Shown: positions 1-64,000 of the stretch, piece after piece
Layout: every line of letters begins with the position of its first letter
How positions within the stretch are numbered: position 1 is the stretch's first letter
From: Alphaproteobacteria bacterium
Lineage (GTDB): Bacteria > Pseudomonadota > Alphaproteobacteria > Rhizobiales > Xanthobacteraceae
Assembly (NCBI GenBank): GCA_037200445.1
Contig: JBBCGH010000001.1
Coordinates: 5,468,001-5,532,000, forward strand
Reading direction: 5' to 3'
DNA length: 64,000 bases
Notes under the pieces: generated by a model
Told to the model about the DNA's origin: nothing
What the model saw: only the letters and a program-made list of their open reading frames with translations
Databases searched by the model: none
Program-made: the position numbers and the translations under genes

Positions 1-2261
1 GGCGCGGCCACAACGAAAAGATCGTGTTCGACTTCGACGATCCGATGGGGAGCAGCACGTGCGTTGCGTGCGGTGAGTGCGTGCAGGCCTGCCCGACCGG
101 CGCGCTGATGCCGGCGACCATGGTGGACGAGAACAACATCTATCTCGGCAAGCCCGACCGCACGGTCGACTCGGTCTGCCCTTATTGCGGCGTCGGCTGC
201 CAGCTCACCTATCAGATCAAGGACGACAAGATCGTCGCGGTCGAGGGCAAGAATGGCCCCGCCAATCAGCAGCGGCTGTGCGTCAAGGGCCGCTTCGGCT
301 TCGACTATGTGGCGAACCCGCAGCGCCTGCTCAAGCCGATGATCCGCAAAGACGGCGTGCCGAAGGTGCCGCACGAATTCATCGACCCGTCGAACCCATG
401 GACGCATTTCCGCGAAGCCACCTGGGAGGAGGCGCTCGACCGCGCCGCCAACGGCCTGAAGAAAATCCGCGACCGCGACGGCGGCGATGCGCTCGCGGGC
501 TTCGGTTCGGCCAAGGGCTCGAACGAAGAGGCCTATCTGTTCCAGAAGCTGATCCGCACCGGCTTCAGCACCAACAATGTCGACCACTGCACGCGGCTTT
601 GCCACGCCTCGTCGGTATCGGCGCTGCTCGAAGGCGTCGGCTCGGCGGCGGTCACCGCCACGTTCAACGAGTGCAAGAATTCCGAAGTCATCATCGTGAT
701 CGGCGCCAACCCGACCGAGAACCATCCGGTCGCCGCCACCTTCTTCAAGCAGGCCGCCAAGCGCGGCGCCAAGCTCGTCATCATGGACCCGCGCGGCACC
801 GCGATGAAGCGGCACGCCTGGAAGATGATGCAATTCAAGAACGGCGCCGATGTCGCGATGCTCAACGCCATGTTGAACGTGATCGTCACCGAGAAGCTCT
901 ACGACCAGCAATACATCCAGACTTACGTCGAGGGCTTCGACGCCTGGAAAAAGAACATCAAGGACTTCACGCCGGAGGAGATGGCGCCGATCTGCGGCAT
1001 CGATGCCGACACGCTGCGCGAGGTCGCGCGCGCCTATGCCCGCGCCGAGAGCGCGATCATCTTTTGGGGCATGGGCGTGTCGCAGCACACCCACGGCACC
1101 GACAATGCGCGCTGCCTGATCGCGCTCGCGCTGATCACCGGCCAGGTCGGCCGGCCCGGCACCGGGCTGCATCCGCTGCGCGGCCAGAACAACGTGCAGG
1201 GCGCATCCGACGCGGGGCTGATCCCGATGTTCTTCCCCGACTACAAGTCGGTCGAGAATCCGGAAGTCCGCGGCCAGTACGAGAAGGCCTGGGGCGTGAA
1301 GCTGCCGCCCAAGCGCGGCAAGACCGTGGTCGAGATCATGGACGCGGTCCATAACGACGAGATCAAGGGCATGTACATCGAGGGCGAGAACCCGGCGATG
1401 TCGGACCCCGACCTCAACCACGCACGCCAGGCGCTCGCGCACCTCGAACATCTGGTGGTGCAGGACCTCTTTCTCACCGAGACCGCCGTGTACGCGGACG
1501 TCGTACTGCCGGCGTCGGGCTGGCCCGAGAAGAGCGGCACCGTCACCAACACCAATCGTCAGGTGCAGATGGGTCGCCAGGCGATCCCGCTGCCCGGCGA
1601 CACGCGCCACGACATCTGGATCATCACCGAGATCGCCAACCGCATGGGCTGCGGCTGGAATTACAAAAGCGTCGGCGAGGTGTTCGACGAAATGGCCTCG
1701 ATGATGCCGGCGCTCGACAACATCACGTGGGATCGCGTCGACCGCGAATACGCCGTGACCTATCCTACGGACGGTCCGGATGTGCCGGGCCGCGACGTGG
1801 TGTTCGATGCCGGCTTCCCGCGGCCGGGCGGCTTTGCCAAGCTGGTCGCCACCAAGCTCCAGCCGCCTGACGAAGTGCCGGACGCCGAGTATCCGTTCAT
1901 CCTCTCGACCGGGCGCCAGCTCGAGCACTGGCACACCGGCTCGATGACGCGCCGCGCCACGGTGCTCGATGCGCTCGAGCCGAACGCGACCGTGCAGGTC
2001 TCGCGCGGCACGCTCGCCAAGCTCGGCATCCAGCCGGGCGATCCGGTGCGCGTCACGACGCGGCGCGGCACGGTCACGCTCGCCACGCGCCAGGACGACG
2101 CAATCCCCGACGGCGTGGTGTTCATCCCGTTCGCCTATGTCGAGGCGGCGGCGAACCTGCTCACCAATCCGAAGCTCGACCCGTTCGGGAAAATTCCCGA
2201 ATTCAAGTTCTGCGCCGCGAAGGTCGAGCGTGTGGAGCCGGTGCGCGAGGCGGCGGAGTAA
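1..2261 (+). CDS. fdsA: NAD-dependent formate dehydrogenase, alpha (Mo) subunit, 5'-truncated by window edge
   Basis: Catalytic subunit that oxidises formate to CO2 in the cytoplasm and passes electrons through Fe-S clusters to the NAD-reducing FdsB/FdsG partners (family knowledge). The frame is open from base 3, before the GTG at 24, so the real start and the N-terminal [2Fe-2S] domain lie outside the window. Visible in order: a ferredoxin motif CVACGECVQACP, the molybdoenzyme [4Fe-4S] motif CPYCGVGC followed by LCVKGR, and the Mo-ligand cysteine in RLCHASSV (Cys, not Sec). A C-terminal molybdopterin-dinucleotide domain contains GRQLEHWHTGSMT. About 750 residues are present. No fdsC or fdsD follows: the next gene is on the opposite strand. 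In this neighbourhood it could remove formate produced from methoxyl-derived C1 units. A membrane-linked FdhF relative is the main alternative. Confidence 0.92.
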   Translation, partial: RGHNEKIVFDFDDPMGSSTCVACGECVQACPTGALMPATMVDENNIYLGKPDRTVDSVCPYCGVGCQLTYQIKDDKIVAVEGKNGPANQQRLCVKGRFGFDYVANPQRLLKPMIRKDGVPKVPHEFIDPSNPWTHFREATWEEALDRAANGLKKIRDRDGGDALAGFGSAKGSNEEAYLFQKLIRTGFSTNNVDHCTRLCHASSVSALLEGVGSAAVTATFNECKNSEVIIVIGANPTENHPVAATFFKQAAKRGAKLVIMDPRGTAMKRHAWKMMQFKNGADVAMLNAMLNVIVTEKLYDQQYIQTYVEGFDAWKKNIKDFTPEEMAPICGIDADTLREVARAYARAESAIIFWGMGVSQHTHGTDNARCLIALALITGQVGRPGTGLHPLRGQNNVQGASDAGLIPMFFPDYKSVENPEVRGQYEKAWGVKLPPKRGKTVVEIMDAVHNDEIKGMYIEGENPAMSDPDLNHARQALAHLEHLVVQDLFLTETAVYADVVLPASGWPEKSGTVTNTNRQVQMGRQAIPLPGDTRHDIWIITEIANRMGCGWNYKSVGEVFDEMASMMPALDNITWDRVDREYAVTYPTDGPDVPGRDVVFDAGFPRPGGFAKLVATKLQPPDEVPDAEYPFILSTGRQLEHWHTGSMTRRATVLDALEPNATVQVSRGTLAKLGIQPGDPVRVTTRRGTVTLATRQDDAIPDGVVFIPFAYVEAAANLLTNPKLDPFGKIPEFKFCAAKVERVEPVREAAE

Positions 2262-2317
2262 TTTCCGCGGTAAAGTGGCCGGGGGTCAATCGGCCATCGG
2301 CCCGGTGCATATTCAGG

Positions 2318-2680
2318 TCAGATGATTATGCTCAGCGAGGCCGTTTTGTCGATGATGCAGCGCTGGGCGAACGCCACCACCGTTTGATTCTTGAGCTTCA
2401 TCGGAACGGCAACAACCAGCGTCGCGGGCACCCGGGGTGGAAAAAAACCTTGCGAGCGGCCTAAGTCGTAGGCGGCGTATTCGGGCAGCATGACGCCGTC
2501 GACCGAGAGATTGAACTGACCGCCTGGGGCCTCGCCCACCTGATGAGAGCCCGGCACGTTCAGGATGACGAGCGCCAGTTCGTTCGCCCCTTGCGGGATC
2601 GTCAGAGTGAGGCCCGGGATTGGGATCGAGTCCTGCAAGAACTGCTGATATCCCGAGAACTGCGCAAACAAGACCGTCAT
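2318..2680 (-). CDS. Hypothetical small beta-rich protein
   Basis: I do not recognise this 120-residue protein. The start is set at the ATG at 2680 because the sequence just upstream on the minus strand reads GGGAGG with suitable spacing; an in-frame ATG 30 bases further up has no such site. The protein is rich in alternating hydrophobic stretches (for example LALVILNVPGS and ATLVVAVPM), with few charged residues, no signal peptide and no obvious transmembrane helix, which suggests a beta-sandwich. It lies downstream of the monohaem cytochrome gene on the same strand, 86 bases away, and could be the last member of that transcript. No function is proposed. Confidence 0.6.
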   Translation of the reverse strand: MTVLFAQFSGYQQFLQDSIPIPGLTLTIPQGANELALVILNVPGSHQVGEAPGGQFNLSVDGVMLPEYAAYDLGRSQGFFPPRVPATLVVAVPMKLKNQTVVAFAQRCIIDKTASLSIII

Positions 2681-2766
2681 CGCTTTCCTCCCTTTGAGAT
2701 TGCATCGCACTGAAGCAGAAGCAGCCTGCCGGGTCCAACACGAGTGTTCGTTTCCCAGTCCGGCAC

Positions 2767-3087
2767 TTATCGCTGCGGCGGCTTCGTCGTGATCTCGATG
2801 GCGGCGAAATAGGCCGCGAGGTCGGCGACATCCTGGTCGGTGAGTTTCTCGACCACGATCGACATCATGTCGTTCTTGCGCACGCCTTTGCGGAAATCAT
2901 TGAGCGAATTGATCAGGAACGGCTCGGGCTGGCCGCCGAGGTTCGGCGCCTCGGGCAATTTCGAGAGGCCGTCGAGGCCGTGGCAGGTCTGGCACTGCAG
3001 GGCTTTCTGGCGGCCGGCTTTGATATCGCCGGCGGCGTGCGCCGAGGACACGCACAGAATCAGCGAAAGAGTGACGACGGATGTCAC
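2767..3087 (-). CDS. Secreted class I monohaem cytochrome c
   Basis: A periplasmic electron carrier of about 106 residues. A hydrophobic signal segment (VVTLSLILCVSSAHA) is followed by the haem-binding motif CQTCHG and a likely distal methionine in the DMMS segment; the fold ends with the usual helix DVADLAAYFA. It follows a PQQ-type dehydrogenase gene and is the likely electron acceptor. The start is uncertain. The GTG at 3087 gives a short signal peptide without a basic n-region. An ATG at 3228 overlaps the upstream stop (TGATG) and is in frame, but translation from it would read through a palindromic repeat (3098-3198), giving an unusual Pro/Arg-rich extension. The repeat may have been inserted into the original signal-peptide region. 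Confidence 0.8.
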   Translation of the reverse strand: MTSVVTLSLILCVSSAHAAGDIKAGRQKALQCQTCHGLDGLSKLPEAPNLGGQPEPFLINSLNDFRKGVRKNDMMSIVVEKLTDQDVADLAAYFAAIEITTKPPQR

Positions 3088-3097
3088 GAGCGAGCTT

Positions 3098-3198
3098 TCC
3101 CCTCGCCCCGGGGAGCGGGGAGAGGGTGCCGAGCGAATGCGAGTCGGGAGAGGGGCAGCTTCAGCATGAGAGCCCTCTCCCGCAAGCGGGAGAGGGGA
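3098..3198. repeat. GC-rich palindromic intergenic repeat (REP-like)
   Basis: Two stem-forming palindromes separated by a spacer containing gagcgaatgcgagtcggg. The clearest stem is 3173-3196, CCCTCTCCCGC-AA-GCGGGAGAGGG, a perfect 11-bp stem; a second imperfect one lies at about 3100-3126. This form (ctctccc-gcgggagagg with a gagcgagtcggg spacer) is common between genes of Hyphomicrobiales (general knowledge). It lies between the dehydrogenase stop and the cytochrome signal-peptide code, and the cytochrome frame stays open across it. Confidence 0.75.
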
Positions 3199-3227
3199 AA
3201 GAAGAGTCGCGCAGCGACTCAGATGCA

Positions 3228-4493
3228 TCACTTCCCGTCGTACCAGATGCGATAGAGCGCGCCGGCAAGATCGTCCGACACGAGGATCGATCCGTCTGGC
3301 AACTGCGCGACATCGACCGGGCGCCCGAGATATTCGCCGTTGTCGTTCCAGCCTTCGGCGAACGGCTCGGTCTTGTCCGCCGTGCCGTCCGGCTTCAGGC
3401 TCGTGAACATCACGCGCGCGCCGACCGGCACGGTGCGATTCCATGAGCCGTGCTGAGCCGAGAAGATGCCGCCCTGATACTTCGCCGGGAACTGCTTGCC
3501 CGAATAGAAGGTCATGCCGAGGTCGGCGGCATGCGCCACCATCTCGACCTGCGGAAACGTGACGTTCGCCGGCGGGGTCTGATCCTTGTACTCGGTGGTG
3601 CGCGTCTTGCCGCCGCCGTAATACGGGAAGCCGAAATACATGCCCGGCTTATCGGCCCGGTTGAGTTCTCCGGGCGGCTGGTCGTCGCCCATGCCGTCCA
3701 CCTGGTTGTCGGTGAACCACAGCGACTTGTCCTTCGGATTGAAGTCCATGCCGACCGAATTGCGCACGCCCCAGGCGAACACTTCGCGGTCCTTGCCTTC
3801 ACGGCTCACGCGAATGATGCCGCCGATGCCTTCTTTCTTGTAAAGATCCATCTTGTCCGGCGCGAACACGTTGAACGGCTGTCCGAGCGTGACGTAGAGC
3901 TTGTCGTCCGGCCCAACGCGGCAAACCCGCGAGGTGTGATTGTAGGACTCCTCCGCCGGCGGGATCAGCTCGCCTTCCTTCACCACCTGGAACGCCGCAA
4001 CGTCCGGTCCCTCGTAGAAGAATTCGGCCGCCGGGAAGACGAGCACGCGGTTCTGTTCGGCGATGAACAGGAAGCCGTCTTTCGAGAAGCACACGCCATT
4101 CGGAATCTTGAACGGAATCGACGGCGCGAACTCCTTCACCTCGTCGGCGATCCGCATTTTGGCGCGGTCGGTGACGGACCACACCTTGCTCTTGCGCGTG
4201 CCGACGAAGGTCACGATCCCCTGCGGCCCGACCGCCATGTGGCGGGCGTCCGGCACGAGCGCATAGAGGCCGATGTGGAAACCCTTCGGCAGCTTGATCT
4301 TGGTCGCCAGCGTCTTCTTGATCGCGTCGGCCTTCGGGCCGGTCTGGGGAATGTGCGCCGGCTCGACAGTACCGGTTTGCTGGAAGTTGCCGAGCTTTTC
4401 GAGGTTGCCGGCGGTTGGCTGCGGCTGCGCATATCCGGGAGCCGCCAAGGCAAGAAGGAGCGCCGAAGCGGCGCCGAAATACACTGCTCTCAT
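3228..4493 (-). CDS. PQQ-dependent glucose/sorbosone dehydrogenase-family protein (copy 1)
   Basis: A periplasmic enzyme of the soluble quinoprotein glucose dehydrogenase (GSDH/YliI) beta-propeller family, 421 residues. It has a Sec signal peptide (ALLLALAAPGYAQ) and the ATG at 4493 has a strong GAGGAGG ribosome site. Family-type motifs seen are LPKGFHIGLYA at the mature N-terminus, GVRNSVGMDF, WFTDNQVDGMGDD, FSAQHGSWNRTVPVG and GRPVDVAQLPDGSILVSDD near the C-terminus. Members oxidise sugars or aldehydes with PQQ and pass electrons to cytochrome c (family knowledge). The substrate here is unknown. The stop overlaps an in-frame ATG for the downstream cytochrome (TGATG), which supports a dehydrogenase-cytochrome pair. 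pqqA lies 212 bases upstream. Confidence 0.87.
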   Translation of the reverse strand: MRAVYFGAASALLLALAAPGYAQPQPTAGNLEKLGNFQQTGTVEPAHIPQTGPKADAIKKTLATKIKLPKGFHIGLYALVPDARHMAVGPQGIVTFVGTRKSKVWSVTDRAKMRIADEVKEFAPSIPFKIPNGVCFSKDGFLFIAEQNRVLVFPAAEFFYEGPDVAAFQVVKEGELIPPAEESYNHTSRVCRVGPDDKLYVTLGQPFNVFAPDKMDLYKKEGIGGIIRVSREGKDREVFAWGVRNSVGMDFNPKDKSLWFTDNQVDGMGDDQPPGELNRADKPGMYFGFPYYGGGKTRTTEYKDQTPPANVTFPQVEMVAHAADLGMTFYSGKQFPAKYQGGIFSAQHGSWNRTVPVGARVMFTSLKPDGTADKTEPFAEGWNDNGEYLGRPVDVAQLPDGSILVSDDLAGALYRIWYDGK

Positions 4494-4650
4494 GGTGTCC
4501 TCCTCGCGTCCTTGTGATCGCGGACGCTGGAGGAACTATCTCACAACCGGCGCGGCACGTCCTTCAACATTCATGTGAGGCAGCAATGCCAGCGGCGCAC
4601 GGCCGTGGGCCAGTGCCCGCTGGGAAATTTTCAGGACTATGAAAATGGAA

Positions 4651-4682
4651 GTGGCCGCCGCACCTTCCGGGGCGGCGGCCAC
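4651..4682 (-). terminator. Intrinsic terminator downstream of pqqA
   Basis: Perfect 11-bp inverted repeat GTGGCCGCCGC / GCGGCGGCCAC with a 10-base loop, 23 bases beyond the pqqA stop. On the minus strand it is followed by a T-rich stretch (TTCCATTTTC). It separates pqqA from the downstream dehydrogenase, suggesting that pqqA is transcribed alone or at a higher level. Confidence 0.75.
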
Positions 4683-4705
4683 AGCATTCCTTCTACGTCA
4701 GGCGA

Positions 4706-4783
4706 TCAGAACTCGGCCGGCAGATAGCCGTTGATCTCGAGCCCGATGCAGATCTCGACAAGTGTCGGTGTGGTCCAAGCCAT
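4706..4783 (-). CDS. pqqA: PqqA, pyrroloquinoline quinone precursor peptide
   Basis: A 25-codon gene. It begins MAWTTPTLVEIC and then carries the PqqA hallmark E-x3-Y: Glu16 and Tyr20 in GLEINGY. These two residues are cross-linked by the radical-SAM enzyme PqqE to form the PQQ skeleton (family knowledge), and their numbering matches canonical PqqA. A strong AGGAG ribosome site precedes the ATG and an intrinsic terminator follows. No pqqBCDE is seen in the window, so this is either an orphan or an extra copy. It lies between two dehydrogenase-cytochrome pairs that would use PQQ, so it may boost cofactor supply when they are expressed. Cys12 is noted; I do not know it to be usual. Confidence 0.9.
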   Translation of the reverse strand: MAWTTPTLVEICIGLEINGYLPAEF

Positions 4784-4903
4784 GGTCTTCTCCTTTGAAG
4801 CGGGCGCGTCCGCCCGATACGAACCAACGCGCCAACTTACCGTCTGGTTCGGTTCCGCGCAACTGGCGGTTCGTCGCAGAGGCGCGCCTTCACGCGGTTT
4901 GTT

Positions 4904-5470
4904 TCACTTGAAGCGCGCCAGGTAGTGGGCGAGATCGACGATATTCTGGTCGGTCACCGGCCGGATCACCTCGTCCATGGTGGCATCGTAGCCGGGGCGC
5001 TGGGCGGTCTTGTAGTCGCGCAGCGCCTTCAACAGATAGTCCTCGCGCTGTGCCGCGAGCCGCGGCATCTGATCGCGTCCGGAGAAGTCCGGGTTGTGGC
5101 ACGAGGCGCAGTGGTTTGCCGCGATCGCCGCCTGCGCTCGCGCCGCGATCTCCGGATTGGGTGCCTCGCCAGACGCCTTCGGCGGCGGCAGCTTGGCGAA
5201 GTAAGCGGAGAAATTGCGCAGGTCGTCGTCGCTCATGTCTTTGGCAAGATCGTTCATGATCTCGACCTTGCGCGTGCCCTGCCGGAACATGAACAGCTGG
5301 ATCAGCGTGAAGTCTGCCGGCATACCGGCCAGCGAGGGCACTTCGGGGTTCTCCGAAATGCCTTTCTCGCCATGACAGGCGAGGCATCCGGCAAGCTTCT
5401 CGTCGTAGGTCATGGCGTGCGCGCTACCGGCCAGCACGCTAAACACGATCGCGGCGAAAACCGTCCGCAT
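4904..5470 (-). CDS. Secreted dihaem cytochrome c (c4-like)
   Basis: A periplasmic electron-transfer protein of 188 residues. It has a signal peptide (MRTVFAAIVFSVLAGSAHA) and two class I haem domains: CLACHG at about residue 29 and CASCHN at about residue 120. Likely distal methionines are in EIMNDLAKDM and TMDEVIRP. Both domains have the matching C-terminal helices (LRNFSAYFAKL and IVDLAHYLARF), so the protein is a tandem duplication typical of cytochrome c4 or dehydrogenase cytochrome subunits. It lies 54 bases after the second sorbosone-type dehydrogenase on the same strand and is its probable electron acceptor. Confidence 0.88.
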   Translation of the reverse strand: MRTVFAAIVFSVLAGSAHAMTYDEKLAGCLACHGEKGISENPEVPSLAGMPADFTLIQLFMFRQGTRKVEIMNDLAKDMSDDDLRNFSAYFAKLPPPKASGEAPNPEIAARAQAAIAANHCASCHNPDFSGRDQMPRLAAQREDYLLKALRDYKTAQRPGYDATMDEVIRPVTDQNIVDLAHYLARFK

Positions 5471-5524
5471 GCATCACCGTCGGGGCTGGAAGCGAGGGCG
5501 GCCGTGCCGCCCTCGCGTTTCAGA

Positions 5525-6811
5525 TCACTTCGCAGCGTGTTTCTGGTTGCCGTAGGTCACGCGCCAGATCGCGCCGTTGAAGTCGTCCGAGATCAGCATC
5601 GAGCCGTCCTTGGTGAACAGCACGTCGACCGGGCGGCCGATGTAGTTGTTGTCCGGACCGATGAAGCCCGTGAGGAAGACTTCGGTGCCCTTCACGGTGC
5701 CGTTCGGATTGAGGAACACCGCCAGGATGTCGCCGCCGAACTTCTTGGTGCGATTCCACGAGCCGTGGCGCGCGATGAAGATCGCGTTCTTGTACTTCGC
5801 CGGGAAGTTTCCGCCGGTGTAGAAGCGCATGCCGAGGCCGGCCGAGTGTGGACCGGTCTTCAGGATCGGCGGCTCGAAATCGCTGCAGGAATGGCCCCAG
5901 CCGAATTCCGGATCCGGGAAGTCGCCCTGATAGCAGAAGGGCGAGCCGAAGTGCTGGCCGGTCTTGGTGACGCGGTTGAGCTCATCCTCGGGAACGTCCT
6001 CGCTCGCCCAGTCGCGCTGGTTGTCGGTGAAGTACAGCTCCTTCGATACCGGGTGCCAGTCGAAACCGACCGTGTTGCGTACGCCTTTCGCAACGACCTC
6101 GGCGCCGCTGCCGTCCAGATTGATGCGGCGGATCTGAGCGTGCGTGTCCGGCGGCAGGCAGTTGTTGCAGGGCTGGCCGATCGGCACGTAGAGCTTGTTG
6201 TCCGGCCCGATGCCGATGAACTTCCAGCCGTGCGCTTCGTCTTTCGGGAGGTCGCTGTAGATCACAGTCGGTTTCGGCGACTTGTCGAGATTGTCCTCGA
6301 CTTTTTCGATTTTCGAGACCTGCGAGAGCTCGGCGATGTAAAGCGTGCCATCCTTGATGGCGAGCCCGTTCGGCCGATAGAGGCCAGACACGAGCACCTT
6401 CACATCGCGCTTGCCGTCCTTCTCGGTGATGTAGTGGACCTTGTCCTGCAGACGGCTGCCGACGAAGATCGTGCCCTTCTCGCCCTGACGCATCGAGCGG
6501 GCATTCGGTACCTGGCCGGCATAAAGCTCGACATTGAAGCCCTTCTGCAGCTTCAGTTTGCCCGGAACGGTCGCGAGCTTGTCGGCCGTTGCCGGAATCG
6601 GCGGGGCCGCGACCGGCGCGAGCTTCATCGCGGCTTCGGTGTTGGGGCGGCCGATCAGCGGCGAGCCGGGTGGCAGCGGCGCAGCGGCGGGCGCGGGCGC
6701 CGGAGCGGCGCCGGGTGCGGGCTGCTGTTGCGCGGCAGCCGGATAGATCGTGAGGGTACCGAGGGTACCGGCGAGCAGCATCGCGCGCCGGATCGAAAGC
6801 CGGAATTCCAT
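5525..6811 (-). CDS. PQQ-dependent glucose/sorbosone dehydrogenase-family protein (copy 2)
   Basis: A periplasmic beta-propeller quinoprotein of 428 residues, paralogous to the gene at 3228-4493. The start is placed at the ATG at 6811: a GGAGG site lies six bases upstream, while the other in-frame ATG abuts that site. Signal peptide (AMLLAGTLGTLTIYPAAAQ) followed by a long Pro/Ala-rich linker, then the family motifs LQKGFNVELYAGQVPNARSM, GVRNTVGFDWHP, YFTDNQRDW, FIARHGSWNRTKKFG and GRPVDVLFTKDGSMLISDD. A Cys pair in PIGQPCNNCLPP is absent from copy 1. It heads the unit with the dihaem cytochrome and is divergent from the thiolase gene across about 180 bases. Substrate unknown. Confidence 0.87.
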   Translation of the reverse strand: MEFRLSIRRAMLLAGTLGTLTIYPAAAQQQPAPGAAPAPAPAAAPLPPGSPLIGRPNTEAAMKLAPVAAPPIPATADKLATVPGKLKLQKGFNVELYAGQVPNARSMRQGEKGTIFVGSRLQDKVHYITEKDGKRDVKVLVSGLYRPNGLAIKDGTLYIAELSQVSKIEKVEDNLDKSPKPTVIYSDLPKDEAHGWKFIGIGPDNKLYVPIGQPCNNCLPPDTHAQIRRINLDGSGAEVVAKGVRNTVGFDWHPVSKELYFTDNQRDWASEDVPEDELNRVTKTGQHFGSPFCYQGDFPDPEFGWGHSCSDFEPPILKTGPHSAGLGMRFYTGGNFPAKYKNAIFIARHGSWNRTKKFGGDILAVFLNPNGTVKGTEVFLTGFIGPDNNYIGRPVDVLFTKDGSMLISDDFNGAIWRVTYGNQKHAAK

Positions 6812-6989
6812 TGTCATCCTCCCTGACATCGCGGGGCTTCTCGCCGCCGCCACTGCTTGTGCAGTCACGCAATCGGGCCCCGTCCAACCCAAGTCTCCGA
6901 CTTTTGCCGCGCGAGTGCAATCGCTCTCCAGCGGATGGCACGGTCACGGATTCGTGCGATAAACCCCGCAAATCCCTGAGGAGCTCGTC

Positions 6990-8189
<1,200 letters not shown>

Positions 8190-8289
8190 CCTCATGGTGA
8201 GGAGCCGCGCGCAGCGCGGCGTCTCGAACCATGGCCACAAACAACGAGCGTGATGCATCCTTCGAGACGCGCCCTGTGGGCGCTCCTCA
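8190..8289. repeat. Palindromic intergenic repeat, left part (interrupted by IS)
   Basis: Begins right after the pcaF stop with CCTCATGGTGAGGAG, then GCCGCGCGCAGCGCGGC, GTCTCGAACCATG, a variable core, and TTCGAGACGCGCCC-TGT-GGGCGCTCCTCA. GTCTCGAA and TTCGAGAC pair as a long hairpin. Joined to 9225-9242 it reads as the common alphaproteobacterial element ending CTCCTCAGGATGAGG. The IS5-type element splits it. Confidence 0.7.
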
Positions 8290-9221
8290 GAAGCTGGCCG
8301 AAAAATAATGAGGTGATTTCAGTCCTTTGTGGTTCCGTCGGATTTGCGAGATTCGATGGAGGCCACAATGGCTTGGACTGAAATCACCCGGGCGCAGTAT
8401 CGGCGCGACGGGCTGGGCTATGCAAGCGACCTGAACGATGCGGAGTGGCTTGTCCTGTCGTTCTTCCTGCCTGCACGCTGCCATGTCGGACGTCCGCGCG
8501 AAGTCGATTTGCGGCTGGTGATCGACGCGATCCTGTATGTGCTTTCGACCGGCTGCCAATGGCGCGCACTGCCGCACGCGTTCCCGCCGCGCTCGACGGT
8601 TCAGTATTACTTCTATCTCTGGCGCGACCAGCGGCTGTGGCGGCGGATCAATCTCGCGCTGGTACGGCGAGCCCGCGAAGCGATGGGCCGCAACGCCGTT
8701 CCCTCCGCCGGCGTGATCGACAGCCAGAGCGTCAAGACCACGGAAAGCGGCGGCCCACGCGGGTTTGACGCTGCCAAGAAGGTCAAAGGACGCAAGCGCC
8801 ACATGATCACCGACACGCAGGGCTTTCCGCTCGCCGTCCTGGTGCACGCGGCCAACATCCAGGACAATCACGGTGCGGTGCCGTTGCTTCGCACGCTGCG
8901 GCAGACATTCCCCAGGCTGCGGTACGTCGTCGCCGATCGTGTCTATCGTGGACCCAAGCTGCGCAAAGCGATCGCTGCGTTCGGCCGCTGGAGGATCGAG
9001 ATCGTCACGCGATCCGAGCGGATCGGCACCTTCAAACCCGAGCCCAAGCGCTGGGTGATCGAGCGTACCTTCGCCTGGTTGGGACGCAACCGCCGTCTCG
9101 CCAAGGACTTCGAACGCACCATCGAAAGCGCCGAGGCATGGTTCCTGATCGCCTCCGTCCGACTCATCTCTCGCCGCCTCGCAAGACAGCAGGAACAAAG
9201 ATAGAGTTTTGAGTCAGACTC
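8290..9221 (+). mobile_element. IS5-family insertion sequence (932 bp) with TCA target duplication
   Basis: Ends were deduced by restoring the split repeat. The left flank ends CTCCTCA (8283-8289) and the right flank resumes TCAGGATGAGG (9222-9232), so TCA is duplicated, matching the T-N-A target pattern of one IS5 subgroup. The imperfect terminal inverted repeats are GAAGCTGGCCGAAAA at the left and, read inward, GAGTCTGACTCAAAA at the right (shared GA..CTG.C..AAAA). A single transposase gene fills the element and looks intact. Confidence 0.82.
8329..9204 (+). CDS. IS5-family DDE transposase
   Basis: Transposase of 291 residues (277 if started at the ATG at 8371, the MAWTEIT start). It has an N-terminal DUF4096-type domain (LNDAEWLVLSFFLP, GRPREVDLRLVIDAILYVL, GCQWRALP) and a DDE catalytic core. 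The first Asp is in GVIDSQSVKT, the second in YVVADRVYRG, and the Glu in WVIERTFAWLGRNRRL, all present. The single uninterrupted frame indicates that it may still be active. Nothing besides the transposase lies in the element. Confidence 0.93.
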   Translation: MVPSDLRDSMEATMAWTEITRAQYRRDGLGYASDLNDAEWLVLSFFLPARCHVGRPREVDLRLVIDAILYVLSTGCQWRALPHAFPPRSTVQYYFYLWRDQRLWRRINLALVRRAREAMGRNAVPSAGVIDSQSVKTTESGGPRGFDAAKKVKGRKRHMITDTQGFPLAVLVHAANIQDNHGAVPLLRTLRQTFPRLRYVVADRVYRGPKLRKAIAAFGRWRIEIVTRSERIGTFKPEPKRWVIERTFAWLGRNRRLAKDFERTIESAEAWFLIASVRLISRRLARQQEQR

Positions 9222-9242
9222 TCAGGATGAGGACTGAGGAGG
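9222..9242. repeat. Palindromic intergenic repeat, right part, supplying the ligI ribosome site
   Basis: Continuation of the repeat split by the IS: TCAGGATGAGGACTGAGGAGG. Its final GAGGAGG lies seven bases before the ligI GTG start and serves as its Shine-Dalgarno site. Confidence 0.65.
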
Positions 9243-9249
9243 TTTCCCC

Positions 9250-10125
9250 GTGCCGATGTCGCCCGGCTACATTCCGTTCCATCCCAATCCGTCAAAGCCG
9301 AAGTACAAGCCGCCCGCGGGTGCGGTCGACGCGCACTGCCACGTGTTCGGGCCGGAGGCCGTGTTCCCGTTCGCACCGAAGCGCAAATACACGCCCTGCG
9401 ACGCACCGAAGGAGAAGCTGTTCGCGCTGCGCGACTTCCTCGGCTTCGACAAGAACGTGATCGTGCAGGCGACCTGCCACGACACCGACAACCGCGCGCT
9501 GGTCGACGCGCTGGTCAATTCGAACGGCAAGGCCAAGGGCGTGGCCTTCGTCGGCGAGGAGATCACCGATGCCGAATTGAAGGAGCTGCATGACGCCGGC
9601 GTGCGCGGGGTGCGCTTCAACTTCATCAAGCGGCTGGTCGATTCAACGCCCAAGGATGTGATGCAGCGCATCGCCAAGCGCATCGCTGCGCTCGGCTGGC
9701 ACATCGTGATCTACTTCGAGCACGCCGATCTCGACGAGATGGCGCCGTTTCTCAAATCGATGCCGACCACGCTGGTGTTCGATCACATGGGCGTGCCGAA
9801 CGTCGCCGAGGGCGTGAACGGCAAGGCCTTTCAGGACTGGCTCAAGGCGATCGACGCCAACAAGACCTGGATCAACAAGGTCACCTGTCCGGAACGCTTT
9901 ACAATTGCGGGGCCGCCCTACGACGACGTGGTGCCGTTCGCCCGCACCATCGTGGAGCGCTTTCCGGATCGCGTGCTGTGGGGCACCGACTGGCCGCATC
10001 CCAACATGAAGAACGAGGCGCCGGACGACGGCGTGCTCACCGACATGATCCCGAAGATCGCGCCGATGGCCGCGCTGCAGCAGGCGCTGCTGATCGACAA
10101 TCCAATGCGGCTTTATTGGAGCTAG
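9250..10125 (+). CDS. ligI: 2-pyrone-4,6-dicarboxylate lactonase (LigI family amidohydrolase)
   Basis: Metal-type amidohydrolase barrel of 291 residues that opens the lactone 2-pyrone-4,6-dicarboxylate to 4-oxalomesaconate, the third step of the protocatechuate 4,5-cleavage pathway. The motifs match LigI closely as I remember it: PPAGAVDAHCHVFGP (HxH), FALRDFLGFDKNVIVQA, GVRFNFIKRLVD, WHIVIYFEHADL, LVFDHMGVP, WGTDWPHPNMK with the catalytic Asp, and NPMRLYWS at the end. The GTG at 9250 is chosen because GAGGAGG lies seven bases upstream; an ATG at 9256 is the alternative. It is separated from ligABC by soxCD, an M28-like gene and a Bug gene. The upstream IS may have changed its transcription. 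Confidence 0.92.
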   Translation: MPMSPGYIPFHPNPSKPKYKPPAGAVDAHCHVFGPEAVFPFAPKRKYTPCDAPKEKLFALRDFLGFDKNVIVQATCHDTDNRALVDALVNSNGKAKGVAFVGEEITDAELKELHDAGVRGVRFNFIKRLVDSTPKDVMQRIAKRIAALGWHIVIYFEHADLDEMAPFLKSMPTTLVFDHMGVPNVAEGVNGKAFQDWLKAIDANKTWINKVTCPERFTIAGPPYDDVVPFARTIVERFPDRVLWGTDWPHPNMKNEAPDDGVLTDMIPKIAPMAALQQALLIDNPMRLYWS

Positions 10126-10158
10126 GCCGGATACAGGCTGGCGGACGCCGACTCCAGT

Positions 10159-10686
10159 CTAGATGCGATCCGGAAACCGGACGATGAAGCCGTCGCGGTT
10201 CGGCATGATCACCTTCGGCAGCGTCTGCGCGTTCATCGTGTCGCCTTGGCCGATGAGCTCGTTCAGCGCGAGGATGTAGGCCGTGATCGCGTAGACCTCG
10301 TCATTGGAGAGCGAGTTCGGTTCTGAATAAGGCATCGCACGTCGCACGAAGTCGAAGATGGTGGTCGCATAGGGCCAGTAATTCTTGATGGTCTTGCCGC
10401 CATCGAGGCTTGCGCGGGCAGGACCGCCGACCATCGCGGCGCCGTGTTCGCTCCCTTTGCCGTTGTCGCCATGACAGGCCGAGCATCGCTCGGCATAGAG
10501 CTTCGCACCCTGAGCTGCCGTTCCGGCCCCGGCCGGGAGACCCGTGCCGTCCGGCATAATGCTGATGTCCCACGGCGCTATGTCGGCTTCCGTGACCGGC
10601 CTTCCGAGCTTCGGTCCCTGCGCGGATGCGGCGGCGACGCTCAACAGCACACAGGTCGCAACAAGAAGGGCTTTAGGCGTAGACAT
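10159..10686 (-). CDS. soxD: SoxD-like c-type cytochrome subunit of sulfite/sulfane dehydrogenase
   Basis: Periplasmic monohaem cytochrome c of 175 residues with a signal peptide (MSTPKALLVATCVLLSVAAASAQ), the haem motif CSACHG at about residue 68, and a distal Met in AMPYSEPNSL. The C-terminal extension TLPKVIMPNRDGF is characteristic of cytochromes that partner SoxC/SorA-type enzymes. The ATG at 10686 overlaps the soxC reading frame by 14 bases and has a GGAGG site within the end of soxC, so the two are translationally coupled. It passes electrons from the molybdenum subunit to the respiratory chain. No soxXYZAB is present. Confidence 0.85.
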   Translation of the reverse strand: MSTPKALLVATCVLLSVAAASAQGPKLGRPVTEADIAPWDISIMPDGTGLPAGAGTAAQGAKLYAERCSACHGDNGKGSEHGAAMVGGPARASLDGGKTIKNYWPYATTIFDFVRRAMPYSEPNSLSNDEVYAITAYILALNELIGQGDTMNAQTLPKVIMPNRDGFIVRFPDRI

Positions 10687-11989
10687 GGCGCACGCCTCCC
10701 TTCTGGTCGACGGCCCAACTCGTAATCGCATTGAAGTGCTGGCTTGGGAACGCGCCGACGGGCGGCGGCCTGGAGGTCTGCCCGCGCACCGCGACGAACT
10801 CGGCGCGGGTCGGCTGCATGTTTCCGCTCTCGTCCCAGGCGCGGCTTTGCAGTACCGCTGGCCCGCCATCCCAGCGCCACGGCATGCGGAAGCGGGTGAA
10901 CGCTTTCGGCAGAACAGGGTCCTGCAGCGCCGCCTGTCCCCAGCTTTTTCCGCCATCCGCCGACACCATCACCTTCGTGATGCGGCCCGTTCCGGAATAC
11001 GCGACGCCGGAAATCTCGTGATACCCGGGTTCCCTAAGTTGATGTCCGGGAGAGGGATGCGTGATGAAGGACTTCACTTCCTGCAGGAAGTAGAAGCGAT
11101 ACGATTTTCCATTCGGCAGGACCTGCGCGTAGGTGCGGGACTCGTAGTAGCTCATCGCGGGTTCGGTCGTGAGCTTGATCCGGCGCAGATACTTGACGTT
11201 CATGTTGCCTTCGTAACCAGGCAGCCACAGGCGCATCGGATAGCCTTGCCCCGGGTTGATGCGCTCGCCGTTCTGGTAGAGCGCGATCATGGCGTCGTCC
11301 AAACCCTTCGCGAGCGGAACGCTGCGGGAGAGGCGCGGAGCGTCCGCGCCTTCGGCGATCATCCACTTGGCTTCCGGCTGCACGCCTGCTTCCTCCAGCA
11401 GCGTGGAGAGCAGAACGCCGGTCCATTCGGCGCAGGAAGCAAGGCCGTGCAGCGCCTGCACGCTCGCCTGAATCGGTTCGTTGGAGAAAAGCGGCGCGCT
11501 GTTGCCGCCGCATTCGACAAATCCGATGCGCGAGGTGTGCGGATAACGCGCCAGCTCTTCGAGCGTAAACACGAGCGGCTGTTTCACCAACCCATGGATG
11601 ACCAGCTTGTGCTGCGCGGGATCGATGTCCGGGATTCCGCCGTGGCAGATCGTGAAATGGAGCGGGTTCGGCGTAATGATCCCCTGCAGCTGATGATGCG
11701 GAGTGCGGGCGCGGGAATTGCGCGGCACGTTGTCGGGATTGTCGACCGCGCGAATGACATCCTTTTCGAACCGCGACGGCACGCCATAGGCCGGGATCAC
11801 GCTGCCGGCTTCCAGGCTCCACGGGCCGTCCTTCAGAGATTCGGCGCCCGCTCCGGTCATCGATCCGGCGGAGCCCGCCGCGGCCGCGCCCGCGAAAATG
11901 GCTCCGCTTCTGAGCAAGGCTCTCCGATGCAGCAGGCCGTTCCCGGCCACGGGATCCAGATTTGCATACGGATTGCGCTTGAGCGCCAT
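10673..11989 (-). CDS. soxC: SoxC-like sulfite/sulfane dehydrogenase, molybdopterin subunit
   Basis: Sulfite-oxidase-family molybdoenzyme of 438 residues, exported by Tat. The leader contains RRALLRSGAIFAGAAAAGSAGS, a somewhat relaxed twin-arginine motif. Mo-cofactor domain: TPNPLHFTICHGGIPDIDP, then the Mo-ligand Cys in IGFVECGGNSAP. SoxC-like motifs WTGVLLSTLLEEAGV, RLWLPGYEGNMNVKYLRRIK and the C-terminal dimerisation domain (GRITKVMVSADGGKSW, RFRMPWRWDGGPAVLQSRAWD) follow. It oxidises inorganic sulfur (sulfite, or carrier-bound sulfane in the full Sox system). Without soxXYZAB nearby, a stand-alone sulfite dehydrogenase role is more likely. Confidence 0.88.
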   Translation of the reverse strand: MALKRNPYANLDPVAGNGLLHRRALLRSGAIFAGAAAAGSAGSMTGAGAESLKDGPWSLEAGSVIPAYGVPSRFEKDVIRAVDNPDNVPRNSRARTPHHQLQGIITPNPLHFTICHGGIPDIDPAQHKLVIHGLVKQPLVFTLEELARYPHTSRIGFVECGGNSAPLFSNEPIQASVQALHGLASCAEWTGVLLSTLLEEAGVQPEAKWMIAEGADAPRLSRSVPLAKGLDDAMIALYQNGERINPGQGYPMRLWLPGYEGNMNVKYLRRIKLTTEPAMSYYESRTYAQVLPNGKSYRFYFLQEVKSFITHPSPGHQLREPGYHEISGVAYSGTGRITKVMVSADGGKSWGQAALQDPVLPKAFTRFRMPWRWDGGPAVLQSRAWDESGNMQPTRAEFVAVRGQTSRPPPVGAFPSQHFNAITSWAVDQKGGVRHVYA

Positions 11990-12162
11990 GGTGTGCCCCT
12001 GTTACCGCGCGAAAAATTCCTCTCGGTCGGTTTGGCAGGATCGTTTGGCCTTTGCGCACAATCGCGACCGAACGCCCGCCCCTTCCCATTCCAATGCGCG
12101 CCTGCAATCGCAGGTGTCAGACAAGCCTACGCCAGTTTACGAGCACTGGGTAGGAGCACAGG

Positions 12163-13311
12163 TCAGGTGGCGGCGAGCACCGTCGTGACACGGGCAAACG
12201 CGCCGGCGAACTTCTCGATCATGCTCAGGTCGATCACATCCGGCCCGCGATCGTCCGGACTGTGAAACAGGTCGTTCTTCCCAATGATCGAGATGAACCG
12301 TCCTCCCCCGCGATGAATGTTTCGCGCTTCGCCGAGCGGCGCAGCGTCGCGTGGGTGGCGCCGGTCGATCCGCAGCCCGGCTTTGTTCATCGCGTCCGCC
12401 ATCAGCGCTTCCATCTCGCCGTCGGAGGCTTGCAGGATATTGGCCGGCCCCTGCGCTGCGCCGATGTTGGCGCCGAGGTGAATCCACGCCCTCGCGGATG
12501 ACACCGACTCCGGGCGGCGCGCCATGAAAGCATCAAGGCCGAGGTGACCGAGCTCGTGGCCGCTTGATGCAACGAACAGAACCTCCCGGGCGGGTTTGGC
12601 GGCGCGCACCGCGCGGATGATCTCCAGCCAGCACGCGAGACCACCGCCCCGCTCGCTTGCGCAGCTCCACCAGCCGCTGCGCGGTGTCATCACGACCAGA
12701 GGCGCAAGGTCCTTGTTGTTCGTGCCCAAGATCGACGCGACGACGTTGAACGCCTGGGCCTGCGTTCGTTCGACATGGGCTGTCAGCACGGCCTTTGCGC
12801 CCTGCCGCGCGCATTCGGCCAGGAACGGCGCTTCCTCGCTGGCGACTTGCAGCACCGGTGGCCCGAAAGGACGCAAAAAGCTGTCGGCATTGCTCGGGCA
12901 AAATCCCGGGCGCGCGCCCTGCGTCGCGACGACAATCGCCTGATGCCGCTTTTGCCGGCGCGCCTCGCCCAGCGCGCCTGCATCTGCGGCGTTCGGGGCG
13001 AGTTCGGCGAAGGCGATGGGCGCATCGCTCCCAAAACTTCCCAAGCGGCCCTCAATGCCAGTCGGCCCGGTGAAGCCACCGTCGAACAGGGGCAACCCTT
13101 CAATCCTGCGGTCACCTATCGTGAGCGACGCATCGATCGGATCAATGCGGCTGAGCGAGAATTCCTCGAACACCGGTTCGCAACCGATCTCACGCACCTC
13201 GCCGGCGAGCCAGTCTCCCGACAGTCGATCGACCGCCGTTCCGGTGCGGTGAAATCCCTGGGCTTCGTAAGCGCAAATGATGCTGCCGATGCGCTGCTGC
13301 AAAGACGGCAT
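12163..13311 (-). CDS. M28-peptidase-like protein with degenerate metal site
   Basis: Protein of 382 residues with the overall layout of M28 aminopeptidases: an N-terminal part with a PA-like insert (GPTGIEGRLGSFGSD, IAFAELAPNAADAG) and the peptidase core. Aligned by eye with the family, most zinc ligands are missing. The usual HxD is TPRS (in VVMTPRSGWW), the Asp is Glu in CASERGGGLACWLE, the Glu pair is His-Glu in SSGHELGHLGLDAF, and the Asp of the NLD motif is Gly in IHLGANIG. Only the last His (DLFHSPDDRGPDVID) is kept. It may be non-peptidolytic or use another site. The start at ATG 13311 overlaps the upstream stop (TGATG), so it is coupled to the solute-receptor gene. Confidence 0.7.
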   Translation of the reverse strand: MPSLQQRIGSIICAYEAQGFHRTGTAVDRLSGDWLAGEVREIGCEPVFEEFSLSRIDPIDASLTIGDRRIEGLPLFDGGFTGPTGIEGRLGSFGSDAPIAFAELAPNAADAGALGEARRQKRHQAIVVATQGARPGFCPSNADSFLRPFGPPVLQVASEEAPFLAECARQGAKAVLTAHVERTQAQAFNVVASILGTNNKDLAPLVVMTPRSGWWSCASERGGGLACWLEIIRAVRAAKPAREVLFVASSGHELGHLGLDAFMARRPESVSSARAWIHLGANIGAAQGPANILQASDGEMEALMADAMNKAGLRIDRRHPRDAAPLGEARNIHRGGGRFISIIGKNDLFHSPDDRGPDVIDLSMIEKFAGAFARVTTVLAAT

Positions 13312-14287
13312 CACTCGACCTTGATGTTGGCGGCCCGGATCACCTTGGCCCATTTCTCGGTTTCATCGCGGATGAGCTTGCCGAAGTCGGCCGGCGAGCC
13401 CGGAAGCACCATGCCGCCGAGGTCGGCGAACCGCGCCTTGATCCGGGGGTCTGCAAGCGCGGCGTTGATCTCGGCGTTGAGCTTATCGATGATTGCCGAT
13501 GGCGTGTCCTTGGGTGCGACGAGGCCGACCCACTGGCTCGCTTCAAAGCCCGGAATGAACTCGCTGAGCGTCGGAACCTCCGGCAGCGCCTCCGTGCGCG
13601 TGGCGGTGGTTACCGCGAGCGCGCGCAGGCTCCCGGTCCTCACATGGCCGAGCGAGGTCGCCATCTCGGTAAACGCGACCTGGATTTGCCCACCGATGAG
13701 ATCGGTGACCGCCGGTGCGGCACCTCGGTAGGGCACATGCGTGAGATCGGTGCCGGTCATCAGCTTGAAATACTCGCCGATGACATGCGCCGGCGAACCG
13801 TTGCCGCCGGAGCCCATCGCGATCTTGCCGGGATTGGCCTTGGCATAAGCGATGAACTCGGGAACGCTTTTCACCGGAAGCGAAGGGTTCACCTGCATCA
13901 GCTGCGGCACGCGGACGATGCTCCCGATCGGCACGGTATCGTGGATGAAGTTAAAGTTGAGCGTTTGGAACAAGGTCGGATTGATCGCCGCGTTGCTGCC
14001 CGCAATGAGCAGCGTGTAACCGTCGGGAGCCGACCGGATGACCGCCTCGGTGCCGATATTGGTGCCGGCGCCTGGCCGGTTCTCGACGAAAAACTGCTGG
14101 CCGAGGCGCTCCGACAGCCACTGGCTGATAATGCGCGCCGTGACGTCGTTCGCGCCGCCGGCCGCAACCGGCACAACGACACGCACCGCCCGTGCCGGGT
14201 AGGTTGCGCCCACGCGGTTGGCGGCACGATGGGCAGCGCGGCAGCGCATGCGGCCAATCGCAAGACGTTGCGGCGAACAAGTTTCAT
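13311..14287 (-). pseudogene. Bug/TctC-family tripartite tricarboxylate receptor with a frameshift after the signal peptide
   Basis: Periplasmic solute receptor of the tripartite tricarboxylate transporter type. The ATG at 14287 with a perfect AGGAGG site starts a normal signal peptide (MKLVRRNVLRLAACAAALPI ... PTAWAQ), but that frame then leaves the protein. The mature part (YPARAVRVVVPVAAGGANDVTARIISQ... to the end at 13311) continues in another frame. The span of 977 bases is not a multiple of three, and one extra base near 14200-14210 would join WAQ to TYPARAVR. All other family motifs are present (ENRPGAGTNIGTEAV, SPDGYTLL-like, VPYRGAAPA). Either a one-base deletion has silenced the gene or this is a sequencing error. 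No membrane subunits (TctA/TctB) are adjacent. Confidence 0.82.
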
Positions 14288-14461
14288 CGGTCCTCCTGAG
14301 AGCAGGCCCGCGACGCTTCATTTGCCATACTACGCTGGCCCTCGCGCGGGAATCGATGGCACATTTCATTCGCCGCGAACGAGAACTGCTCCAATCGCTG
14401 CGGCGTAACGGCGCGAAGCGTTGCCAAGCGCGCTGTCGCCGAGTATTGAGAGCCCGAATTT

Positions 14462-14483
14462 CGCGTCCCGCAAAACGGACGCG
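14462..14483 (+). promoter_or_regulatory. Hairpin in the ligA leader
   Basis: Perfect 7-bp inverted repeat CGCGTCC-cgcaaaac-GGACGCG ending three bases before the AAGGGAG ribosome site of ligA. It could be an operator or an mRNA structure near the start. The 213-base divergent gap between ligA and the Bug gene holds no other clear element. Confidence 0.35.
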
Positions 14484-14500
14484 ACAAGGGAGCAACGCCG

Positions 14501-16840
<2,340 letters not shown>

Positions 16841-16881
16841 GGTCAAATGGCTTTTCGGCGCCGGACCCTTGATTATTAAGG

Positions 16882-16925
16882 GATAATATATTATCTGTTA
16901 TGTTCATAAGAGTACATAACAGATA
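16882..16925 (+). promoter_or_regulatory. hipB: hipBA promoter/operator with two palindromes
   Basis: AT-rich stretch in a GC-rich region. A perfect 14-bp palindrome GATAATATATTATC (16882-16895) overlaps a -10-like TATAAT-type box. It is followed by a perfect 12-bp inverted repeat, TATCTGTTATGT (16892-16903) and ACATAACAGATA (16914-16925), whose last base is the A of the hipB ATG. This fits autorepression by HipB. No ribosome site lies before the ATG, so hipB may be read from a leaderless message. Confidence 0.72.
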
Positions 16926-17227
16926 TGGAAATATCTCTTAAGATATCTTCCCCAAACGATGTTCTAAGGCGTCTCGCGCAACGTGCGAAGCGCCGCCGAC
17001 TCGATGCCAACCTGACGCAAGCAGGATTGGCGGAACGCGCCCAACTCAGTCTCGGGACGCTCAAACTTTTCGAACGCACCGGCAAGGCGTCGACCGACTT
17101 TATCATCCGACTTGCCTTCGCACTGAATGCCGAAAAGGAGTTTGACGCTCTCTTCCCCTTTGCGGCACCAACGTCGATCGATGATGTCATCGCCAAGCCG
17201 CGCAGGCTGCGGGGACGGCGCATATGA
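16925..17227 (+). CDS. hipB: HipB-type antitoxin, XRE-family HTH
   Basis: DNA-binding antitoxin of 100 residues. The helix-turn-helix is at about residues 30-55 (ANLTQAGLAERAQLSLGTLK), followed by FERTGKASTDFIIRLAFALN. It would neutralise HipA and repress the operon at the palindromes overlapping its start. Its stop overlaps the hipA start (ATGA). The codon and base composition is visibly more AT-rich than neighbouring genes, consistent with recent acquisition. Confidence 0.85.
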   Translation: MEISLKISSPNDVLRRLAQRAKRRRLDANLTQAGLAERAQLSLGTLKLFERTGKASTDFIIRLAFALNAEKEFDALFPFAAPTSIDDVIAKPRRLRGRRI

Positions 17228-18492
17228 AGAAGCCCGCCGGCCGAACCCCGTCGCAGGTGGAGCGGCTCACTGTCCGACTGAACCTTCTTGGCCGCTTGGT
17301 CGAGATAGGTACGCTTGCGTGGAGCCGACAAGAGCGCCGCGCGTACTTCGAATATAACCCCGCTTTTCTCGAAGCACCGCTCCCGTTGTCGCCGTTCAAT
17401 CTCCCAACTTCATCCGGGCTGAAGGCAGCACCGTACCAACCGTTCGATGGCCTGCATGGGGCGTTTAATGACAGCCTGCCGGACGGCTGGGGACGGCTGC
17501 TGCTTGACCAGCGCCTTCAAAAACAGGGTTATGACCACCGCACTTTGGGCCCTCTGGAGCGCCTTGCCTATGTTGGTAGCGCCGGCATGGGTGCGCTTCA
17601 ATACGCTCCCGACAAGGCCTTTGAGAATTCCGCGGGCGGTACAGTGGACCTGGATTGGCTCGCAAGCCAGGCTGAGCAGGTTCAACGCGAAGTCAGAACC
17701 GCGGACGTCGACAGCCTGCAACAAATGCAAGGTAGCTCCGCAGGCGCACGTCCAAAGATCATGATTGGGCTCGACACCGCGAAGGACATTATTGTGCCGG
17801 ACTATGGCACTGGCCTGCCGGCACAATATGAACCGTGGATGGTCAAGTTCAGATCGAAGAATGATTCGGAAGAGATCGGCGCGGAAGAATACGCCTATGC
17901 GCTAATGTCAAGCGATGCCGGTGTCGAGGTGCCGACGAGCCGATTGCTGAAGACGCGCACGGGCAGCTACTTTGCAGTCCATCGTTTCGACCGCCTGCCG
18001 GAGGGCAGTATGCATATTCATACGGCGAGCGGGCTGCTCGAGGCGGACCATCGAATGCCCGCAATCGACTACGACACTCTGCTCCGCGCAACGCGCGTCC
18101 TCACGCGAGACGAGCGTCACGTCCGTCAGATGTTCCGCCGCATGGTGTTTAATGTTCTCGCGCACAACCGCGATGACCATTCCAAGAACCACGCATTCCA
18201 GATGGGAGCAGACGGTTCATGGCGCCCTACCCCGGCCTACGATCTGACTCTTTCGGATGGGCCCGCGGGCGAACATAGCCTTGCGATCGCAGGTGAAGGA
18301 AAAAAACCCGGTCATGCTCACATCTCGAAAGTCGCGGCGGATGCCTCGATTCCCAAGGCCGAAGCAGCCGCGATACGCGAAGCGGTCCGAGCCTCCATTG
18401 CCAAGTGGCCGGAGCATGCATCATCCGCAGGACTATCGCGACAAAGGACGTCCGAAATCGGAACGCTTCTTGAGAGGCAGGCGCACGCCTGA
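17224..18492 (+). CDS. hipA: HipA-type serine/threonine kinase toxin
   Basis: Toxin kinase of 422 residues; HipA of E. coli phosphorylates glutamyl-tRNA synthetase and causes growth arrest (family knowledge). N-terminal couple domain (VERLTVRLNLLGRLVEIGTL, FEYNPAFLE). Kinase core motifs: GLHGAFNDSLPDGWGRLL, GSSAGARPKIMIGLD (phosphate-binding loop with the regulatory serines), EPWMVKFRSK (lysine), the catalytic loop VLAHNRDDHSKNHAF, and the metal Asp in TPAYDLTLSDG. All key residues appear present, so it is probably active. Coupled to hipB. The target cannot be told from sequence. Confidence 0.9.
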   Translation: MKKPAGRTPSQVERLTVRLNLLGRLVEIGTLAWSRQERRAYFEYNPAFLEAPLPLSPFNLPTSSGLKAAPYQPFDGLHGAFNDSLPDGWGRLLLDQRLQKQGYDHRTLGPLERLAYVGSAGMGALQYAPDKAFENSAGGTVDLDWLASQAEQVQREVRTADVDSLQQMQGSSAGARPKIMIGLDTAKDIIVPDYGTGLPAQYEPWMVKFRSKNDSEEIGAEEYAYALMSSDAGVEVPTSRLLKTRTGSYFAVHRFDRLPEGSMHIHTASGLLEADHRMPAIDYDTLLRATRVLTRDERHVRQMFRRMVFNVLAHNRDDHSKNHAFQMGADGSWRPTPAYDLTLSDGPAGEHSLAIAGEGKKPGHAHISKVAADASIPKAEAAAIREAVRASIAKWPEHASSAGLSRQRTSEIGTLLERQAHA

Positions 18493-18497
18493 GGTCA
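18484..18497. repeat. Right 14-bp direct repeat flanking hipBA
   Basis: CACGCCTGAGGTCA, identical to 16832-16845. Here it encodes the last residues (His-Ala-stop) of hipA, just as the left copy encodes His-Ala-stop of ligC. Confidence 0.7.
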
Positions 18498-18540
18498 CGC
18501 TGCGGCACTGCCCTTGGACTTTGGCCTAGTAGGCCCGTTC

Positions 18541-18565
18541 CCGGGAAATGGTGGGCATTTCCCGG
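18541..18565. terminator. Strong hairpin between hipA and livK
   Basis: Perfect 10-bp inverted repeat CCGGGAAATG-gtggg-CATTTCCCGG, 48 bases after the hipA stop. No U-run follows, so it may be a weak terminator or an operator of the following transporter operon. A second, 7-bp hairpin (GCGGGCA/TGCCCGC) lies at 18631-18649, nearer to livK. Confidence 0.5.
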
Positions 18566-18681
18566 TCCGTGGTGCTGCCGAATCCCGCTTTTCGGCCTAA
18601 CAATTCCGCGCTACCAGAGCGCCGGAACCGGCGGGCACGCCCTGCCCGCTCAAGAAACGCACCTAACCCGGAGGAAACTCG

Positions 18682-19854
18682 ATGTTGCGCAGACAATTCC
18701 TTTTGAGCGCCGCGGTCGTCGCGAGCGCCTTTGCCGCCTATCCCGCCGCCGCGCAGGAAACCGTCAAGATCGGGCTGATTCTGCCGATGACCGGCCAGCA
18801 GGCCTCGACCGGCAAGCAGATCGACGCGGCCGTGAAGCTCTATCAGGCGCAGCACGGCACGACGGTGGCCGGCAAGAAGGTCGAAGTCATCCTGAAGGAT
18901 GACGGCGCCGTGCCGGACAACACCAAGCGCATCGCGCAGGAACTGATCGTCAACGACAAGGTCAATTTCATCGCGGGCTTCGGCGTGACGCCGGCGGCGC
19001 TCGCCGCCGCGCCGCTTGCCACGCAGGCGAAAGTGCCGGAAGTCGTGATGGCGGCCGGCACCTCGATCATCACCGAGCGTTCGCCCTACATCGTTCGCAC
19101 CAGCTTCACGCTGCCGCAGTCCTCCGTCATCATCGCCGACTGGGCGCTGAAGAATAACATCAAGAAGGTCGTCACCCTGGTGTCTGACTACGCGCCCGGC
19201 GCGGACGCCGAGAAATCGTTCGCCGAGCGCATCAAGGCCGGCGGCGGCGAGATCGTCGCCGCGATCCGCGTGCCGCTGGCGAACCCCGACTTCGCGCCGT
19301 TCCTGCAGCGCGCCGCCGACGCCAAACCGGACGCACTGTTCGTGTTCGTTCCGTCCGGTCAGGGCGGCACATTCATGAAGCAGTTCGTCGAGCGCGGTCT
19401 CGACAAGGCGGGCATCAAGGTGATCGGCCCCGGCGACGTGACCGACGACGATCTGCTTCCGAACATGGGCGACGCGGTTGTCGGCACCGTGACGGCGCAC
19501 ATGTATTCGGCTTCGCACCCCTCGCAGATGAACAAGGACTACGTGGCGGCCTTCGAAAAAGCGAACAACTTCCGCCCCAACTTCATGTCGGTCGGCGGCT
19601 ATGACGGCATGCACCTGATCTACGAGGCACTGAAGAAGACCAACGGCGACACCGATGGCGACAAGCTGATCAACGCCATGAAGGGGATGAAGTGGGAAAG
19701 CCCGCGCGGGCCGATCTCGATCGACCCCGAGACGCGCGACATCGTGCAGAACATTTACATCCGCAAGGTCGAGAAGGTGAACGGGCAGCTCTATAACCAG
19801 GAGTTCGCGACCTTCGACGCCGTGAAGGATCCAGGCAAGGCCGACAAGAAGTAG
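18682..19854 (+). CDS. livK: Branched-chain-type ABC transporter substrate-binding protein
   Basis: Periplasmic type I solute-binding protein of 390 residues with a signal peptide (FLLSAAVVASAFAAYPAAAQ), then VKIGLILPMTGQQASTGKQI, the standard start of the Peripla_BP_6 family. GGAGG precedes the ATG. It heads a complete livKHMGF set. Such systems in alphaproteobacteria often import aromatic acids as well as amino acids (family knowledge), and the position between ligABC and ligM suggests an aromatic or amino-acid-like ligand (inference). Confidence 0.9.
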   Translation: MLRRQFLLSAAVVASAFAAYPAAAQETVKIGLILPMTGQQASTGKQIDAAVKLYQAQHGTTVAGKKVEVILKDDGAVPDNTKRIAQELIVNDKVNFIAGFGVTPAALAAAPLATQAKVPEVVMAAGTSIITERSPYIVRTSFTLPQSSVIIADWALKNNIKKVVTLVSDYAPGADAEKSFAERIKAGGGEIVAAIRVPLANPDFAPFLQRAADAKPDALFVFVPSGQGGTFMKQFVERGLDKAGIKVIGPGDVTDDDLLPNMGDAVVGTVTAHMYSASHPSQMNKDYVAAFEKANNFRPNFMSVGGYDGMHLIYEALKKTNGDTDGDKLINAMKGMKWESPRGPISIDPETRDIVQNIYIRKVEKVNGQLYNQEFATFDAVKDPGKADKK

Positions 19855-19875
19855 ACGACTCTGGCACTCCTCTTC

Positions 19876-20016
19876 ACCTCTCCCCCTGCGGGGGAGAGGT
19901 CGGACCGCGAAAGCGGTCCGGGTGAGGGGGCGGAGAGACAAGGGCAAATGCCCCTCACCTGGCTCGGTGCTTTCGCACTTCGCCACCCTACCCCCGCTGA
20001 CGCGGGGCGAGGGAAC
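19876..20016. repeat. Composite palindromic repeat between livK and livH
   Basis: Three stems: ACCTCTCCCC-ctgcg-GGGGAGAGGT (19876-19900), CGGACCGC-GAAA-GCGGTCCG (19901-19920), and further inverted segments with CACTTCGCCACCCTACCCCCGC to about 20016. A typical GC-rich mosaic repeat of this lineage. It divides the receptor gene from the permease genes and may lower downstream expression or stabilise the livK message. Confidence 0.7.
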
Positions 20017-20033
20017 AGGCTAGCCTCCCGCGC

Positions 20034-20894
20034 ATGCTCACCATCCTGTTCGACGGTATCGCCTACGGCATGCTGCTGTTCGTGGTGGCGTGCGGACTTG
20101 CGGTCACGCTCGGGCTGATGAACTTCGTCAACCTCGCGCATGGCGCCTTCGCCATGGCGGGCGGCTATATCACCGTCATCCTGGTCAATTGGCTTGGCCT
20201 GCCATTCCTCGCCTCGCTGCCGCTCGCTTTCCTGTTCACTGCAGCGATCGGCCTCGTGCTCGAACGCACACTTTATGTCCATGTCTATACGAGGACTCCG
20301 CTCGAGCAGGTACTGTTCACCATCGGCCTCGTGTTCATGTCGGTTGCCGCCGTCGACTACGTGATGGGATCGCAGCAGCAGTTCGTCTCGATCCCGTCCT
20401 ACCTGCAGGGCCAGATCAACCTGTTCGGCGTCGGCATCGGCCGCTATCGGTTGCTGATCATCGCGGTCTGCGGGCTCCTCACCATTGCGCTCCAATTCTC
20501 GCTCTCCAAGACGCGCTTCGGCTCGCGCCTGCGGGCCGCGGTCGACGATGCGCGCGTCGCGCGCGGCCTTGGCATCAATGTCAACGCGGTCTTCGCCGTG
20601 ACCTTTGCGGTCGGCACCGGTCTTGCCGGCCTCGGCGGCGCGCTCGGCGCGGAAATCCTCGGGCTCGATCCGATCTTCCCGCTCAAGTTCATGATCTACT
20701 TCCTGATCGTTGTGACGGTCGGCGGCACGTCCAGCATCACGGGGCCGTTCATCGCCTCGCTGGTGCTCGGCATCGGCGACGTGGCGGGCAAGTATTACGT
20801 GCCGCAGTTCGGTGCCTTCATCATCTACATCATCATGATCGTGGTGCTGATCTGGCGGCCGCAGGGCCTGTTCTCGCGTGCGGTCGCCAAATGA
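20034..20894 (+). CDS. livH: ABC transporter permease, LivH family
   Basis: Inner-membrane permease of 286 residues with about eight hydrophobic helices. Family marks: GLAVTLGLMNFVNLAHGAFA near the N-terminus, LERTLYVHVYTR, and the cytoplasmic coupling region SRLRAAVDDARVARGLGINV that contacts the ATPases. Its stop overlaps the livM start (ATGA). Confidence 0.92.
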   Translation: MLTILFDGIAYGMLLFVVACGLAVTLGLMNFVNLAHGAFAMAGGYITVILVNWLGLPFLASLPLAFLFTAAIGLVLERTLYVHVYTRTPLEQVLFTIGLVFMSVAAVDYVMGSQQQFVSIPSYLQGQINLFGVGIGRYRLLIIAVCGLLTIALQFSLSKTRFGSRLRAAVDDARVARGLGINVNAVFAVTFAVGTGLAGLGGALGAEILGLDPIFPLKFMIYFLIVVTVGGTSSITGPFIASLVLGIGDVAGKYYVPQFGAFIIYIIMIVVLIWRPQGLFSRAVAK

Positions 20895-22078
20895 GCGTGA
20901 TCGGGCAGCAGGTCGATCTCGGCCCGCTGATCGCGCGGGGACGCGCGAGCTTCGCGCAGCGCGCACGCTGGAGCGTTCCAGAGATCACGTTCTGGCTGAT
21001 CGTCGTCGCGTCGGTGTTTTTACTGCCGAGCAAGCACCTGATCCTGACCGAGATCGCGATCCTCGCGTTGTTCGCGCTCTCGCTCGACCTGATCCTCGGC
21101 TATGCGGGCATCGTGTCGCTCGGACACGCGGCCTTCTTCGGGTTCGGCGCCTATGTGGCGGGCATTCTCGCCAAATACGGGATCGTGAAGGAGCCGGTGC
21201 TGGCGCTGCTCGTTTCCGGGCTTGCCGCCGCGGTCGTCGGCTTTATCACCAGCTTCCTGGTACTGCGCGGCTCGGACCTCACGCGTCTGATGGTCACGCT
21301 CGGCGTCGCCCTGGTCCTGCGCGAGATCGCGAACCGGCTCGACATCACCGGCGGCGCCGACGGCCTGCAGGGCGTCGTGATGGAGCCGGTGCTCGGGCAC
21401 TTCGCCTTCGATATCTTCGGGAAGACCGCCTACATCTACAGCCTGGTCGTGCTGTTCATCCTGTTCGTGCTGGCGCGACGCATCGTCAATTCGCCATTCG
21501 GGCTGTCGCTGCGATCCGTCCACGACAACCCGCTGCGCGCCTCGGCGATCGGCATCCATGTCAACGGCCGGCTCGTCGCGATCTACACGCTGGCGGCAGG
21601 CTACGCGGGCATCGCGGGCGCGCTGCTCACGCAATCGACGCAATTTGCCTCGCTCTCGGTGCTCGACTTCGAGCGCTCCGCCGACGTGATGCTGATGGTG
21701 ATCATCGGTGGTACCGGCTATCTCTACGGCGGGTTGATCGGCGCCATCCTGTTCAAGCTGGTGCAGGACTATCTCGCCAACGTGACGCCGCAATACTGGC
21801 AGTTCTGGCTCGGCCTCGCGCTGGTGATGATGATCATGTTCGGGCGCGTCTACGGCGCGATCATCGCGGCGTTCATTTTCGGCTGGTGCACCGTGCTGAA
21901 GCTGCCGTTCATGCAGAGCATCGTCTTCACGGTCGTTCTCGTGCTGGTGCTCGGCCTCGCGCGGCCGCACGTTCTTTCCTTCACGGCGAAGATCACCGAA
22001 CGCGCCAACGCGCTTCAGCGCAGCGTGAGGGCGCGCTTCGCGCGCAAATCCGGAGAGGCCGATGCCCCCGGTGCTTGA
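20891..22078 (+). CDS. livM: ABC transporter permease, LivM family
   Basis: Inner-membrane permease of 395 residues. The ATG at 20891 is used because it overlaps the livH stop and is followed by a cytoplasmic leader and then the first helix (EITFWLIVVASVFLLPSK). LivM motifs: LSLDLILGYAGIVSLGHAAF, GGADGLQG, and the coupling segment SLRSVHDNPLRASAIGI. The C-terminal part has extra hydrophobic segments (FIFGWCTVLKL, IVFTVVLVLVLGL) and a basic tail, somewhat longer than usual. It overlaps livG by 17 bases. Confidence 0.92.
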   Translation: MSVIGQQVDLGPLIARGRASFAQRARWSVPEITFWLIVVASVFLLPSKHLILTEIAILALFALSLDLILGYAGIVSLGHAAFFGFGAYVAGILAKYGIVKEPVLALLVSGLAAAVVGFITSFLVLRGSDLTRLMVTLGVALVLREIANRLDITGGADGLQGVVMEPVLGHFAFDIFGKTAYIYSLVVLFILFVLARRIVNSPFGLSLRSVHDNPLRASAIGIHVNGRLVAIYTLAAGYAGIAGALLTQSTQFASLSVLDFERSADVMLMVIIGGTGYLYGGLIGAILFKLVQDYLANVTPQYWQFWLGLALVMMIMFGRVYGAIIAAFIFGWCTVLKLPFMQSIVFTVVLVLVLGLARPHVLSFTAKITERANALQRSVRARFARKSGEADAPGA

Positions 22079-22814
22079 GACCAAAGGGCTGGAAAAGACC
22101 TTCGGCGGCATTGTGGCGACCGACAACGTTTCGCTTTCGGTCCAGAGAGGCGCGCGCCACGCCCTGATCGGGCCGAACGGCGCCGGCAAGACCACGCTCA
22201 TCAACCTGTTGACCGGCGTGCTGCGCCCGACCGCGGGGACCATCTTCCTTGAAGGCCGGGAAATCACCGGTCTTGCGCCACACCAGCGCGTCCGGCTCGG
22301 CATCGCGCGGACCTTCCAGATCAACCAGCTCTTCGCCAAGCTTACGCCGCTCGAGACCATCGGGCTGGCGGTCTCCGAGCGCATGGAGCTTGGCCGCCAA
22401 TGGTGGCGGCTCACCGGCTCGAAGGCGATCGTCATCGAGGAGTCGGTCGACATCCTCGCGCGCTTCAATCTCGCCGACGTGATGAACGAGCCGACCGCCA
22501 CGCTGCCTTACGGCAAGCAGCGGCTTCTCGAAATCGCGCTCGCGATCGCCTGCCGGCCGCATGTGCTCCTGCTCGACGAGCCGGCGGCCGGGGTGCCCGA
22601 GGCAGAGCGGCACGGGATTCTCGATGCCGTCGCGGCGCTGCCGAGCGATGTCACGGTGCTGTTGATCGAGCACGACATGGACATCGTGTTCTCATTTGCG
22701 GACCGCATTTCCGTCCTGGTCAACGGCGCGCTGTTCGTCGAGGGCGCGCCCGAAGAGGTCGCCGCCGACCCGCGCGTCAAAGCCGTCTATCTTGGTGAGG
22801 AAGCCCATGCCTGA
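22062..22814 (+). CDS. livG: ABC transporter ATP-binding protein, LivG family
   Basis: ATPase of 250 residues. Walker A GPNGAGKTT, Q-loop IARTFQINQLF, a signature in LPYGKQRLLEIALAI (LSGGQ replaced by LPYGK, common in LivG), Walker B VLLLDEPAAG and the His-loop LLIEHDMDIVFSFADR. It pairs with LivF on the LivHM channel. The start lies within the end of livM. Confidence 0.92.
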   Translation: MPPVLETKGLEKTFGGIVATDNVSLSVQRGARHALIGPNGAGKTTLINLLTGVLRPTAGTIFLEGREITGLAPHQRVRLGIARTFQINQLFAKLTPLETIGLAVSERMELGRQWWRLTGSKAIVIEESVDILARFNLADVMNEPTATLPYGKQRLLEIALAIACRPHVLLLDEPAAGVPEAERHGILDAVAALPSDVTVLLIEHDMDIVFSFADRISVLVNGALFVEGAPEEVAADPRVKAVYLGEEAHA

Positions 22815-23541
22815 GCTCCTCGCCATCGAGAACCTCCGCGCCGGCTACGGCGAGGCGGTCGTGTTGTCGAAGGTCTCGCTTTCGGTCGCCGAAGGCCAGT
22901 CGCTCGCGCTGCTCGGCCGCAACGGAATGGGCAAGACCACGCTGGTCAATTCGATTGTCGGCGTGACGCGCTACTTTGGCGGCACGATCAGGCTCGACGG
23001 GCGCGACATCACGCGGCTGCGCGCGGACCAGCGCGCGCATGCGGGCGTCGGCTGGGTGCCGCAGGAGCGCAACATCTTCAAATCTCTGACCGTCGAGGAA
23101 AACCTCACCGCCGTGGCGCAGCCCGGGCCGTGGACCCCCGCGAAGGTGTTTGCGATGTTTCCCCGGCTCGCGGAGCGGCGCCGAAATCTCGGCAATCAGC
23201 TTTCTGGCGGCGAACAGCAGATGCTCGCGGTCGGGCGCGCGCTGATCCTCAACCCGCGCATCATCCTGCTCGACGAGCCGCTCGAAGGGCTCGCGCCGAT
23301 CATCGTCGAGGAGCTGCTGGCGGCGCTCAAACGCATCATCCAGGAGGAAGGCCTCTCGGCGATCCTGGTCGAGCAGAACGCCAAGAAGATTCTTGGCGTC
23401 ACCGACCGCTGCGCCGTGATCGAGCGCGGCGGCATCGTGCACGAGGCGGAAAGCTCTGCGGTTGCAGCCGACAAGGCCGTGCTGGAGAGGTATCTCGGCG
23501 TAGCCGACAGCGACCGGCTGCGGCGGGGGAAGCGGCACTAA
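22807..23541 (+). CDS. livF: ABC transporter ATP-binding protein, LivF family
   Basis: ATPase of 244 residues. Walker A GRNGMGKTT, GWVPQERNIFKSLTVEENL, signature QLSGGEQQMLAVGRAL, Walker B IILLDEPLEGLAP and switch region VEQNAKKIL. The ATG at 22807 overlaps the end of livG and follows GGTGAGG. The stop overlaps by four bases the end of the convergent dioxygenase gene. Last gene of the transporter operon. Confidence 0.92.
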   Translation: MPELLAIENLRAGYGEAVVLSKVSLSVAEGQSLALLGRNGMGKTTLVNSIVGVTRYFGGTIRLDGRDITRLRADQRAHAGVGWVPQERNIFKSLTVEENLTAVAQPGPWTPAKVFAMFPRLAERRRNLGNQLSGGEQQMLAVGRALILNPRIILLDEPLEGLAPIIVEELLAALKRIIQEEGLSAILVEQNAKKILGVTDRCAVIERGGIVHEAESSAVAADKAVLERYLGVADSDRLRRGKRH

Positions 23542-24560
23542 GCTCGCCGCTTCACTGCCTCCGCCTTCGGCCCCTTCGCGAACAAATATTTCTCCAGCGT
23601 CAGCGGATCGCCCGCCGACGCCTCTCGAACTTTCACATCGGGGAACGGAGAAGGTTCCTGGAACCAGCTGCGCGGTGGCGGTGGTCCCCACAAATTAGTG
23701 TTCCTGCCCGTAAGATCGTAGCGCACTGGCTCATCATCGATGTCGATGGTCTGCACGGGAGGCAATAGCAACTCCACGCGATGCCCGTCCGGATCGCGTA
23801 GATAGACATAGTACGAATGGCCGTGCCCATGGCGGCCGGGGCCATGCTCGAGGTTCTCGCCGAAGCCGAGATTGCCCGCGCAATCGAGTGCCCGCACCAC
23901 GTGGTGCATCTCGGCGACGACAAATCCGACGTGATGGAAGCGCGGCCCCGCGCGGGTCATGAATACGATGTCGTGCGGATTGCCCTTCCGGTGCAGGAAG
24001 GACGCGACGATGCGATCGCCCACACAGTAATAGTCCGACACGCGAAATCCGAGGTCGGCGTAGAAGGCGGCCGTCGAAGCGACATCCGGCACCAGCACCT
24101 GCATGTGGTCGAGCCGCATCGCGGACGCACCCTTGTGCTCATGCGTGCGGGTGTGCTGGCGCTGTTGCGTCTTCATCCGTGCGCAGAATTCGAGCGGCGT
24201 GCCGGCGGCATCGCTCATATGCAGCGTGCGCCCCTGGAACGGCACGTTGACGAATTTCGCTGCAATTCCCTTGGCGTCGAAGTGTGCCTTGGCCCTTTCG
24301 AGATCGTCCTCCTCGAACACACGAAAGCCTATACGCTCACAGGCGGGTTCCTCCTTGGTACGTTTCAGTGTCAGGCAGTGATGCGCACGCTCTTCCACCC
24401 CGCGGAAATGGATCGTGGTGGCGGTTTCGTCGGAGACCTTGAGGCCTATCACTTCGGTGTAGAAGTCGCGCGCCTTCGCGAGGTCGCGCGAGGTCAGCAC
24501 GAGATGGCTCGCGCGCGTGATGTTGAAGGGCGGGTGAAAACTGGTGGGCGGCAGGGTCAT
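23538..24560 (-). CDS. VOC-fold extradiol dioxygenase-like protein (catechol 2,3-dioxygenase/HpaD type)
   Basis: Two-domain vicinal-oxygen-chelate protein of 340 residues. The N-terminal VOC domain (NITRASHLVLTSRDLAKARD, FYTEVIGLKVSD) is joined by a His-rich linker (KTQQRQHTRTHEHKG) to the catalytic domain. There the probable Fe ligands are His in MRLDHMQVLVPDV, His in RFHHVGFVVAEM, and Glu in DPDGHRVELLLPP, with HSYYVYLRDPDGHR as in type I extradiol dioxygenases. It follows ligM by 12 bases and should be co-transcribed, suggesting ring cleavage of a catechol released by O-demethylation. The substrate is unknown. It is unrelated in fold to LigAB. Confidence 0.85.
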   Translation of the reverse strand: MTLPPTSFHPPFNITRASHLVLTSRDLAKARDFYTEVIGLKVSDETATTIHFRGVEERAHHCLTLKRTKEEPACERIGFRVFEEDDLERAKAHFDAKGIAAKFVNVPFQGRTLHMSDAAGTPLEFCARMKTQQRQHTRTHEHKGASAMRLDHMQVLVPDVASTAAFYADLGFRVSDYYCVGDRIVASFLHRKGNPHDIVFMTRAGPRFHHVGFVVAEMHHVVRALDCAGNLGFGENLEHGPGRHGHGHSYYVYLRDPDGHRVELLLPPVQTIDIDDEPVRYDLTGRNTNLWGPPPPRSWFQEPSPFPDVKVREASAGDPLTLEKYLFAKGPKAEAVKRRA

Positions 24561-24572
24561 ACCGCCCAGTAT

Positions 24573-26024
<1,452 letters not shown>

Positions 26025-26122
26025 CTACCATTTCCGGATCGACGGATGAACGGCTGCTTGCAAGTCCCAACGTTCCCACTCAGAAAATCTTCTCTGATGG
26101 GCAACCGCCCAAACCCGAGGAC

Positions 26123-27235
26123 ATGAAATCGATGGCAAGTGCCAAGCCGCCGTTCCGCGCCGACCATGTGGGCAGTATCCTGCGCTCCGCTCCGTTGAAG
26201 GACGCGCGCGCCAAGCGCGAGAAGGGCGACATCACCGCGGCTGAGCTCAAGGCGGTCGAAGACGCCGAGATCAAGAAGATCATCGCCAGGCAGGAGGAGA
26301 TCGGCCTGCAGCTTGCGACCGACGGCGAGTACCGCCGCTCATGGTGGCACTTCGATTTTCTCGAAGGGCTTGGCGGGGTCGAGGGCTACACGGCGGACCA
26401 CGGCATCCAGTTCGCCGGCGTCGAAACCAAGCCGCGCGGCGTACGCGTCACCGGCAAGGTGCATTACAAGCCGCACCCGTTCATCGAGCATTTCAAGTTC
26501 GTGAGAGAGAACACCAAGGTCACGCCCAAGATGACCATTCCGGCGCCGTCGGTGCTGCACTTCCGCGGCGGACGCAAGGGCATCTCGAAAGAGGTCTATC
26601 CGGACCTCGACGCATTCTTCGCGGACCTCGGGCAGGCCTACAAAGACGTCGTGAAGGCGTTCTACGACGCCGGCTGCCGCTATCTGCAGTTCGACGACAC
26701 CGTGTGGGCCTACCTGTGCTCGCAGAAAGAGCTGGAACTCGCGAGGCAGCGGGGCGACGACCCGACGCGGCTGCCGGAGATCTACGCCCAAGTGATCAAT
26801 GCGGCGATCAACGGCCGCCCGTCCGACATGGTGATCACCACCCACGTGTGCCGCGGGAACTTCCGCTCCACCTGGATTTCCGAGGGCGGCTACGAGCCGG
26901 TGGCCGAGGTGATGTTCGGCAAGACCGACTACGACGGCTATTTCCTCGAATACGACACCGAGCGAGCCGGCGGGTTCGAGCCGCTGCGCTTTGTCCCGAA
27001 GGGCAGGAAGCAGGTGGTGCTCGGCCTGATCACCTCGAAGTCCGGTACGCTGGAACAGAAGGGGGACGTGAAAAAGCGCATCGACGAGGCGACCAAATAC
27101 GTCGCCCTCGACCAGCTCTGCCTCTCGCCCCAGTGCGGCTTTGCGTCGACTGAGGAGGGCAACGTGCTCACCGAGGAAGCCCAGTGGGCGAAACTGGGCA
27201 TGATCGTGGACCTGTCACGGGAGGTGTGGGGCTGA
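26123..27235 (+). CDS. MetE C-terminal-domain-like methyltransferase, paralogue 1
   Basis: Protein of 370 residues corresponding to the catalytic C-terminal barrel of cobalamin-independent methionine synthase, with no N-terminal MetE domain (the YxjG/YxjH or epoxyalkane:CoM-transferase size class). N-terminal RADHVGSILRSAPLKDAR aligns with the TIGSFP region of MetE. Zinc ligands are His and Cys in THVCRGNF, Glu in FLEYDTERAGGFE, and Cys in LSPQCGFAST. The acid motif is QFDDTVWAYL. MetE-type enzymes activate a thiol on zinc and accept the methyl of 5-methyl-tetrahydrofolate. It belongs to subgroup A with paralogue 4. An in-frame ATG at 26132 is an alternative start. It is divergent from ligM. 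Confidence 0.82.
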   Translation: MKSMASAKPPFRADHVGSILRSAPLKDARAKREKGDITAAELKAVEDAEIKKIIARQEEIGLQLATDGEYRRSWWHFDFLEGLGGVEGYTADHGIQFAGVETKPRGVRVTGKVHYKPHPFIEHFKFVRENTKVTPKMTIPAPSVLHFRGGRKGISKEVYPDLDAFFADLGQAYKDVVKAFYDAGCRYLQFDDTVWAYLCSQKELELARQRGDDPTRLPEIYAQVINAAINGRPSDMVITTHVCRGNFRSTWISEGGYEPVAEVMFGKTDYDGYFLEYDTERAGGFEPLRFVPKGRKQVVLGLITSKSGTLEQKGDVKKRIDEATKYVALDQLCLSPQCGFASTEEGNVLTEEAQWAKLGMIVDLSREVWG

Positions 27236-27345
27236 CCCCACCTTCCCTTCCGTTCGGGCAAAACCGCTGTTGATTTTCCTCGCCCGGAAAACCACTATCC
27301 GGGCAACGAGATGGCGCACGCGCCCGCAAAGATTGGGAGAGCCCC

Positions 27346-28227
27346 ATGGCCCTGGAAACCGGCGAAAAGTTCACCAAAGAAGTCCTCAAGCGCTACGAGG
27401 ACATCCCGAACCCGCGCCTGCGCGAGGTGATGCAGGCTGCCGTCAAGCACCTGCATGCCTTCGTCAGCGAGGTGAAACCGAACGGCGAGGAGTGGTTCAA
27501 GGCGATCCAGTACCTCACCGCCATCGGCCACAAGTGCGACGACAAGCGCCAGGAATTCATCCTGCTGTCGGACACGCTCGGCGTCTCGATGCTGGTGGAC
27601 GACATCAACAACCGCAGGGTCGCCGGCGCGACCCCCTCGACCGTCGAAGGCCCTTTCCACATTGCGGACTCGCCCGAGATCGCCGACGGCGGCGACATGG
27701 CGAAGGGCGCGCCCGGCATTCCGTGCTTCGTGACCGGCAAGGTCAGAGGCCTCGACGGCAAACCGATCGCGGGCGCGCTGCTCGATCTGTGGCAGACCGA
27801 CGGCGAAGGCCTCTACGAGGAGCAGCGCCGCACCGCCGATCCGTGGATGCGCGGCATCTACCACACGAATGCCGACGGCTCGTTCTGCGTGCGCACTGTC
27901 GCGCCGATCAGCTACTCGATTCCGATGGACGGGCCGGTCGGCAACTTCTTTACGCATACGACCATGAGCCATATCCGCCCCGCGCACATTCATTTCGCGG
28001 TCTCGGCGCCCGGCCACCACTATCTCGTCACGCACCTGTTCCAGAAGGGCGACGAGTACATCAACAACGACGTGGTGTACGGCGTGAAGGAGCCGCTGGT
28101 GGTCGAATTCGTCAAGAAGCCGCCCGGCAAGGCGCCGAACGGGGAGACGATCGACACGCCGTTCTATGAAGTGAAGTACGACTTCGTGATGGAGCAGAAG
28201 CAGGCGCAGCTCGCGGCCGCCGAATAG
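27346..28227 (+). CDS. Intradiol ring-cleavage dioxygenase (hydroxyquinol/catechol 1,2-dioxygenase type)
   Basis: Non-haem Fe(III) dioxygenase of 293 residues. It has the N-terminal helical dimerisation domain of the catechol/hydroxyquinol 1,2-dioxygenase group (YLTAIGHKCDDKRQEFILLS, DTLGVSMLVDDI) and then the beta-sandwich core: TPSTVEGPFHIADSP, DLWQTDGEGLYEEQ (Tyr ligand), SYSIPMDGPVGNFF (second Tyr ligand) and HIRPAHIHFAVSAPGHHYL (two His ligands). It opens a 1,2-diol between the hydroxyls; hydroxyquinol or a methoxylated analogue is the likely substrate. GGGAGAG precedes the ATG. It is inserted between paralogues 1 and 2 of the MetE-like set. Confidence 0.88.
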   Translation: MALETGEKFTKEVLKRYEDIPNPRLREVMQAAVKHLHAFVSEVKPNGEEWFKAIQYLTAIGHKCDDKRQEFILLSDTLGVSMLVDDINNRRVAGATPSTVEGPFHIADSPEIADGGDMAKGAPGIPCFVTGKVRGLDGKPIAGALLDLWQTDGEGLYEEQRRTADPWMRGIYHTNADGSFCVRTVAPISYSIPMDGPVGNFFTHTTMSHIRPAHIHFAVSAPGHHYLVTHLFQKGDEYINNDVVYGVKEPLVVEFVKKPPGKAPNGETIDTPFYEVKYDFVMEQKQAQLAAAE

Positions 28228-28238
28228 TCAATTCTGCT

Positions 28239-29351
28239 GTGTCGCGTACGCGTCCGCCGTTCCGGGCTGACCATGTCGGAAGCCTGCTGCGCCCGGCGGC
28301 GCTGAAGGACGCGCGCGAGAAGCTTAGCCGCGGCGCGCTCGATGAAGCGGCCTCCAAGGACATCGAAGACCGCGAAATCGAGAGGTTGATTGCGAAGCAG
28401 GAAGCGATCGGGCTGAAGTCGGTCACGGATGGCGAGTATCGCCGCGCCTCGTGGCAGACCGATTTCCTCAAGGCGCTTGACGGCATCGAGACGAAACTTG
28501 GTGACCGCAAGATTCGCTTTCAGGGTGGTGTGCAACCCAAGCAATGGGTTTCAACCGTGAAGGAAAAGCTCGGCCGCTACACCGGGCACCCGATGATCGC
28601 CCACTACCGATTTCTGGCGGAGCACACGAAGGCAACGGCCAAGTTCACCATCCCCTCCCCGTCCGCGCTGCATTTCCGGCAGGGGCGCGAGGCGGTTCCT
28701 GAGTCGATCTACCCCGATATGGCGGATTTCTACGGCGACCTCGGCACGCTCTATTCAAAGGTCGTGCGCGACTTCGCGGACGCGGGCTGCCGCTATCTGC
28801 AGCTTGATGAGGTGAACCTCGCCTATTTGTGTGATCCGACTCTGCGCGAGCACATTCATGCGCGAGGCGATGACCCCGAAACATTGCCGTTGACCTACGC
28901 CGGCATGATCAACGCAGCCATCTCGAACATCCCGTCCGACATGACGATCACCATGCATCTGTGCCGCGGGAACTTCCGCTCCACGTTCGTGGCAAGTGGA
29001 GGCTACGACCCGATCGCCGAGATGCTGTTCAACACGATCAATGTGCACGGCTATTTCATGGAGTACGACAGCGAGCGCGCCGGTGGCTTCGCACCGCTGC
29101 GCTTCCTGCCCAAGGGCAAAACCGTCGTGCTCGGGCTTGTCACCTCGAAAACCGGGACGCTCGAGAGCAAGGACACGATCAGGCGGCGCATTGACGAAGC
29201 CGCGAAATTCGCCCCGCTCGATCAGCTGGCGCTCTCGCCGCAATGCGGCTTCGCCTCGACCGAGGAAGGCAATGTGCTTGCCGAAGACGAGCAATGGGCG
29301 AAGCTGCGCATGATCGTGGAGATCGCCGACGAGATATGGGGAAACGCATGA
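28239..29351 (+). CDS. MetE C-terminal-domain-like methyltransferase, paralogue 2
   Basis: Protein of 370 residues, starting at a GTG (28239) 11 bases after the dioxygenase stop; the ribosome site is weak. N-terminus PFRADHVGSLLRPAALKDAR. Zinc site intact: His/Cys in MHLCRGNFRST, Glu in FMEYDSERAGGF, Cys in LSPQCGFAST. The acid motif is QLDEVNLAYL, unlike paralogues 1 and 4 (QFDDT), so it groups with paralogue 3 (subgroup B). It keeps an aromatic/charged patch DGEYRRASWQTDFLKAL where the others have RRSWWH. Its stop overlaps the next start (ATGA). Confidence 0.82.
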   Translation: MSRTRPPFRADHVGSLLRPAALKDAREKLSRGALDEAASKDIEDREIERLIAKQEAIGLKSVTDGEYRRASWQTDFLKALDGIETKLGDRKIRFQGGVQPKQWVSTVKEKLGRYTGHPMIAHYRFLAEHTKATAKFTIPSPSALHFRQGREAVPESIYPDMADFYGDLGTLYSKVVRDFADAGCRYLQLDEVNLAYLCDPTLREHIHARGDDPETLPLTYAGMINAAISNIPSDMTITMHLCRGNFRSTFVASGGYDPIAEMLFNTINVHGYFMEYDSERAGGFAPLRFLPKGKTVVLGLVTSKTGTLESKDTIRRRIDEAAKFAPLDQLALSPQCGFASTEEGNVLAEDEQWAKLRMIVEIADEIWGNA

Positions 29352-30448
29352 AGGGCTTGAAGCCGCCGTTTCGCGCCGAACATGTCGGCAGCCTGCTGCG
29401 GCCGGCCGCGCTGAAGGAGGCGCGCGCGAAGCGCGTCAGGGGCGAGATGTCGGCTGCGGACCTGAAGGCCGTGGAAGACCGCGAGATCGAGCGCGTGATC
29501 AAGAAGCAGGAAGAGGTCGGCCTGCAGGCTGTCACCGACGGCGAATTCCGCCGCTCGTGGTGGCATCTCGATTTCCTCTGGGGCCTCGACGGCGTCGAGC
29601 GGCACGTGATGGATACCGGCGTCGCCTTCGCGGGCGTCAACACGCGCGCCGAGGGCATCATGGTCACCGGCAAGGTTGGATTCACCAGCCACCCGATGGT
29701 CGAGCACTACAAGTTCGTCGCCGCGCACACCAAGGCCATGCCGAAGATCACCATTCCGGCGCCCTCCGCGATCTACGGCCGCCCCACGCCGACGCCGATC
29801 GACAAGGCGACCTACAAAGACCTCGACTCATTCTTCCACGATGTCGGCCAAGCGTATCGCAAGGCGGTGCGCGCCTTCGCCGACGCCGGCTGCCGTTATC
29901 TCCAACTCGACGAAGTGTTCATCGCGATGCTCTGTGACGAGAAATACCGCCAGCAGATGCGCGACCGCGGCGACAATCCGGAAAAGCTCGGCGAGGCCTA
30001 CGGCGACCTGATCAACGTCGCAATGTCGGACATTTCCGCCGATATGACGATCACGATGCACATGTGCCGCGGCAACTACAAATCCACCCACATGGGCGCA
30101 GGCGGCTACGAGGCCGTGCAGGAAATCCTGTTCAACAAGATCAACGTGCACGGCTATTTCATGGAATACGACGACGCGCGCTCCGGCGGCTTCGAACCCT
30201 TACGCATGCTGCCTAAGGGTAAGCAGGTCGTGCTGGGCATCGTCACCACCAAGACCGGCAAGCTCGAAAGCAAGGATGATCTGAAGCGCCGCATCGACGA
30301 GGCCGCGAAGTTTGCGCCACTCGATCAGCTTTGCCTCTCCGGCCAGTGCGGCTTCGCCTCGACCGAGGAAGGCAACGTACTGACCGAAGACGAACAGTGG
30401 GCGAAGCTGCGGCGCATCGTCGAAGTCGCCGAAGAGGTGTGGGGATGA
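29348..30448 (+). CDS. MetE C-terminal-domain-like methyltransferase, paralogue 3
   Basis: Protein of 366 residues; the ATG at 29348 overlaps the previous stop. N-terminus PFRAEHVGSLLRPAALKEAR. Zinc ligands present: His/Cys in MHMCRGNYKST, Glu in FMEYDDARSGGFE, Cys in LSGQCGFAST (Pro of SPQC changed to Gly). The acid motif QLDEVFIAML places it in subgroup B with paralogue 2. A proline-rich stretch (YGRPTPTPIDKATY) replaces the FRxGRxxIS segment of paralogues 1 and 4, suggesting a different substrate pocket. Its stop overlaps the next start. Confidence 0.82.
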   Translation: MKGLKPPFRAEHVGSLLRPAALKEARAKRVRGEMSAADLKAVEDREIERVIKKQEEVGLQAVTDGEFRRSWWHLDFLWGLDGVERHVMDTGVAFAGVNTRAEGIMVTGKVGFTSHPMVEHYKFVAAHTKAMPKITIPAPSAIYGRPTPTPIDKATYKDLDSFFHDVGQAYRKAVRAFADAGCRYLQLDEVFIAMLCDEKYRQQMRDRGDNPEKLGEAYGDLINVAMSDISADMTITMHMCRGNYKSTHMGAGGYEAVQEILFNKINVHGYFMEYDDARSGGFEPLRMLPKGKQVVLGIVTTKTGKLESKDDLKRRIDEAAKFAPLDQLCLSGQCGFASTEEGNVLTEDEQWAKLRRIVEVAEEVWG

Positions 30449-31557
30449 GCATGCAACGCTCCAAACCACCCTATCGCGCCGATCATGTGGGCTCATTCCT
30501 GCGCACCTCGGCCATCAAGGAGGCGCGCGAGAAGCGCGAGGCGGGCAAGATCACGGCCGAGCAACTGAAGGCCGTCGAGAACGACGAGATCAAAAAGATC
30601 ATCGCCCGGCAAGAACAGTGCGGCCTGCAGCTTGCGACCGACGGCGAGTTTCGCCGCTCCTGGTGGCACTTCGATTTCCTTTGCGCGCTCGATGGCGTGG
30701 AGATGAAGCAGCTCGAGCACGGCATCCAGTTCGCCGGCGTGCAGACCAAGGCGGAGCGGCCTGACATCGTCGGCAAGATCGGGTTCTCCAATCATCCGAT
30801 GATCGAGCACTTCAAGTTCCTGAAGGCAAATACGCGCATCACGCCGAAGATGACGATCCCGTCGCCGACGCTGATGCATTTCCGCTTTGGGCGCGCGTCG
30901 ATCTCGAAGACGCTCTATCCCGATCTCGACGAGCTGTTCGACGACCTCGGCAAGGCCTATGCGAAGGCGGTGCGCGCCTTCTACGATGCCGGTTGCCGGT
31001 ACCTGCAGTTCGACGACACCATCTGGGCGTTCCTGTGCTCCGAGAAGGAGCGTGCGCAGTCGCGTCAGCGCGGCGACAATCCGGACGAGCTGCCGGGCAA
31101 GTACGCCAAGATGATCAACCAGGCGCTGGCCGCCAAACCCGCCGACATGACCATTACAACGCATGTCTGCCGCGGCAACTTCCGCTCCACCTGGATTTCC
31201 GAGGGCGGCTACGAGCCCGTCGCCGAGACGCTGTTTGGCATCAACTACGACGGCTTCTTCCTCGAATACGACACCGAGCGCGCCGGCGGCTTCGAGCCGC
31301 TGCGCTTTGTGCCCAAGGGTAACAAGCAGATCGTGCTCGGCTTGGTTTCGTCCAAGCTGGGTGCGCTGGAGCCAAAGGACGCGCTCAAGCGCCGCGTCGA
31401 CGAAGCGACGAAGTATGTGGCGCTCGACCAGCTCTGCCTCTCGCCGCAGTGCGGCTTTGCCTCCACCGAGGAGGGCAACCTGTTGAGCGAGGACGAGCAA
31501 TGGGCCAAGCTGGGCATGATCGTTGAGGTCGCTAACGAGGTGTGGGGCAGACAATGA
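30445..31557 (+). CDS. MetE C-terminal-domain-like methyltransferase, paralogue 4
   Basis: Protein of 370 residues; the ATG at 30445 overlaps the previous stop (a second ATG is two codons on). N-terminus PYRADHVGSFLRTSAIKEAR. Zinc ligands: His/Cys in THVCRGNFRSTW, Glu in FLEYDTERAGGFE, Cys in LSPQCGFAST. The acid motif QFDDTIWAFL and the shared segment WISEGGYEPVAE pair it with paralogue 1 (subgroup A). The operon therefore encodes two A-type and two B-type proteins in the order A, B, B, A. Its stop overlaps the start of the SDR gene. Confidence 0.82.
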   Translation: MSMQRSKPPYRADHVGSFLRTSAIKEAREKREAGKITAEQLKAVENDEIKKIIARQEQCGLQLATDGEFRRSWWHFDFLCALDGVEMKQLEHGIQFAGVQTKAERPDIVGKIGFSNHPMIEHFKFLKANTRITPKMTIPSPTLMHFRFGRASISKTLYPDLDELFDDLGKAYAKAVRAFYDAGCRYLQFDDTIWAFLCSEKERAQSRQRGDNPDELPGKYAKMINQALAAKPADMTITTHVCRGNFRSTWISEGGYEPVAETLFGINYDGFFLEYDTERAGGFEPLRFVPKGNKQIVLGLVSSKLGALEPKDALKRRVDEATKYVALDQLCLSPQCGFASTEEGNLLSEDEQWAKLGMIVEVANEVWGRQ

Positions 31558-32468
31558 CCGGGCATGTCGAAGGCAAGGTTGCGATCGTCACCGGCGCGGG
31601 ACGCGGCATCGGGCGCGCCATCGCGATGCTGATGGCGAAGGAAGGCGCCAGCGTCGTCGTGGTCGACCTCGGCGCGGCGCTGGATGGCTCCGGCAGCGAT
31701 CAGGGCCCCGCACAGGAGACCGTCAACGACATCAAAAAGGCCGGCGGCAAGGCCATCGCGTCGACGCTGTCGATCACCGAGCCGCAGAATGCCGAGGCGA
31801 TCGTGAAGGCGGCGATCGATGCCTTCGGGCGCGTCGACATTCTGGTCAACAACGCCGGCATCCTGCGCGACCGCATCTTCCACCGCATGAGCTGGTCCGA
31901 TTGGCACGACGTGATCAACGTGCACCTCAACGGCTCGTTCAACATGGCGCGCGCAGTCGCCGGCCATTTCCGCGAGCAGGAAAGCGGCGCGATGGTGCAC
32001 ATGACCTCGACCTCGGGCCTGATCGGCAATTTCGGACAGGCGAACTACATGGCGGCGAAGCTCGGCATCCACGGGCTCGCACGCGGCATCGCCCTCGACA
32101 TGGCGCGCTTCAAGGTACGCTCGAACTGTATTTCGCCCTCTGCCTGGAGCCGCATGATCGGCTCGATCCCGACCGAAACGGAACAGGAGAAGCAGCGCGT
32201 CGAGCGCCTGAAGCAGATGACCCCCGACAAGATCGCACCGCTCGCGGTCTATCTCTGTTCCGACAAGGCCGACGGCATCAGCGGGCAGATCATCGGCGTG
32301 CGCAACAACGAGATCTTCCTCTATTCGCAGCCGCGCCCGATCCGCGTGCTGCACCGCTCCGACGGCTGGACAGTGGAAAAACTCGACGCACAGCTCAAGA
32401 ACGCCTTCAAGCAATCGTTCACGCCGCTCGAGCGCTCCGGCGACGTGCTCAATTGGGATCCGGTGTGA
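31554..32468 (+). CDS. Short-chain dehydrogenase, 3-hydroxyacyl-CoA dehydrogenase-like
   Basis: NAD(P)-dependent Rossmann oxidoreductase of 304 residues. Cofactor motif VTGAGRGIGRAIAM, structural NNAGILRD, catalytic Ser in MTSTSGLIGNF and YxxxK in NYMAAKLGIHG. The pattern, including GILRDRIFHRMSWSDWH, resembles the (3R)-hydroxyacyl-CoA dehydrogenase domain of multifunctional enzyme type 2. The C-terminal extension (about residues 240-304) has no known motif. Coupled to paralogue 4 upstream and the hydratase downstream (TGATG), so it probably acts in a CoA-thioester side-chain pathway. Confidence 0.85.
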   Translation: MTGHVEGKVAIVTGAGRGIGRAIAMLMAKEGASVVVVDLGAALDGSGSDQGPAQETVNDIKKAGGKAIASTLSITEPQNAEAIVKAAIDAFGRVDILVNNAGILRDRIFHRMSWSDWHDVINVHLNGSFNMARAVAGHFREQESGAMVHMTSTSGLIGNFGQANYMAAKLGIHGLARGIALDMARFKVRSNCISPSAWSRMIGSIPTETEQEKQRVERLKQMTPDKIAPLAVYLCSDKADGISGQIIGVRNNEIFLYSQPRPIRVLHRSDGWTVEKLDAQLKNAFKQSFTPLERSGDVLNWDPV

Positions 32469-33325
32469 TGGCGATCGTCTACGACAGACTGATGGCACTG
32501 AAGATCCCGGACTCGGAGCAGTCCTACACGGCGGGCGATCCGATCTTCTATGCGCTCAGCCTCGGGCTCGGGCAGGACCCGATGAACCAGGACGAGCTGC
32601 GCTTCGTTTACGAGAAGGATCTCAAGGTCCTGCCGACCTTCACTTGCGTGGTCGCGCATCCGGGCTTCTGGGCGCGCGATCTCGACACCGGCATCGACTG
32701 GGTGAAGGGCGTGCATGGCGAGCATCGGGTCGAGCTGCACAAGCCGCTCCCGCCGAAGGGATCGCTCATCGGACGCACGCGCGTGCTCGAGATCGTCGAC
32801 AAGGGGCCCGGCAAGGGCGCGCTCATCTATTCGGAGCGCAAGCTTTCCGACAAGGCAACCGGCGAACTGCTCGCCACCATCAACCAGACCAGCTTTGCGC
32901 GCGGCGACGGCGGCTTCGGCGGGCCACAGCGCGCGACACCCGCGCCGCATGCGATCCCGGAGCGCGCACCGGACGCGGTCTGCGATCTGTCGACGCGGCC
33001 TGAAATGGCGCTGCTCTATCGCTGGAACGCCGACATGAACCCGCTGCACGCCGACCCTGCGATCGCCAAGGCGGCGGGTTTCCCGCGGCCGATCCTGCAC
33101 GGGCTTGGGACCTTCGGCGTCGCGGGTCACGCGATCCTGAAGACGATGTGCGGCTACGATCCGGCGCGGTTCAAGTCGATCGCCGGCCGCTTCTCCTCGC
33201 CGGTGTTTCCGGGCGAGACAATCCGCACCGAGATGTGGCGCGACGGACCGGTCGTGAGTTTTCGCGCCCGACTGGTCGAGCGCGATGTGGTGGTGTTGAA
33301 CAACGGCCGAGCAGAAATCGCGTAA
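32468..33325 (+). CDS. MaoC-type 2-enoyl-CoA hydratase
   Basis: Double hot-dog hydratase of 285 residues like the hydratase-2 part of eukaryotic multifunctional enzyme 2. The catalytic hydratase motif is in the C-terminal half: WNADMNPLHADPAIAKAAGF with Asp and His, followed by PRPILHGLGTFG. The N-terminal half (YTAGDPIFYALSLGLGQDP, VLPTFTCVVAHPGFW) is the non-catalytic hot-dog. The ATG at 32468 overlaps the SDR stop. With the SDR it would hydrate a 2-enoyl-CoA to a 3-hydroxyacyl-CoA and oxidise that. Confidence 0.88.
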   Translation: MAIVYDRLMALKIPDSEQSYTAGDPIFYALSLGLGQDPMNQDELRFVYEKDLKVLPTFTCVVAHPGFWARDLDTGIDWVKGVHGEHRVELHKPLPPKGSLIGRTRVLEIVDKGPGKGALIYSERKLSDKATGELLATINQTSFARGDGGFGGPQRATPAPHAIPERAPDAVCDLSTRPEMALLYRWNADMNPLHADPAIAKAAGFPRPILHGLGTFGVAGHAILKTMCGYDPARFKSIAGRFSSPVFPGETIRTEMWRDGPVVSFRARLVERDVVVLNNGRAEIA

Positions 33326-34492
33326 ATGGTAGCCACGCGCGACAGCGAGGAGATCGCCGGCATCCGCGCCGCCGTGCGCTCGCTGTGCGAGAAATTTCCC
33401 GGTGAATACTGGCGCGCGCTCGACCGCGAGCGCGCCTACCCGTCGGAATTCGTCAACGCGCTCACCGAAGCCGGCTTTCTCGCCGCGCTGATCCCGGAGG
33501 AATATGGCGGCAGCGGGCTGACCATCTCGTCGGCGGTCGCCATCATGGAGGAAATCCACGCATCGGGCTGCAACGGCGCCGCCTGCCACGCGCAGATGTA
33601 CGTGATGGGCACGGTGCTGCGCCACGGCAATGCCGACCAGAAGAGCCGTTACCTACCCAGGATCGCAACCGGCGAATTGCGCCTGCAGGCCTTCGGCGTG
33701 ACCGAGCCGACCTCCGGGACCGACACGCTGGCGCTGCGCACCACCGCGGTTCGCGACGGCAACGCGAGCTACATCATCAACGGGCAGAAGATATGGACCT
33801 CGCGCGCCGAGCATTCCGACCTGATGCTGCTGCTCGCCCGCACTACGCCGCGCGACCAGGTGAAGAAGCGCACAGACGGCCTCTCGGTGTTTCTCGTCGA
33901 CATGAAGGCGGGAGGCGAAAGCCTGAAGATCAATCCGATCCGCACCATGATGAATCATGCGACGACCGAGGTATTCTTCGACGACCTGCGCGTGCCGGCC
34001 GAAAATCTGGTCGGCGAGGAGGGCATGGGCTTCCGCTACATTCTCTCTGGCATGAACGCGGAGCGCATCCTGATCGCGGCTGAGTGCATTGGCGACTGCA
34101 AATGGTTCATCGAGAAGGCGAGCAGCTACGCAAAAGAGCGCAAGGTGTTCGGGCGCCCGATCGGGCAGAACCAGGGCATCCAGTTTCCGATCGCGCGCGC
34201 CTACGCGCAGATGCGCGCCGCTGAGCTGATGGTGCATGAGGCGGCTTCACTCTACGAACAGGGCAAGGACTGCGGCGCCGAGGCCAACATGGCGAAGATG
34301 CTCGCCGCGGACGCCTCATGGGCGGCGGCCGACATGTGCGTGCAGACCCATGGCGGGTTCGGATTTGCCGAAGAGTTCGACATCGAGCGAAAGTTCCGCG
34401 AGACGCGGCTCTATTCGGTGGCGCCGATCTCGACCAACCTCATTCTCTCCTATCTCGCCGAGCATGTGCTCGGACTGCCGAGATCGTACTGA
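33326..34492 (+). CDS. Acyl-CoA dehydrogenase
   Basis: FAD-dependent acyl-CoA dehydrogenase of 388 residues, starting directly at the end of the hydratase gene (TAAATG). Motifs: FGVTEPTSGTDTLALRT (FAD/substrate loop), ASYIINGQKIWTSRAEHSDL, GMGFRYILSGMNAERILIAA and the C-terminal MCVQTHGGFGFAEEFDIERK. At the position of the catalytic base of many family members I see AEEFDIER, so the general-base Glu is plausible. Introduces the double bond before the hydratase step. The electron acceptor is presumably ETF, not encoded here. Confidence 0.88.
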   Translation: MVATRDSEEIAGIRAAVRSLCEKFPGEYWRALDRERAYPSEFVNALTEAGFLAALIPEEYGGSGLTISSAVAIMEEIHASGCNGAACHAQMYVMGTVLRHGNADQKSRYLPRIATGELRLQAFGVTEPTSGTDTLALRTTAVRDGNASYIINGQKIWTSRAEHSDLMLLLARTTPRDQVKKRTDGLSVFLVDMKAGGESLKINPIRTMMNHATTEVFFDDLRVPAENLVGEEGMGFRYILSGMNAERILIAAECIGDCKWFIEKASSYAKERKVFGRPIGQNQGIQFPIARAYAQMRAAELMVHEAASLYEQGKDCGAEANMAKMLAADASWAAADMCVQTHGGFGFAEEFDIERKFRETRLYSVAPISTNLILSYLAEHVLGLPRSY

Positions 34493-35607
34493 TGTCCCTG
34501 CCCCTCGAAGGCCTGCTCGTCGTCTCGCTCGAACAGGCCGTCGCGGCGCCGACCTGCTCGTGCCGACTCGCGGATGCCGGCGCGCGCGTCATCAAGATCG
34601 AGCGCCCGGAGGGCGATTTCGCGCGCGGCTACGACTCATTGGCCAAAGGCGAGAGCGCTTATTTCGTCTGGCTCAACCGCGGCAAGGAGTCGATCGTTCT
34701 CGACCTGACGAAGGCGGACGACAAAGCCCTCCTGGAGAAACTGCTCGCCAAAGCCGATGTGTTCATCCAGAACCTGAAGCCCGGCGCGGTCGGCAAGCTT
34801 GGCTTCGCGATCGACCGCCTGCGCCGCGATTGCCCCAAGCTGATCTGCTGCTCGATCACCGGCTTCGGCGAGAGCGGGCCTTTCGCGAAACGCAAATCCT
34901 ACGATCTGCTGGTGCAGGCCGAGAGCGGCCTTGCGTCGGTCACGGGCGGGCCTGAGGCCCCCGCTCGCGTCGGTGTCTCGGTGACGGATGTCGCGGCCGG
35001 CATGAATGCCTATGAGGCAGTGCTGGAGGCAATCATCGCGCGCAGCCGCACCGGACAGGGCGCGACGGTCGGCGTATCCCTGTTCGACGCGATGGCCGAC
35101 TGGATGACCGTGCCGCTTTTGCATCACGAGGGCGGCCAATCGCCCAAGCGCCTCGGTCTCGCGCATCCCTCCATCGCGCCCTATGGCGTGTTCAAGTCCA
35201 AGGACGACGTCCCTATCCTGATCTCGATCCAGAACGACCGCGAGTGGCGTGTGCTTGCCGCAGACGTCATGGACGACGCGGCGCTCGCCGCTGATCCGAA
35301 ATTCGCCACGCTCGTCGACCGCGTGAAGCATCGCGGCGAAACCGACGGCAAGGTCGCGGCGTCGTTCGCCACGATGGATGTCGCGACGTTGTCGAAGAAG
35401 CTCGCGGCCGCCGATATCGCGTTTGCGCGCGTCAACGACGTGGCGGGCCTGATCGAGCATCCGCACCTGCGGCGTATCAGCGTCGACACGCCGCATGGAC
35501 CAGTGTCGTATCCGGCGCCGGCGCCGATCCGCGACCAGGCGCGCAGCTACGGGCGGATTCCGGCGCTCGGAGAGCATACCGAGAAGGTGCGGAAGGAGTT
35601 CGGTTGA
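34492..35607 (+). CDS. Class III (CaiB/BaiF, Frc-type) CoA transferase
   Basis: Family III CoA transferase of 371 residues; the ATG at 34492 overlaps the upstream stop. Motifs: GLLVVSLEQAVAAPTCSCRL (VAAP with Cys where many have FTR), GARVIKIERPEGDFARGY, FVWLNRGKESIVLDL, and the catalytic Asp in KSYDLLVQAESGLASVTG. It would activate a carboxylic acid by transfer from another acyl-CoA, feeding the acyl-CoA dehydrogenase, hydratase and SDR encoded just upstream. It closes the 26.1-35.6 kb operon and converges on an efflux gene two bases away. Confidence 0.88.
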   Translation: MSLPLEGLLVVSLEQAVAAPTCSCRLADAGARVIKIERPEGDFARGYDSLAKGESAYFVWLNRGKESIVLDLTKADDKALLEKLLAKADVFIQNLKPGAVGKLGFAIDRLRRDCPKLICCSITGFGESGPFAKRKSYDLLVQAESGLASVTGGPEAPARVGVSVTDVAAGMNAYEAVLEAIIARSRTGQGATVGVSLFDAMADWMTVPLLHHEGGQSPKRLGLAHPSIAPYGVFKSKDDVPILISIQNDREWRVLAADVMDDAALAADPKFATLVDRVKHRGETDGKVAASFATMDVATLSKKLAAADIAFARVNDVAGLIEHPHLRRISVDTPHGPVSYPAPAPIRDQARSYGRIPALGEHTEKVRKEFG

Positions 35608-35608
35608 A

Positions 35609-37165
35609 CTACTCCATCGCCGGCGCGTGCTCGCGCACCGACACACGGCCGCCGCGCAGCGAGGCCGTCGATCCGATGAAAAACACGAACGGGATCGACA
35701 GCGCACAGATCACCGTCAGCAGCATGAAGTCGTTGGCATAGGCCATGATCACCGCCTGCAGCGTGACCATCTGGTCGGCCATGGCACGGCCCTGATCGGT
35801 GGCAAGGTCCATCCAGCGCGACACATCCGGGTACTGGAGTGCGTCATTGAACGGCGTGACGTGCTCGACGAGCTGGCTGTGGAACGTCGTGGTCATATTG
35901 GTGAGGTTCGCGATCACCACCGAAATCCCGGCCGAGCTTGCGACGTTGCGCACCAGGGTGAGCATCGAGGTCCCGTCGGTGCGATAGCGCGGTGCGAGCG
36001 TGAGGAACGCAACCGTGCTCAAGGGGATAAACACGAAGCCCATGCCGAAGCCCTGAACGAGCCCGATGATGATAATGGTGCGGCCGGATGTGTCGGCCGT
36101 GAAACCGGTCATCTGGTACATGGTCATGGCGGTGAGCGTGAGGCCGATCAGGATCAGGTAGCGCGCCTCGACGAGGCGCAGGAGCCGGCCGATGATCAGC
36201 ATGCCGAACAGCGTGCCGACACCGCGCGAGGCGAGCACCCAGCCGGCTGCTTCGATCGGATAATTGAGGACGTTCTGGATGAACGGCGCGGACAAGGCCA
36301 TCGAGGAGAACAGCATCAACCCCATGATCACCATGAAGAAGCAGCCGACCAGGAAGTTGCGGTCCTTGAAGATCGCGAAGCGCACGAACGGCTCCGGCGT
36401 GGTGAGCGAGTGCGTAAAGAAATAATAGAAGCCGACGATCGAGATGATCAGCTCGGCGATGATCTCGGGCGAGCCGAACCAGCCGAGTTGCTCGCCGCGG
36501 TCGAGCATCAGCTGCATGCCGCCGATGCCGGCCGCGAGCGCCAGGAACCCGAACCAGTCGAACTTGAGATGCGCCTGCTGCCTGGTCTCATCCATGAAGA
36601 CGAGCAGGCCCAGTATGGTGATGGCGCCGACCGGCAGGTTGACCAGGAAGACCCAGTGCCAGGAATAGTTCTCGGTGAGCCAGCCGCCGAGCGTCGGCCC
36701 CATGATCGGGCCGAGCATCACGCCGACGCCCCAGATGCCCATCGCCTGCCCGCGTTGCTCGATCGGGTAGGCATCGAGCATCACCGACTGCGACAGCGGC
36801 ACCAGCGCGGCGCCGCACATGCCCTGCAGCAGGCGGAAGGCAACGATCTGCTCGATGTTCTGCGCCAGCGCGCAGAGCAGCGAGGCGACCGTGAACCCGC
36901 CGACGCAGAACAGAAACAGCTTCTTGCGGCCGAAGCGGTCCGCAAGCCAGCCGACCGGCGCGGTCATCACGGCGGCGGCGACGATGTAGGAGGTGAGCAC
37001 CCAGGAGATCTGGTCGGCCGAGGCCGAGAGCGAGCCTTGCATGTAGGGCAGCGCGACGTTGGCGATCGTGGTGTCGAGCGCCTGCATGATCGTCGCCGTC
37101 ATGGTGCAGATGGTCAGCAGCGTGCGGCGCGCGGCAGGCGAGAGCGCGGCGGCCGCGCGGATCAT
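35609..37165 (-). CDS. DHA2-family MFS multidrug exporter (EmrB-like)
   Basis: Inner-membrane drug:H+ antiporter of 518 residues with about 14 hydrophobic helices. Motifs: MQALDTTIANVALPYMQGSL in helix 1, VGWLADRFGRKKLFL (motif A), LQGMCGAALVPLSQSVML and GPTLGGWLTENYSWHWVFLV (motif C and beyond). It overlaps the adaptor gene by four bases (ATGA). Works with the HlyD adaptor and an outer-membrane channel to export toxic aromatics or drugs (inference from linkage). Confidence 0.92.
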   Translation of the reverse strand: MIRAAAALSPAARRTLLTICTMTATIMQALDTTIANVALPYMQGSLSASADQISWVLTSYIVAAAVMTAPVGWLADRFGRKKLFLFCVGGFTVASLLCALAQNIEQIVAFRLLQGMCGAALVPLSQSVMLDAYPIEQRGQAMGIWGVGVMLGPIMGPTLGGWLTENYSWHWVFLVNLPVGAITILGLLVFMDETRQQAHLKFDWFGFLALAAGIGGMQLMLDRGEQLGWFGSPEIIAELIISIVGFYYFFTHSLTTPEPFVRFAIFKDRNFLVGCFFMVIMGLMLFSSMALSAPFIQNVLNYPIEAAGWVLASRGVGTLFGMLIIGRLLRLVEARYLILIGLTLTAMTMYQMTGFTADTSGRTIIIIGLVQGFGMGFVFIPLSTVAFLTLAPRYRTDGTSMLTLVRNVASSAGISVVIANLTNMTTTFHSQLVEHVTPFNDALQYPDVSRWMDLATDQGRAMADQMVTLQAVIMAYANDFMLLTVICALSIPFVFFIGSTASLRGGRVSVREHAPAME

Positions 37166-38298
37166 TTGCGCGGCTCCGCAGCCTTGCTGGTGAGGCCGAG
37201 CGAGGCGAGCACGGTGTTCTGCCGGCCGGTGTCGATATCGACCGTGACGCTCATGCCCGAGCGCAGGTCGCGCACGTCCTCGCCGGGCGCGAACTCGATG
37301 CGCACCGGAACACGCTGTACGACCTTGACCCAGTTTCCGCTTGCGTTCTGCGGCGGCAGGATCGCGAATTGCGCGCCCGTGCCGGGGCTAACCGCCGCGA
37401 CCACGCCGCGGAACTTGCGGCCCGGGAAGGTGTCGACCGAGATATCGACGGCCTGCCCGACACGCAGGTGCGTGATGTCGGTCTCCTTCGGGTTCGCGTC
37501 GATCCAGGGTTTGGCGTCATCGATAAGGCTGAACACGGGCGTGCCGGCGGTCAGATAGCGGCCGAGCTGGATGCTTGCTACTTGCGTGGCCATGCCGGCG
37601 ATCGGCGCACGCAGTACCGTGTGATCGAGATCACGCTTGGCCTGATCGAGCGCGGCCGAAGCCTGTGCGTAGGGCGGGTACTTCTCGATCGGCAGGTTCG
37701 GATTGCCGAGGAGTTGATTGCGGATCGCCTCCTGCTGCATCTCGAGCTGCTCGAGCGCGGTTTTCGCGATGACCAGCCCGTTCATCGAATTGTCGAGATC
37801 GGCCTGCGAGCCGGTCCGGTTGGCGACCAGCGTGTTCTTGCGGTCGAGATCGCGCTGCTTCAGGTCGACGGTTTCGCGCGCGAGCGCGATGCGCCGCTGC
37901 AGCGAGTCAAAATTGGTTTTCAGATTGGCGTAGTCGATGCGCACGCCGGCGAGCCGCGCCTCGGCCTGCGTCACAGCGATTCGGAACGGCTCGGGATCGA
38001 TCTCGATCAGCGCGTCGCCCGCGTTGACGCGTTGTCCCTCGGTCACCATGACGTTGGCGACCTTGCCCGAGATGTCCGGCGTAATCAAAACCTTCTGGGC
38101 GCCGATGTAGGCGTTGTCGGTCGAGATGTAGCGGCCCGAGCCAAGATAGAAGTAGCCGCCCACGACGACGGCGATCAGCGGGATCACGACGAGCAGGATG
38201 AGGCGCAGCCGCCCGTTCGAGGCGCGCGGACGCGCCACGACCGGCGGCGGCAAGGCCTCCTCTTGCGTCTTCCGCAACTCGACAACCTTGTCGGCCAT
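37162..38298 (-). CDS. HlyD-family membrane fusion protein (EmrA-like)
   Basis: Periplasmic adaptor of 378 residues anchored by one N-terminal helix (LILLVVIPLIAVVVGGYFYL). Barrel-sandwich motifs STDNAYIGAQKVLITPDISG and HTVLRAPIAGMATQV bracket a coiled-coil of about 110 residues. C-terminal FAILPPQNASGNWVKVVQRV is typical of EmrA. It precedes and overlaps the DHA2 gene and follows the MarR gene by nine bases. Confidence 0.92.
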   Translation of the reverse strand: MADKVVELRKTQEEALPPPVVARPRASNGRLRLILLVVIPLIAVVVGGYFYLGSGRYISTDNAYIGAQKVLITPDISGKVANVMVTEGQRVNAGDALIEIDPEPFRIAVTQAEARLAGVRIDYANLKTNFDSLQRRIALARETVDLKQRDLDRKNTLVANRTGSQADLDNSMNGLVIAKTALEQLEMQQEAIRNQLLGNPNLPIEKYPPYAQASAALDQAKRDLDHTVLRAPIAGMATQVASIQLGRYLTAGTPVFSLIDDAKPWIDANPKETDITHLRVGQAVDISVDTFPGRKFRGVVAAVSPGTGAQFAILPPQNASGNWVKVVQRVPVRIEFAPGEDVRDLRSGMSVTVDIDTGRQNTVLASLGLTSKAAEPRK

Positions 38299-38307
38299 GG
38301 CGCTTCC

Positions 38308-38781
38308 TCAGGCGGCGGCCGCGGTTTTTTCCACGGCCCTTCGCGAAATGGCGACCTTGAGATTTTCTTTCGTCTGCGACAGCTCGCGGATCATGCGCTC
38401 GATCGTTTCCGCGTCGAGCCCGTCCAGCACCGTGCCCATCATGTCCTGGCCGAGCTCGGCGAGCCGGTCCATCAGCGGACGCGCGAGCGGCGTCAGATGC
38501 AGGCGCTTGGCGCGGCGATCGTTCGGATCGGGACGCCGCTCGACCATTCCGTTGGCGCACAGCCGGTCGACGAGCCGCGTGAGCGTGATCGGCTGCAGGT
38601 CGAGCATCTCGGCGAGTTCCGATTGCTTCAAGCCTTCCTGGTGCTCAAGCCGGGCCATGACCGCCCATTGGGCGCGAGTGATGCCGAGGCGGCGGGCACG
38701 CTGATCCGCATAGGTGCGCAGCAGGCGTGCTACATCATTGAGAACAAAAGCAAATTCACGGCGAGGATTACGCGGGCGCAT
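38308..38781 (-). CDS. MarR-family regulator of the efflux operon
   Basis: Winged-helix repressor of 157 residues. Marks: RARRLGITRAQWAVMARLEH, LKQSELAEMLDLQPITLTRL (recognition helix), VDRLCANGMVERRPDPNDRR (wing) and AKRLHLTPLARPLMD. First gene of the marR-hlyD-emrB operon, with an operator-like inverted repeat 26 bases upstream. Efflux is probably induced when a phenolic ligand releases it. Confidence 0.9.
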   Translation of the reverse strand: MRPRNPRREFAFVLNDVARLLRTYADQRARRLGITRAQWAVMARLEHQEGLKQSELAEMLDLQPITLTRLVDRLCANGMVERRPDPNDRRAKRLHLTPLARPLMDRLAELGQDMMGTVLDGLDAETIERMIRELSQTKENLKVAISRRAVEKTAAAA

Positions 38782-38806
38782 TCTCTTCCTGCTTTCCTAG
38801 GCCCCC

Positions 38807-38830
38807 ATATAATAAGCTCGCTTATAATAT
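38807..38830 (-). promoter_or_regulatory. Probable MarR operator/promoter
   Basis: Inverted repeat ATATAATAAGC-TC-GCTTATAATAT (11-bp arms, one mismatch pair), the only AT-rich stretch nearby. It includes a TATAAT-type -10 box and lies 26-49 bases before the marR start, the position expected for autorepression. Confidence 0.7.
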
Positions 38831-38865
38831 CGTCAAGTGCCCTCCATCAAGAAGATGCCCATAAC

Positions 38866-40488
38866 TCACGACGGCTCACGCCAACGGCGCGCCGTCAACA
38901 CCAAATCGGCATCGATTCCCGGGGGCCTCGGCTGCTTGATCGGGATGCGGAACTCAAGCCGATCGCCGAGCGGCGTCCCGAGCATTCCGGTCGTCGCCTT
39001 CGTCGGGTTGTCGCTCTCGAACGAATAGCGGATGCGCCATCCGCCGGGCACTTCGTCGTCCGGAATGGCTTCGATGTTGAGCCGGTCGCGAAAGATGTGG
39101 CCACCGGGAAAATGATTGTCGAGGAATAGAATGCCGTCCACCTCGTAGTCCGGAACGAGCACACGTAGATCGATGCTGAATCCGAGGGAGTTGCGATTCT
39201 TGTTCACCTTGCTCGCCTTGCTGAGGAAAGCGGTGAACAGTTCCGGACTCTCGTGGTTTGCACGCGCGATCTCATCCGGCTCGGCCTCATCGGGAAAAAG
39301 GTCCGCGTAGGTACGAAACACCGACGAATTCTCCGCCAGTGTTCGCCGGCTCAATTCCCAGTGGGCACCACGCACGCCCGCAACGGTTTCAAAGTGATAG
39401 GATGCGCGGATTCTTTTTTTCTCCCCCTTCGCCTTCGCCTTCTCCTTTTCCTTCTGAAGATCAGCCGGCAGCGTGATGCTACGGATGTCGAGCCGCCCGT
39501 CGACCCGGATGTCGCCGAACAGAAAACGGATGAGGTTCTGATAGCCCTCTTCGGAATTCACGATCCCGTAGTAGCCGGAATGACTACGGTGAACGTAGGC
39601 ACGCGGGCTAAGCTGCAGCGATTCATTCGGCTTGCCGGAGCTTGCAAGCACCGCGTTGTTGATTCGCACGAGACCATCGCTGAATGGGCCGACGACGCGC
39701 GACGACCAGCCTGCCGCCACGGTATAGTCTTTCGCGTTGCTGCCGACGAGGCAGAAGAAACGGTCCGGATTGAACGCACCGTTCAGCGTGTTGACGGGAT
39801 CGGTTCCGTCCGGAAGGCCAAGATAGGACGCCATCCTTGCGCGATTGAAATTGTCCGCGCTGTTGGCAGTAAAGAACCCTGGGACATTGCCGACGATTTC
39901 GAGTTCAATTCCGTTATGTGGGGTCGCGTAGGTGAACACCTTGTCGACCAACCTGCGCGCCTCCTCGGTGCCGACTTTGGGATTCTGCAGGAAACATCGA
40001 ATGACCAGTCCACCCATCGAGTGGCCGACGAGATAGACCTTGAATGCCGCATTCGCCTCCACGTCGTCGGGCTTGCAGACGTTTCGCTTCACCTTGAGGA
40101 TCAGGTCGTTCAGACCCTTCCCAAAGTCCTCCATGGCGACCTGTTTGCCCGCGCCGAACACGCTCGAGACCTGGTCGTAGTAGCGGTAGATGATGATTGA
40201 ACGCGGATCGAGATCGCCGCCAGGAAATTCTTTGACGTCGGTCTTGTTAAGCCCGACGGAATAGACGTCGGTGTATTGATAGTCCTTCATCAGCCGGACA
40301 AGCGGCGACTCGAAATAAAGCCTGTCTGTCTGGCCGGTCCACACGGTCCGCACGCGGGTCGAACCGAGATTAAACCCCATGTACGGGTCGGATACCGTGT
40401 CCTCGACCTCGCTGCTCGTCCCCGCATAACCGCGGACATAGATGATCGGATAGTATGGTGCCTCAATTCTCGCGCCGGCCACGGTCAC
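38866..40488 (-). CDS. Large alpha/beta hydrolase, lipase-like
   Basis: Protein of 540 residues. The N-terminal half is an alpha/beta hydrolase: YPIIYVRGYAG (HG-type oxyanion strand), nucleophile elbow VYLVGHSMGGLVIR and TYATPHNGIELE typical of triacylglycerol lipase/PGAP1-like enzymes. An Asp (PFSDGLVRINN) and a His in YVHRSHSGYYG could complete the triad. The C-terminal half (about residues 340-540) has a Lys/Glu-rich segment (KEKEKAKAKGEKK) and a beta-rich domain I do not recognise. No signal peptide. Base composition is lower in GC than its neighbours. Substrate unknown; possible esterase for phage-like or storage lipids is only speculation. Confidence 0.7.
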   Translation of the reverse strand: MTVAGARIEAPYYPIIYVRGYAGTSSEVEDTVSDPYMGFNLGSTRVRTVWTGQTDRLYFESPLVRLMKDYQYTDVYSVGLNKTDVKEFPGGDLDPRSIIIYRYYDQVSSVFGAGKQVAMEDFGKGLNDLILKVKRNVCKPDDVEANAAFKVYLVGHSMGGLVIRCFLQNPKVGTEEARRLVDKVFTYATPHNGIELEIVGNVPGFFTANSADNFNRARMASYLGLPDGTDPVNTLNGAFNPDRFFCLVGSNAKDYTVAAGWSSRVVGPFSDGLVRINNAVLASSGKPNESLQLSPRAYVHRSHSGYYGIVNSEEGYQNLIRFLFGDIRVDGRLDIRSITLPADLQKEKEKAKAKGEKKRIRASYHFETVAGVRGAHWELSRRTLAENSSVFRTYADLFPDEAEPDEIARANHESPELFTAFLSKASKVNKNRNSLGFSIDLRVLVPDYEVDGILFLDNHFPGGHIFRDRLNIEAIPDDEVPGGWRIRYSFESDNPTKATTGMLGTPLGDRLEFRIPIKQPRPPGIDADLVLTARRWREPS

Positions 40489-40575
40489 CCCCGTAGTTTT
40501 TTGCCGTACGAGTATGCCTCTAAGTTAGAATTGGGTGCAATTGGACGTTGTTGCGGCGCTCCGCCGCGGTTCTAG

Positions 40576-42972
40576 CTAGACCTTGCCGAGGGCCTTCAGA
40601 ACAACCGTCGGGGTAATCGGCATCTCGGTGATGAGTTTTGCCCCGAGCGGCGCCAGCGCGTCGTTCACGGCGTTCATGACACAAGCGGGCGCGCCCGCCG
40701 TGCCGGCCTCGCCCGCACCCTTGGCGCCGAGCTCGGAATCCGCTGTCGGCGTCACCACATGGCCGACCTCGATGTCGGGCATCTCGGCGGCCATGGGCAC
40801 CAGATAGTCCGCCATGTTGCCGTTGAGCATCTGCCCGCGCTCGTCATAGAGGCAGTGCTCGAACAGTGCTGCACCGAGCCCCTGCACGATGCCGCCGCGG
40901 ACCTGCTCGTCGACCAGCTGCGGGTTGATCACCGTGCCGCAGTCCTCCACGCACCAGTGCTTCAAAAGCTTGATGAAGCCCGTGTCGGTGTCGACCTCGA
41001 GCCAGCTCGCCTGCGCGCCGTTGGTGAACGAGAAGGCCCACTGCCGCGGCACATAGTGGCGCGTCGCGACCAGCTCGGCCTGGAAGCCGGGCGGCAGCGT
41101 ATCGGGGCGGAAGTAGGCGATGCGCGCGACCTCATCGAGGCCGATGCGCTCCGTGCTTGTGGCTTTGTCGACCACGACGCCATTCGCGATGTCGAGCGCC
41201 TCTGGCTTCGCCTGCAGGATCGAGCCCGCGACTGCGAGCACGTTTTGCCGCAACGCCTTGCCGGCCTGCCAGGCCGCCTCGCCGCCGATGCCGGCCGCGC
41301 GCGAGGCCCACGTGCCGCCGCCGTAGGGCGTGTTGTCGGTATCGCCCATCACGACGCGCACGCGCTCGATCGGGACGCCGAAGGAAGACGCCGCGACTTG
41401 TGCGATCACGGCCTCGGCGCCCTGCCCCTGCTCGCTGACGCCGGTGTGCACCGAGAGATTGCCCTGCGCGTCCAGCTTGAAGGTGCAGCCGTCCTGCGCG
41501 GAGATCTTTGCGCCGCCGACGCCATAGAACGCCGCGGACGGGTTCGTGACCTCGACGAAGAACGCAAAGCCGAGCCCGCGGTAGATGCCCTGCTTGCGCA
41601 ACCGCTCCTGTTCGGCGCGCAAGCCCGCGTAGTCCACCATCGAGTCGAGATGCGCCAGCGTCTCGTGGTGCGACAGCTTCTCGAACTTGATGCCCGACGG
41701 GCCTTGCGAGGGATGGGCGTCATCCGGAATGAGATTGCGCCGCCGGATCTCCAGCGGATCCATGCCGATCTTCATGGCGGCGAGATCGACGAGTCCTTCT
41801 GTCACGGCGGTCGCGATCGGATGGCCGACCGCGCGGTACTGGCACATCACGTTCTTGTTCTGGAACACGACGCGACAGCGCGCGCGATAATTTGGGGTCG
41901 TGTAGGGCCCGCCGACGAGGTTGACGACCTGGTTCGCCTCGATCCCGGACGTGCGCGGATACACCGAATAGGGTCCGATGCCGGTGAGATCGTCGATCTC
42001 GAAAGCCGTGATGGTGCCGTCGCGCTTCACGCCGATCTTCGCCTTGACGCGATGGTCGCGCGCGTGAATGTCGGTGATGAAGCTTTCGAGCCGGTCGGCG
42101 ACGAATTTCACGGGGCGCCGGAGCAGCTTCGACAGCGCAACCGTTGCCATCTCGTCCGCATAGGTGTGCACCTTGATGCCGAACGAGCCGCCGACGTCCT
42201 TGGTGATGACGCGTACCTGCTGCTCTTCGAGGCCGAGATGCTTGGCGAACAGATTCTGCATCATGTGCGGCGCCTGCGTACCCTGGTACACGGTCATGCG
42301 CTGCTCGGACGGATTCCACTCGGCGACGACCGCGCGCGGCTCGTTGCACACGCCGGTGTGGCGGCCGAAATGGAACGTGGTCTCGACCACTTCGTCCGCG
42401 TCCGCGAAACCCTTGTCGGGCTCGCCCGCCACGAGGCTGCGCTCGAAGGTGAGATTGTCGCCCAGTTCGGGATGGATCACCGGCGTGCCGGCATTGAGCG
42501 CAGTCTCGGCGTCGGTGACGGCGGGCAATTCCTCGTATGTGACCTCGACCAGTTCGCACGCGTCCTCGGCCTGGGCGCGGGTCTTGGCGACCACCGCGCA
42601 GACCGCCTCGCCCTGCCAGCAGGCACGATCGACCGCGATCGCATGCTGCGGGGCCGACTTGATGCCCTTGAGATGCGTCAGCACCCCGACCCACGGCGTG
42701 ATCACCTTGGCGAGCTCGGCTCCCGTAACGATCGCGACCACGCCCGGCGCTTTCTTCGCCGCCGTACTCTCGATCTTCACGATGCGCGCATGCGCGTGCG
42801 GTGAGCGCACATAGGCGACATGGGCCATGCGCGGCAGCACGACGTCGCTGACGTATTGCCCGCGCCCTTCGGTGAGCCGTGTCAGGTTCGGCCGCGGCAC
42901 CGAGCGGCCGATGTAGGAATTCGGCCGGTCGAGCGCGGTGAGGACAGGCGGCGAGTCGTCGACGATTTTCAT
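40576..42972 (-). CDS. Xanthine dehydrogenase-family molybdenum hydroxylase, large (Mo) subunit
   Basis: Mo-cytosine-dinucleotide catalytic subunit of 798 residues. Motifs: SYIGRSVPRPNLTRLTEGRG, YVRSPHAHARI, DVGGSFGIKVHTYADE, GVSEQGQGAEAVIAQ, GGGTWASRAAGIGGEA and the catalytic Glu in ELGAKGAGEAGTAGAP. The active-site loop reads CQYRAVGHP, not the AYRCSFR of true (form I) CO dehydrogenase, so this is a carbon-monoxide-dehydrogenase-like hydroxylase with an organic substrate, probably an aromatic or N-heterocycle. It is separated from the HD gene by a palindromic repeat. Confidence 0.88.
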   Translation of the reverse strand: MKIVDDSPPVLTALDRPNSYIGRSVPRPNLTRLTEGRGQYVSDVVLPRMAHVAYVRSPHAHARIVKIESTAAKKAPGVVAIVTGAELAKVITPWVGVLTHLKGIKSAPQHAIAVDRACWQGEAVCAVVAKTRAQAEDACELVEVTYEELPAVTDAETALNAGTPVIHPELGDNLTFERSLVAGEPDKGFADADEVVETTFHFGRHTGVCNEPRAVVAEWNPSEQRMTVYQGTQAPHMMQNLFAKHLGLEEQQVRVITKDVGGSFGIKVHTYADEMATVALSKLLRRPVKFVADRLESFITDIHARDHRVKAKIGVKRDGTITAFEIDDLTGIGPYSVYPRTSGIEANQVVNLVGGPYTTPNYRARCRVVFQNKNVMCQYRAVGHPIATAVTEGLVDLAAMKIGMDPLEIRRRNLIPDDAHPSQGPSGIKFEKLSHHETLAHLDSMVDYAGLRAEQERLRKQGIYRGLGFAFFVEVTNPSAAFYGVGGAKISAQDGCTFKLDAQGNLSVHTGVSEQGQGAEAVIAQVAASSFGVPIERVRVVMGDTDNTPYGGGTWASRAAGIGGEAAWQAGKALRQNVLAVAGSILQAKPEALDIANGVVVDKATSTERIGLDEVARIAYFRPDTLPPGFQAELVATRHYVPRQWAFSFTNGAQASWLEVDTDTGFIKLLKHWCVEDCGTVINPQLVDEQVRGGIVQGLGAALFEHCLYDERGQMLNGNMADYLVPMAAEMPDIEVGHVVTPTADSELGAKGAGEAGTAGAPACVMNAVNDALAPLGAKLITEMPITPTVVLKALGKV

Positions 42973-42993
42973 GGGCAGGCCGGCCCGCCTGCG

Positions 42994-43098
42994 CCCCCTC
43001 CCCCTGAAAGGGGGAGGGTCGGGGTGGGGGTCATCCGTTCGCGAAGCTGACCCCCATCCGACCGCTCCGCGGTCGACCTCCCCCTTGCAGGAGGAGGT
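42994..43098. repeat. Palindromic repeat inside the hydroxylase operon
   Basis: Perfect 9-bp stem CCCTCCCCC-TGAAA-GGGGGAGGG (42996-43018), then GGGTCATCC...GCTGACCCCCATCC and GACCGCTCCGCGGTC (self-complementary), ending in CCTCCCCCTTGCAGGAGG. Mosaic alphaproteobacterial repeat, possibly attenuating the downstream Mo-subunit gene. Confidence 0.7.
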
Positions 43099-43131
43099 AA
43101 AGAAAGAGGAGCTCCGCGCGCACTCATCGCA

Positions 43132-43899
43132 TCACAAGAACCGGTTCGGCCACATCATGGTGCGCCACATGTGCGACGACGGCGAGTTGTCGAAACCGAG
43201 GCCTTCCTCAGGCTGGCGGAAATTGCGCCCGACAACGTCGACGAAATCGTCCAGATTTACCTTCGCGTTCGGATCGAACGAGTAGACATCGTTGATGCAG
43301 ATCAGCCGCGAGGTCATGTACCACTTGTGATTCCGCGCGCGCTCGTATTCGGCGACGATGTAGGGCTCCGGCTTGTAGTCGTCGCCGAACAGCTTCAGGT
43401 ACATCTCGGGATACGGATAGCCGGCGGCCTCGTCGGGGAAGAAGCGCAGCGCCTGGTGGCTGCGCACCGCCCAGCTCACCTCTTCGTCCACATAGGGCTC
43501 GATCATCTGCGCGCCCCAATAGCCGTGATCGCAGCGGATGAAGCTCACCACCGCGATGTCGTGCAGCAGGCAGGCGAGAATGACTTTTTCGTTGCAGCCG
43601 GCCTTGAGCGCATGCGTGGCGCTCTGCAAGAGATGCGCATGCTGGGCGAAGCGGCACCTGAAATAGTCGATCAGCGTCGGCTTCTCGGGCATCGGCGGGA
43701 GGCGCGGGTCCGGCCCCATGTTGAACACCGCACCCGGGTGCTTCGCCCACAGTGCGGCGCTGGTATCCATCTTGACCTCGCCGTCGGCGAGATACGAGAG
43801 CGTCGACTTGGTCACGACGCGCTCGAGCTCGTGCATCATGTGCTCTTCGAGCTCGTCGGCTTTTTGCGAGATGCTCTGCGGATTGGTGTGCTGGTTCAT
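43132..43899 (-). CDS. HD-domain protein embedded in molybdenum hydroxylase operon
   Basis: Protein of 255 residues starting at ATG 43899 (AGGGTGAGG upstream), four bases after the [2Fe-2S] gene. Metal-binding layout: His in RFAQHAHLLQSATHALKAG, HD in ACLLHDIAVV, His in RCDHGYWGAQMIEPYV, His in WAVRSHQALRFF, and a later Asp in YSFDPNA. This order (H...HD...H...H...D) resembles the di-iron HD oxygenases related to PhnZ as well as ordinary HD phosphohydrolases. Its place inside an oxidoreductase operon makes an oxidative role worth testing. No close named relative is recognised. Confidence 0.72.
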   Translation of the reverse strand: MNQHTNPQSISQKADELEEHMMHELERVVTKSTLSYLADGEVKMDTSAALWAKHPGAVFNMGPDPRLPPMPEKPTLIDYFRCRFAQHAHLLQSATHALKAGCNEKVILACLLHDIAVVSFIRCDHGYWGAQMIEPYVDEEVSWAVRSHQALRFFPDEAAGYPYPEMYLKLFGDDYKPEPYIVAEYERARNHKWYMTSRLICINDVYSFDPNAKVNLDDFVDVVGRNFRQPEEGLGFDNSPSSHMWRTMMWPNRFL

Positions 43900-43903
43900 G
43901 GCC

Positions 43904-44380
43904 TCACCCTTTTGCGCGCGCTTGCGCGACGGATTCGACGGCGTCGACGATCGCCTGGTAGCCGGTGCAGCGGCAGTAGTTCCCGGCGAGATATTCGCGG
44001 ATGGTATCACGGCTCGGGGTGCCGTTGTGCGCCAGTAATTCCTGCGCGGTCAAAAGCATGCCCGGGGTGCAAAACCCGCATTGCAGCGCATTGCGGCGGC
44101 GGAAGGCTTCCTGGAGGTCCGATATCGCGCCGGAATCCGAGACGCCCTCGATGGTCTCGACCTGCGCGCCGTCGCACTGTATCGCCAACGTCAGGCAGCC
44201 ACGCACCACAGTGCCGTCAAGCAGCACCGTGCAGGCGCCGCACACGCCGTGCTCGCAGCCGACATGGCTGCCGGTCAGGCCCAGCGTCTCGCGCAGGAAG
44301 TCGACCAGTGTGGTGCGCGGCTCGACCGATTCGGCGACGGCTTCGCCGTTGACAGTGAGCTGAATGTCCACGGCGCTCAT
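43904..44380 (-). CDS. Molybdenum hydroxylase small subunit, 2x[2Fe-2S]
   Basis: Iron-sulfur subunit of 158 residues. Plant-type cluster CEHGVCGACTVLLDG followed by the second, helical-domain cluster CGFCTPGML and NYCRCTGYQ. Family-standard start IQLTVNGEAVAESVEPRTTL. Carries electrons from the Mo subunit to the FAD subunit. Overlaps the FAD-subunit gene by four bases. Confidence 0.93.
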   Translation of the reverse strand: MSAVDIQLTVNGEAVAESVEPRTTLVDFLRETLGLTGSHVGCEHGVCGACTVLLDGTVVRGCLTLAIQCDGAQVETIEGVSDSGAISDLQEAFRRRNALQCGFCTPGMLLTAQELLAHNGTPSRDTIREYLAGNYCRCTGYQAIVDAVESVAQARAKG

Positions 44381-45216
44381 GCGCGCGGCTCCGCAAGCTG
44401 TTCTGCGACACGCCGCAGCAGCACGCCGGCGAGATGCTTCTTTACGGTGCCGCTCGCGTGCAGATCATCAGAGGGATCGAGGTCGAGCATCTTCACGGCT
44501 TCGTCGACCGCGCCGGCCGCGAGCGCAGCCTCGGCCTTGTGGGCGCGGACGGGCAGCGCGCCGACACCGAAGTAGACCAGTCGGATGTCGGAGAGGCTTT
44601 TGCCCTTCGCCTTCGCAACCGCCGCAAGCCCGACCAGTGCGTAATCGCCATGACGGCGCGCCAGCTCCGCGAAGCCGACACGCGTGTCAGCAGCGGCGGC
44701 CGGAAACCGGATCGCGCTCAGCACGTCGTGCGCTCCAAGCGCCGTCTCGAATAGTCCCTTGAAGAAATCGGCGGCCTTAACCGCGCGCTTGCCGTTTGGC
44801 CCCGTCACGTCGACCTCGCCGTCGAGCGCGACGAGGCAGGCGGGCAACTCGGCCGCCGGATCCGCGTAGGCGAGCGAGCCGCCGATGGTGCCGCGGTTGC
44901 GGATCGCCGGATGCGCAACATGGGGCATCGCAAGTGCGATCAGCGGCGCGTGCTTGGCGATGTCGGACGAGCGCTCCAGCGTGACGTGGCGCGCGAGCGC
45001 GCCGATCTCGACCACTCCGTCCTTCACGCTGACGCCGTCGAGGCCGATGCCATTAATGTCCACCAGCAGCGACGGACTGGAGAGCCGCATGTTCAAAGTG
45101 GCGATCAGGCTCTGCCCGCCTGCCAGCAGCTTCGCGTCGCCCTTGTGTTCACCGAGGAGGCGGATCGCATCATCCAGCGTGCGCGCCTTCGCGTAGGCGA
45201 ATGGTGCGGGTTTCAA
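44377..45216 (-). CDS. Molybdenum hydroxylase medium (FAD) subunit
   Basis: FAD-binding subunit of 279 residues. Motifs LLAGGQSLIATLNMRLSSP, the FAD signature HPAIRNRGTIGGSLAYADPA, and AELPACLVALDG. First gene of the FAD - FeS - HD - Mo operon. It lies 84 bases after an ABC permease gene on the same strand, so transport and hydroxylation may be co-expressed. Confidence 0.93.
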   Translation of the reverse strand: MKPAPFAYAKARTLDDAIRLLGEHKGDAKLLAGGQSLIATLNMRLSSPSLLVDINGIGLDGVSVKDGVVEIGALARHVTLERSSDIAKHAPLIALAMPHVAHPAIRNRGTIGGSLAYADPAAELPACLVALDGEVDVTGPNGKRAVKAADFFKGLFETALGAHDVLSAIRFPAAAADTRVGFAELARRHGDYALVGLAAVAKAKGKSLSDIRLVYFGVGALPVRAHKAEAALAAGAVDEAVKMLDLDPSDDLHASGTVKKHLAGVLLRRVAEQLAEPRA

Positions 45217-45300
45217 CGCGTCCTCCCGGCCGGCGGCGTATCCGCGGCTATTGAAAGCTAAGTCGAATTGGCCGGATTCCGGTCTTCCAAGTCAAGCGGC

Positions 45301-46059
45301 CTAATCGTCCCGCCCGGCGATCTCGGCCTGCCATGGCGCGACCGTGCGCTCGACCCAGCCGATCAGGCTGTTCAGCCCGATCGCCAGCACCATCAGCACC
45401 ACGATCGGCACGAACATGGTGGCGGTGTCGAAATTGTTAGCCGAGTTGATGATGATCGCGCCAAGCCCGGAAATGGTGGTGAAGAACTCGGCGATCACCA
45501 TCGCGACTACCGCGCGCCCGACCGCGAGTCGGATGCCCGCCATGATGTAGGGCAACGTCGCGGGCAGCACGATACGGCGCAGAATCACGGTGTCCGGCGC
45601 CACGAAGGCGCGACCGACATCGATCAGGCTTTTCGGCACTGCGTTCACGCCAAGCCACGTGTTGATGATGATCGGGAAGAGCGACATCAGGAACACGACC
45701 GCGGCCTTCACGGCAAAGCCGAGGCCGAGCCACAGGATCAAGAGCGGCACCAGCGCGACCAGCGGCATCGCGTAGCCAGCCGTGACATAGATTCCGAGTG
45801 CTGCTTCGACCACGCGGAAGCGGCCGATAATGAGGCCGAGTGGAACGCCGATGAGAATGGCCAAACCATAGCCGACCACGAACGGGCGCAGGCTTTCGTA
45901 GAGCGCCGCGCCAAGCTGGCCGCTGCGGACAAGCTCCACGAACGCCGCCGCGATGGCGCTCGGGTAGGAGCCGAAGACCGGATTGATGTCGCGGCCGAAA
46001 AACTCCCACAGGCCGATCAGCATGGCGAGCGAAAGAAGCGTGATGGACCAGCGGGGCAT
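45301..46059 (-). CDS. ABC transporter permease (SsuC/TauC type)
   Basis: Inner-membrane permease of 252 residues with about six helices. Marks: LWEFFGRDINPVFGSYPSA, GYGLAILIGVPLGLIIGR and the EAA-like loop VGRAFVAPDTVILRRIVLPA, TLPYIMAGIRLAVGRAVVA. The ATG at 46059 overlaps the ATPase stop (TGATG). Third gene of a receptor-ATPase-permease operon. Confidence 0.9.
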   Translation of the reverse strand: MPRWSITLLSLAMLIGLWEFFGRDINPVFGSYPSAIAAAFVELVRSGQLGAALYESLRPFVVGYGLAILIGVPLGLIIGRFRVVEAALGIYVTAGYAMPLVALVPLLILWLGLGFAVKAAVVFLMSLFPIIINTWLGVNAVPKSLIDVGRAFVAPDTVILRRIVLPATLPYIMAGIRLAVGRAVVAMVIAEFFTTISGLGAIIINSANNFDTATMFVPIVVLMVLAIGLNSLIGWVERTVAPWQAEIAGRDD

Positions 46060-46832
46060 CAGTGCGTCTTCGCGTTGATCGCGCGCCACAGGGCGTAGCG
46101 CGTCTCGGCGAACGCCGCACTGCCGCGCAATGCCTCGACGTCGCCACGCGGTCGCGGCAGCGGCACGTCCATGATCTCCTGCACACTGCCGTGCTGCATC
46201 ACCACCACCCGGTCGGCGAGCAGCACGGCTTCGTCGAGGTCGTGCGTGACGAACAGGATGGTCTTGACCGTGCGCGCATGGATGCCGATCAGCTCGCCCT
46301 GCAGCGTCTCGCGCGTCTGCGCATCGAGCGCGCCGAACGGCTCGTCCATCAGCAGCACCTTCGGATCGATTGCGAGCGCGCGCGCGATCCCGACACGCTG
46401 CTGCATGCCGCCGGAGAGCTGATAGGGGCGGCGGTTGCCGGAATCCTTCAGGCCGACCAGATCGAGGTAGCGTTGCGCTGTTTCGCGCAGTTCCTCGCCG
46501 CGCACGCCTTTCATCTCGAGCCCGAACATCACGTTTTCCAGCGCGGTCAGCCACGGCAGCAGCGCGGCATGCTGGAACACCATGCCGCGATCATGCGCGC
46601 AGCCAGTAACCGCGACGCCGTCCACCGTCACGCGGCCGCCGCTCGCGGCCTCGAGGCCCATCGCGATGCGCAGCGCGGTCGTTTTGCCGCAGCCGGAGGG
46701 GCCGATCAGCGCGACGATCTCGCCGTTGTGCACGCTGAAGCTGAGGTTGCTCAGCGCCTGGACGGTCTGCTCCGCCCCATCGACGCGCAAGGTGAAGCGC
46801 TTGGAGACATCGATGAGATCGATCGCTCCCAC
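46059..46832 (-). CDS. ABC transporter ATP-binding protein (SsuB/TauB type)
   Basis: ATPase of 257 residues. Walker A GPSGCGKTT, Q-loop VFQHAALLPWLT, signature QLSGGMQQRVGIARAL, Walker B VLLMDEPFGALD and switch His in FVTHDLDEAVLLADR. The GTG start overlaps the receptor's stop by one base. Belongs to the nitrate/sulfonate/taurine class. Confidence 0.92.
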   Translation of the reverse strand: MGAIDLIDVSKRFTLRVDGAEQTVQALSNLSFSVHNGEIVALIGPSGCGKTTALRIAMGLEAASGGRVTVDGVAVTGCAHDRGMVFQHAALLPWLTALENVMFGLEMKGVRGEELRETAQRYLDLVGLKDSGNRRPYQLSGGMQQRVGIARALAIDPKVLLMDEPFGALDAQTRETLQGELIGIHARTVKTILFVTHDLDEAVLLADRVVVMQHGSVQEIMDVPLPRPRGDVEALRGSAAFAETRYALWRAINAKTH

Positions 46833-47788
46833 TACTTCGCCAGCTCCAGCGCCTTCGCGCGCACGTCCGGCGCGACGACCTTCGCGAGATCGACCGGCTT
46901 CGGCATGCTGCCGTTCTTGATCAGCATCTCTTGCATCCAGGCGAGCTTCTCCATCGGCAGGCCGAGCTCCGGGTCGATATCCTTGTGGCGCACAGCCTCG
47001 TCAAAGATGAACCCAGGCCGCGGATCGTCCGGCTTTGCTCTGGCCACCTCGAAGGTCAGCTTGACCTCCTCGGCGCGGTTGGCGACGGCGTGACGAAGTG
47101 CGGAGATTTCCGCCGCAAGGAAGCGCGCCGCCTCGTCGGGCTTGTCGGCGAGCGTCTTACCTGAGGTGATCATGCACACGCGCATGAAGTTCGGTAGCAC
47201 CTCGCGCCCGGTCGCGAGCAGCTTCACGTTCGCCGGCGCGATCGGCAGATATTCGGTCGAGACGATCGCGGCATCGACCACGCCGACGGTGAGCGCCTTG
47301 TAGCGGTCGGTGTCGCTGCCCATGTTGGCGAACTTCACCTCGCCTGGCGGAATGCCACTCTTCTCCAGCACCGCACGGATGAGCAGGTCGGGCAATGCGC
47401 CCGGCGCCGAGATCGCGATGTTCTTTCCGCGCAGATCCTCGACCTTGGCTACCGGCTCGCGCGCGAACAGGCCATGCACCAGGCTTGGCCAATGACAGCC
47501 GAGGATCTTGACGTCCGCGCCGCGCGCCGCCGCCACGATCGCACCACCCGGCCCGCCTTCGTAGGAATCGAGTTCGCCCGCGAGCAGCGCCTTGAGGCCG
47601 ATCTGGTCGGCCTTGATCTGCATGATGTCGAGCTTAAGGCCCTGCTTCTCGGCAAAGCCGCGCGTCACCATCATGGCAAAGCCCGCATCGCTCTTCGCCT
47701 CGATGATGGCATGGCGCCACGCCTTCTGCGCGACAGCGGGGCTCGCGCCGAGTGCCAGCGTAAGGGCCGCCACGCACCACTTGCCCAT
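46832..47788 (-). CDS. ABC transporter substrate-binding protein (NMT1/SsuA-like)
   Basis: Periplasmic receptor of 318 residues. The ATG at 47788 with GGGAGA upstream gives a clean signal peptide (KWCVAALTLALGASPAVAQ). NMT1/THI5-like features: AGFAMMVTRGFAEKQGLKLD, LDSYEGGPGGAIVAAARGAD and LRGKNIAISAPGALPDLLIR. Ligands in this group include sulfonates, nitrate, pyrimidines and aromatic acids. Upstream of a molybdenum hydroxylase, an N-heterocycle or aromatic acid is plausible. Confidence 0.87.
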   Translation of the reverse strand: MGKWCVAALTLALGASPAVAQKAWRHAIIEAKSDAGFAMMVTRGFAEKQGLKLDIMQIKADQIGLKALLAGELDSYEGGPGGAIVAAARGADVKILGCHWPSLVHGLFAREPVAKVEDLRGKNIAISAPGALPDLLIRAVLEKSGIPPGEVKFANMGSDTDRYKALTVGVVDAAIVSTEYLPIAPANVKLLATGREVLPNFMRVCMITSGKTLADKPDEAARFLAAEISALRHAVANRAEEVKLTFEVARAKPDDPRPGFIFDEAVRHKDIDPELGLPMEKLAWMQEMLIKNGSMPKPVDLAKVVAPDVRAKALELAK

Positions 47789-47913
47789 CGGGCATCTCCC
47801 ATATCCTGAAATCTTGGCAGCCATCGTGCCAGCCGGAAGCCGCACGGGCAATGCGACTTGTATCGCAGACTGCGGCGTGCTGGTTATGGCGCGAAATCGC
47901 CAGGAGGATGCGG

Positions 47914-49008
47914 GTGAGGCAGGTCGAAGTGGGCTGTATCGGGGTCGGCTGGATCGGCGGTCTGCGCGCCGAGACCCTCGCGCGCTCGGCGCTGGTCGAC
48001 AGGCTGCATCTTTGCGACATCAGGCCGGACCGGCTCGCCGAGGTGAAGGCGCTCTACAAGCCCGCGACCGCGACGCTCGACTACAACGACATCATCAATA
48101 ACCCCAACATCTCGGTCGTGTTCGTCTCGACCACGCCGGAAGCGAACCACTACCCGATCGCCCGCGATTGCCTGAAGGGTGGCAAGAACGTGATGCTGGA
48201 AAAGCCGATCGCGCTCGAACTGTGGGAAGCGGACGAGCTGATCATGCTCGCCAGGCGCAACAACCTGAAATTCACCATTGGCTATTCGCAGCGCTTCAAC
48301 ACCAAGATCGCGTACGCCAAGAAGAAGATTGTCGACGGCACGCTCGGCAAGGTGGTGTCCGTGCTGGTGAGCCGGCATCTGTCGCGCGCGCTGGGCAAGA
48401 AGATCGCAAAGCGCGTCCGGCTTTCGCCGGTCGTGATGGAATCGACGCACGATCTCGACTTCGTGTTCTGGCTTTTGGAGCCCGCGAAACCGGTGCGCGT
48501 CTATAGCCAGGGCGCCTACGGTTACATGGAACCGGTGAACGGCTCGCACGACGTCATGTTCTCCACCATCACGATGGACAACGGCGTCGTGGTGATGATC
48601 GGGGGCGGCTGGAATTTTCCCGAGAGCTATCCGAACTATTGCTCGACCTGGATCGAGATCACCGGGACCAATGGCGCGCTCACGCTCGACGACACGCAGC
48701 GCGACAACTGGCTCAACACCGAGCAGACCGGGCAGGTATTCCCGATGTCCACGATGCCGGGCGAAATGGTCGATCACGTGTTCGCGGGAGGCATCGGCCC
48801 CGAAACGATCCATTTCGTCGAGGCCTGCATCAAGAACGGCCCCGTGATGGTGACGCCGGAAAGCGCCCGCATCGTCATGGAGACCTATTCGGCGGCCGAC
48901 CTCTCGGCCGACCTCAATGAACCAGTCGACCTGCCGCTCACCAACCAGACCATCTCGCAGATCGCCGAGTTCAAGCAGAAGATCCGCGCGGGGCTCAACA
49001 CAGGCTGA
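47914..49008 (+). CDS. Gfo/Idh/MocA-family oxidoreductase 1
   Basis: NAD(P)-dependent oxidoreductase of 364 residues. The GTG at 47914 is chosen because AGGAGG lies six bases before it; the ATG at 47908 directly abuts that site. Rossmann VGCIGVGWIGGLRAE, then VFVSTTPEANHYPIARDCLK, the EKP motif in NVMLEKPIALELWEAD and IGYSQRFNTK, and a catalytic-region HDLDFVFWLLEP. Sister of the oxidoreductase at 50444-51541, from which it is separated by an opposite-strand membrane protein gene. Substrate unknown; sugar/inositol derivatives or aromatic aldehydes (as LigC) are possible. Confidence 0.83.
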   Translation: MRQVEVGCIGVGWIGGLRAETLARSALVDRLHLCDIRPDRLAEVKALYKPATATLDYNDIINNPNISVVFVSTTPEANHYPIARDCLKGGKNVMLEKPIALELWEADELIMLARRNNLKFTIGYSQRFNTKIAYAKKKIVDGTLGKVVSVLVSRHLSRALGKKIAKRVRLSPVVMESTHDLDFVFWLLEPAKPVRVYSQGAYGYMEPVNGSHDVMFSTITMDNGVVVMIGGGWNFPESYPNYCSTWIEITGTNGALTLDDTQRDNWLNTEQTGQVFPMSTMPGEMVDHVFAGGIGPETIHFVEACIKNGPVMVTPESARIVMETYSAADLSADLNEPVDLPLTNQTISQIAEFKQKIRAGLNTG

Positions 49009-49018
49009 CTGCCCTTGC

Positions 49019-50311
49019 CTAACCGGTTGCTGGGGGCGTTTCCGGGGTTGCCGATTGTACTGCAGCCTCCGGCGGCTTTTCGGGCACGTCGGTGACCTTC
49101 GGCTCGGTGATCTTCAAGCCCAGGAAGGTCCCGGCACTCAAGCCCTGCAGCGCAAGCAGCGTGTTGTCAAAGTCCGGCATGCCGAGGACCCGCGTCACCG
49201 CAACCGCGAAGATGAACGCCAGTACGAGCGTCCAGGCCGCCATCTGGAAACGATGGAAATTTACGCCGTTGGCATCGCTGATGATGTCGTTCCACAGCCC
49301 GAGCGACTGATTTGTCGCCCGCTTGAAGGCCCATTCCGTGTCGTTGAGCGCTCTCTGGATCACCGTCTCGTCCGGCGTTCCCTGCTTCTTGAGAAGGCTC
49401 GCCTGCAGCTCCGTCATCTGTTGCGCGAGTTTCCTTGCGGCATCGGCCTGTTTCGCGGCGTCGGCCGCCTCGCTTTGATTGCTTTGGATCGCGGCCGAAC
49501 CCACCACCGTGGCGGCGCCGATGCCCATCAGGGTCAGCGCCGTTGCGTTGACGGTACCGCTGATGTCATGCGTCACCGCGACGATCAGGATATAGGCGCC
49601 GAGAATGATGAAGAACCAGATGGCCGCCTGCACCTTGGACAGGCTGAACGGCCCGAGCGCTCGCGGCGAAATTGCGTCGATGCCGGTGATGCCATCCGGA
49701 ATAACCGGCTTTCCTTCGCGGCAAATGCCGGTCCACCAGAACAGGTAAAAGAAACTCGCCAGCAGCACCGCAAGGAACACGCCGCCGAGCGCGGCGTACA
49801 CGATCGCCAGCGAACGAAACGGCATCGTTGTTCCCGGGAACGGGTACGAGTCGTCGTAGCCGATGCTGACGTCGAGATCGCGTGGCGCGGTCGACGGCTG
49901 GGCAAGCACCAGCGCCCACGCGGCCTTCGAGGCGTCGCCGTGCGTGAGGTCGAAGCGCATCTTTCCGAGCGAGGGCGGGCCCGGCAGAAAGCCAACGAGC
50001 CCCTTGATCGGCTGCGCGGCGAGGAACAGCGCGAGCGTGCGCTTCGGGAGGCCTTTGTTCTTGCGGCAGTCGATGTACGCCAGCAGCTCCGGCAGGCCCA
50101 TGACCGTGAGCTCGATGGTGTCGCCGAGCTGAACGATCTCGTCGGCCGGTTTGCCGGCGCTCTGGCCGGCATCGGGTGCTTTCGTGTCGACGAATTTCTT
50201 GGCCGACTGGACCGAAACGGTCGGCCCCGGACAATCGTTCTGGGCTCGCGCCGGCGCCGTGGCGACACAGAGTGCGACCGCGCCGAGCGCGATCAGGGCG
50301 AGTTTCGTCAT
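49019..50311 (-). CDS. Hypothetical secreted/membrane protein with four hydrophobic segments
   Basis: Protein of 430 residues that I do not recognise. The ATG at 50311 has a GGGGGGAAG site and gives a signal peptide (LALIALGAVALCVATAPARAQ). An extracytoplasmic domain of about 140 residues with a Cys pair (NDCPGP, YIDCRKNKG) is followed by a helix (IVYAALGGVFLAVLLASFFYLF), then WTGICREGKPVIPDG, two helices (AAIWFFIILGAYILIVAV, ATALTLMGIGAATVVGSAAI), a Gln/Ala coiled-coil-like cytoplasmic stretch (EAADAAKQADAARKLAQQ) and a last helix. It could be a membrane sensor or scaffold; nothing points to an enzyme. Its neighbours are oxidoreductases on the other strand. Confidence 0.7.
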   Translation of the reverse strand: MTKLALIALGAVALCVATAPARAQNDCPGPTVSVQSAKKFVDTKAPDAGQSAGKPADEIVQLGDTIELTVMGLPELLAYIDCRKNKGLPKRTLALFLAAQPIKGLVGFLPGPPSLGKMRFDLTHGDASKAAWALVLAQPSTAPRDLDVSIGYDDSYPFPGTTMPFRSLAIVYAALGGVFLAVLLASFFYLFWWTGICREGKPVIPDGITGIDAISPRALGPFSLSKVQAAIWFFIILGAYILIVAVTHDISGTVNATALTLMGIGAATVVGSAAIQSNQSEAADAAKQADAARKLAQQMTELQASLLKKQGTPDETVIQRALNDTEWAFKRATNQSLGLWNDIISDANGVNFHRFQMAAWTLVLAFIFAVAVTRVLGMPDFDNTLLALQGLSAGTFLGLKITEPKVTDVPEKPPEAAVQSATPETPPATG

Positions 50312-50443
50312 GTGTCTTCCCCCCGGGACCACGCGGACCCGCGGCCCGCGCGCCGCAAACAGTACAATCGGCGCGCGAGCCCTGTACAGGGGCCCGCAAA
50401 GCCGACTACAGGGATGGCTCATCGGTCACAGCAAGGAAGCGCC

Positions 50444-51541
50444 GTGCGAGAGCGTGCAACGAAGGACGTCGGGCTTGCGATCATCGGCGGCGGGCGCGTC
50501 GGCCTCTTCCGCGGCGAGGTCGCGAACCGCCATCCGGCCGTGAAATGGATCGGGCTCGCCGAGAAAAACCCGAACCGTGCCGGCGAGGTCGCGTCGAAGG
50601 TCGGCGCCGATTTCGTCACGCAGAGCCATGTCGAGCTGCTCAAGCGCCCGGAAGTCACCTGCGCGATCATCGCGACTGACGAGCATCTGCACGTCGAGCC
50701 CATCCTCACGGCGGCCGAGCGTGGCATTCCGCTGCTGATCGAGAAGCCGCTTGCGACCGACCTCGCTCAGTCCGCCAAGGTGCTGAAGATCCTGAAAGAC
50801 GCGAAGATCGACGCAGTGGTCGGCTATACCCAGCGCTACCGCCGCAAATGGCTCGCCGGCAAGGAGAAGGTGCGCTCCGGCGCACTCGGCGATGTTACGC
50901 TCGTAACCTCGCGCGCGTTCATGAACCGTCTGGTCGCGATCGACAACTACAAGCGCACGGACGATCCCTCGACGATTTCGCCGATGGTGATTTCCGGCAC
51001 GCACGCGCTCGACATGTGCATGTGGTACCTCGAGGCGAAGACGCCGGTCGAATGCTACGCGCGCTCGGTCGACAAGGTGCTCGGGCCGCTCTACCAGGGC
51101 ATCGATGCCACCGCCGGCATGATCATGATGAGCGACGGCACGATCTATCATCTCAATATTTCCTGGGCGCTTCCGGTCACCTGGCCGGGCGCGGTTTATT
51201 CGCTCGAGGTCGGGATCACCGGCACCGAGGGCGTGCTCACCATCGACGACACGCACCGCGACATGGTGCTCGCGGTGAGCAAGCCGCAGGGCGAGGGCTA
51301 TGCGCCGGACCAGTCGCGGCTGGTCGATTTCCTCGGCTCCTATCCGCCCGGCGACATGGCGCTGGGCGAACTGCGCGGCCCGATGGCGGACGAAACGGTC
51401 GCGTGGCTCAACCGTGTCGCACTTGGTGTGCCGACGCCGTCCGCCACGATCGAGGAAGCGCACAAGAACCTGATGCTGACCAAGGCCCTGGATTTGTCGG
51501 CGAAGACAAAGCAGCCGGTGAAGCTGCCGCTGGAGGCTTAG
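50444..51541 (+). CDS. Gfo/Idh/MocA-family oxidoreductase 2
   Basis: NAD(P)-dependent oxidoreductase of 365 residues. The GTG at 50444 follows AAGGA by six bases; an in-frame ATG at 50414 lacks a ribosome site. Rossmann LAIIGGGRVGLFRGEVANRH, EKP in LLIEKPLATDLAQSAKV, VVGYTQRYRRKWLAGKEKV and GTHALDMCMWYLEAKTP. Paralogue of the 47914-49008 gene. The stop overlaps the end of the convergent Ldh-family gene by four bases. Confidence 0.83.
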   Translation: MRERATKDVGLAIIGGGRVGLFRGEVANRHPAVKWIGLAEKNPNRAGEVASKVGADFVTQSHVELLKRPEVTCAIIATDEHLHVEPILTAAERGIPLLIEKPLATDLAQSAKVLKILKDAKIDAVVGYTQRYRRKWLAGKEKVRSGALGDVTLVTSRAFMNRLVAIDNYKRTDDPSTISPMVISGTHALDMCMWYLEAKTPVECYARSVDKVLGPLYQGIDATAGMIMMSDGTIYHLNISWALPVTWPGAVYSLEVGITGTEGVLTIDDTHRDMVLAVSKPQGEGYAPDQSRLVDFLGSYPPGDMALGELRGPMADETVAWLNRVALGVPTPSATIEEAHKNLMLTKALDLSAKTKQPVKLPLEA

Positions 51542-52605
51542 CGCGCTGCCAGCGGCTTGATCCTCAACTCCCCCGCCATCTTGTCGAGCTGCGCCATCAG
51601 CGCAGCCGATAAGGGCACGCCATCGCGCATCCTTTCCTGGCGGCATTGGCTCCGCCGCTCGCCCGGCATGCGGATCTCATCCACACCGGGGAGCCGCTTG
51701 CTCTCTTTCAGTTCGCGCACATGTCGGTCGACCTCGGCTTTGTAGTCCTCAAGCGGCAGGAAACGCGCGATGTCGAGGGCGAGGATGAAATGCCCGGTGT
51801 TGGTTTCGCTCGCGTCATCCGCGTTGAAGTCGATCACATCGGCGCCGAACGCCGCGCGATTGAGCGGCCCGGCGATCAGCCCGAGCATCACCGCAAGGCC
51901 GCTTCCCTTGTAGCCGCCGATCGGCAGCAGCAGGCCTTCGGCTGCGCGCCTCGCATCGACGATGTCTTCGCCGGTCGCGGTATTGACCATCCAGCCCTTC
52001 TCCATGGGCTTTCCTTGCAGGGCGTAATTCTTCACCGTGCCGTACGACACGACCGTCGTGGCCATGTCGAGCACCATCGGGCCTGCGCCCGACGGCACGC
52101 CGATCGCCAGCGGATTGGTGCCGAGCAGCGGGTCGGCGCCGCCCCACACCGCCATGTGGTTCGCGTTCGCGACCGCCGCATAAATGCCGACCATCCCGGC
52201 AGCGGCCGGCATCTCGGCGTAAAGGCCGGCGGGCCCCGCGTGATTGGAGCGGCGCACGCCGACCCACGCGACGCCCGTCTCTCGCACAATATCAATTGCG
52301 GTCTCGGCCGCGCGCGACATCACCAGATGCCCCATCGCGTTGTCGCCATCGACCAGCGCGGTCGCCGGCGCCAGGCGCTTTACCGTAATGTTGGGCTTGG
52401 GATTGAAGCCGCCGGCTTTGAGCCGCCGCACATATTGCGGCAGGCGGAACACGCCGTGCGCGTCGGCCCCGGTCAGGTCGGCCTCGCCCATCAATCCGGC
52501 ACACACCGCGGCATCGGCTCGCGGCAGGCCCGCGACGGTCAACGAATCCTCTATCAGCGAGCGGATCGCCGCAATCGGTATGCGTCCTGATGCGCCTTGG
52601 CTCAT
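51538..52605 (-). CDS. Malate/L-lactate dehydrogenase-like (Ldh-2) oxidoreductase
   Basis: NAD(P)-dependent dehydrogenase of 355 residues from the family that includes ureidoglycolate, 2,3-diketogulonate and sulfolactate dehydrogenases, distinct from classical LDH. Family motifs: DLTGADAHGVFRLPQYVRRL (with catalytic-type His), VRRSNHAGPAGLYAEMPA, WGGADPLLGTNPLAIGVP, DMATTVVSYGTVK and IGGYKGSGLAVMLGL. The C-terminus keeps EIRMPGERR. It is divergent from ndh. Substrate unknown. Confidence 0.85.
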   Translation of the reverse strand: MSQGASGRIPIAAIRSLIEDSLTVAGLPRADAAVCAGLMGEADLTGADAHGVFRLPQYVRRLKAGGFNPKPNITVKRLAPATALVDGDNAMGHLVMSRAAETAIDIVRETGVAWVGVRRSNHAGPAGLYAEMPAAAGMVGIYAAVANANHMAVWGGADPLLGTNPLAIGVPSGAGPMVLDMATTVVSYGTVKNYALQGKPMEKGWMVNTATGEDIVDARRAAEGLLLPIGGYKGSGLAVMLGLIAGPLNRAAFGADVIDFNADDASETNTGHFILALDIARFLPLEDYKAEVDRHVRELKESKRLPGVDEIRMPGERRSQCRQERMRDGVPLSAALMAQLDKMAGELRIKPLAAR

Positions 52606-52710
52606 CCTTGGGATCCCTTCCGCGTTTGGTTAACATCGCGCACGGCACGGTGCAGGCAGCCGACTCGATCCCCATATTGATTCTGACGGTGCAAAGGCAA
52701 GGATGGCTTC

Positions 52711-54024
52711 ATGGGCAAGCGCGTCGTCACTATCGGCGCCGGGTTTGGCGGCCTGTCTGCCGCCAAGGCGCTCGCGAACAGCGCTCTCGACGTCACCGTC
52801 ATCGACCAGCACAACTATCATCTGTTCCAGCCGCTGCTCTATCAGGTCGCGACCGCGGGTTTGTCGCCCGCCGACATCGCGTCTCCGATCCGCGGAATCC
52901 TGGCGCGCGCGCCGAACGTCAGTGTCATTCTTGGCCGGGTGTCGGGCATCGACGCCGAGCGGCGCGAGGTGCTCGTCGACGGCCGCCGCGTTCCCTACGA
53001 CACGCTGATCCTCGCGACCGGCGCGCAACATGCCTATTTCGGCCACGGCGACTGGGCGGCCCACGCGCCGGGCCTGAAGACCATCGACGACGCGACTTAT
53101 ATTCGCCGCCGCATCCTGCTCGCCTTCGAAAAAGCCGAAACCGAGACGGACGCCGCCGAGCGCGCGCGGCTCCTGAATTTCGTGATCGTCGGCGGCGGCC
53201 CGACCGGGGTCGAGATGGCGGGCGCGATTGCGGAACTGGCCAACCGCGCGCTCGCCAAGGACTTCCGCTCGATCGACCCGCGTTCCGCGCGCACGATCCT
53301 GGTCGAGGCCGCGCCGCGCCTGCTCGCACCGTTCGATCCGCGGCTGTCGGAAGCCGCCCGAACGTCGCTCGAACAACTCGGCGTCGAAGTGCGCACCGGC
53401 TCCGCCGTTACGGCGCTCGACGATGCCGGCGTCTCGATCGGCCAAGGATCTGAAGCGACGCGCATCGAGACCCGCACCGTGGTGTGGGCGGCCGGCGTGA
53501 TGGCCTCGCCGGCAGGCCAGTGGCTGGCTGCCGAGACGGATCGCGCAGGCCGCGTGAAGGTCGCGCCGGATCTTTCGGTGCCGGGACATCCCGATGTCTT
53601 CGTCATCGGCGACACCGCCGCGCTCAACGATGCAAGCGGCAACCCCCTGCCCGGTGTCGCGCCGGTCGCGAAACAGCAAGGTCAATACCTCGCCAGACTT
53701 CTGCTCGCGCGCCAGGCCGGCAAGACGATGCCGCCGTTCCGCTATCGGGACTACGGCATTCTCGCCACGATCGGGCGCAAGCGCGCGGTCATCCAGATGG
53801 GCCGCTTCAAGCTGACAGGCTTCCTCGCCTGGGTGCTCTGGAGCGTCGCGCACATCTATTTCCTGATCGGCTTCCGCAACCGCTTCGTGGTTGCGCTGAA
53901 CTGGCTCTGGAATTACGTGACGTTCCAGCGCGGCACACGGCTGATCACCGGGATGTCCGGTGCGCAGGTGGAGGAATTGCCGCTACCGGCCGAAGAGCAA
54001 AAGATCATGCGCCGCGCATCGTGA
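52711..54024 (+). CDS. ndh: Type II NADH dehydrogenase (NDH-2)
   Basis: Non-proton-pumping NADH:quinone oxidoreductase of 437 residues. FAD-binding VTIGAGFGGLSAAKAL, HNYHLFQPLLYQVATAGLSP, NADH-binding FVIVGGGPTGVEMAGAIAEL and the second FAD site DVFVIGDTAA. The C-terminal membrane-anchoring part contains FLAWVLWSVAHIYFLIGFRN and VVALNWLWNYVTFQRG, typical of this branch. Would reoxidise NADH from the catabolic dehydrogenases. A palindromic repeat follows. Confidence 0.92.
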   Translation: MGKRVVTIGAGFGGLSAAKALANSALDVTVIDQHNYHLFQPLLYQVATAGLSPADIASPIRGILARAPNVSVILGRVSGIDAERREVLVDGRRVPYDTLILATGAQHAYFGHGDWAAHAPGLKTIDDATYIRRRILLAFEKAETETDAAERARLLNFVIVGGGPTGVEMAGAIAELANRALAKDFRSIDPRSARTILVEAAPRLLAPFDPRLSEAARTSLEQLGVEVRTGSAVTALDDAGVSIGQGSEATRIETRTVVWAAGVMASPAGQWLAAETDRAGRVKVAPDLSVPGHPDVFVIGDTAALNDASGNPLPGVAPVAKQQGQYLARLLLARQAGKTMPPFRYRDYGILATIGRKRAVIQMGRFKLTGFLAWVLWSVAHIYFLIGFRNRFVVALNWLWNYVTFQRGTRLITGMSGAQVEELPLPAEEQKIMRRAS

Positions 54025-54084
54025 CGCGGGCTAGGGTGTGGTCCAACTGCATTGAATCGCACTCGTCGCCTTTATCTTTTGTTT

Positions 54085-54155
54085 GGGCATGATCTTGTCC
54101 GAAAACCGGCATCCATCCCCGATCAGGTCGAGGACATGCTTTTCGGGATCATGCC
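54085..54155. repeat. Inverted repeat between convergent ndh and MFS genes
   Basis: GGGCATGATC at 54085-54094 pairs with GATCATGCCC at 54146-54155, and CCGAAAA with TTTTCGG inside, forming a long stem. It resembles a widespread alphaproteobacterial intergenic element and may act as a bidirectional terminator; it reaches the MFS stop codon. Confidence 0.6.
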
Positions 54156-55454
54156 CTACGCCCGCCACAGATCGGCGCGCCAGCACCATGAGATCAGCAC
54201 CGTGAAGAGAAGGCCGATGAGCGCATAGAGTGTCGCGGTCGCGCGAAAACCCATGGCGCCGATCAGCTGTCCGGCCGCAAGCAACCCGAACGGCAGACTG
54301 TAGATGGCCATCATGCGCACGCCCATCACCCGGCCGCGGAAGCGCTCGCCCGCCTCGCGCAGCAGCGTGATCTGCAGCGAGGTCATGGAGAAGCTCTGCG
54401 CCACGCCCGCGAGGATGAGGAACGGAATCGCCAGCATCGGTGTTGGCATCTGCGCGAAAATGACCAGCATGGCGTACCACAGCGACGAACATGTCATCAT
54501 CAGGCGGGTCAGCCGCGTCGCCGAGCTGACATGGCTGAGCAGCAGCGAGCCGATGAGGGCGCCGGCCGCAAAGCTTGCCACCAGATAACCAAGCCAGGTT
54601 TGGTCGACGTGATACACGTCGCGCGCCACATACGGCATCAATCCCATGGTCAGGGGGAATGCCGAGAGGTTGGTGAGAAAGGCGAGCGAGACCAGCGCAA
54701 GCAGGATCGGCGTGTTCCAGGTATGCGCCAGCCCCTCCTTGAGGTCGCGCCAGGGCGACTTTCCATCGAGTTCTTCCGGCGTCATCGCCATGGTGATGTG
54801 CCGCACCGGCTCGGTGTCGCCGAACATCAGCAGCGCACCGACGATGTAGAACCCCGCGATGATCATGTAGGCCGGCGCCATCCCGAACAGCGCCACGATG
54901 CTCGCGCCGGCGAGCGCGCCCACCACGCGTGCCGAATCCTGCGTCGTGCGCGACATGGAGAGCCCACTGACCAGCGTATCGGCCGGCATGCTCTCGGCGA
55001 TCAGCGCGCCGCGCACACCGATATCCGAGGGCCGGACAAGCCCCATCATCAAGGTGACGGCGATCACAACGAGCGGGCTGATGTACCCCAACAGAATGAA
55101 GACGAGCAGCGTGGAGGCGAACACCGCGTAAGAGCAGCGCATTGCGAGCAGCAGCGCCTTGTGGCCCAGCCTGTCGCCAGCCACACCGTAGAGCGGCGCG
55201 ATCAGCGTGCCGAGATACTGCGAGGCGCCGAATATGGTGAGCCAGACGACCGACTTCGTCTCGACCAGCACGTACCAGCCGAGGATGATGGTCTCCATCT
55301 CGAACGCCCACGAGGTGAGCAGATCCGCGGGCCACTGGAAGCGGAAGCTGCGCACGCGGAATGGCGCGAGCATCGACGAGCGCGTCCGAGGCGGCGCAGG
55401 CTGCGCCTCGGCGGTCTCGCGCTGTTGCAGGGAAGTTCCGGTCCGGTCGAGCAT
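54156..55454 (-). CDS. MFS transporter, EntS/MFS_3-like
   Basis: Inner-membrane transporter of about 432 residues with 12 predicted helices. The start could be the ATG at 55454 or upstream at 55493; neither has a strong ribosome site. Marks: FRVRSFRFQWPADLLTSWAF, GWYVLVETKSVVWLTIFGAS, APLYGVAGDRLGHKALLLAM (motif A) and FRGRVMGVRMMAIYSLPFGL. This group includes siderophore exporter EntS and uncharacterised exporters. Substrate unknown. Confidence 0.82.
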   Translation of the reverse strand: MLDRTGTSLQQRETAEAQPAPPRTRSSMLAPFRVRSFRFQWPADLLTSWAFEMETIILGWYVLVETKSVVWLTIFGASQYLGTLIAPLYGVAGDRLGHKALLLAMRCSYAVFASTLLVFILLGYISPLVVIAVTLMMGLVRPSDIGVRGALIAESMPADTLVSGLSMSRTTQDSARVVGALAGASIVALFGMAPAYMIIAGFYIVGALLMFGDTEPVRHITMAMTPEELDGKSPWRDLKEGLAHTWNTPILLALVSLAFLTNLSAFPLTMGLMPYVARDVYHVDQTWLGYLVASFAAGALIGSLLLSHVSSATRLTRLMMTCSSLWYAMLVIFAQMPTPMLAIPFLILAGVAQSFSMTSLQITLLREAGERFRGRVMGVRMMAIYSLPFGLLAAGQLIGAMGFRATATLYALIGLLFTVLISWCWRADLWRA

Positions 55455-55493
55455 CTTGAGGTCGGTGACGCCGGACCTCACCGCCCGGCACAA

Positions 55494-55879
55494 GCCGACA
55501 TTAGCCTATTCGACCGCCCTCGCGACCGGCAAAACCGCATGGGCGTGATGCGGCAGCGAGCCTATTTGCTGGCCAACGTGTGTCGCAACACGCTCATGCC
55601 CCGTCCTTCAATCGCGCACTGCGCAAAGCGCGATGTCGCTCTCAGGTGAACGTGAGATTAGGACGTGTGCTCATGAACAGATGATAGGTTCGGGTCGTCC
55701 GCCTTGAGGAGAGAGCGGACATTGCCGGGCGCGCCTTATGTATCCGCTTATGACCGACCCGTATGAGACATCGCGCTCTCGCCCGGGATCCGCAACTAGT
55801 CTAGCGTGCCTGCTCGCGGCGCCGGTGAAGCGTCCGAGACCGGTCGCGAGCAGCGGCTCGCACAACCGCGGGCCACCGA
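55494..55879. other. Gene-free stretch, nothing recognised
   Basis: About 385 bases between the MFS gene and the methyltransferase-like gene. I see no coding frame with a ribosome site, no RNA gene and no strong palindrome. The sequence around 55740-55770 (TATCCGCTTATGACC) has the look of degraded genic DNA, but I cannot assign it. Confidence 0.4.
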
Positions 55880-56413
55880 TCATTTCGACCGCCATGGGGT
55901 CATCCGCGGTATCCAGCGCGGGACGGCGGCGCGGAACGCCTCGTACTCACTCCCAAACGTCTGCTCGAGCGTGGGTTCTTCGTACGCCACGACGAAGACG
56001 TGGAAGAAGAGCCAGAGCAGCGCGCCGTAGACGATGAGGCGCGAATCGCCCATCAGCACCGCTTGACCCAGGATGATGGCAACGACCGCGACGTATATTG
56101 GATTACGCACATAACGGTAGAGACCGGTCACCACGAGATTCCGGGTCGGCGCGATGGGCGCGGGGGTGCCGAGACCCTGCAGCGCGAAACGCGCAAATGC
56201 GTCAACGAGCCCAGGCACGCCTGCGAGAATCATTATCGCGCCGATGCCGCGCGTCAGCTCCAGACCAAGGAACGGCGGCCGGAGCTGCCAACCCGTGATC
56301 GACCATGGGACGAGCCCCGCCAGCGTAAATGGGGCGACCACAAAGAAAACCGCCGAGCCCAGGACGGCAATGGTTCGTTGCACGGCGGTTCCCGACACTC
56401 GCTGCGCGCTCAT
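55880..56413 (-). CDS. Isoprenylcysteine/phospholipid methyltransferase-like membrane protein
   Basis: Integral membrane protein of 177 residues with about four or five helices. The ATG at 56413 has GGGGAGG upstream. C-terminal motif region GLYRYVRNPIYVAVVAIILG and YEEPTLEQTFGSEYEAFRAA matches the ICMT/PEMT superfamily (RNPxY... E..L...FG.EY..Y), which uses S-adenosylmethionine. A lipid or isoprenoid methyl acceptor is likely but unspecified. Downstream of the small membrane protein and sigma-factor genes on the same strand. Confidence 0.8.
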   Translation of the reverse strand: MSAQRVSGTAVQRTIAVLGSAVFFVVAPFTLAGLVPWSITGWQLRPPFLGLELTRGIGAIMILAGVPGLVDAFARFALQGLGTPAPIAPTRNLVVTGLYRYVRNPIYVAVVAIILGQAVLMGDSRLIVYGALLWLFFHVFVVAYEEPTLEQTFGSEYEAFRAAVPRWIPRMTPWRSK

Positions 56414-56500
56414 TCCAACCTCCCCTTCATGGTTTCCCGTCGTCATCGACCGTGGCGCGCCAGCCCCGACATCGAGGCGCCGGCTCACGCACGCCAACAA

Positions 56501-56740
56501 CTATCTGATCGTTGAATCGCGACGGCCTTGCGAAAGCGTCTCGACCAAGCCCACAGTCCAGCACATCGGGCATCCGCGTAACGCGACGAGGGCGGCAACG
56601 CCCGCGCCCAAGGATAGCCAAGGGTGCGCGGTCTGGTGGACGATGGCCCAAGCGAGTAGCGCCGCCGCAGCTGCGCCGCGCGTCAGGTGTGCGCCCAGGA
56701 AGGCGCTCCCGAACATGCCGACTCCACGAAAGCAATTCAT
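56501..56740 (-). CDS. Small membrane protein with Cys-Pro-x-Cys motif
   Basis: 79-residue protein with two hydrophobic segments (RGAAAAALLAWAIVHQ, LSLGAGVAALVALRG) followed by GCPMCWTVGLVETL, reminiscent of DUF2892/YgaP membrane domains that end in a CP-C pair. The ATG at 56740 overlaps the sigma-factor stop (ATGA), so the two are translationally coupled. Could act with the sigma factor as membrane redox sensor; this is an inference from linkage only. Confidence 0.68.
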   Translation of the reverse strand: MNCFRGVGMFGSAFLGAHLTRGAAAAALLAWAIVHQTAHPWLSLGAGVAALVALRGCPMCWTVGLVETLSQGRRDSTIR

Positions 56741-57291
56741 GTGCTCTCTCGTCCGCTGTCCTTTGTGCCGAGCAGGTATTCGCGCACCAATGTGCGGGCG
56801 CGGCGCAGGCGGCTTTTGGCCGCTTCGCGCGTCACGCCGAGCCGCCGGGCGATTTCCCCAATCGTCAGATCTTCGAGATCTCGCAGCAGCAGCACTTCGC
56901 GATGGGACGCCGAAAGCGACTCGATCGCATTGACCAAGTCCATGCGTAACTCGTCCGGCGGGACCTTTGCGAGCTCGCGTGACTCTTCCAGGCTGGTGAG
57001 CTCCTCGACTCCGCGCATCAGCATCAGCGCCGGCAGCATGCAAAGGCGGGCGATGACGGTCAGCAGCCAGCCGGCGAGTGCGGCTGGACTGCGGATCGTG
57101 CCCACGCGCCGGTACACGACGATGAGGGCTTCTTGCACCACATCTTCGACGACCGAGGTGCGGTGGCAATGGCGCCGGGCATAGCGTCGAATGTCCGGCT
57201 GCAGCGCCACCAATAGCTGTGTCAGCGCGTGCCGGTCACCCGACTGTGCCGCGAGCAAGAGATCGTCTGATACGCGCGCCAAGGCGGTCAC
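56737..57291 (-). CDS. ECF-type RNA polymerase sigma factor
   Basis: Sigma-70 family factor of 184 residues. The GTG at 57291 overlaps the upstream stop (GTGA). Region 2: LQPDIRRYARRHCHRTSVVE, DVVQEALIVVYRRV, GWLLTVIARLCML. Region 4: LSASHREVLLLRDLEDLTIG, EIARRLGVTREAAKSRLRRA. No classical anti-sigma gene is adjacent; instead it lies between two genes for small membrane proteins with C-terminal CPxC motifs. Confidence 0.88.
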   Translation of the reverse strand: MTALARVSDDLLLAAQSGDRHALTQLLVALQPDIRRYARRHCHRTSVVEDVVQEALIVVYRRVGTIRSPAALAGWLLTVIARLCMLPALMLMRGVEELTSLEESRELAKVPPDELRMDLVNAIESLSASHREVLLLRDLEDLTIGEIARRLGVTREAAKSRLRRARTLVREYLLGTKDSGREST

Positions 57292-57494
57292 CCCTTCAGT
57301 GGCTCGCGCCCGGCGATGGTGCAGGCAGGGCAATAGCCGAACACGCCGGTGACCAGCGTCACGACACCCGCGCCGCTGAGCAGTAGCCCGAGCGGCGAAG
57401 CGTGCAGCGCAACCACGCCGCAGACGAGCATCAAGCCCCCGCCGATCAGCCTGGCCGCGCGCTCCCACCCGCCAACGTTCTTCCTATACCACAT
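57288..57494 (-). CDS. DUF2892-family small membrane protein
   Basis: 68-residue protein, ATG at 57494. N-terminal MWYRKNVGGWERAARLIGGG, one long or two short membrane segments (LMLVCGVVALHAS, LLLSGAGVVTLVTGVFG) and the C-terminal GYCPACTIAG, the classic DUF2892 (YgaP membrane domain) pattern. Coupled by overlap to the sigma-factor gene. Role unknown; the CPxC pair may bind metal or respond to thiol stress. Confidence 0.78.
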   Translation of the reverse strand: MWYRKNVGGWERAARLIGGGLMLVCGVVALHASPLGLLLSGAGVVTLVTGVFGYCPACTIAGREPLKG

Positions 57495-57667
57495 GGTTCT
57501 GTGCTCCGGTTCGTGACGCGCCGCTATGGCGCGTTCATCCAGACAAGAGGGCGCAAACCCGGCGCCGGGGTCGCGGCCCAAAAAATAATTTGAGGGGATG
57601 GCAGCTTCAGCAGGCTGGCGTGGGCGTCGGGCGCGGGCCCCGCGAAATTCGGAATGCGGCGCACCGA

Positions 57668-58036
57668 CTACACGCCAAAGCCCAGAACGACGCAGAAAAT
57701 CGGTCTCGGTCTCCCAACTTTCGGTGCGCAGACGTGCGCGTTTAGGTCAGGGGCACCCTGTTTCAGGATGGTACTCGGCGGGACCAATGTCCATTCGCCA
57801 TCAACCATAACTTCAATCGCCCCACCGCGGGTCCGAGCTTGCGTAGGCCTGCAGTCCTCATTGTTGCAACATGAAAAGCCGGTGCCTGGCTGGCGCAATG
57901 TCTTGTACCAAGAGTGGAGCAAATCGTGGCCGGCGCCGTGGAAACCTCTAACTTCGTCACCTGCCGCTGATCCAGCTGCGCCGAACATAACCAGGGTGAC
58001 GACGGCCCCAACCCCAGGCAGTTTGCTGGAAAACAT
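57668..58036 (-). CDS. Small secreted Cys-containing protein, hypothetical
   Basis: 122-residue protein with a signal peptide (SSKLPGVGAVVTLVMFGAAG). The ATG at 58036 has TAGGAG upstream. The mature part has HDLLHSWYKTLRQPGTGFSC-CNNEDCRP, a CC...C motif that I have seen in many uncharacterised alphaproteobacterial secreted proteins, then VMVDGEWTLVPPSTIL and a last Cys in NAHVC. Divergent from the winged-helix TPR regulator gene. Confidence 0.7.
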   Translation of the reverse strand: MFSSKLPGVGAVVTLVMFGAAGSAAGDEVRGFHGAGHDLLHSWYKTLRQPGTGFSCCNNEDCRPTQARTRGGAIEVMVDGEWTLVPPSTILKQGAPDLNAHVCAPKVGRPRPIFCVVLGFGV

Positions 58037-58107
58037 GCGTGTCGCTCCTATGGGTGAGGGGAGACGCTGCACGAGTCCGGGATGGGGGTCTTTGCCTTCT
58101 GCCTGAA

Positions 58108-58130
58108 AATGTTCTGGAATGTTCTGAAAA
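58108..58130 (+). promoter_or_regulatory. Tandem direct repeat, probable binding site of the adjacent OmpR-type regulator
   Basis: AATGTTCTGG-AATGTTCTGA: two copies of AATGTTCTG at 58108-58116 and 58118-58126, repeating every 10 bases, one helical turn. OmpR-type winged helices bind such tandem half sites. It lies 42-65 bases before the regulator start within the divergent gap. Confidence 0.5.
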
Positions 58131-58171
58131 CGCGACTGTGGCTTGATCGTTTCACCCAGGAAGGCGGTTTT

Positions 58172-59755
58172 ATGAGCGTTTCGGGAACGCTCAGATTCGG
58201 GCCATTCGTTCTGCGCCCAACCCAACGGGACCTTCTGTTCAACGGGGAGCCCGTTGAAGTTGGGTCCCGCGCGCTGGCTGTGCTGTTTGCCCTCGTTCGC
58301 CGGCACGGCCAACTGGCCAGCAAGGACGAACTTTTGGCGGAGGTCTGGCCAGAAGTAGTGGTGGAAGAAAATAACCTTCACGCCCAGATTTCGGCCCTTC
58401 GCAAAGTCCTTGCGAGAGATCCAGCGGGCACCAAATACGTTCAAACAATCCCAGGCCGCGGCTACCGCTTTATCGCTTCGGTCGAACGGCTATCGTCGCC
58501 AAGTGTGGAAGTTAGCGACTCATTCTCGGCTGAGGGAACCCCGCCAAGTTTGCCGAATGGCCCCTCAATCGCCGTTTTAGCGTTCGAAGATCTAAGCCCC
58601 GACCTTAGTCGAGAGTATCTCGCGGACGGGATCGTCGAAGACATCATTACGGCGCTCTCGCATTTCCACTGGTTGTTCGTCATCGCCCGCAGCTCCAGCT
58701 TCACCTACAAAGGTCGGACCGTAGACGTGAGGCAAATCGGACGTGAGCTGGGGGTGCGCTACGTGCTTGAAGGCAGTGTACGCAGTACGCCTGATCATGT
58801 GCGCATCGTCGCGCAGCTGATCGATGCCACCACGGGAACGCATATCTCTGCAGAACGCTTCGACAGCGATCTCAAGGATATCTTCGACGTCCAGGAGAAA
58901 TTGGCGGCCCGGGTGGCCGGCGCGATCGCGCCCAGGGTCGAGCAAAACGAGATGGCGCGTGTAAGGCGTAGGCCGACCGAGAATCTTGATGCCTATGGTC
59001 ACTTTCTGCAAGCCTCGGCTCATGTTTACCAATGGACCAAGAACGACAATGAAGAAGCCCTGCGCCTCCTATACCGGGCCATCGACCTCGATCCTGACTT
59101 CGCTTCCGCTTATGCTCTAGCGGCCCACTGCTATTGCTTTCGCAAGTCGTATGGGCCTTGGGGTGCTGATCGCGAACAAGCTATTGCTGAGACCGCGCGG
59201 CTCGTACGCCGTGCCGTCGAGCTCGGCAAGGAGGATGCCTTTGCGCTCAGCTCGGCGGGATATTCCTTGGCTTACGTGGTCCGCGAACTCGATGATGGAG
59301 TTGCCTTCATCGATCGAGCACTTGCATTAAATCCAAATCTAGCGCGAGCCTGGAACTATAGCGGCTGGGTCAGAATATGGCTTGGAGAGCCAGAGATTGC
59401 GGTAGAGCACCTCAAGCGAGCCATGCGCCTAAGTCCGCTTGATCCTGCTTTCCACGCAATGCAGGCGGCGATGGCATCCGCTCACTTCTTCGCCGGTCGA
59501 TACGACGAGGCGGCATCATGGGCTGAGAAAGCTCTGCGGGAGCAACCAAATAATCTCGACGTGATCGGCTCCCTCGCACTCAGTCTCGCGCTTGCCGGGA
59601 AAGTGGACGAGGCGCGCCTCACCATGACCGACCTGATACGACTCTCGCCCGAGCGCCGCCTCTCAAACATCAACGATCGACTGTCGCCCTACCGTAGGAC
59701 CGAGGATCGCGCAAAGGTCGTCCAAGCGGCTCGCATTGCAGGCTTGCCCGAATGA
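58172..59755 (+). CDS. Winged-helix (OmpR/CadC-type) regulator with TolB-like and TPR domains
   Basis: Protein of 527 residues; the ATG at 58172 follows AGGAAGG. Residues about 5-105 are a Trans_reg_C domain (FGPFVLRPTQRDLLFNGEPV, WPEVVVEENNLHAQISALRK, YVQTIPGRGYRFIASVERL). Then a TolB N-terminal-like domain (SIAVLAFEDLSPDLSREYLA, GELGVRYVLEGSVR-type: LGVRYVLEGSVRSTPDHV) and TPR helices from about residue 290. No transmembrane helix, so it is cytoplasmic. This architecture is common in Hyphomicrobiales and mostly uncharacterised. GC is lower than in neighbours. Confidence 0.85.
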   Translation: MSVSGTLRFGPFVLRPTQRDLLFNGEPVEVGSRALAVLFALVRRHGQLASKDELLAEVWPEVVVEENNLHAQISALRKVLARDPAGTKYVQTIPGRGYRFIASVERLSSPSVEVSDSFSAEGTPPSLPNGPSIAVLAFEDLSPDLSREYLADGIVEDIITALSHFHWLFVIARSSSFTYKGRTVDVRQIGRELGVRYVLEGSVRSTPDHVRIVAQLIDATTGTHISAERFDSDLKDIFDVQEKLAARVAGAIAPRVEQNEMARVRRRPTENLDAYGHFLQASAHVYQWTKNDNEEALRLLYRAIDLDPDFASAYALAAHCYCFRKSYGPWGADREQAIAETARLVRRAVELGKEDAFALSSAGYSLAYVVRELDDGVAFIDRALALNPNLARAWNYSGWVRIWLGEPEIAVEHLKRAMRLSPLDPAFHAMQAAMASAHFFAGRYDEAASWAEKALREQPNNLDVIGSLALSLALAGKVDEARLTMTDLIRLSPERRLSNINDRLSPYRRTEDRAKVVQAARIAGLPE

Positions 59756-59756
59756 A

Positions 59757-60140
59757 CTAGATCAGCCCCTCCTCGCGCAGCACCTCAGCCGCCACGCGGT
59801 GCGCTTCGTTGGCGGCGGGAATCCCGCAGTAAAGCGTGAGCAGCAGAAGCACCTCCTGGATTTGCTCCATGGTGCCCCCGTTCTTGAGCGCGCCCTTGAG
59901 ATGCACGCGCAGCTCGTTCGCGTGTCCGGCCGCCGCCATCATGGCGACCATGGCCAGCGATTTCGTCGCAAGCGGCAGCGCCGAGCGCTGCCACACATCG
60001 CCATACGCATAGGCATTGATGACATGTTGCAGCGGCTTGCCGAACTCGCCGAACGCGTTCATCCGCTTCTCGACCGCCTCGCGGCCGAATAATTCAGCGC
60101 GCAGCGCAAGTCCGCGGTCGTGTTGTTCCTGGGTATCCAT
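59757..60140 (-). CDS. Carboxymuconolactone decarboxylase (CMD/PcaC)-family protein
   Basis: 127-residue helical protein of the AhpD/CMD superfamily. Motifs: RLN-less N-terminus RGLALRAELFGREAVEKRMN, FGEFGKPLQHVINAYAYGDV, ATKSLAMVAMMAAAGHANEL, GALKNGGTMEQIQEVLLLLT and IPAANEAHRVAAEVL. The absence of a CxxC pair argues against an AhpD peroxidase and for PcaC-type 4-carboxymuconolactone decarboxylase or a relative. GAGGAG precedes the ATG. Convergent with the TPR regulator. Confidence 0.82.
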   Translation of the reverse strand: MDTQEQHDRGLALRAELFGREAVEKRMNAFGEFGKPLQHVINAYAYGDVWQRSALPLATKSLAMVAMMAAAGHANELRVHLKGALKNGGTMEQIQEVLLLLTLYCGIPAANEAHRVAAEVLREEGLI

Positions 60141-60185
60141 CTTGGTGCTCCTCGTGATCGTGGCGCATCATGCCACGAGACGAGT

Positions 60186-61712
60186 TCAAGGTGTGCGGCG
60201 CCGGCGCACCATCAACACCAGCACGACCGCGAACGCCGAGGTCGCCGTGTACATCATGAAGGCATTCAGATAGCCGATCATCGCGGACTGGCGATTGATC
60301 TCGGTGGCGAACTTCGCCAGCCCCGACACCGTGCCGAAGTCCCACATGCCGGTCATGTTCGGCATGGTCAGCACCGGATTGAACGGCGTGATCATCTCGC
60401 TCATGCGGCTGTAGTTGGCGCTGGTGGTGCGCACGATCTCGGCGATCGAGAGCGAGATGAAAAAGCTCGAGCCGATGTTGCGAAGCAGGTGAAACACCGA
60501 AGAGGCTTCGGCGCGGTCCTTGGCGGCGAGCGTGTCGAAGGCGACCATGGTCATCGGCACCCACACGCTGCCGACCGCAAAGCCCTGAAACGCGCTGTTG
60601 AGCAACAGCGTCTCCATCGAGACATTCAGGTCGAAGGTCAGCATCCAGAGGCCCGCGACGGTCTGGAGGCCAAATCCGAGCGCCATTCCGACGCGCGGAT
60701 CGATCCGGCTCATCAGACCGGCCATCATGAAGCCGAAGGTCATGCCGACGCCGCGCGCGCCGATCACCTGCCCGACCAGCGCGTCGGGGAAGCCAATGTA
60801 CGTCTGCAACAGCGGCGGCAGCAGCACCATCGGGGTGAAGTTCAGCATGCCGTAGATCGTGACCAGCACAAGCCCGATCGCGTAGTTGCGATCCTTGAGG
60901 AGCTTCAAGTTGAGGAAGGGCTCGGTCGTGGTCAGGCTGTGAAACAGGAACACGTAGAACGCCACGCCCGCGATCAGGCATTCGACGACGATCTCGGTCG
61001 AATCGAACCAGTCGAGCCGCACGCCGCGCGCCAGCACGAGTTGCACAGCGGCGAGCGCAATCGAGAGCGCGATGAAGCCGGTCCAATCGAACCGCGCTTT
61101 TCCCGGCGGCCCGGCGGCGCGCAAGGTCAACTGCATGCCGACGAGTGCCGCGACCCCGACCGGAACCAGCATGTAGAAGGCCCAGCGCCAGCTATAGGCC
61201 TCCGCCAGATAGCCGCCGAGGATCGGCCCGAACACCGGCGCGACCGCAACCGCCATGCCGAACAGTCCGAGCACAAGCTGGTGCTGCCGGCGCGGGAAGG
61301 TGTTGAGCAGGATGGTCTGCGAGAGCGGCACCACCGGCGCGCCGGTGCCGCCCTGGATGATGCGCCAGAACACCAGCGTCTCCAGCGACTGCGCCATCCC
61401 GCACAGGAGCGTCGCGAGCGTGAACACGCCGATCGACCACACCATCACGCGCTTTTCGCCGAATCGCGCGACCAGCCAGCCGGTCATGGGCGTCACGATC
61501 GCGGTCGCCAGAATGTTGAAGGTCATCGCCCAGGCGATCTCGTCCTGGGTCGCCGACATCGCACCCTGCATCTGCGGCAAAATGGTCGATGTGGTGAGCA
61601 AGGCCGTCCCATAGAGGGATGACGCCAGCACCACGGTCGCCAGCGTCAGGATGCGCTGGGCCGTGGTGAGGTCGGATGCCGCACCGGGATCGAAACTTGC
61701 CGTCGTGGTCAT
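60186..61712 (-). CDS. DHA2-family MFS exporter 2 (EmrB-like)
   Basis: 508-residue antiporter with about 14 helices. Motifs: LYGTALLTTSTILPQMQGAM (helix 1 lacks the usual LD..IVN), TGWLVARFGEKRVMVWSIGV (motif A), IIQGGTGAPVVPLSQTILLN and GPILGGYLAEAYSWRWAFYM. Divergent from a marR-hlyD pair; both units probably respond to the same operator. Exports an unidentified toxic compound. Confidence 0.92.
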   Translation of the reverse strand: MTTTASFDPGAASDLTTAQRILTLATVVLASSLYGTALLTTSTILPQMQGAMSATQDEIAWAMTFNILATAIVTPMTGWLVARFGEKRVMVWSIGVFTLATLLCGMAQSLETLVFWRIIQGGTGAPVVPLSQTILLNTFPRRQHQLVLGLFGMAVAVAPVFGPILGGYLAEAYSWRWAFYMLVPVGVAALVGMQLTLRAAGPPGKARFDWTGFIALSIALAAVQLVLARGVRLDWFDSTEIVVECLIAGVAFYVFLFHSLTTTEPFLNLKLLKDRNYAIGLVLVTIYGMLNFTPMVLLPPLLQTYIGFPDALVGQVIGARGVGMTFGFMMAGLMSRIDPRVGMALGFGLQTVAGLWMLTFDLNVSMETLLLNSAFQGFAVGSVWVPMTMVAFDTLAAKDRAEASSVFHLLRNIGSSFFISLSIAEIVRTTSANYSRMSEMITPFNPVLTMPNMTGMWDFGTVSGLAKFATEINRQSAMIGYLNAFMMYTATSAFAVVLVLMVRRRRTP

Positions 61713-61740
61713 GTGCCGGGCGCGCCCAAGCGATGCAATT

Positions 61741-61754
61741 GTAACCTAGCTTAC
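61741..61754. promoter_or_regulatory. Imperfect palindrome in the divergent MarR/MFS promoter
   Basis: GTAACCTAGCTTAC, a 14-base near-palindrome centred on CTAG, in the 70-bp gap between the MFS start (61712) and the MarR start (61783). Probable MarR operator controlling both directions. Confidence 0.55.
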
Positions 61755-61782
61755 TAATTCTCCCCCGGCTAGAATTCCCGCC

Positions 61783-62292
61783 ATGCCCAATACCGACGAC
61801 TACATCGGGGTCGTCATTTCCGACGTCGCGCGGCTCATCCGCACCGCCTTTGACCGGCGGGTGCGCGAGCTCGGGATCACGCGCGCCCAATGGCTGTTGC
61901 TCACGCGCCTGCACCGCCATCCCGGCGTCTCGCAGTCCGAGATCGCGGACCTCATGGAGGTCGAGCGTGCGAGCGCGGGCCGCATGATCGACCGGATGGA
62001 GGCGAACGGCTGGGTCGAGCGCCGCGCGCAGAACGGCGACCGGCGGGTCAAACGGGTCTATTTGACCGAGGAAGCCGAGCGCGTGCACCGGCGTATCTGG
62101 CGAGTCGCCGAAGAGACGGTCGAGGGCGCCCTGGGGGACCTTTCCGGGGCGGAGGCCGCGCAGCTCATGCGCCTGCTCGGTCGCGTGAAGGCGACCCTGT
62201 TGGAGGGCGCTGACCGGCATGCGGCGAGCAACGGCGTCGCCAACGGCAAGGCCGCACGGAACGGCCGCCATCTCGGGAGCGGGGCGCCGTGA
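61783..62292 (+). CDS. MarR-family regulator 2
   Basis: 169-residue winged-helix regulator. Marks: FDRRVRELGITRAQWLLLTR, VSQSEIADLMEVERASAGRM, IDRMEANGWVERRAQNGDRR and VKRVYLTEEAERVHRRIW. A C-terminal extension (ASNGVANGKAARNGRHLG) is not typical. Its stop overlaps the adaptor gene's GTG start (GTGA). Likely represses the divergent exporter and its own operon. Confidence 0.9.
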   Translation: MPNTDDYIGVVISDVARLIRTAFDRRVRELGITRAQWLLLTRLHRHPGVSQSEIADLMEVERASAGRMIDRMEANGWVERRAQNGDRRVKRVYLTEEAERVHRRIWRVAEETVEGALGDLSGAEAAQLMRLLGRVKATLLEGADRHAASNGVANGKAARNGRHLGSGAP

Positions 62293-63341
62293 TCCGCGGC
62301 CTGCGCCCGCTGGCGTTGATCGGCGTCCCGCTGCTCGTGGCGGCAGGCGCGCTGATGTTCTGGCTTAACGGCGGCCGCTACGCCTCGACCGAGAACGCCT
62401 TCGTCAAGGCGGACATTGCCCAGATCGCAAGCGAAGTTGCGGGCCGCATCGTCGAGGTGTGCGCGCGCGATCACCAGAGCGTTACGGAAGGCGAAGTCCT
62501 GGTGCAGCTCGACCCCGAGCCCTATCGGCTGACGCTGGCGCGCGCCGATGCCGAGGTCGATTCGGCTCGTTCCGCGCTCGAAGCGCTCAAGGTGAGCTTG
62601 CGCGAGACGCGCATGGACGCGCGCGAGACGGAGAATCGCCTTGCCTATCTCGAGGTGCAGGCGAAGCGTCAGCGCGAACTGTCCGGACGCGGGGTAAGCT
62701 CGGCCCAGCGGGTCGAGCAGGCAGACAGTGAAGAGCAACAGGCGCGCGATCGGCTCGGGATGCTGCAGCAGCGCATCGCGCGCGTCGAAGCGACGCTCGG
62801 CGGCAATCCAGATAAGCCGACCGACGAATATGCGGCCGTGCGCGAGAAAATAGCGATGCGCGATCGTGCCGCGCTCGAACTCTCGCACACCGAGATCAAG
62901 GCACCGCGCGCCGGCACGGTGGTGAACTTCCGGCTGCAGCCGGGCGAGCAGGTGAAGGCGCAGACCGCGCTGTTCTCGCTTGTCGCCGACCGGCGGCCGT
63001 GGGTCGAAGCGAACTTCAAGGAGACCGACCTCACCCACGTGGCGGTCGGACAGCGCGCGACCGTGGTGCTCGACATGCATCCGGATGTCACATGGGAGGC
63101 TGAGGTCGAGAGCATCTCACCGGCGACCGGCGCCGAGTTCGCGATCCTGCCGCCGCAGAACGCCAGTGGAAACTGGGTCAAGGTGGTGCAGCGCCTGCCG
63201 GTCAAGCTGCGGCTGATCGAGCGGCCCGGCGAACCGCCGCTGCGCGCCGGCATGACGGCCTATGTGAGCATCGACACCAAGCGGCAGCGCAGCATCTCGG
63301 CACTGTTCGGCAATGGGGCCGCGGAAGCCGCGAAGCCTTAA
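62289..63341 (+). CDS. HlyD-family membrane fusion protein 2 (EmrA-like)
   Basis: 350-residue adaptor with one N-terminal helix (PLALIGVPLLVAAGALMFWL). STENAFVKADIAQIASEVAG and SHTEIKAPRAGTVVNFRLQP flank a coiled coil; C-terminal FAILPPQNASGNWVKVVQRL is shared nearly word for word with the adaptor at 37162-38298. Partner of the divergent DHA2 exporter 2. No outer-membrane channel gene is present. Confidence 0.92.
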   Translation: MIRGLRPLALIGVPLLVAAGALMFWLNGGRYASTENAFVKADIAQIASEVAGRIVEVCARDHQSVTEGEVLVQLDPEPYRLTLARADAEVDSARSALEALKVSLRETRMDARETENRLAYLEVQAKRQRELSGRGVSSAQRVEQADSEEQQARDRLGMLQQRIARVEATLGGNPDKPTDEYAAVREKIAMRDRAALELSHTEIKAPRAGTVVNFRLQPGEQVKAQTALFSLVADRRPWVEANFKETDLTHVAVGQRATVVLDMHPDVTWEAEVESISPATGAEFAILPPQNASGNWVKVVQRLPVKLRLIERPGEPPLRAGMTAYVSIDTKRQRSISALFGNGAAEAAKP

Positions 63342-63343
63342 GC

Positions 63344-64000
63344 CTACTGCTTCTCGATCCCCGCCGCGGCGCGCACCTTGTCCCAACGCGCGAGCTCGGC
63401 GAGCATGAATTTGCCGAACTCCTCCGGCGTCGAGCCCTGCACGGCAACCCCGGCCTTGGTCAGCTTGTCGCGCACGGCGTCGTCCTTCAACGCGTCGTTC
63501 AGCGTCTTGTTGAGCTTCGCGACAATCTCCGGCGGAATTCCGCGCGGCCCAAAGAAGCCGTACCAGGTGGAGACGTCATAGGCCTTCATCGCCGACGATT
63601 CGGCGACCGCCGGTACATTCGGCACGATCGGGAAGCGGTCTTTCGAGGTGACGGCGATCGCCTTGAGCTGACCGGACTGCACCTGACCGATCACCGCGAG
63701 CACCGTGTCGAACAGCACGTCGACCTGCTTGCCGAGCACCGCCGTGATCGCCTCGGGCGTGGTGCGGAATTGCACCGACACCATGTCGATGCCCGCCATC
63801 TGCTTGAACAGCTCACCCGACATGTGCTGGGTGGCGCCGAAGCCGGGGCTCGCAACGTTGATCTTGCCGGGGTTGGCCTTCGCGGCGGCGATGAGGTCGT
63901 CGACATTGTTCGCCGGAAAATCTCCGCGCGCGACCAGCATCAGGCTCGCGGTTCCGACTTGCGAGATCGGCTCGAACGCCGTCGCCTGGTCATAGCGCAG
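63344..64000 (-). CDS. Bug/TctC-family solute receptor, N-terminus beyond window edge
   Basis: At least 218 residues of a tripartite tricarboxylate receptor. The frame is open to base 64000 (LRYDQATAFEPISQVG), so the start and signal peptide lie outside. Motifs: NPGKINVASPGFGATQHMSG, ISQVGTASLMLVARGDFPAN, VDVLFDTVLAVIGQVQSGQL and FFGPRGIPPEIVAKLNKTLN. Binds a carboxylate in the periplasm; aromatic acids are common ligands. Convergent with the adaptor gene two bases away. Confidence 0.9.
   Translation of the reverse strand: MRYDQATAFEPISQVGTASLMLVARGDFPANNVDDLIAAAKANPGKINVASPGFGATQHMSGELFKQMAGIDMVSVQFRTTPEAITAVLGKQVDVLFDTVLAVIGQVQSGQLKAIAVTSKDRFPIVPNVPAVAESSAMKAYDVSTWYGFFGPRGIPPEIVAKLNKTLNDALKDDAVRDKLTKAGVAVQGSTPEEFGKFMLAELARWDKVRAAAGIEKQ

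Follow-up and report, generated by a model that had tools for sequence, protein, structure and literature searches.

Why should a bacterium carry four diverged copies of a methionine synthase-like gene within a single cluster for the catabolism of lignin-type aromatic acids? The question is raised by a 64,000-nucleotide stretch of DNA (the window) from a member of the Xanthobacteraceae, described as a soil bacterium, in which the four genes, here P1 to P4, occupy positions 26123-31557. All four lie on the forward strand and their products match NCBIfam model NF005085 (PRK06520, the YxjG type; cut-off 313 bits): P1 (26123..27235, 370 aa, 625 bits), P2 (28239..29351, 370 aa from a GTG start, 503 bits), P3 (29348..30448, 366 aa, its start set at an ATGA overlap, 514 bits) and P4 (30445..31557, 370 aa, 607 bits). 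The tree places P1 in group A1, P2 in B1 and P4 in A1 outside the A2 clade; with P3 in B2, the array reads A1-B1-B2-A1, four copies of three groups. These are core-only relatives of MetE, with which they share the C-terminal barrel, the zinc ligands and the homocysteine residues, while lacking its N-terminal domain and folate tryptophan. Scores against MetE itself (TIGR01371) reach only 31-40 bits for a cut-off of 930; those against the PRK09121 methionine synthase (40-48 bits, cut-off 392) and the PRK06233 equivalog (414, 350, 369 and 413 bits, cut-off 576) also fall short. An initial annotation had described four MetE-barrel genes with zinc-site residues and A and B motifs, devoid of the N-terminal domain; the NF005085 matches and the alignment bear this out, and PF08267 (Meth_synt_1) has no match anywhere in the host genome. 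Elsewhere, that genome encodes a PRK09121 member (574 bits) and has 16 matches to PF01717, corresponding to about 15 proteins since two of the matches (L013 and L016) are one protein. The solved Listeria member of the YxjG/YxjH family, 1ypx, gives a full-length match (519 bits), has the zinc and homocysteine residues in common and, as a chain as printed, is 58% identical to P1. The family often occurs as a single copy (40 of 83 positive genomes, copy numbers being lower bounds from up to 15 candidates scored per genome in one survey and up to six in another), in contrast to the four copies found here.

The array is physically tied to degradative genes. The P2-P3 and P3-P4 junctions are ATGA overlaps, as originally annotated, and coupling extends 3' of P4 on the same strand: through a further ATGA to a short-chain dehydrogenase resembling 3-hydroxyacyl dehydrogenases (31554..32468; PF13561/PF00106; start taken from the overlap), through TGATG to an MFE-2/MaoC-type enoyl-CoA hydratase (32468..33325; PF22622 and PF01575), with zero gap to an acyl-CoA dehydrogenase (33326..34492; PF00441, PF02770, PF02771) and through TGATG to a family III CoA-transferase (34492..35607; PF02515). 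The intradiol dioxygenase reported between P1 and P2 (27346..28227, forward) is confirmed by PF04444 and PF00775; it is of the hydroxyquinol 1,2-dioxygenase type (PnpC, 260 bits), and its nearest PDB entries are PnpC and hydroxyquinol 1,2-dioxygenase. Upstream, on the reverse strand, lie a divergent LigM-type, tetrahydrofolate (THF)-dependent vanillate/3-O-methylgallate O-demethylase (24573..25982; NF047885, 717 bits, cut-off 580) and an HpaD/C23O-like extradiol dioxygenase that scores under the HpaD cut-off (23538..24560; TIGR02295, 292 bits, cut-off 321). Further forward-strand genes encode a livKHMGF-type ABC importer (18682..23541; LivH, LivM, LivG and LivF named by position and from homologous clusters), the protocatechuate 4,5-dioxygenase subunits LigA and LigB (14501..15827; LigA by TIGR02792, 169 bits, cut-off 109; LigB by tblastn, 83% to a PF02900 protein at another locus, L041) and the 3-oxoadipyl-CoA thiolase PcaF (6990..8189; NF006551, 717 bits, cut-off 605).

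Comparable arrays exist in at least 34 other loci, 35 with the window, and this recurrence, together with the selection described below, indicates that the arrangement is no chance event. The loci come from the best 80 of 576 confirmed stretches ordered by similarity to P4, an ordering through which A-type loci are over-represented. From 39 initial array rows four repeats were removed (L111, L115, L119 and L120); two contigs of one genome (L102 and L103) were scored as two loci, and L113 and L114 were excluded by a 2.5 kb rule, their A1 and B genes lying further apart. The family is common in Xanthobacteraceae-type genomes. A tree of array genes, sampled from all of the 34 loci except L036, L047, L084 and L107 (30 loci) and restricted to matches longer than 330 residues after six fragments had been excluded at an earlier stage, separates A from B with full support (100/100, bootstrap/SH-aLRT), upholding the two subgroups first seen as motifs, and supports A2 (99/95), B1 (100/89) and B2 (100/99), with A1 weaker (88/75); group labels follow the best tblastn match to gene sets defined on a first tree. 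The copies are thus old and differentiated. Recent duplication or gene conversion was rejected, as the paralogue groups span genera. All four window copies are under purifying selection when compared with same-genus copies (dN/dS 0.12-0.24, the quotient of separately computed dN and dS), which, with their open frames, also dismisses pseudogenes.

What the four products have in common is best seen at the active site. Across 111 aligned rows the zinc ligands H/C/E/C are conserved at 100% in all four groups, except the last Cys in B1 (97%), and the positions of Escherichia coli MetE I431 (as Val), S433, E484 and D599 are kept at 100%; we take these residues to have the zinc and homocysteine roles that they have in MetE. 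At W561, the folate-stacking residue of that enzyme, Trp is absent from all 16 PRK06520 rows aligned. On these residues, P1-P4 seem able to hold homocysteine and unable to hold the usual folate methyl donor. The homocysteine residues are not specific to the array, because most other aligned PF01717 proteins of the host genome have them too, L004 being one that deviates. Of 14 group-specific positions, six (192, 193, 197, 240, 247 and 275) are no more than six residues away from a zinc or homocysteine position.

Such conservation bears on the hetero-oligomer proposed in the initial annotation, here taken as a complex of A and B proteins with one subunit working and the other regulatory or shuttling. 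A and B genes do occur together in 33 of the 35 arrays (repeats removed), and three of the four window genes overlap. No group looks like a dead subunit, however, because all four retain the catalytic residues, and among 60 non-array loci (flanks of up to 10 kb) B-type matches appeared only in L028. An obligate A1-B complex is therefore unlikely for A1, which in this sample, favouring A-type loci, stands without B in nearly every non-array locus seen, and we regard the hetero-oligomer as improbable. The same residues speak to a chemistry like that of epoxyalkane:coenzyme M (CoM) transferase, in which P1-P4 would add a thiol to, or remove it from, epoxides, quinones or products of ring cleavage. 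The CoM-using XecA has the fold and zinc site in common with P1-P4, and a hydroxyquinol-type dioxygenase sits inside the window array. Yet XecA carries Asn and Arg at the S433 and E484 positions, two homocysteine residues lost, so that these positions appear to report the thiol; the XecA-type pocket is absent from P1-P4, which retain the homocysteine side-chain sites and are only 18-20% identical to XecA. The dioxygenase, moreover, occurs in three of 35 array loci, all from the window's genus (and at one non-array locus, L019, 62% identical), and was rejected as a core part of the array. A thiol-adduct chemistry thus strikes us as very improbable.

The aromatic setting that the initial annotation gave to the operon is supported and recurs beyond the window: 30 of the 35 array loci have genes for ring cleavage or two or more for beta-oxidation, and PcaHG or LigAB lies near the array in 22. 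LigM was detected in eight of the 33 genomes that have at least three copies versus none of 47 with zero or one (p ~5e-4, uncorrected for kinship), the search spanning 80 of 119 genomes (the 33 multi-copy genomes, 29 of the 40 with a single copy and 18 of the 36 with none; ten two-copy genomes were left out). In six of the eight, LigM and a PRK06520 gene are separated by about 1.3 kb at most. Of the earlier proposal that the paralogues have different thiol or methyl partners, the methyl half fares better given this distribution, while different thiols are disfavoured by the invariant homocysteine residues and the loss of two in XecA. Could P1-P4 then be methyl-THF:homocysteine methyltransferases without an N-terminal domain, draining the 5-methyl-THF that LigM releases by O-demethylation? 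LigM adjoins the window array and lies near PRK06520 genes in five other genomes, an MTHFR-like gene is found in nine of 35 array loci, and methyl-THF is taken as the YxjH donor in Lactobacillus in the available portion of one report (PMC6004538). Against this, the folate-stacking Trp and N-terminal domain are missing, 25 of the 33 multi-copy genomes lack LigM, a single enzyme would suffice where four old groups exist, and MetH is encoded elsewhere in the genome beside an MTHFR-like gene. We consider such a drain unlikely. Because of MetH, methionine can be supplied without P1-P4, and a need for the arrays in methionine supply was rejected. A corrinoid methyl donor was likewise rejected: neither tblastn, queried with the B12 domain of MetH, nor a motif scan revealed a corrinoid protein in 34 array loci and the window, the sole motif match lying antisense inside the A1 gene of L048. 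The core methionine synthases (MesA-D, core-MetE) share with P1-P4 a barrel-only form and the idea of folate independence (PMC7857596, PMC7005905); those studied in vitro differ in using methylcobalamin.

Since P1-P4 seem to hold homocysteine and not the folate donor, methyl groups may come directly from methoxylated aromatics. Our tentative preference, which we would call quite possible though short of probable, is that P1-P4 are folate-independent homocysteine S-methyltransferases with paralogue-specific donors, most likely methoxylated aromatic acids; the acceptor and the lost folate site are predicted from residues, the donor from genomic linkage. The common zinc and homocysteine site would generate a homocysteine thiolate, while the donor pocket would vary among copies. 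Vanillate, 3-O-methylgallate, syringate, or compounds related to them by side chain or ring cleavage, would enter through the Liv system; each copy would then remove one type of methoxy methyl, yielding methionine, beside or instead of LigM, and the demethylated ring would pass to ring cleavage. The step proposed for P1-P4 is the one that LigM and DesA carry out, as GcvT-type proteins with THF as acceptor (PMC8091115). In 12 of the 33 multi-copy genomes, two of them from the window's genus, neither of the demethylases searched for, LigM and VanA, was found (VanA as a strong VanA_C match, E < 1e-30 by our own cut-off, present in 16 of 33). A homocysteine acceptor also fits Lactobacillus, where yxjH shares a transcript with luxS, a gene whose product generates homocysteine (PMC6004538, in the part available).

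The importer offers a mixed clue. In 39 of the 60 non-array loci LivF is encoded less than 500 bp upstream of A1, and in many Bradyrhizobium and Rhodopseudomonas loci one A1 copy comes after a Liv-type importer with a binding protein similar to one crystallised with p-hydroxybenzoate. LivK of the window shares 80% identity with 4ey3/4eyg, whose structures contain p-hydroxybenzoate and a second ligand named with an initial 'v'. As a family-wide rule the link is weakened by the absence of LivF upstream in 18 of the 60 non-array loci and by a Klebsiella plasmid on which a urea-type importer neighbours the PRK06520-type gene. The Klebsiella copy, and methionine regulation of the Lactobacillus relative (in the same partially available report), would suit methyl assimilation for methionine from non-aromatic donors, the aromatic genes being mere neighbours. 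The recurrent linkage to protocatechuate cleavage, LigM and a benzoate-type importer, and the presence of MetH, make that distinctly unlikely.

Several observations count against aryl-methyl donors for P1-P4. In Rhodopseudomonas palustris, whose strains seen here have an A1 gene behind the importer, deletion of vanARB implicates VanAB in syringate use, and VanAB is assigned both vanillate and syringate demethylation in the portions available of two reports (PMC6974649, PMC12366328). Vanillate is already covered by LigM in the host, and a catabolic methyl flux would accumulate methionine with no methyl sink in the window array; the MTHFR-like gene of other arrays has just a 27% match in the host genome, next to MetH. 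The 4ey3 ligand p-hydroxybenzoate has no methyl group, and relatives occur outside aromatic contexts in Listeria (1ypx), Bacillus and Lactococcus. We also know of no activity for the PRK06520 family. Among titles and opening lines of abstracts, in a search with most subscription journals outside its scope, MetE-like paralogues were not linked to aromatic gene clusters, and papers on YxjG/YxjH concerned other topics, with no tested function found.

Known routes of aryl O-demethylation are Rieske (VanAB), P450, THF-dependent (LigM/DesA) and corrinoid systems. A more specific and rather doubtful possibility is that the arrays represent an O-demethylase class independent of oxygen, corrinoid and folate, in which zinc-bound homocysteine would attack the aryl methyl ether and A1-A2-B1-B2 arrays would divide methoxy substrates among them. 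The use of lignin meets a bottleneck at O-demethylation, as stated in the part of the source available (PMC6021390), and P1-P4 would, if this is true, add a further route in a family common in Xanthobacteraceae-type genomes. It would also give a function to the widespread YxjG/YxjH family, whose members might then be explained as enzymes that salvage methyl groups from methoxyaromatics of plant origin.

The window carries four tandem MetE-core genes of the YxjG type (P1-P4, 26123-31557), whose products of 366-370 residues all score over the PRK06520 (NF005085) cut-off in a profile search. The four genes called in the initial annotation are real and complete, and by score are assignable to the YxjG/YxjH family. 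The gene coupling it described also holds; because overlap or abutment continues from P2 to the CoA-transferase gene, this stretch is taken as a single transcription unit. The intradiol dioxygenase that it placed between the first two paralogues, P1 and P2, belongs to the hydroxyquinol type. Upstream of the array, LigM (717 bits, cut-off 580) is encoded divergently, and farther upstream lie LigAB, PcaF, a livKHMGF-type importer and an Amidohydro_2 (Pfam) protein that we take to be LigI-like; this neighbourhood is one of aromatic catabolism, as originally claimed, and specifically of the protocatechuate type. This region also holds an ORF resembling an IS transposase by eye (8329-9204, between pcaF and the LigI-like gene) and, behind LigB, an ORF grouped by clustering with oxidoreductases of the Gfo/Idh type (15416-16840, true start probably later than called).

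In a tree of 111 proteins (support as bootstrap/SH-aLRT), the previously noted division of these diverged paralogues into subgroups A and B is recovered at 100/100, with clades A1 (88/75), A2 (99/95), B1 (100/89) and B2 (100/99). P1 and P4 fall in A1, P2 in B1 and P3 in B2. Identity to same-genus copies is 79-91% (the B2 matches of loci L102 and L103 being partial, at contig ends) and dN/dS is 0.12-0.24; the four copies are ancient and have been kept distinct. The genome, one contig of 5.84 Mb, has 16 PF01717 matches, five of them of PRK06520 type: P1-P4 and a lone copy far from them, L010, which shares 42% identity with P1. It encodes MetH (1742 bits), and methionine supply was therefore rejected as the reason for the array. 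It has one LigM and, throughout its length, no match to the MetE N-domain or to VanA_C. Some 15 MetE-core proteins of several subfamilies stand alongside MetH (L001-L016, G000:C1); one, L014, aligns Pro with the zinc Glu, and its metal site may be changed.

The best 80 of 576 relative loci belong mainly to Hyphomicrobiales (Xanthobacteraceae, Pseudorhodoplanes, Rhodoplanes, Bradyrhizobium, Rhodopseudomonas). PRK06520 was found in 83 of 119 genomes of the family sample (as lower bounds, three or more copies in 33, two in 10, one in 40, and at least 13 in one genome) and in 35 of 289 genomes of the class sample, in which up to six candidates were scored per genome and same-strand tandem copies occur, among the matches listed (58 places), in the window's own genome only. 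With 20 further regions added and four repeats taken out, the array set comprised 35 loci including the window. Common gene orders were A1-A2-B1-B2 (six rows), A1-A2-B1-B1-B2 (five), A1-B1-B1 (five, two of them repeats) and A1-B1-B2 (three). A second MetE-core subfamily, like L001/L002 of the own genome, shares some clusters with PRK06520 genes (L019, L020, L040, L041, L044, L113, L114).

Several loci are short contigs, so linkage counts are lower bounds: at least 12 of the 35 arrays contain LigAB, 10 PcaHG, five LigM, three a hydroxyquinol-type dioxygenase and 19 two or more SDR/MaoC/ACAD/CoAT genes, and at least 30 have either a ring-cleavage gene or two of the latter. LigM was found in eight of 80 family genomes tested: 8/33 with three or more PRK06520 copies versus 0/47 with none or one (p 5e-4, without kinship correction). 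In the window and in genomes G071, G069, G017, G047 and G038, no more than about 1.3 kb separates LigM from a PRK06520 gene; in G004 and G108 no PRK06520 gene shares LigM's contig among the matches listed. Two same-genus genomes carry the array without LigM or a clear VanA; for this genus, therefore, the array is the constant element and LigM the accessory one.

In an alignment with E. coli MetE, the zinc ligands and homocysteine positions are conserved in every group, and W561 is missing in 16/16 PRK06520 rows aligned; the roles of these residues are those assigned in MetE structures. XecA of pXAUT01, the epoxyalkane:CoM transferase (annotated 2-hydroxypropyl-CoM lyase), shares the zinc site but, unlike the P1-P4 groups, has N at S433 and R at E484. 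Because of these features we hold homocysteine to be the probable common acceptor and read the differences between paralogues as differences in methyl donor; of the earlier suggestion of different thiol or methyl partners, the thiol part is disfavoured and the methyl part is retained as the likelier one. A caveat is that the three homocysteine side chains are likewise kept in most other aligned own-genome PF01717 proteins, L004 excepted. Of the 14 positions that are group-specific (at >=80%), six are no more than six residues away from a position that binds zinc or homocysteine.

On these residues, the phylogeny and the linkage we base the proposal that P1-P4 are homocysteine methyltransferases using methoxylated aromatics as direct methyl donors; from them we infer acceptor, donor and division of labour. 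Homocysteine would be bound and deprotonated by zinc, as in MetE, the former methyl-folate pocket would have been rebuilt, and the homocysteine sulfur would take the methyl of a methoxylated aromatic acid, the phenol being the leaving group. Passages of PMC8091115 describe a similar demethylation by LigM, using THF, so the proposed chemistry is not far-fetched. The initial annotation is confirmed in its observation and supported in part in its interpretation; among the matches listed, we found no published account of the array form, context or likely donor of YxjG/YxjH-type genes.

The weak point of the proposed mechanism is the fate of methionine. An MTHFR-like gene occurs in at least 9 of 35 arrays, all nine among the 10 with PcaHG, and same-locus metK and ahcY in 29 and 28 of the 60 non-array PRK06520 loci. 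The array in the window has none of these three, nor the conserved neighbour protein c2 (40 loci in all; L059:13164-14516). This protein has no Pfam match; by eye, its start resembles a helix-turn-helix and it contains FDAGxGDGT, a motif like those of methyltransferases. The c2 gene precedes metK-ahcY in L059 (Bradyrhizobium), where a caspase-domain and TPR protein (11228-13318) is encoded between A1 and metK-ahcY; in some arrays, L096 among them, c2 is found close to pcaHG and to the MTHFR-like gene. In L096 the divergent MTHFR-like protein (9098-9928, cluster c26; PF02219 28.5 bits, cut-off 24) directly precedes the MetE array.

The window's LivK, the importer's binding protein, shares 41% identity with structure 4evs (RPA0985) and 80% with the protein from R. 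palustris BisB5 in structures 4ey3 and 4eyg, whose ligands are p-hydroxybenzoic acid and a compound with a name beginning with 'v', presumably vanillic acid. In Rhodopseudomonas pentothenatexigens (L086), LivK scores 743 bits against the BisB5 protein across 367 residues, and an A1 gene begins directly behind LivF. LivF (identity >=55%) lies <500 bp upstream of A1 in 39 of the 60 non-array loci and not in 18, three being too short; a Klebsiella plasmid PRK06520 copy precedes a urea-type importer, which speaks against a general importer rule. Binding of 4-hydroxybenzoate by RPA0985 was measured, according to passages of PMC3223731. In R. palustris, vanARB deletion alters syringate use (PMC6974649), and in later work VanAB is the system proposed for both vanillate and syringate (PMC12366328). 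This VanAB work is evidence against A1 being needed for growth on methoxyaromatics; A1 might then serve methyl-group scavenging rather than carbon flux.
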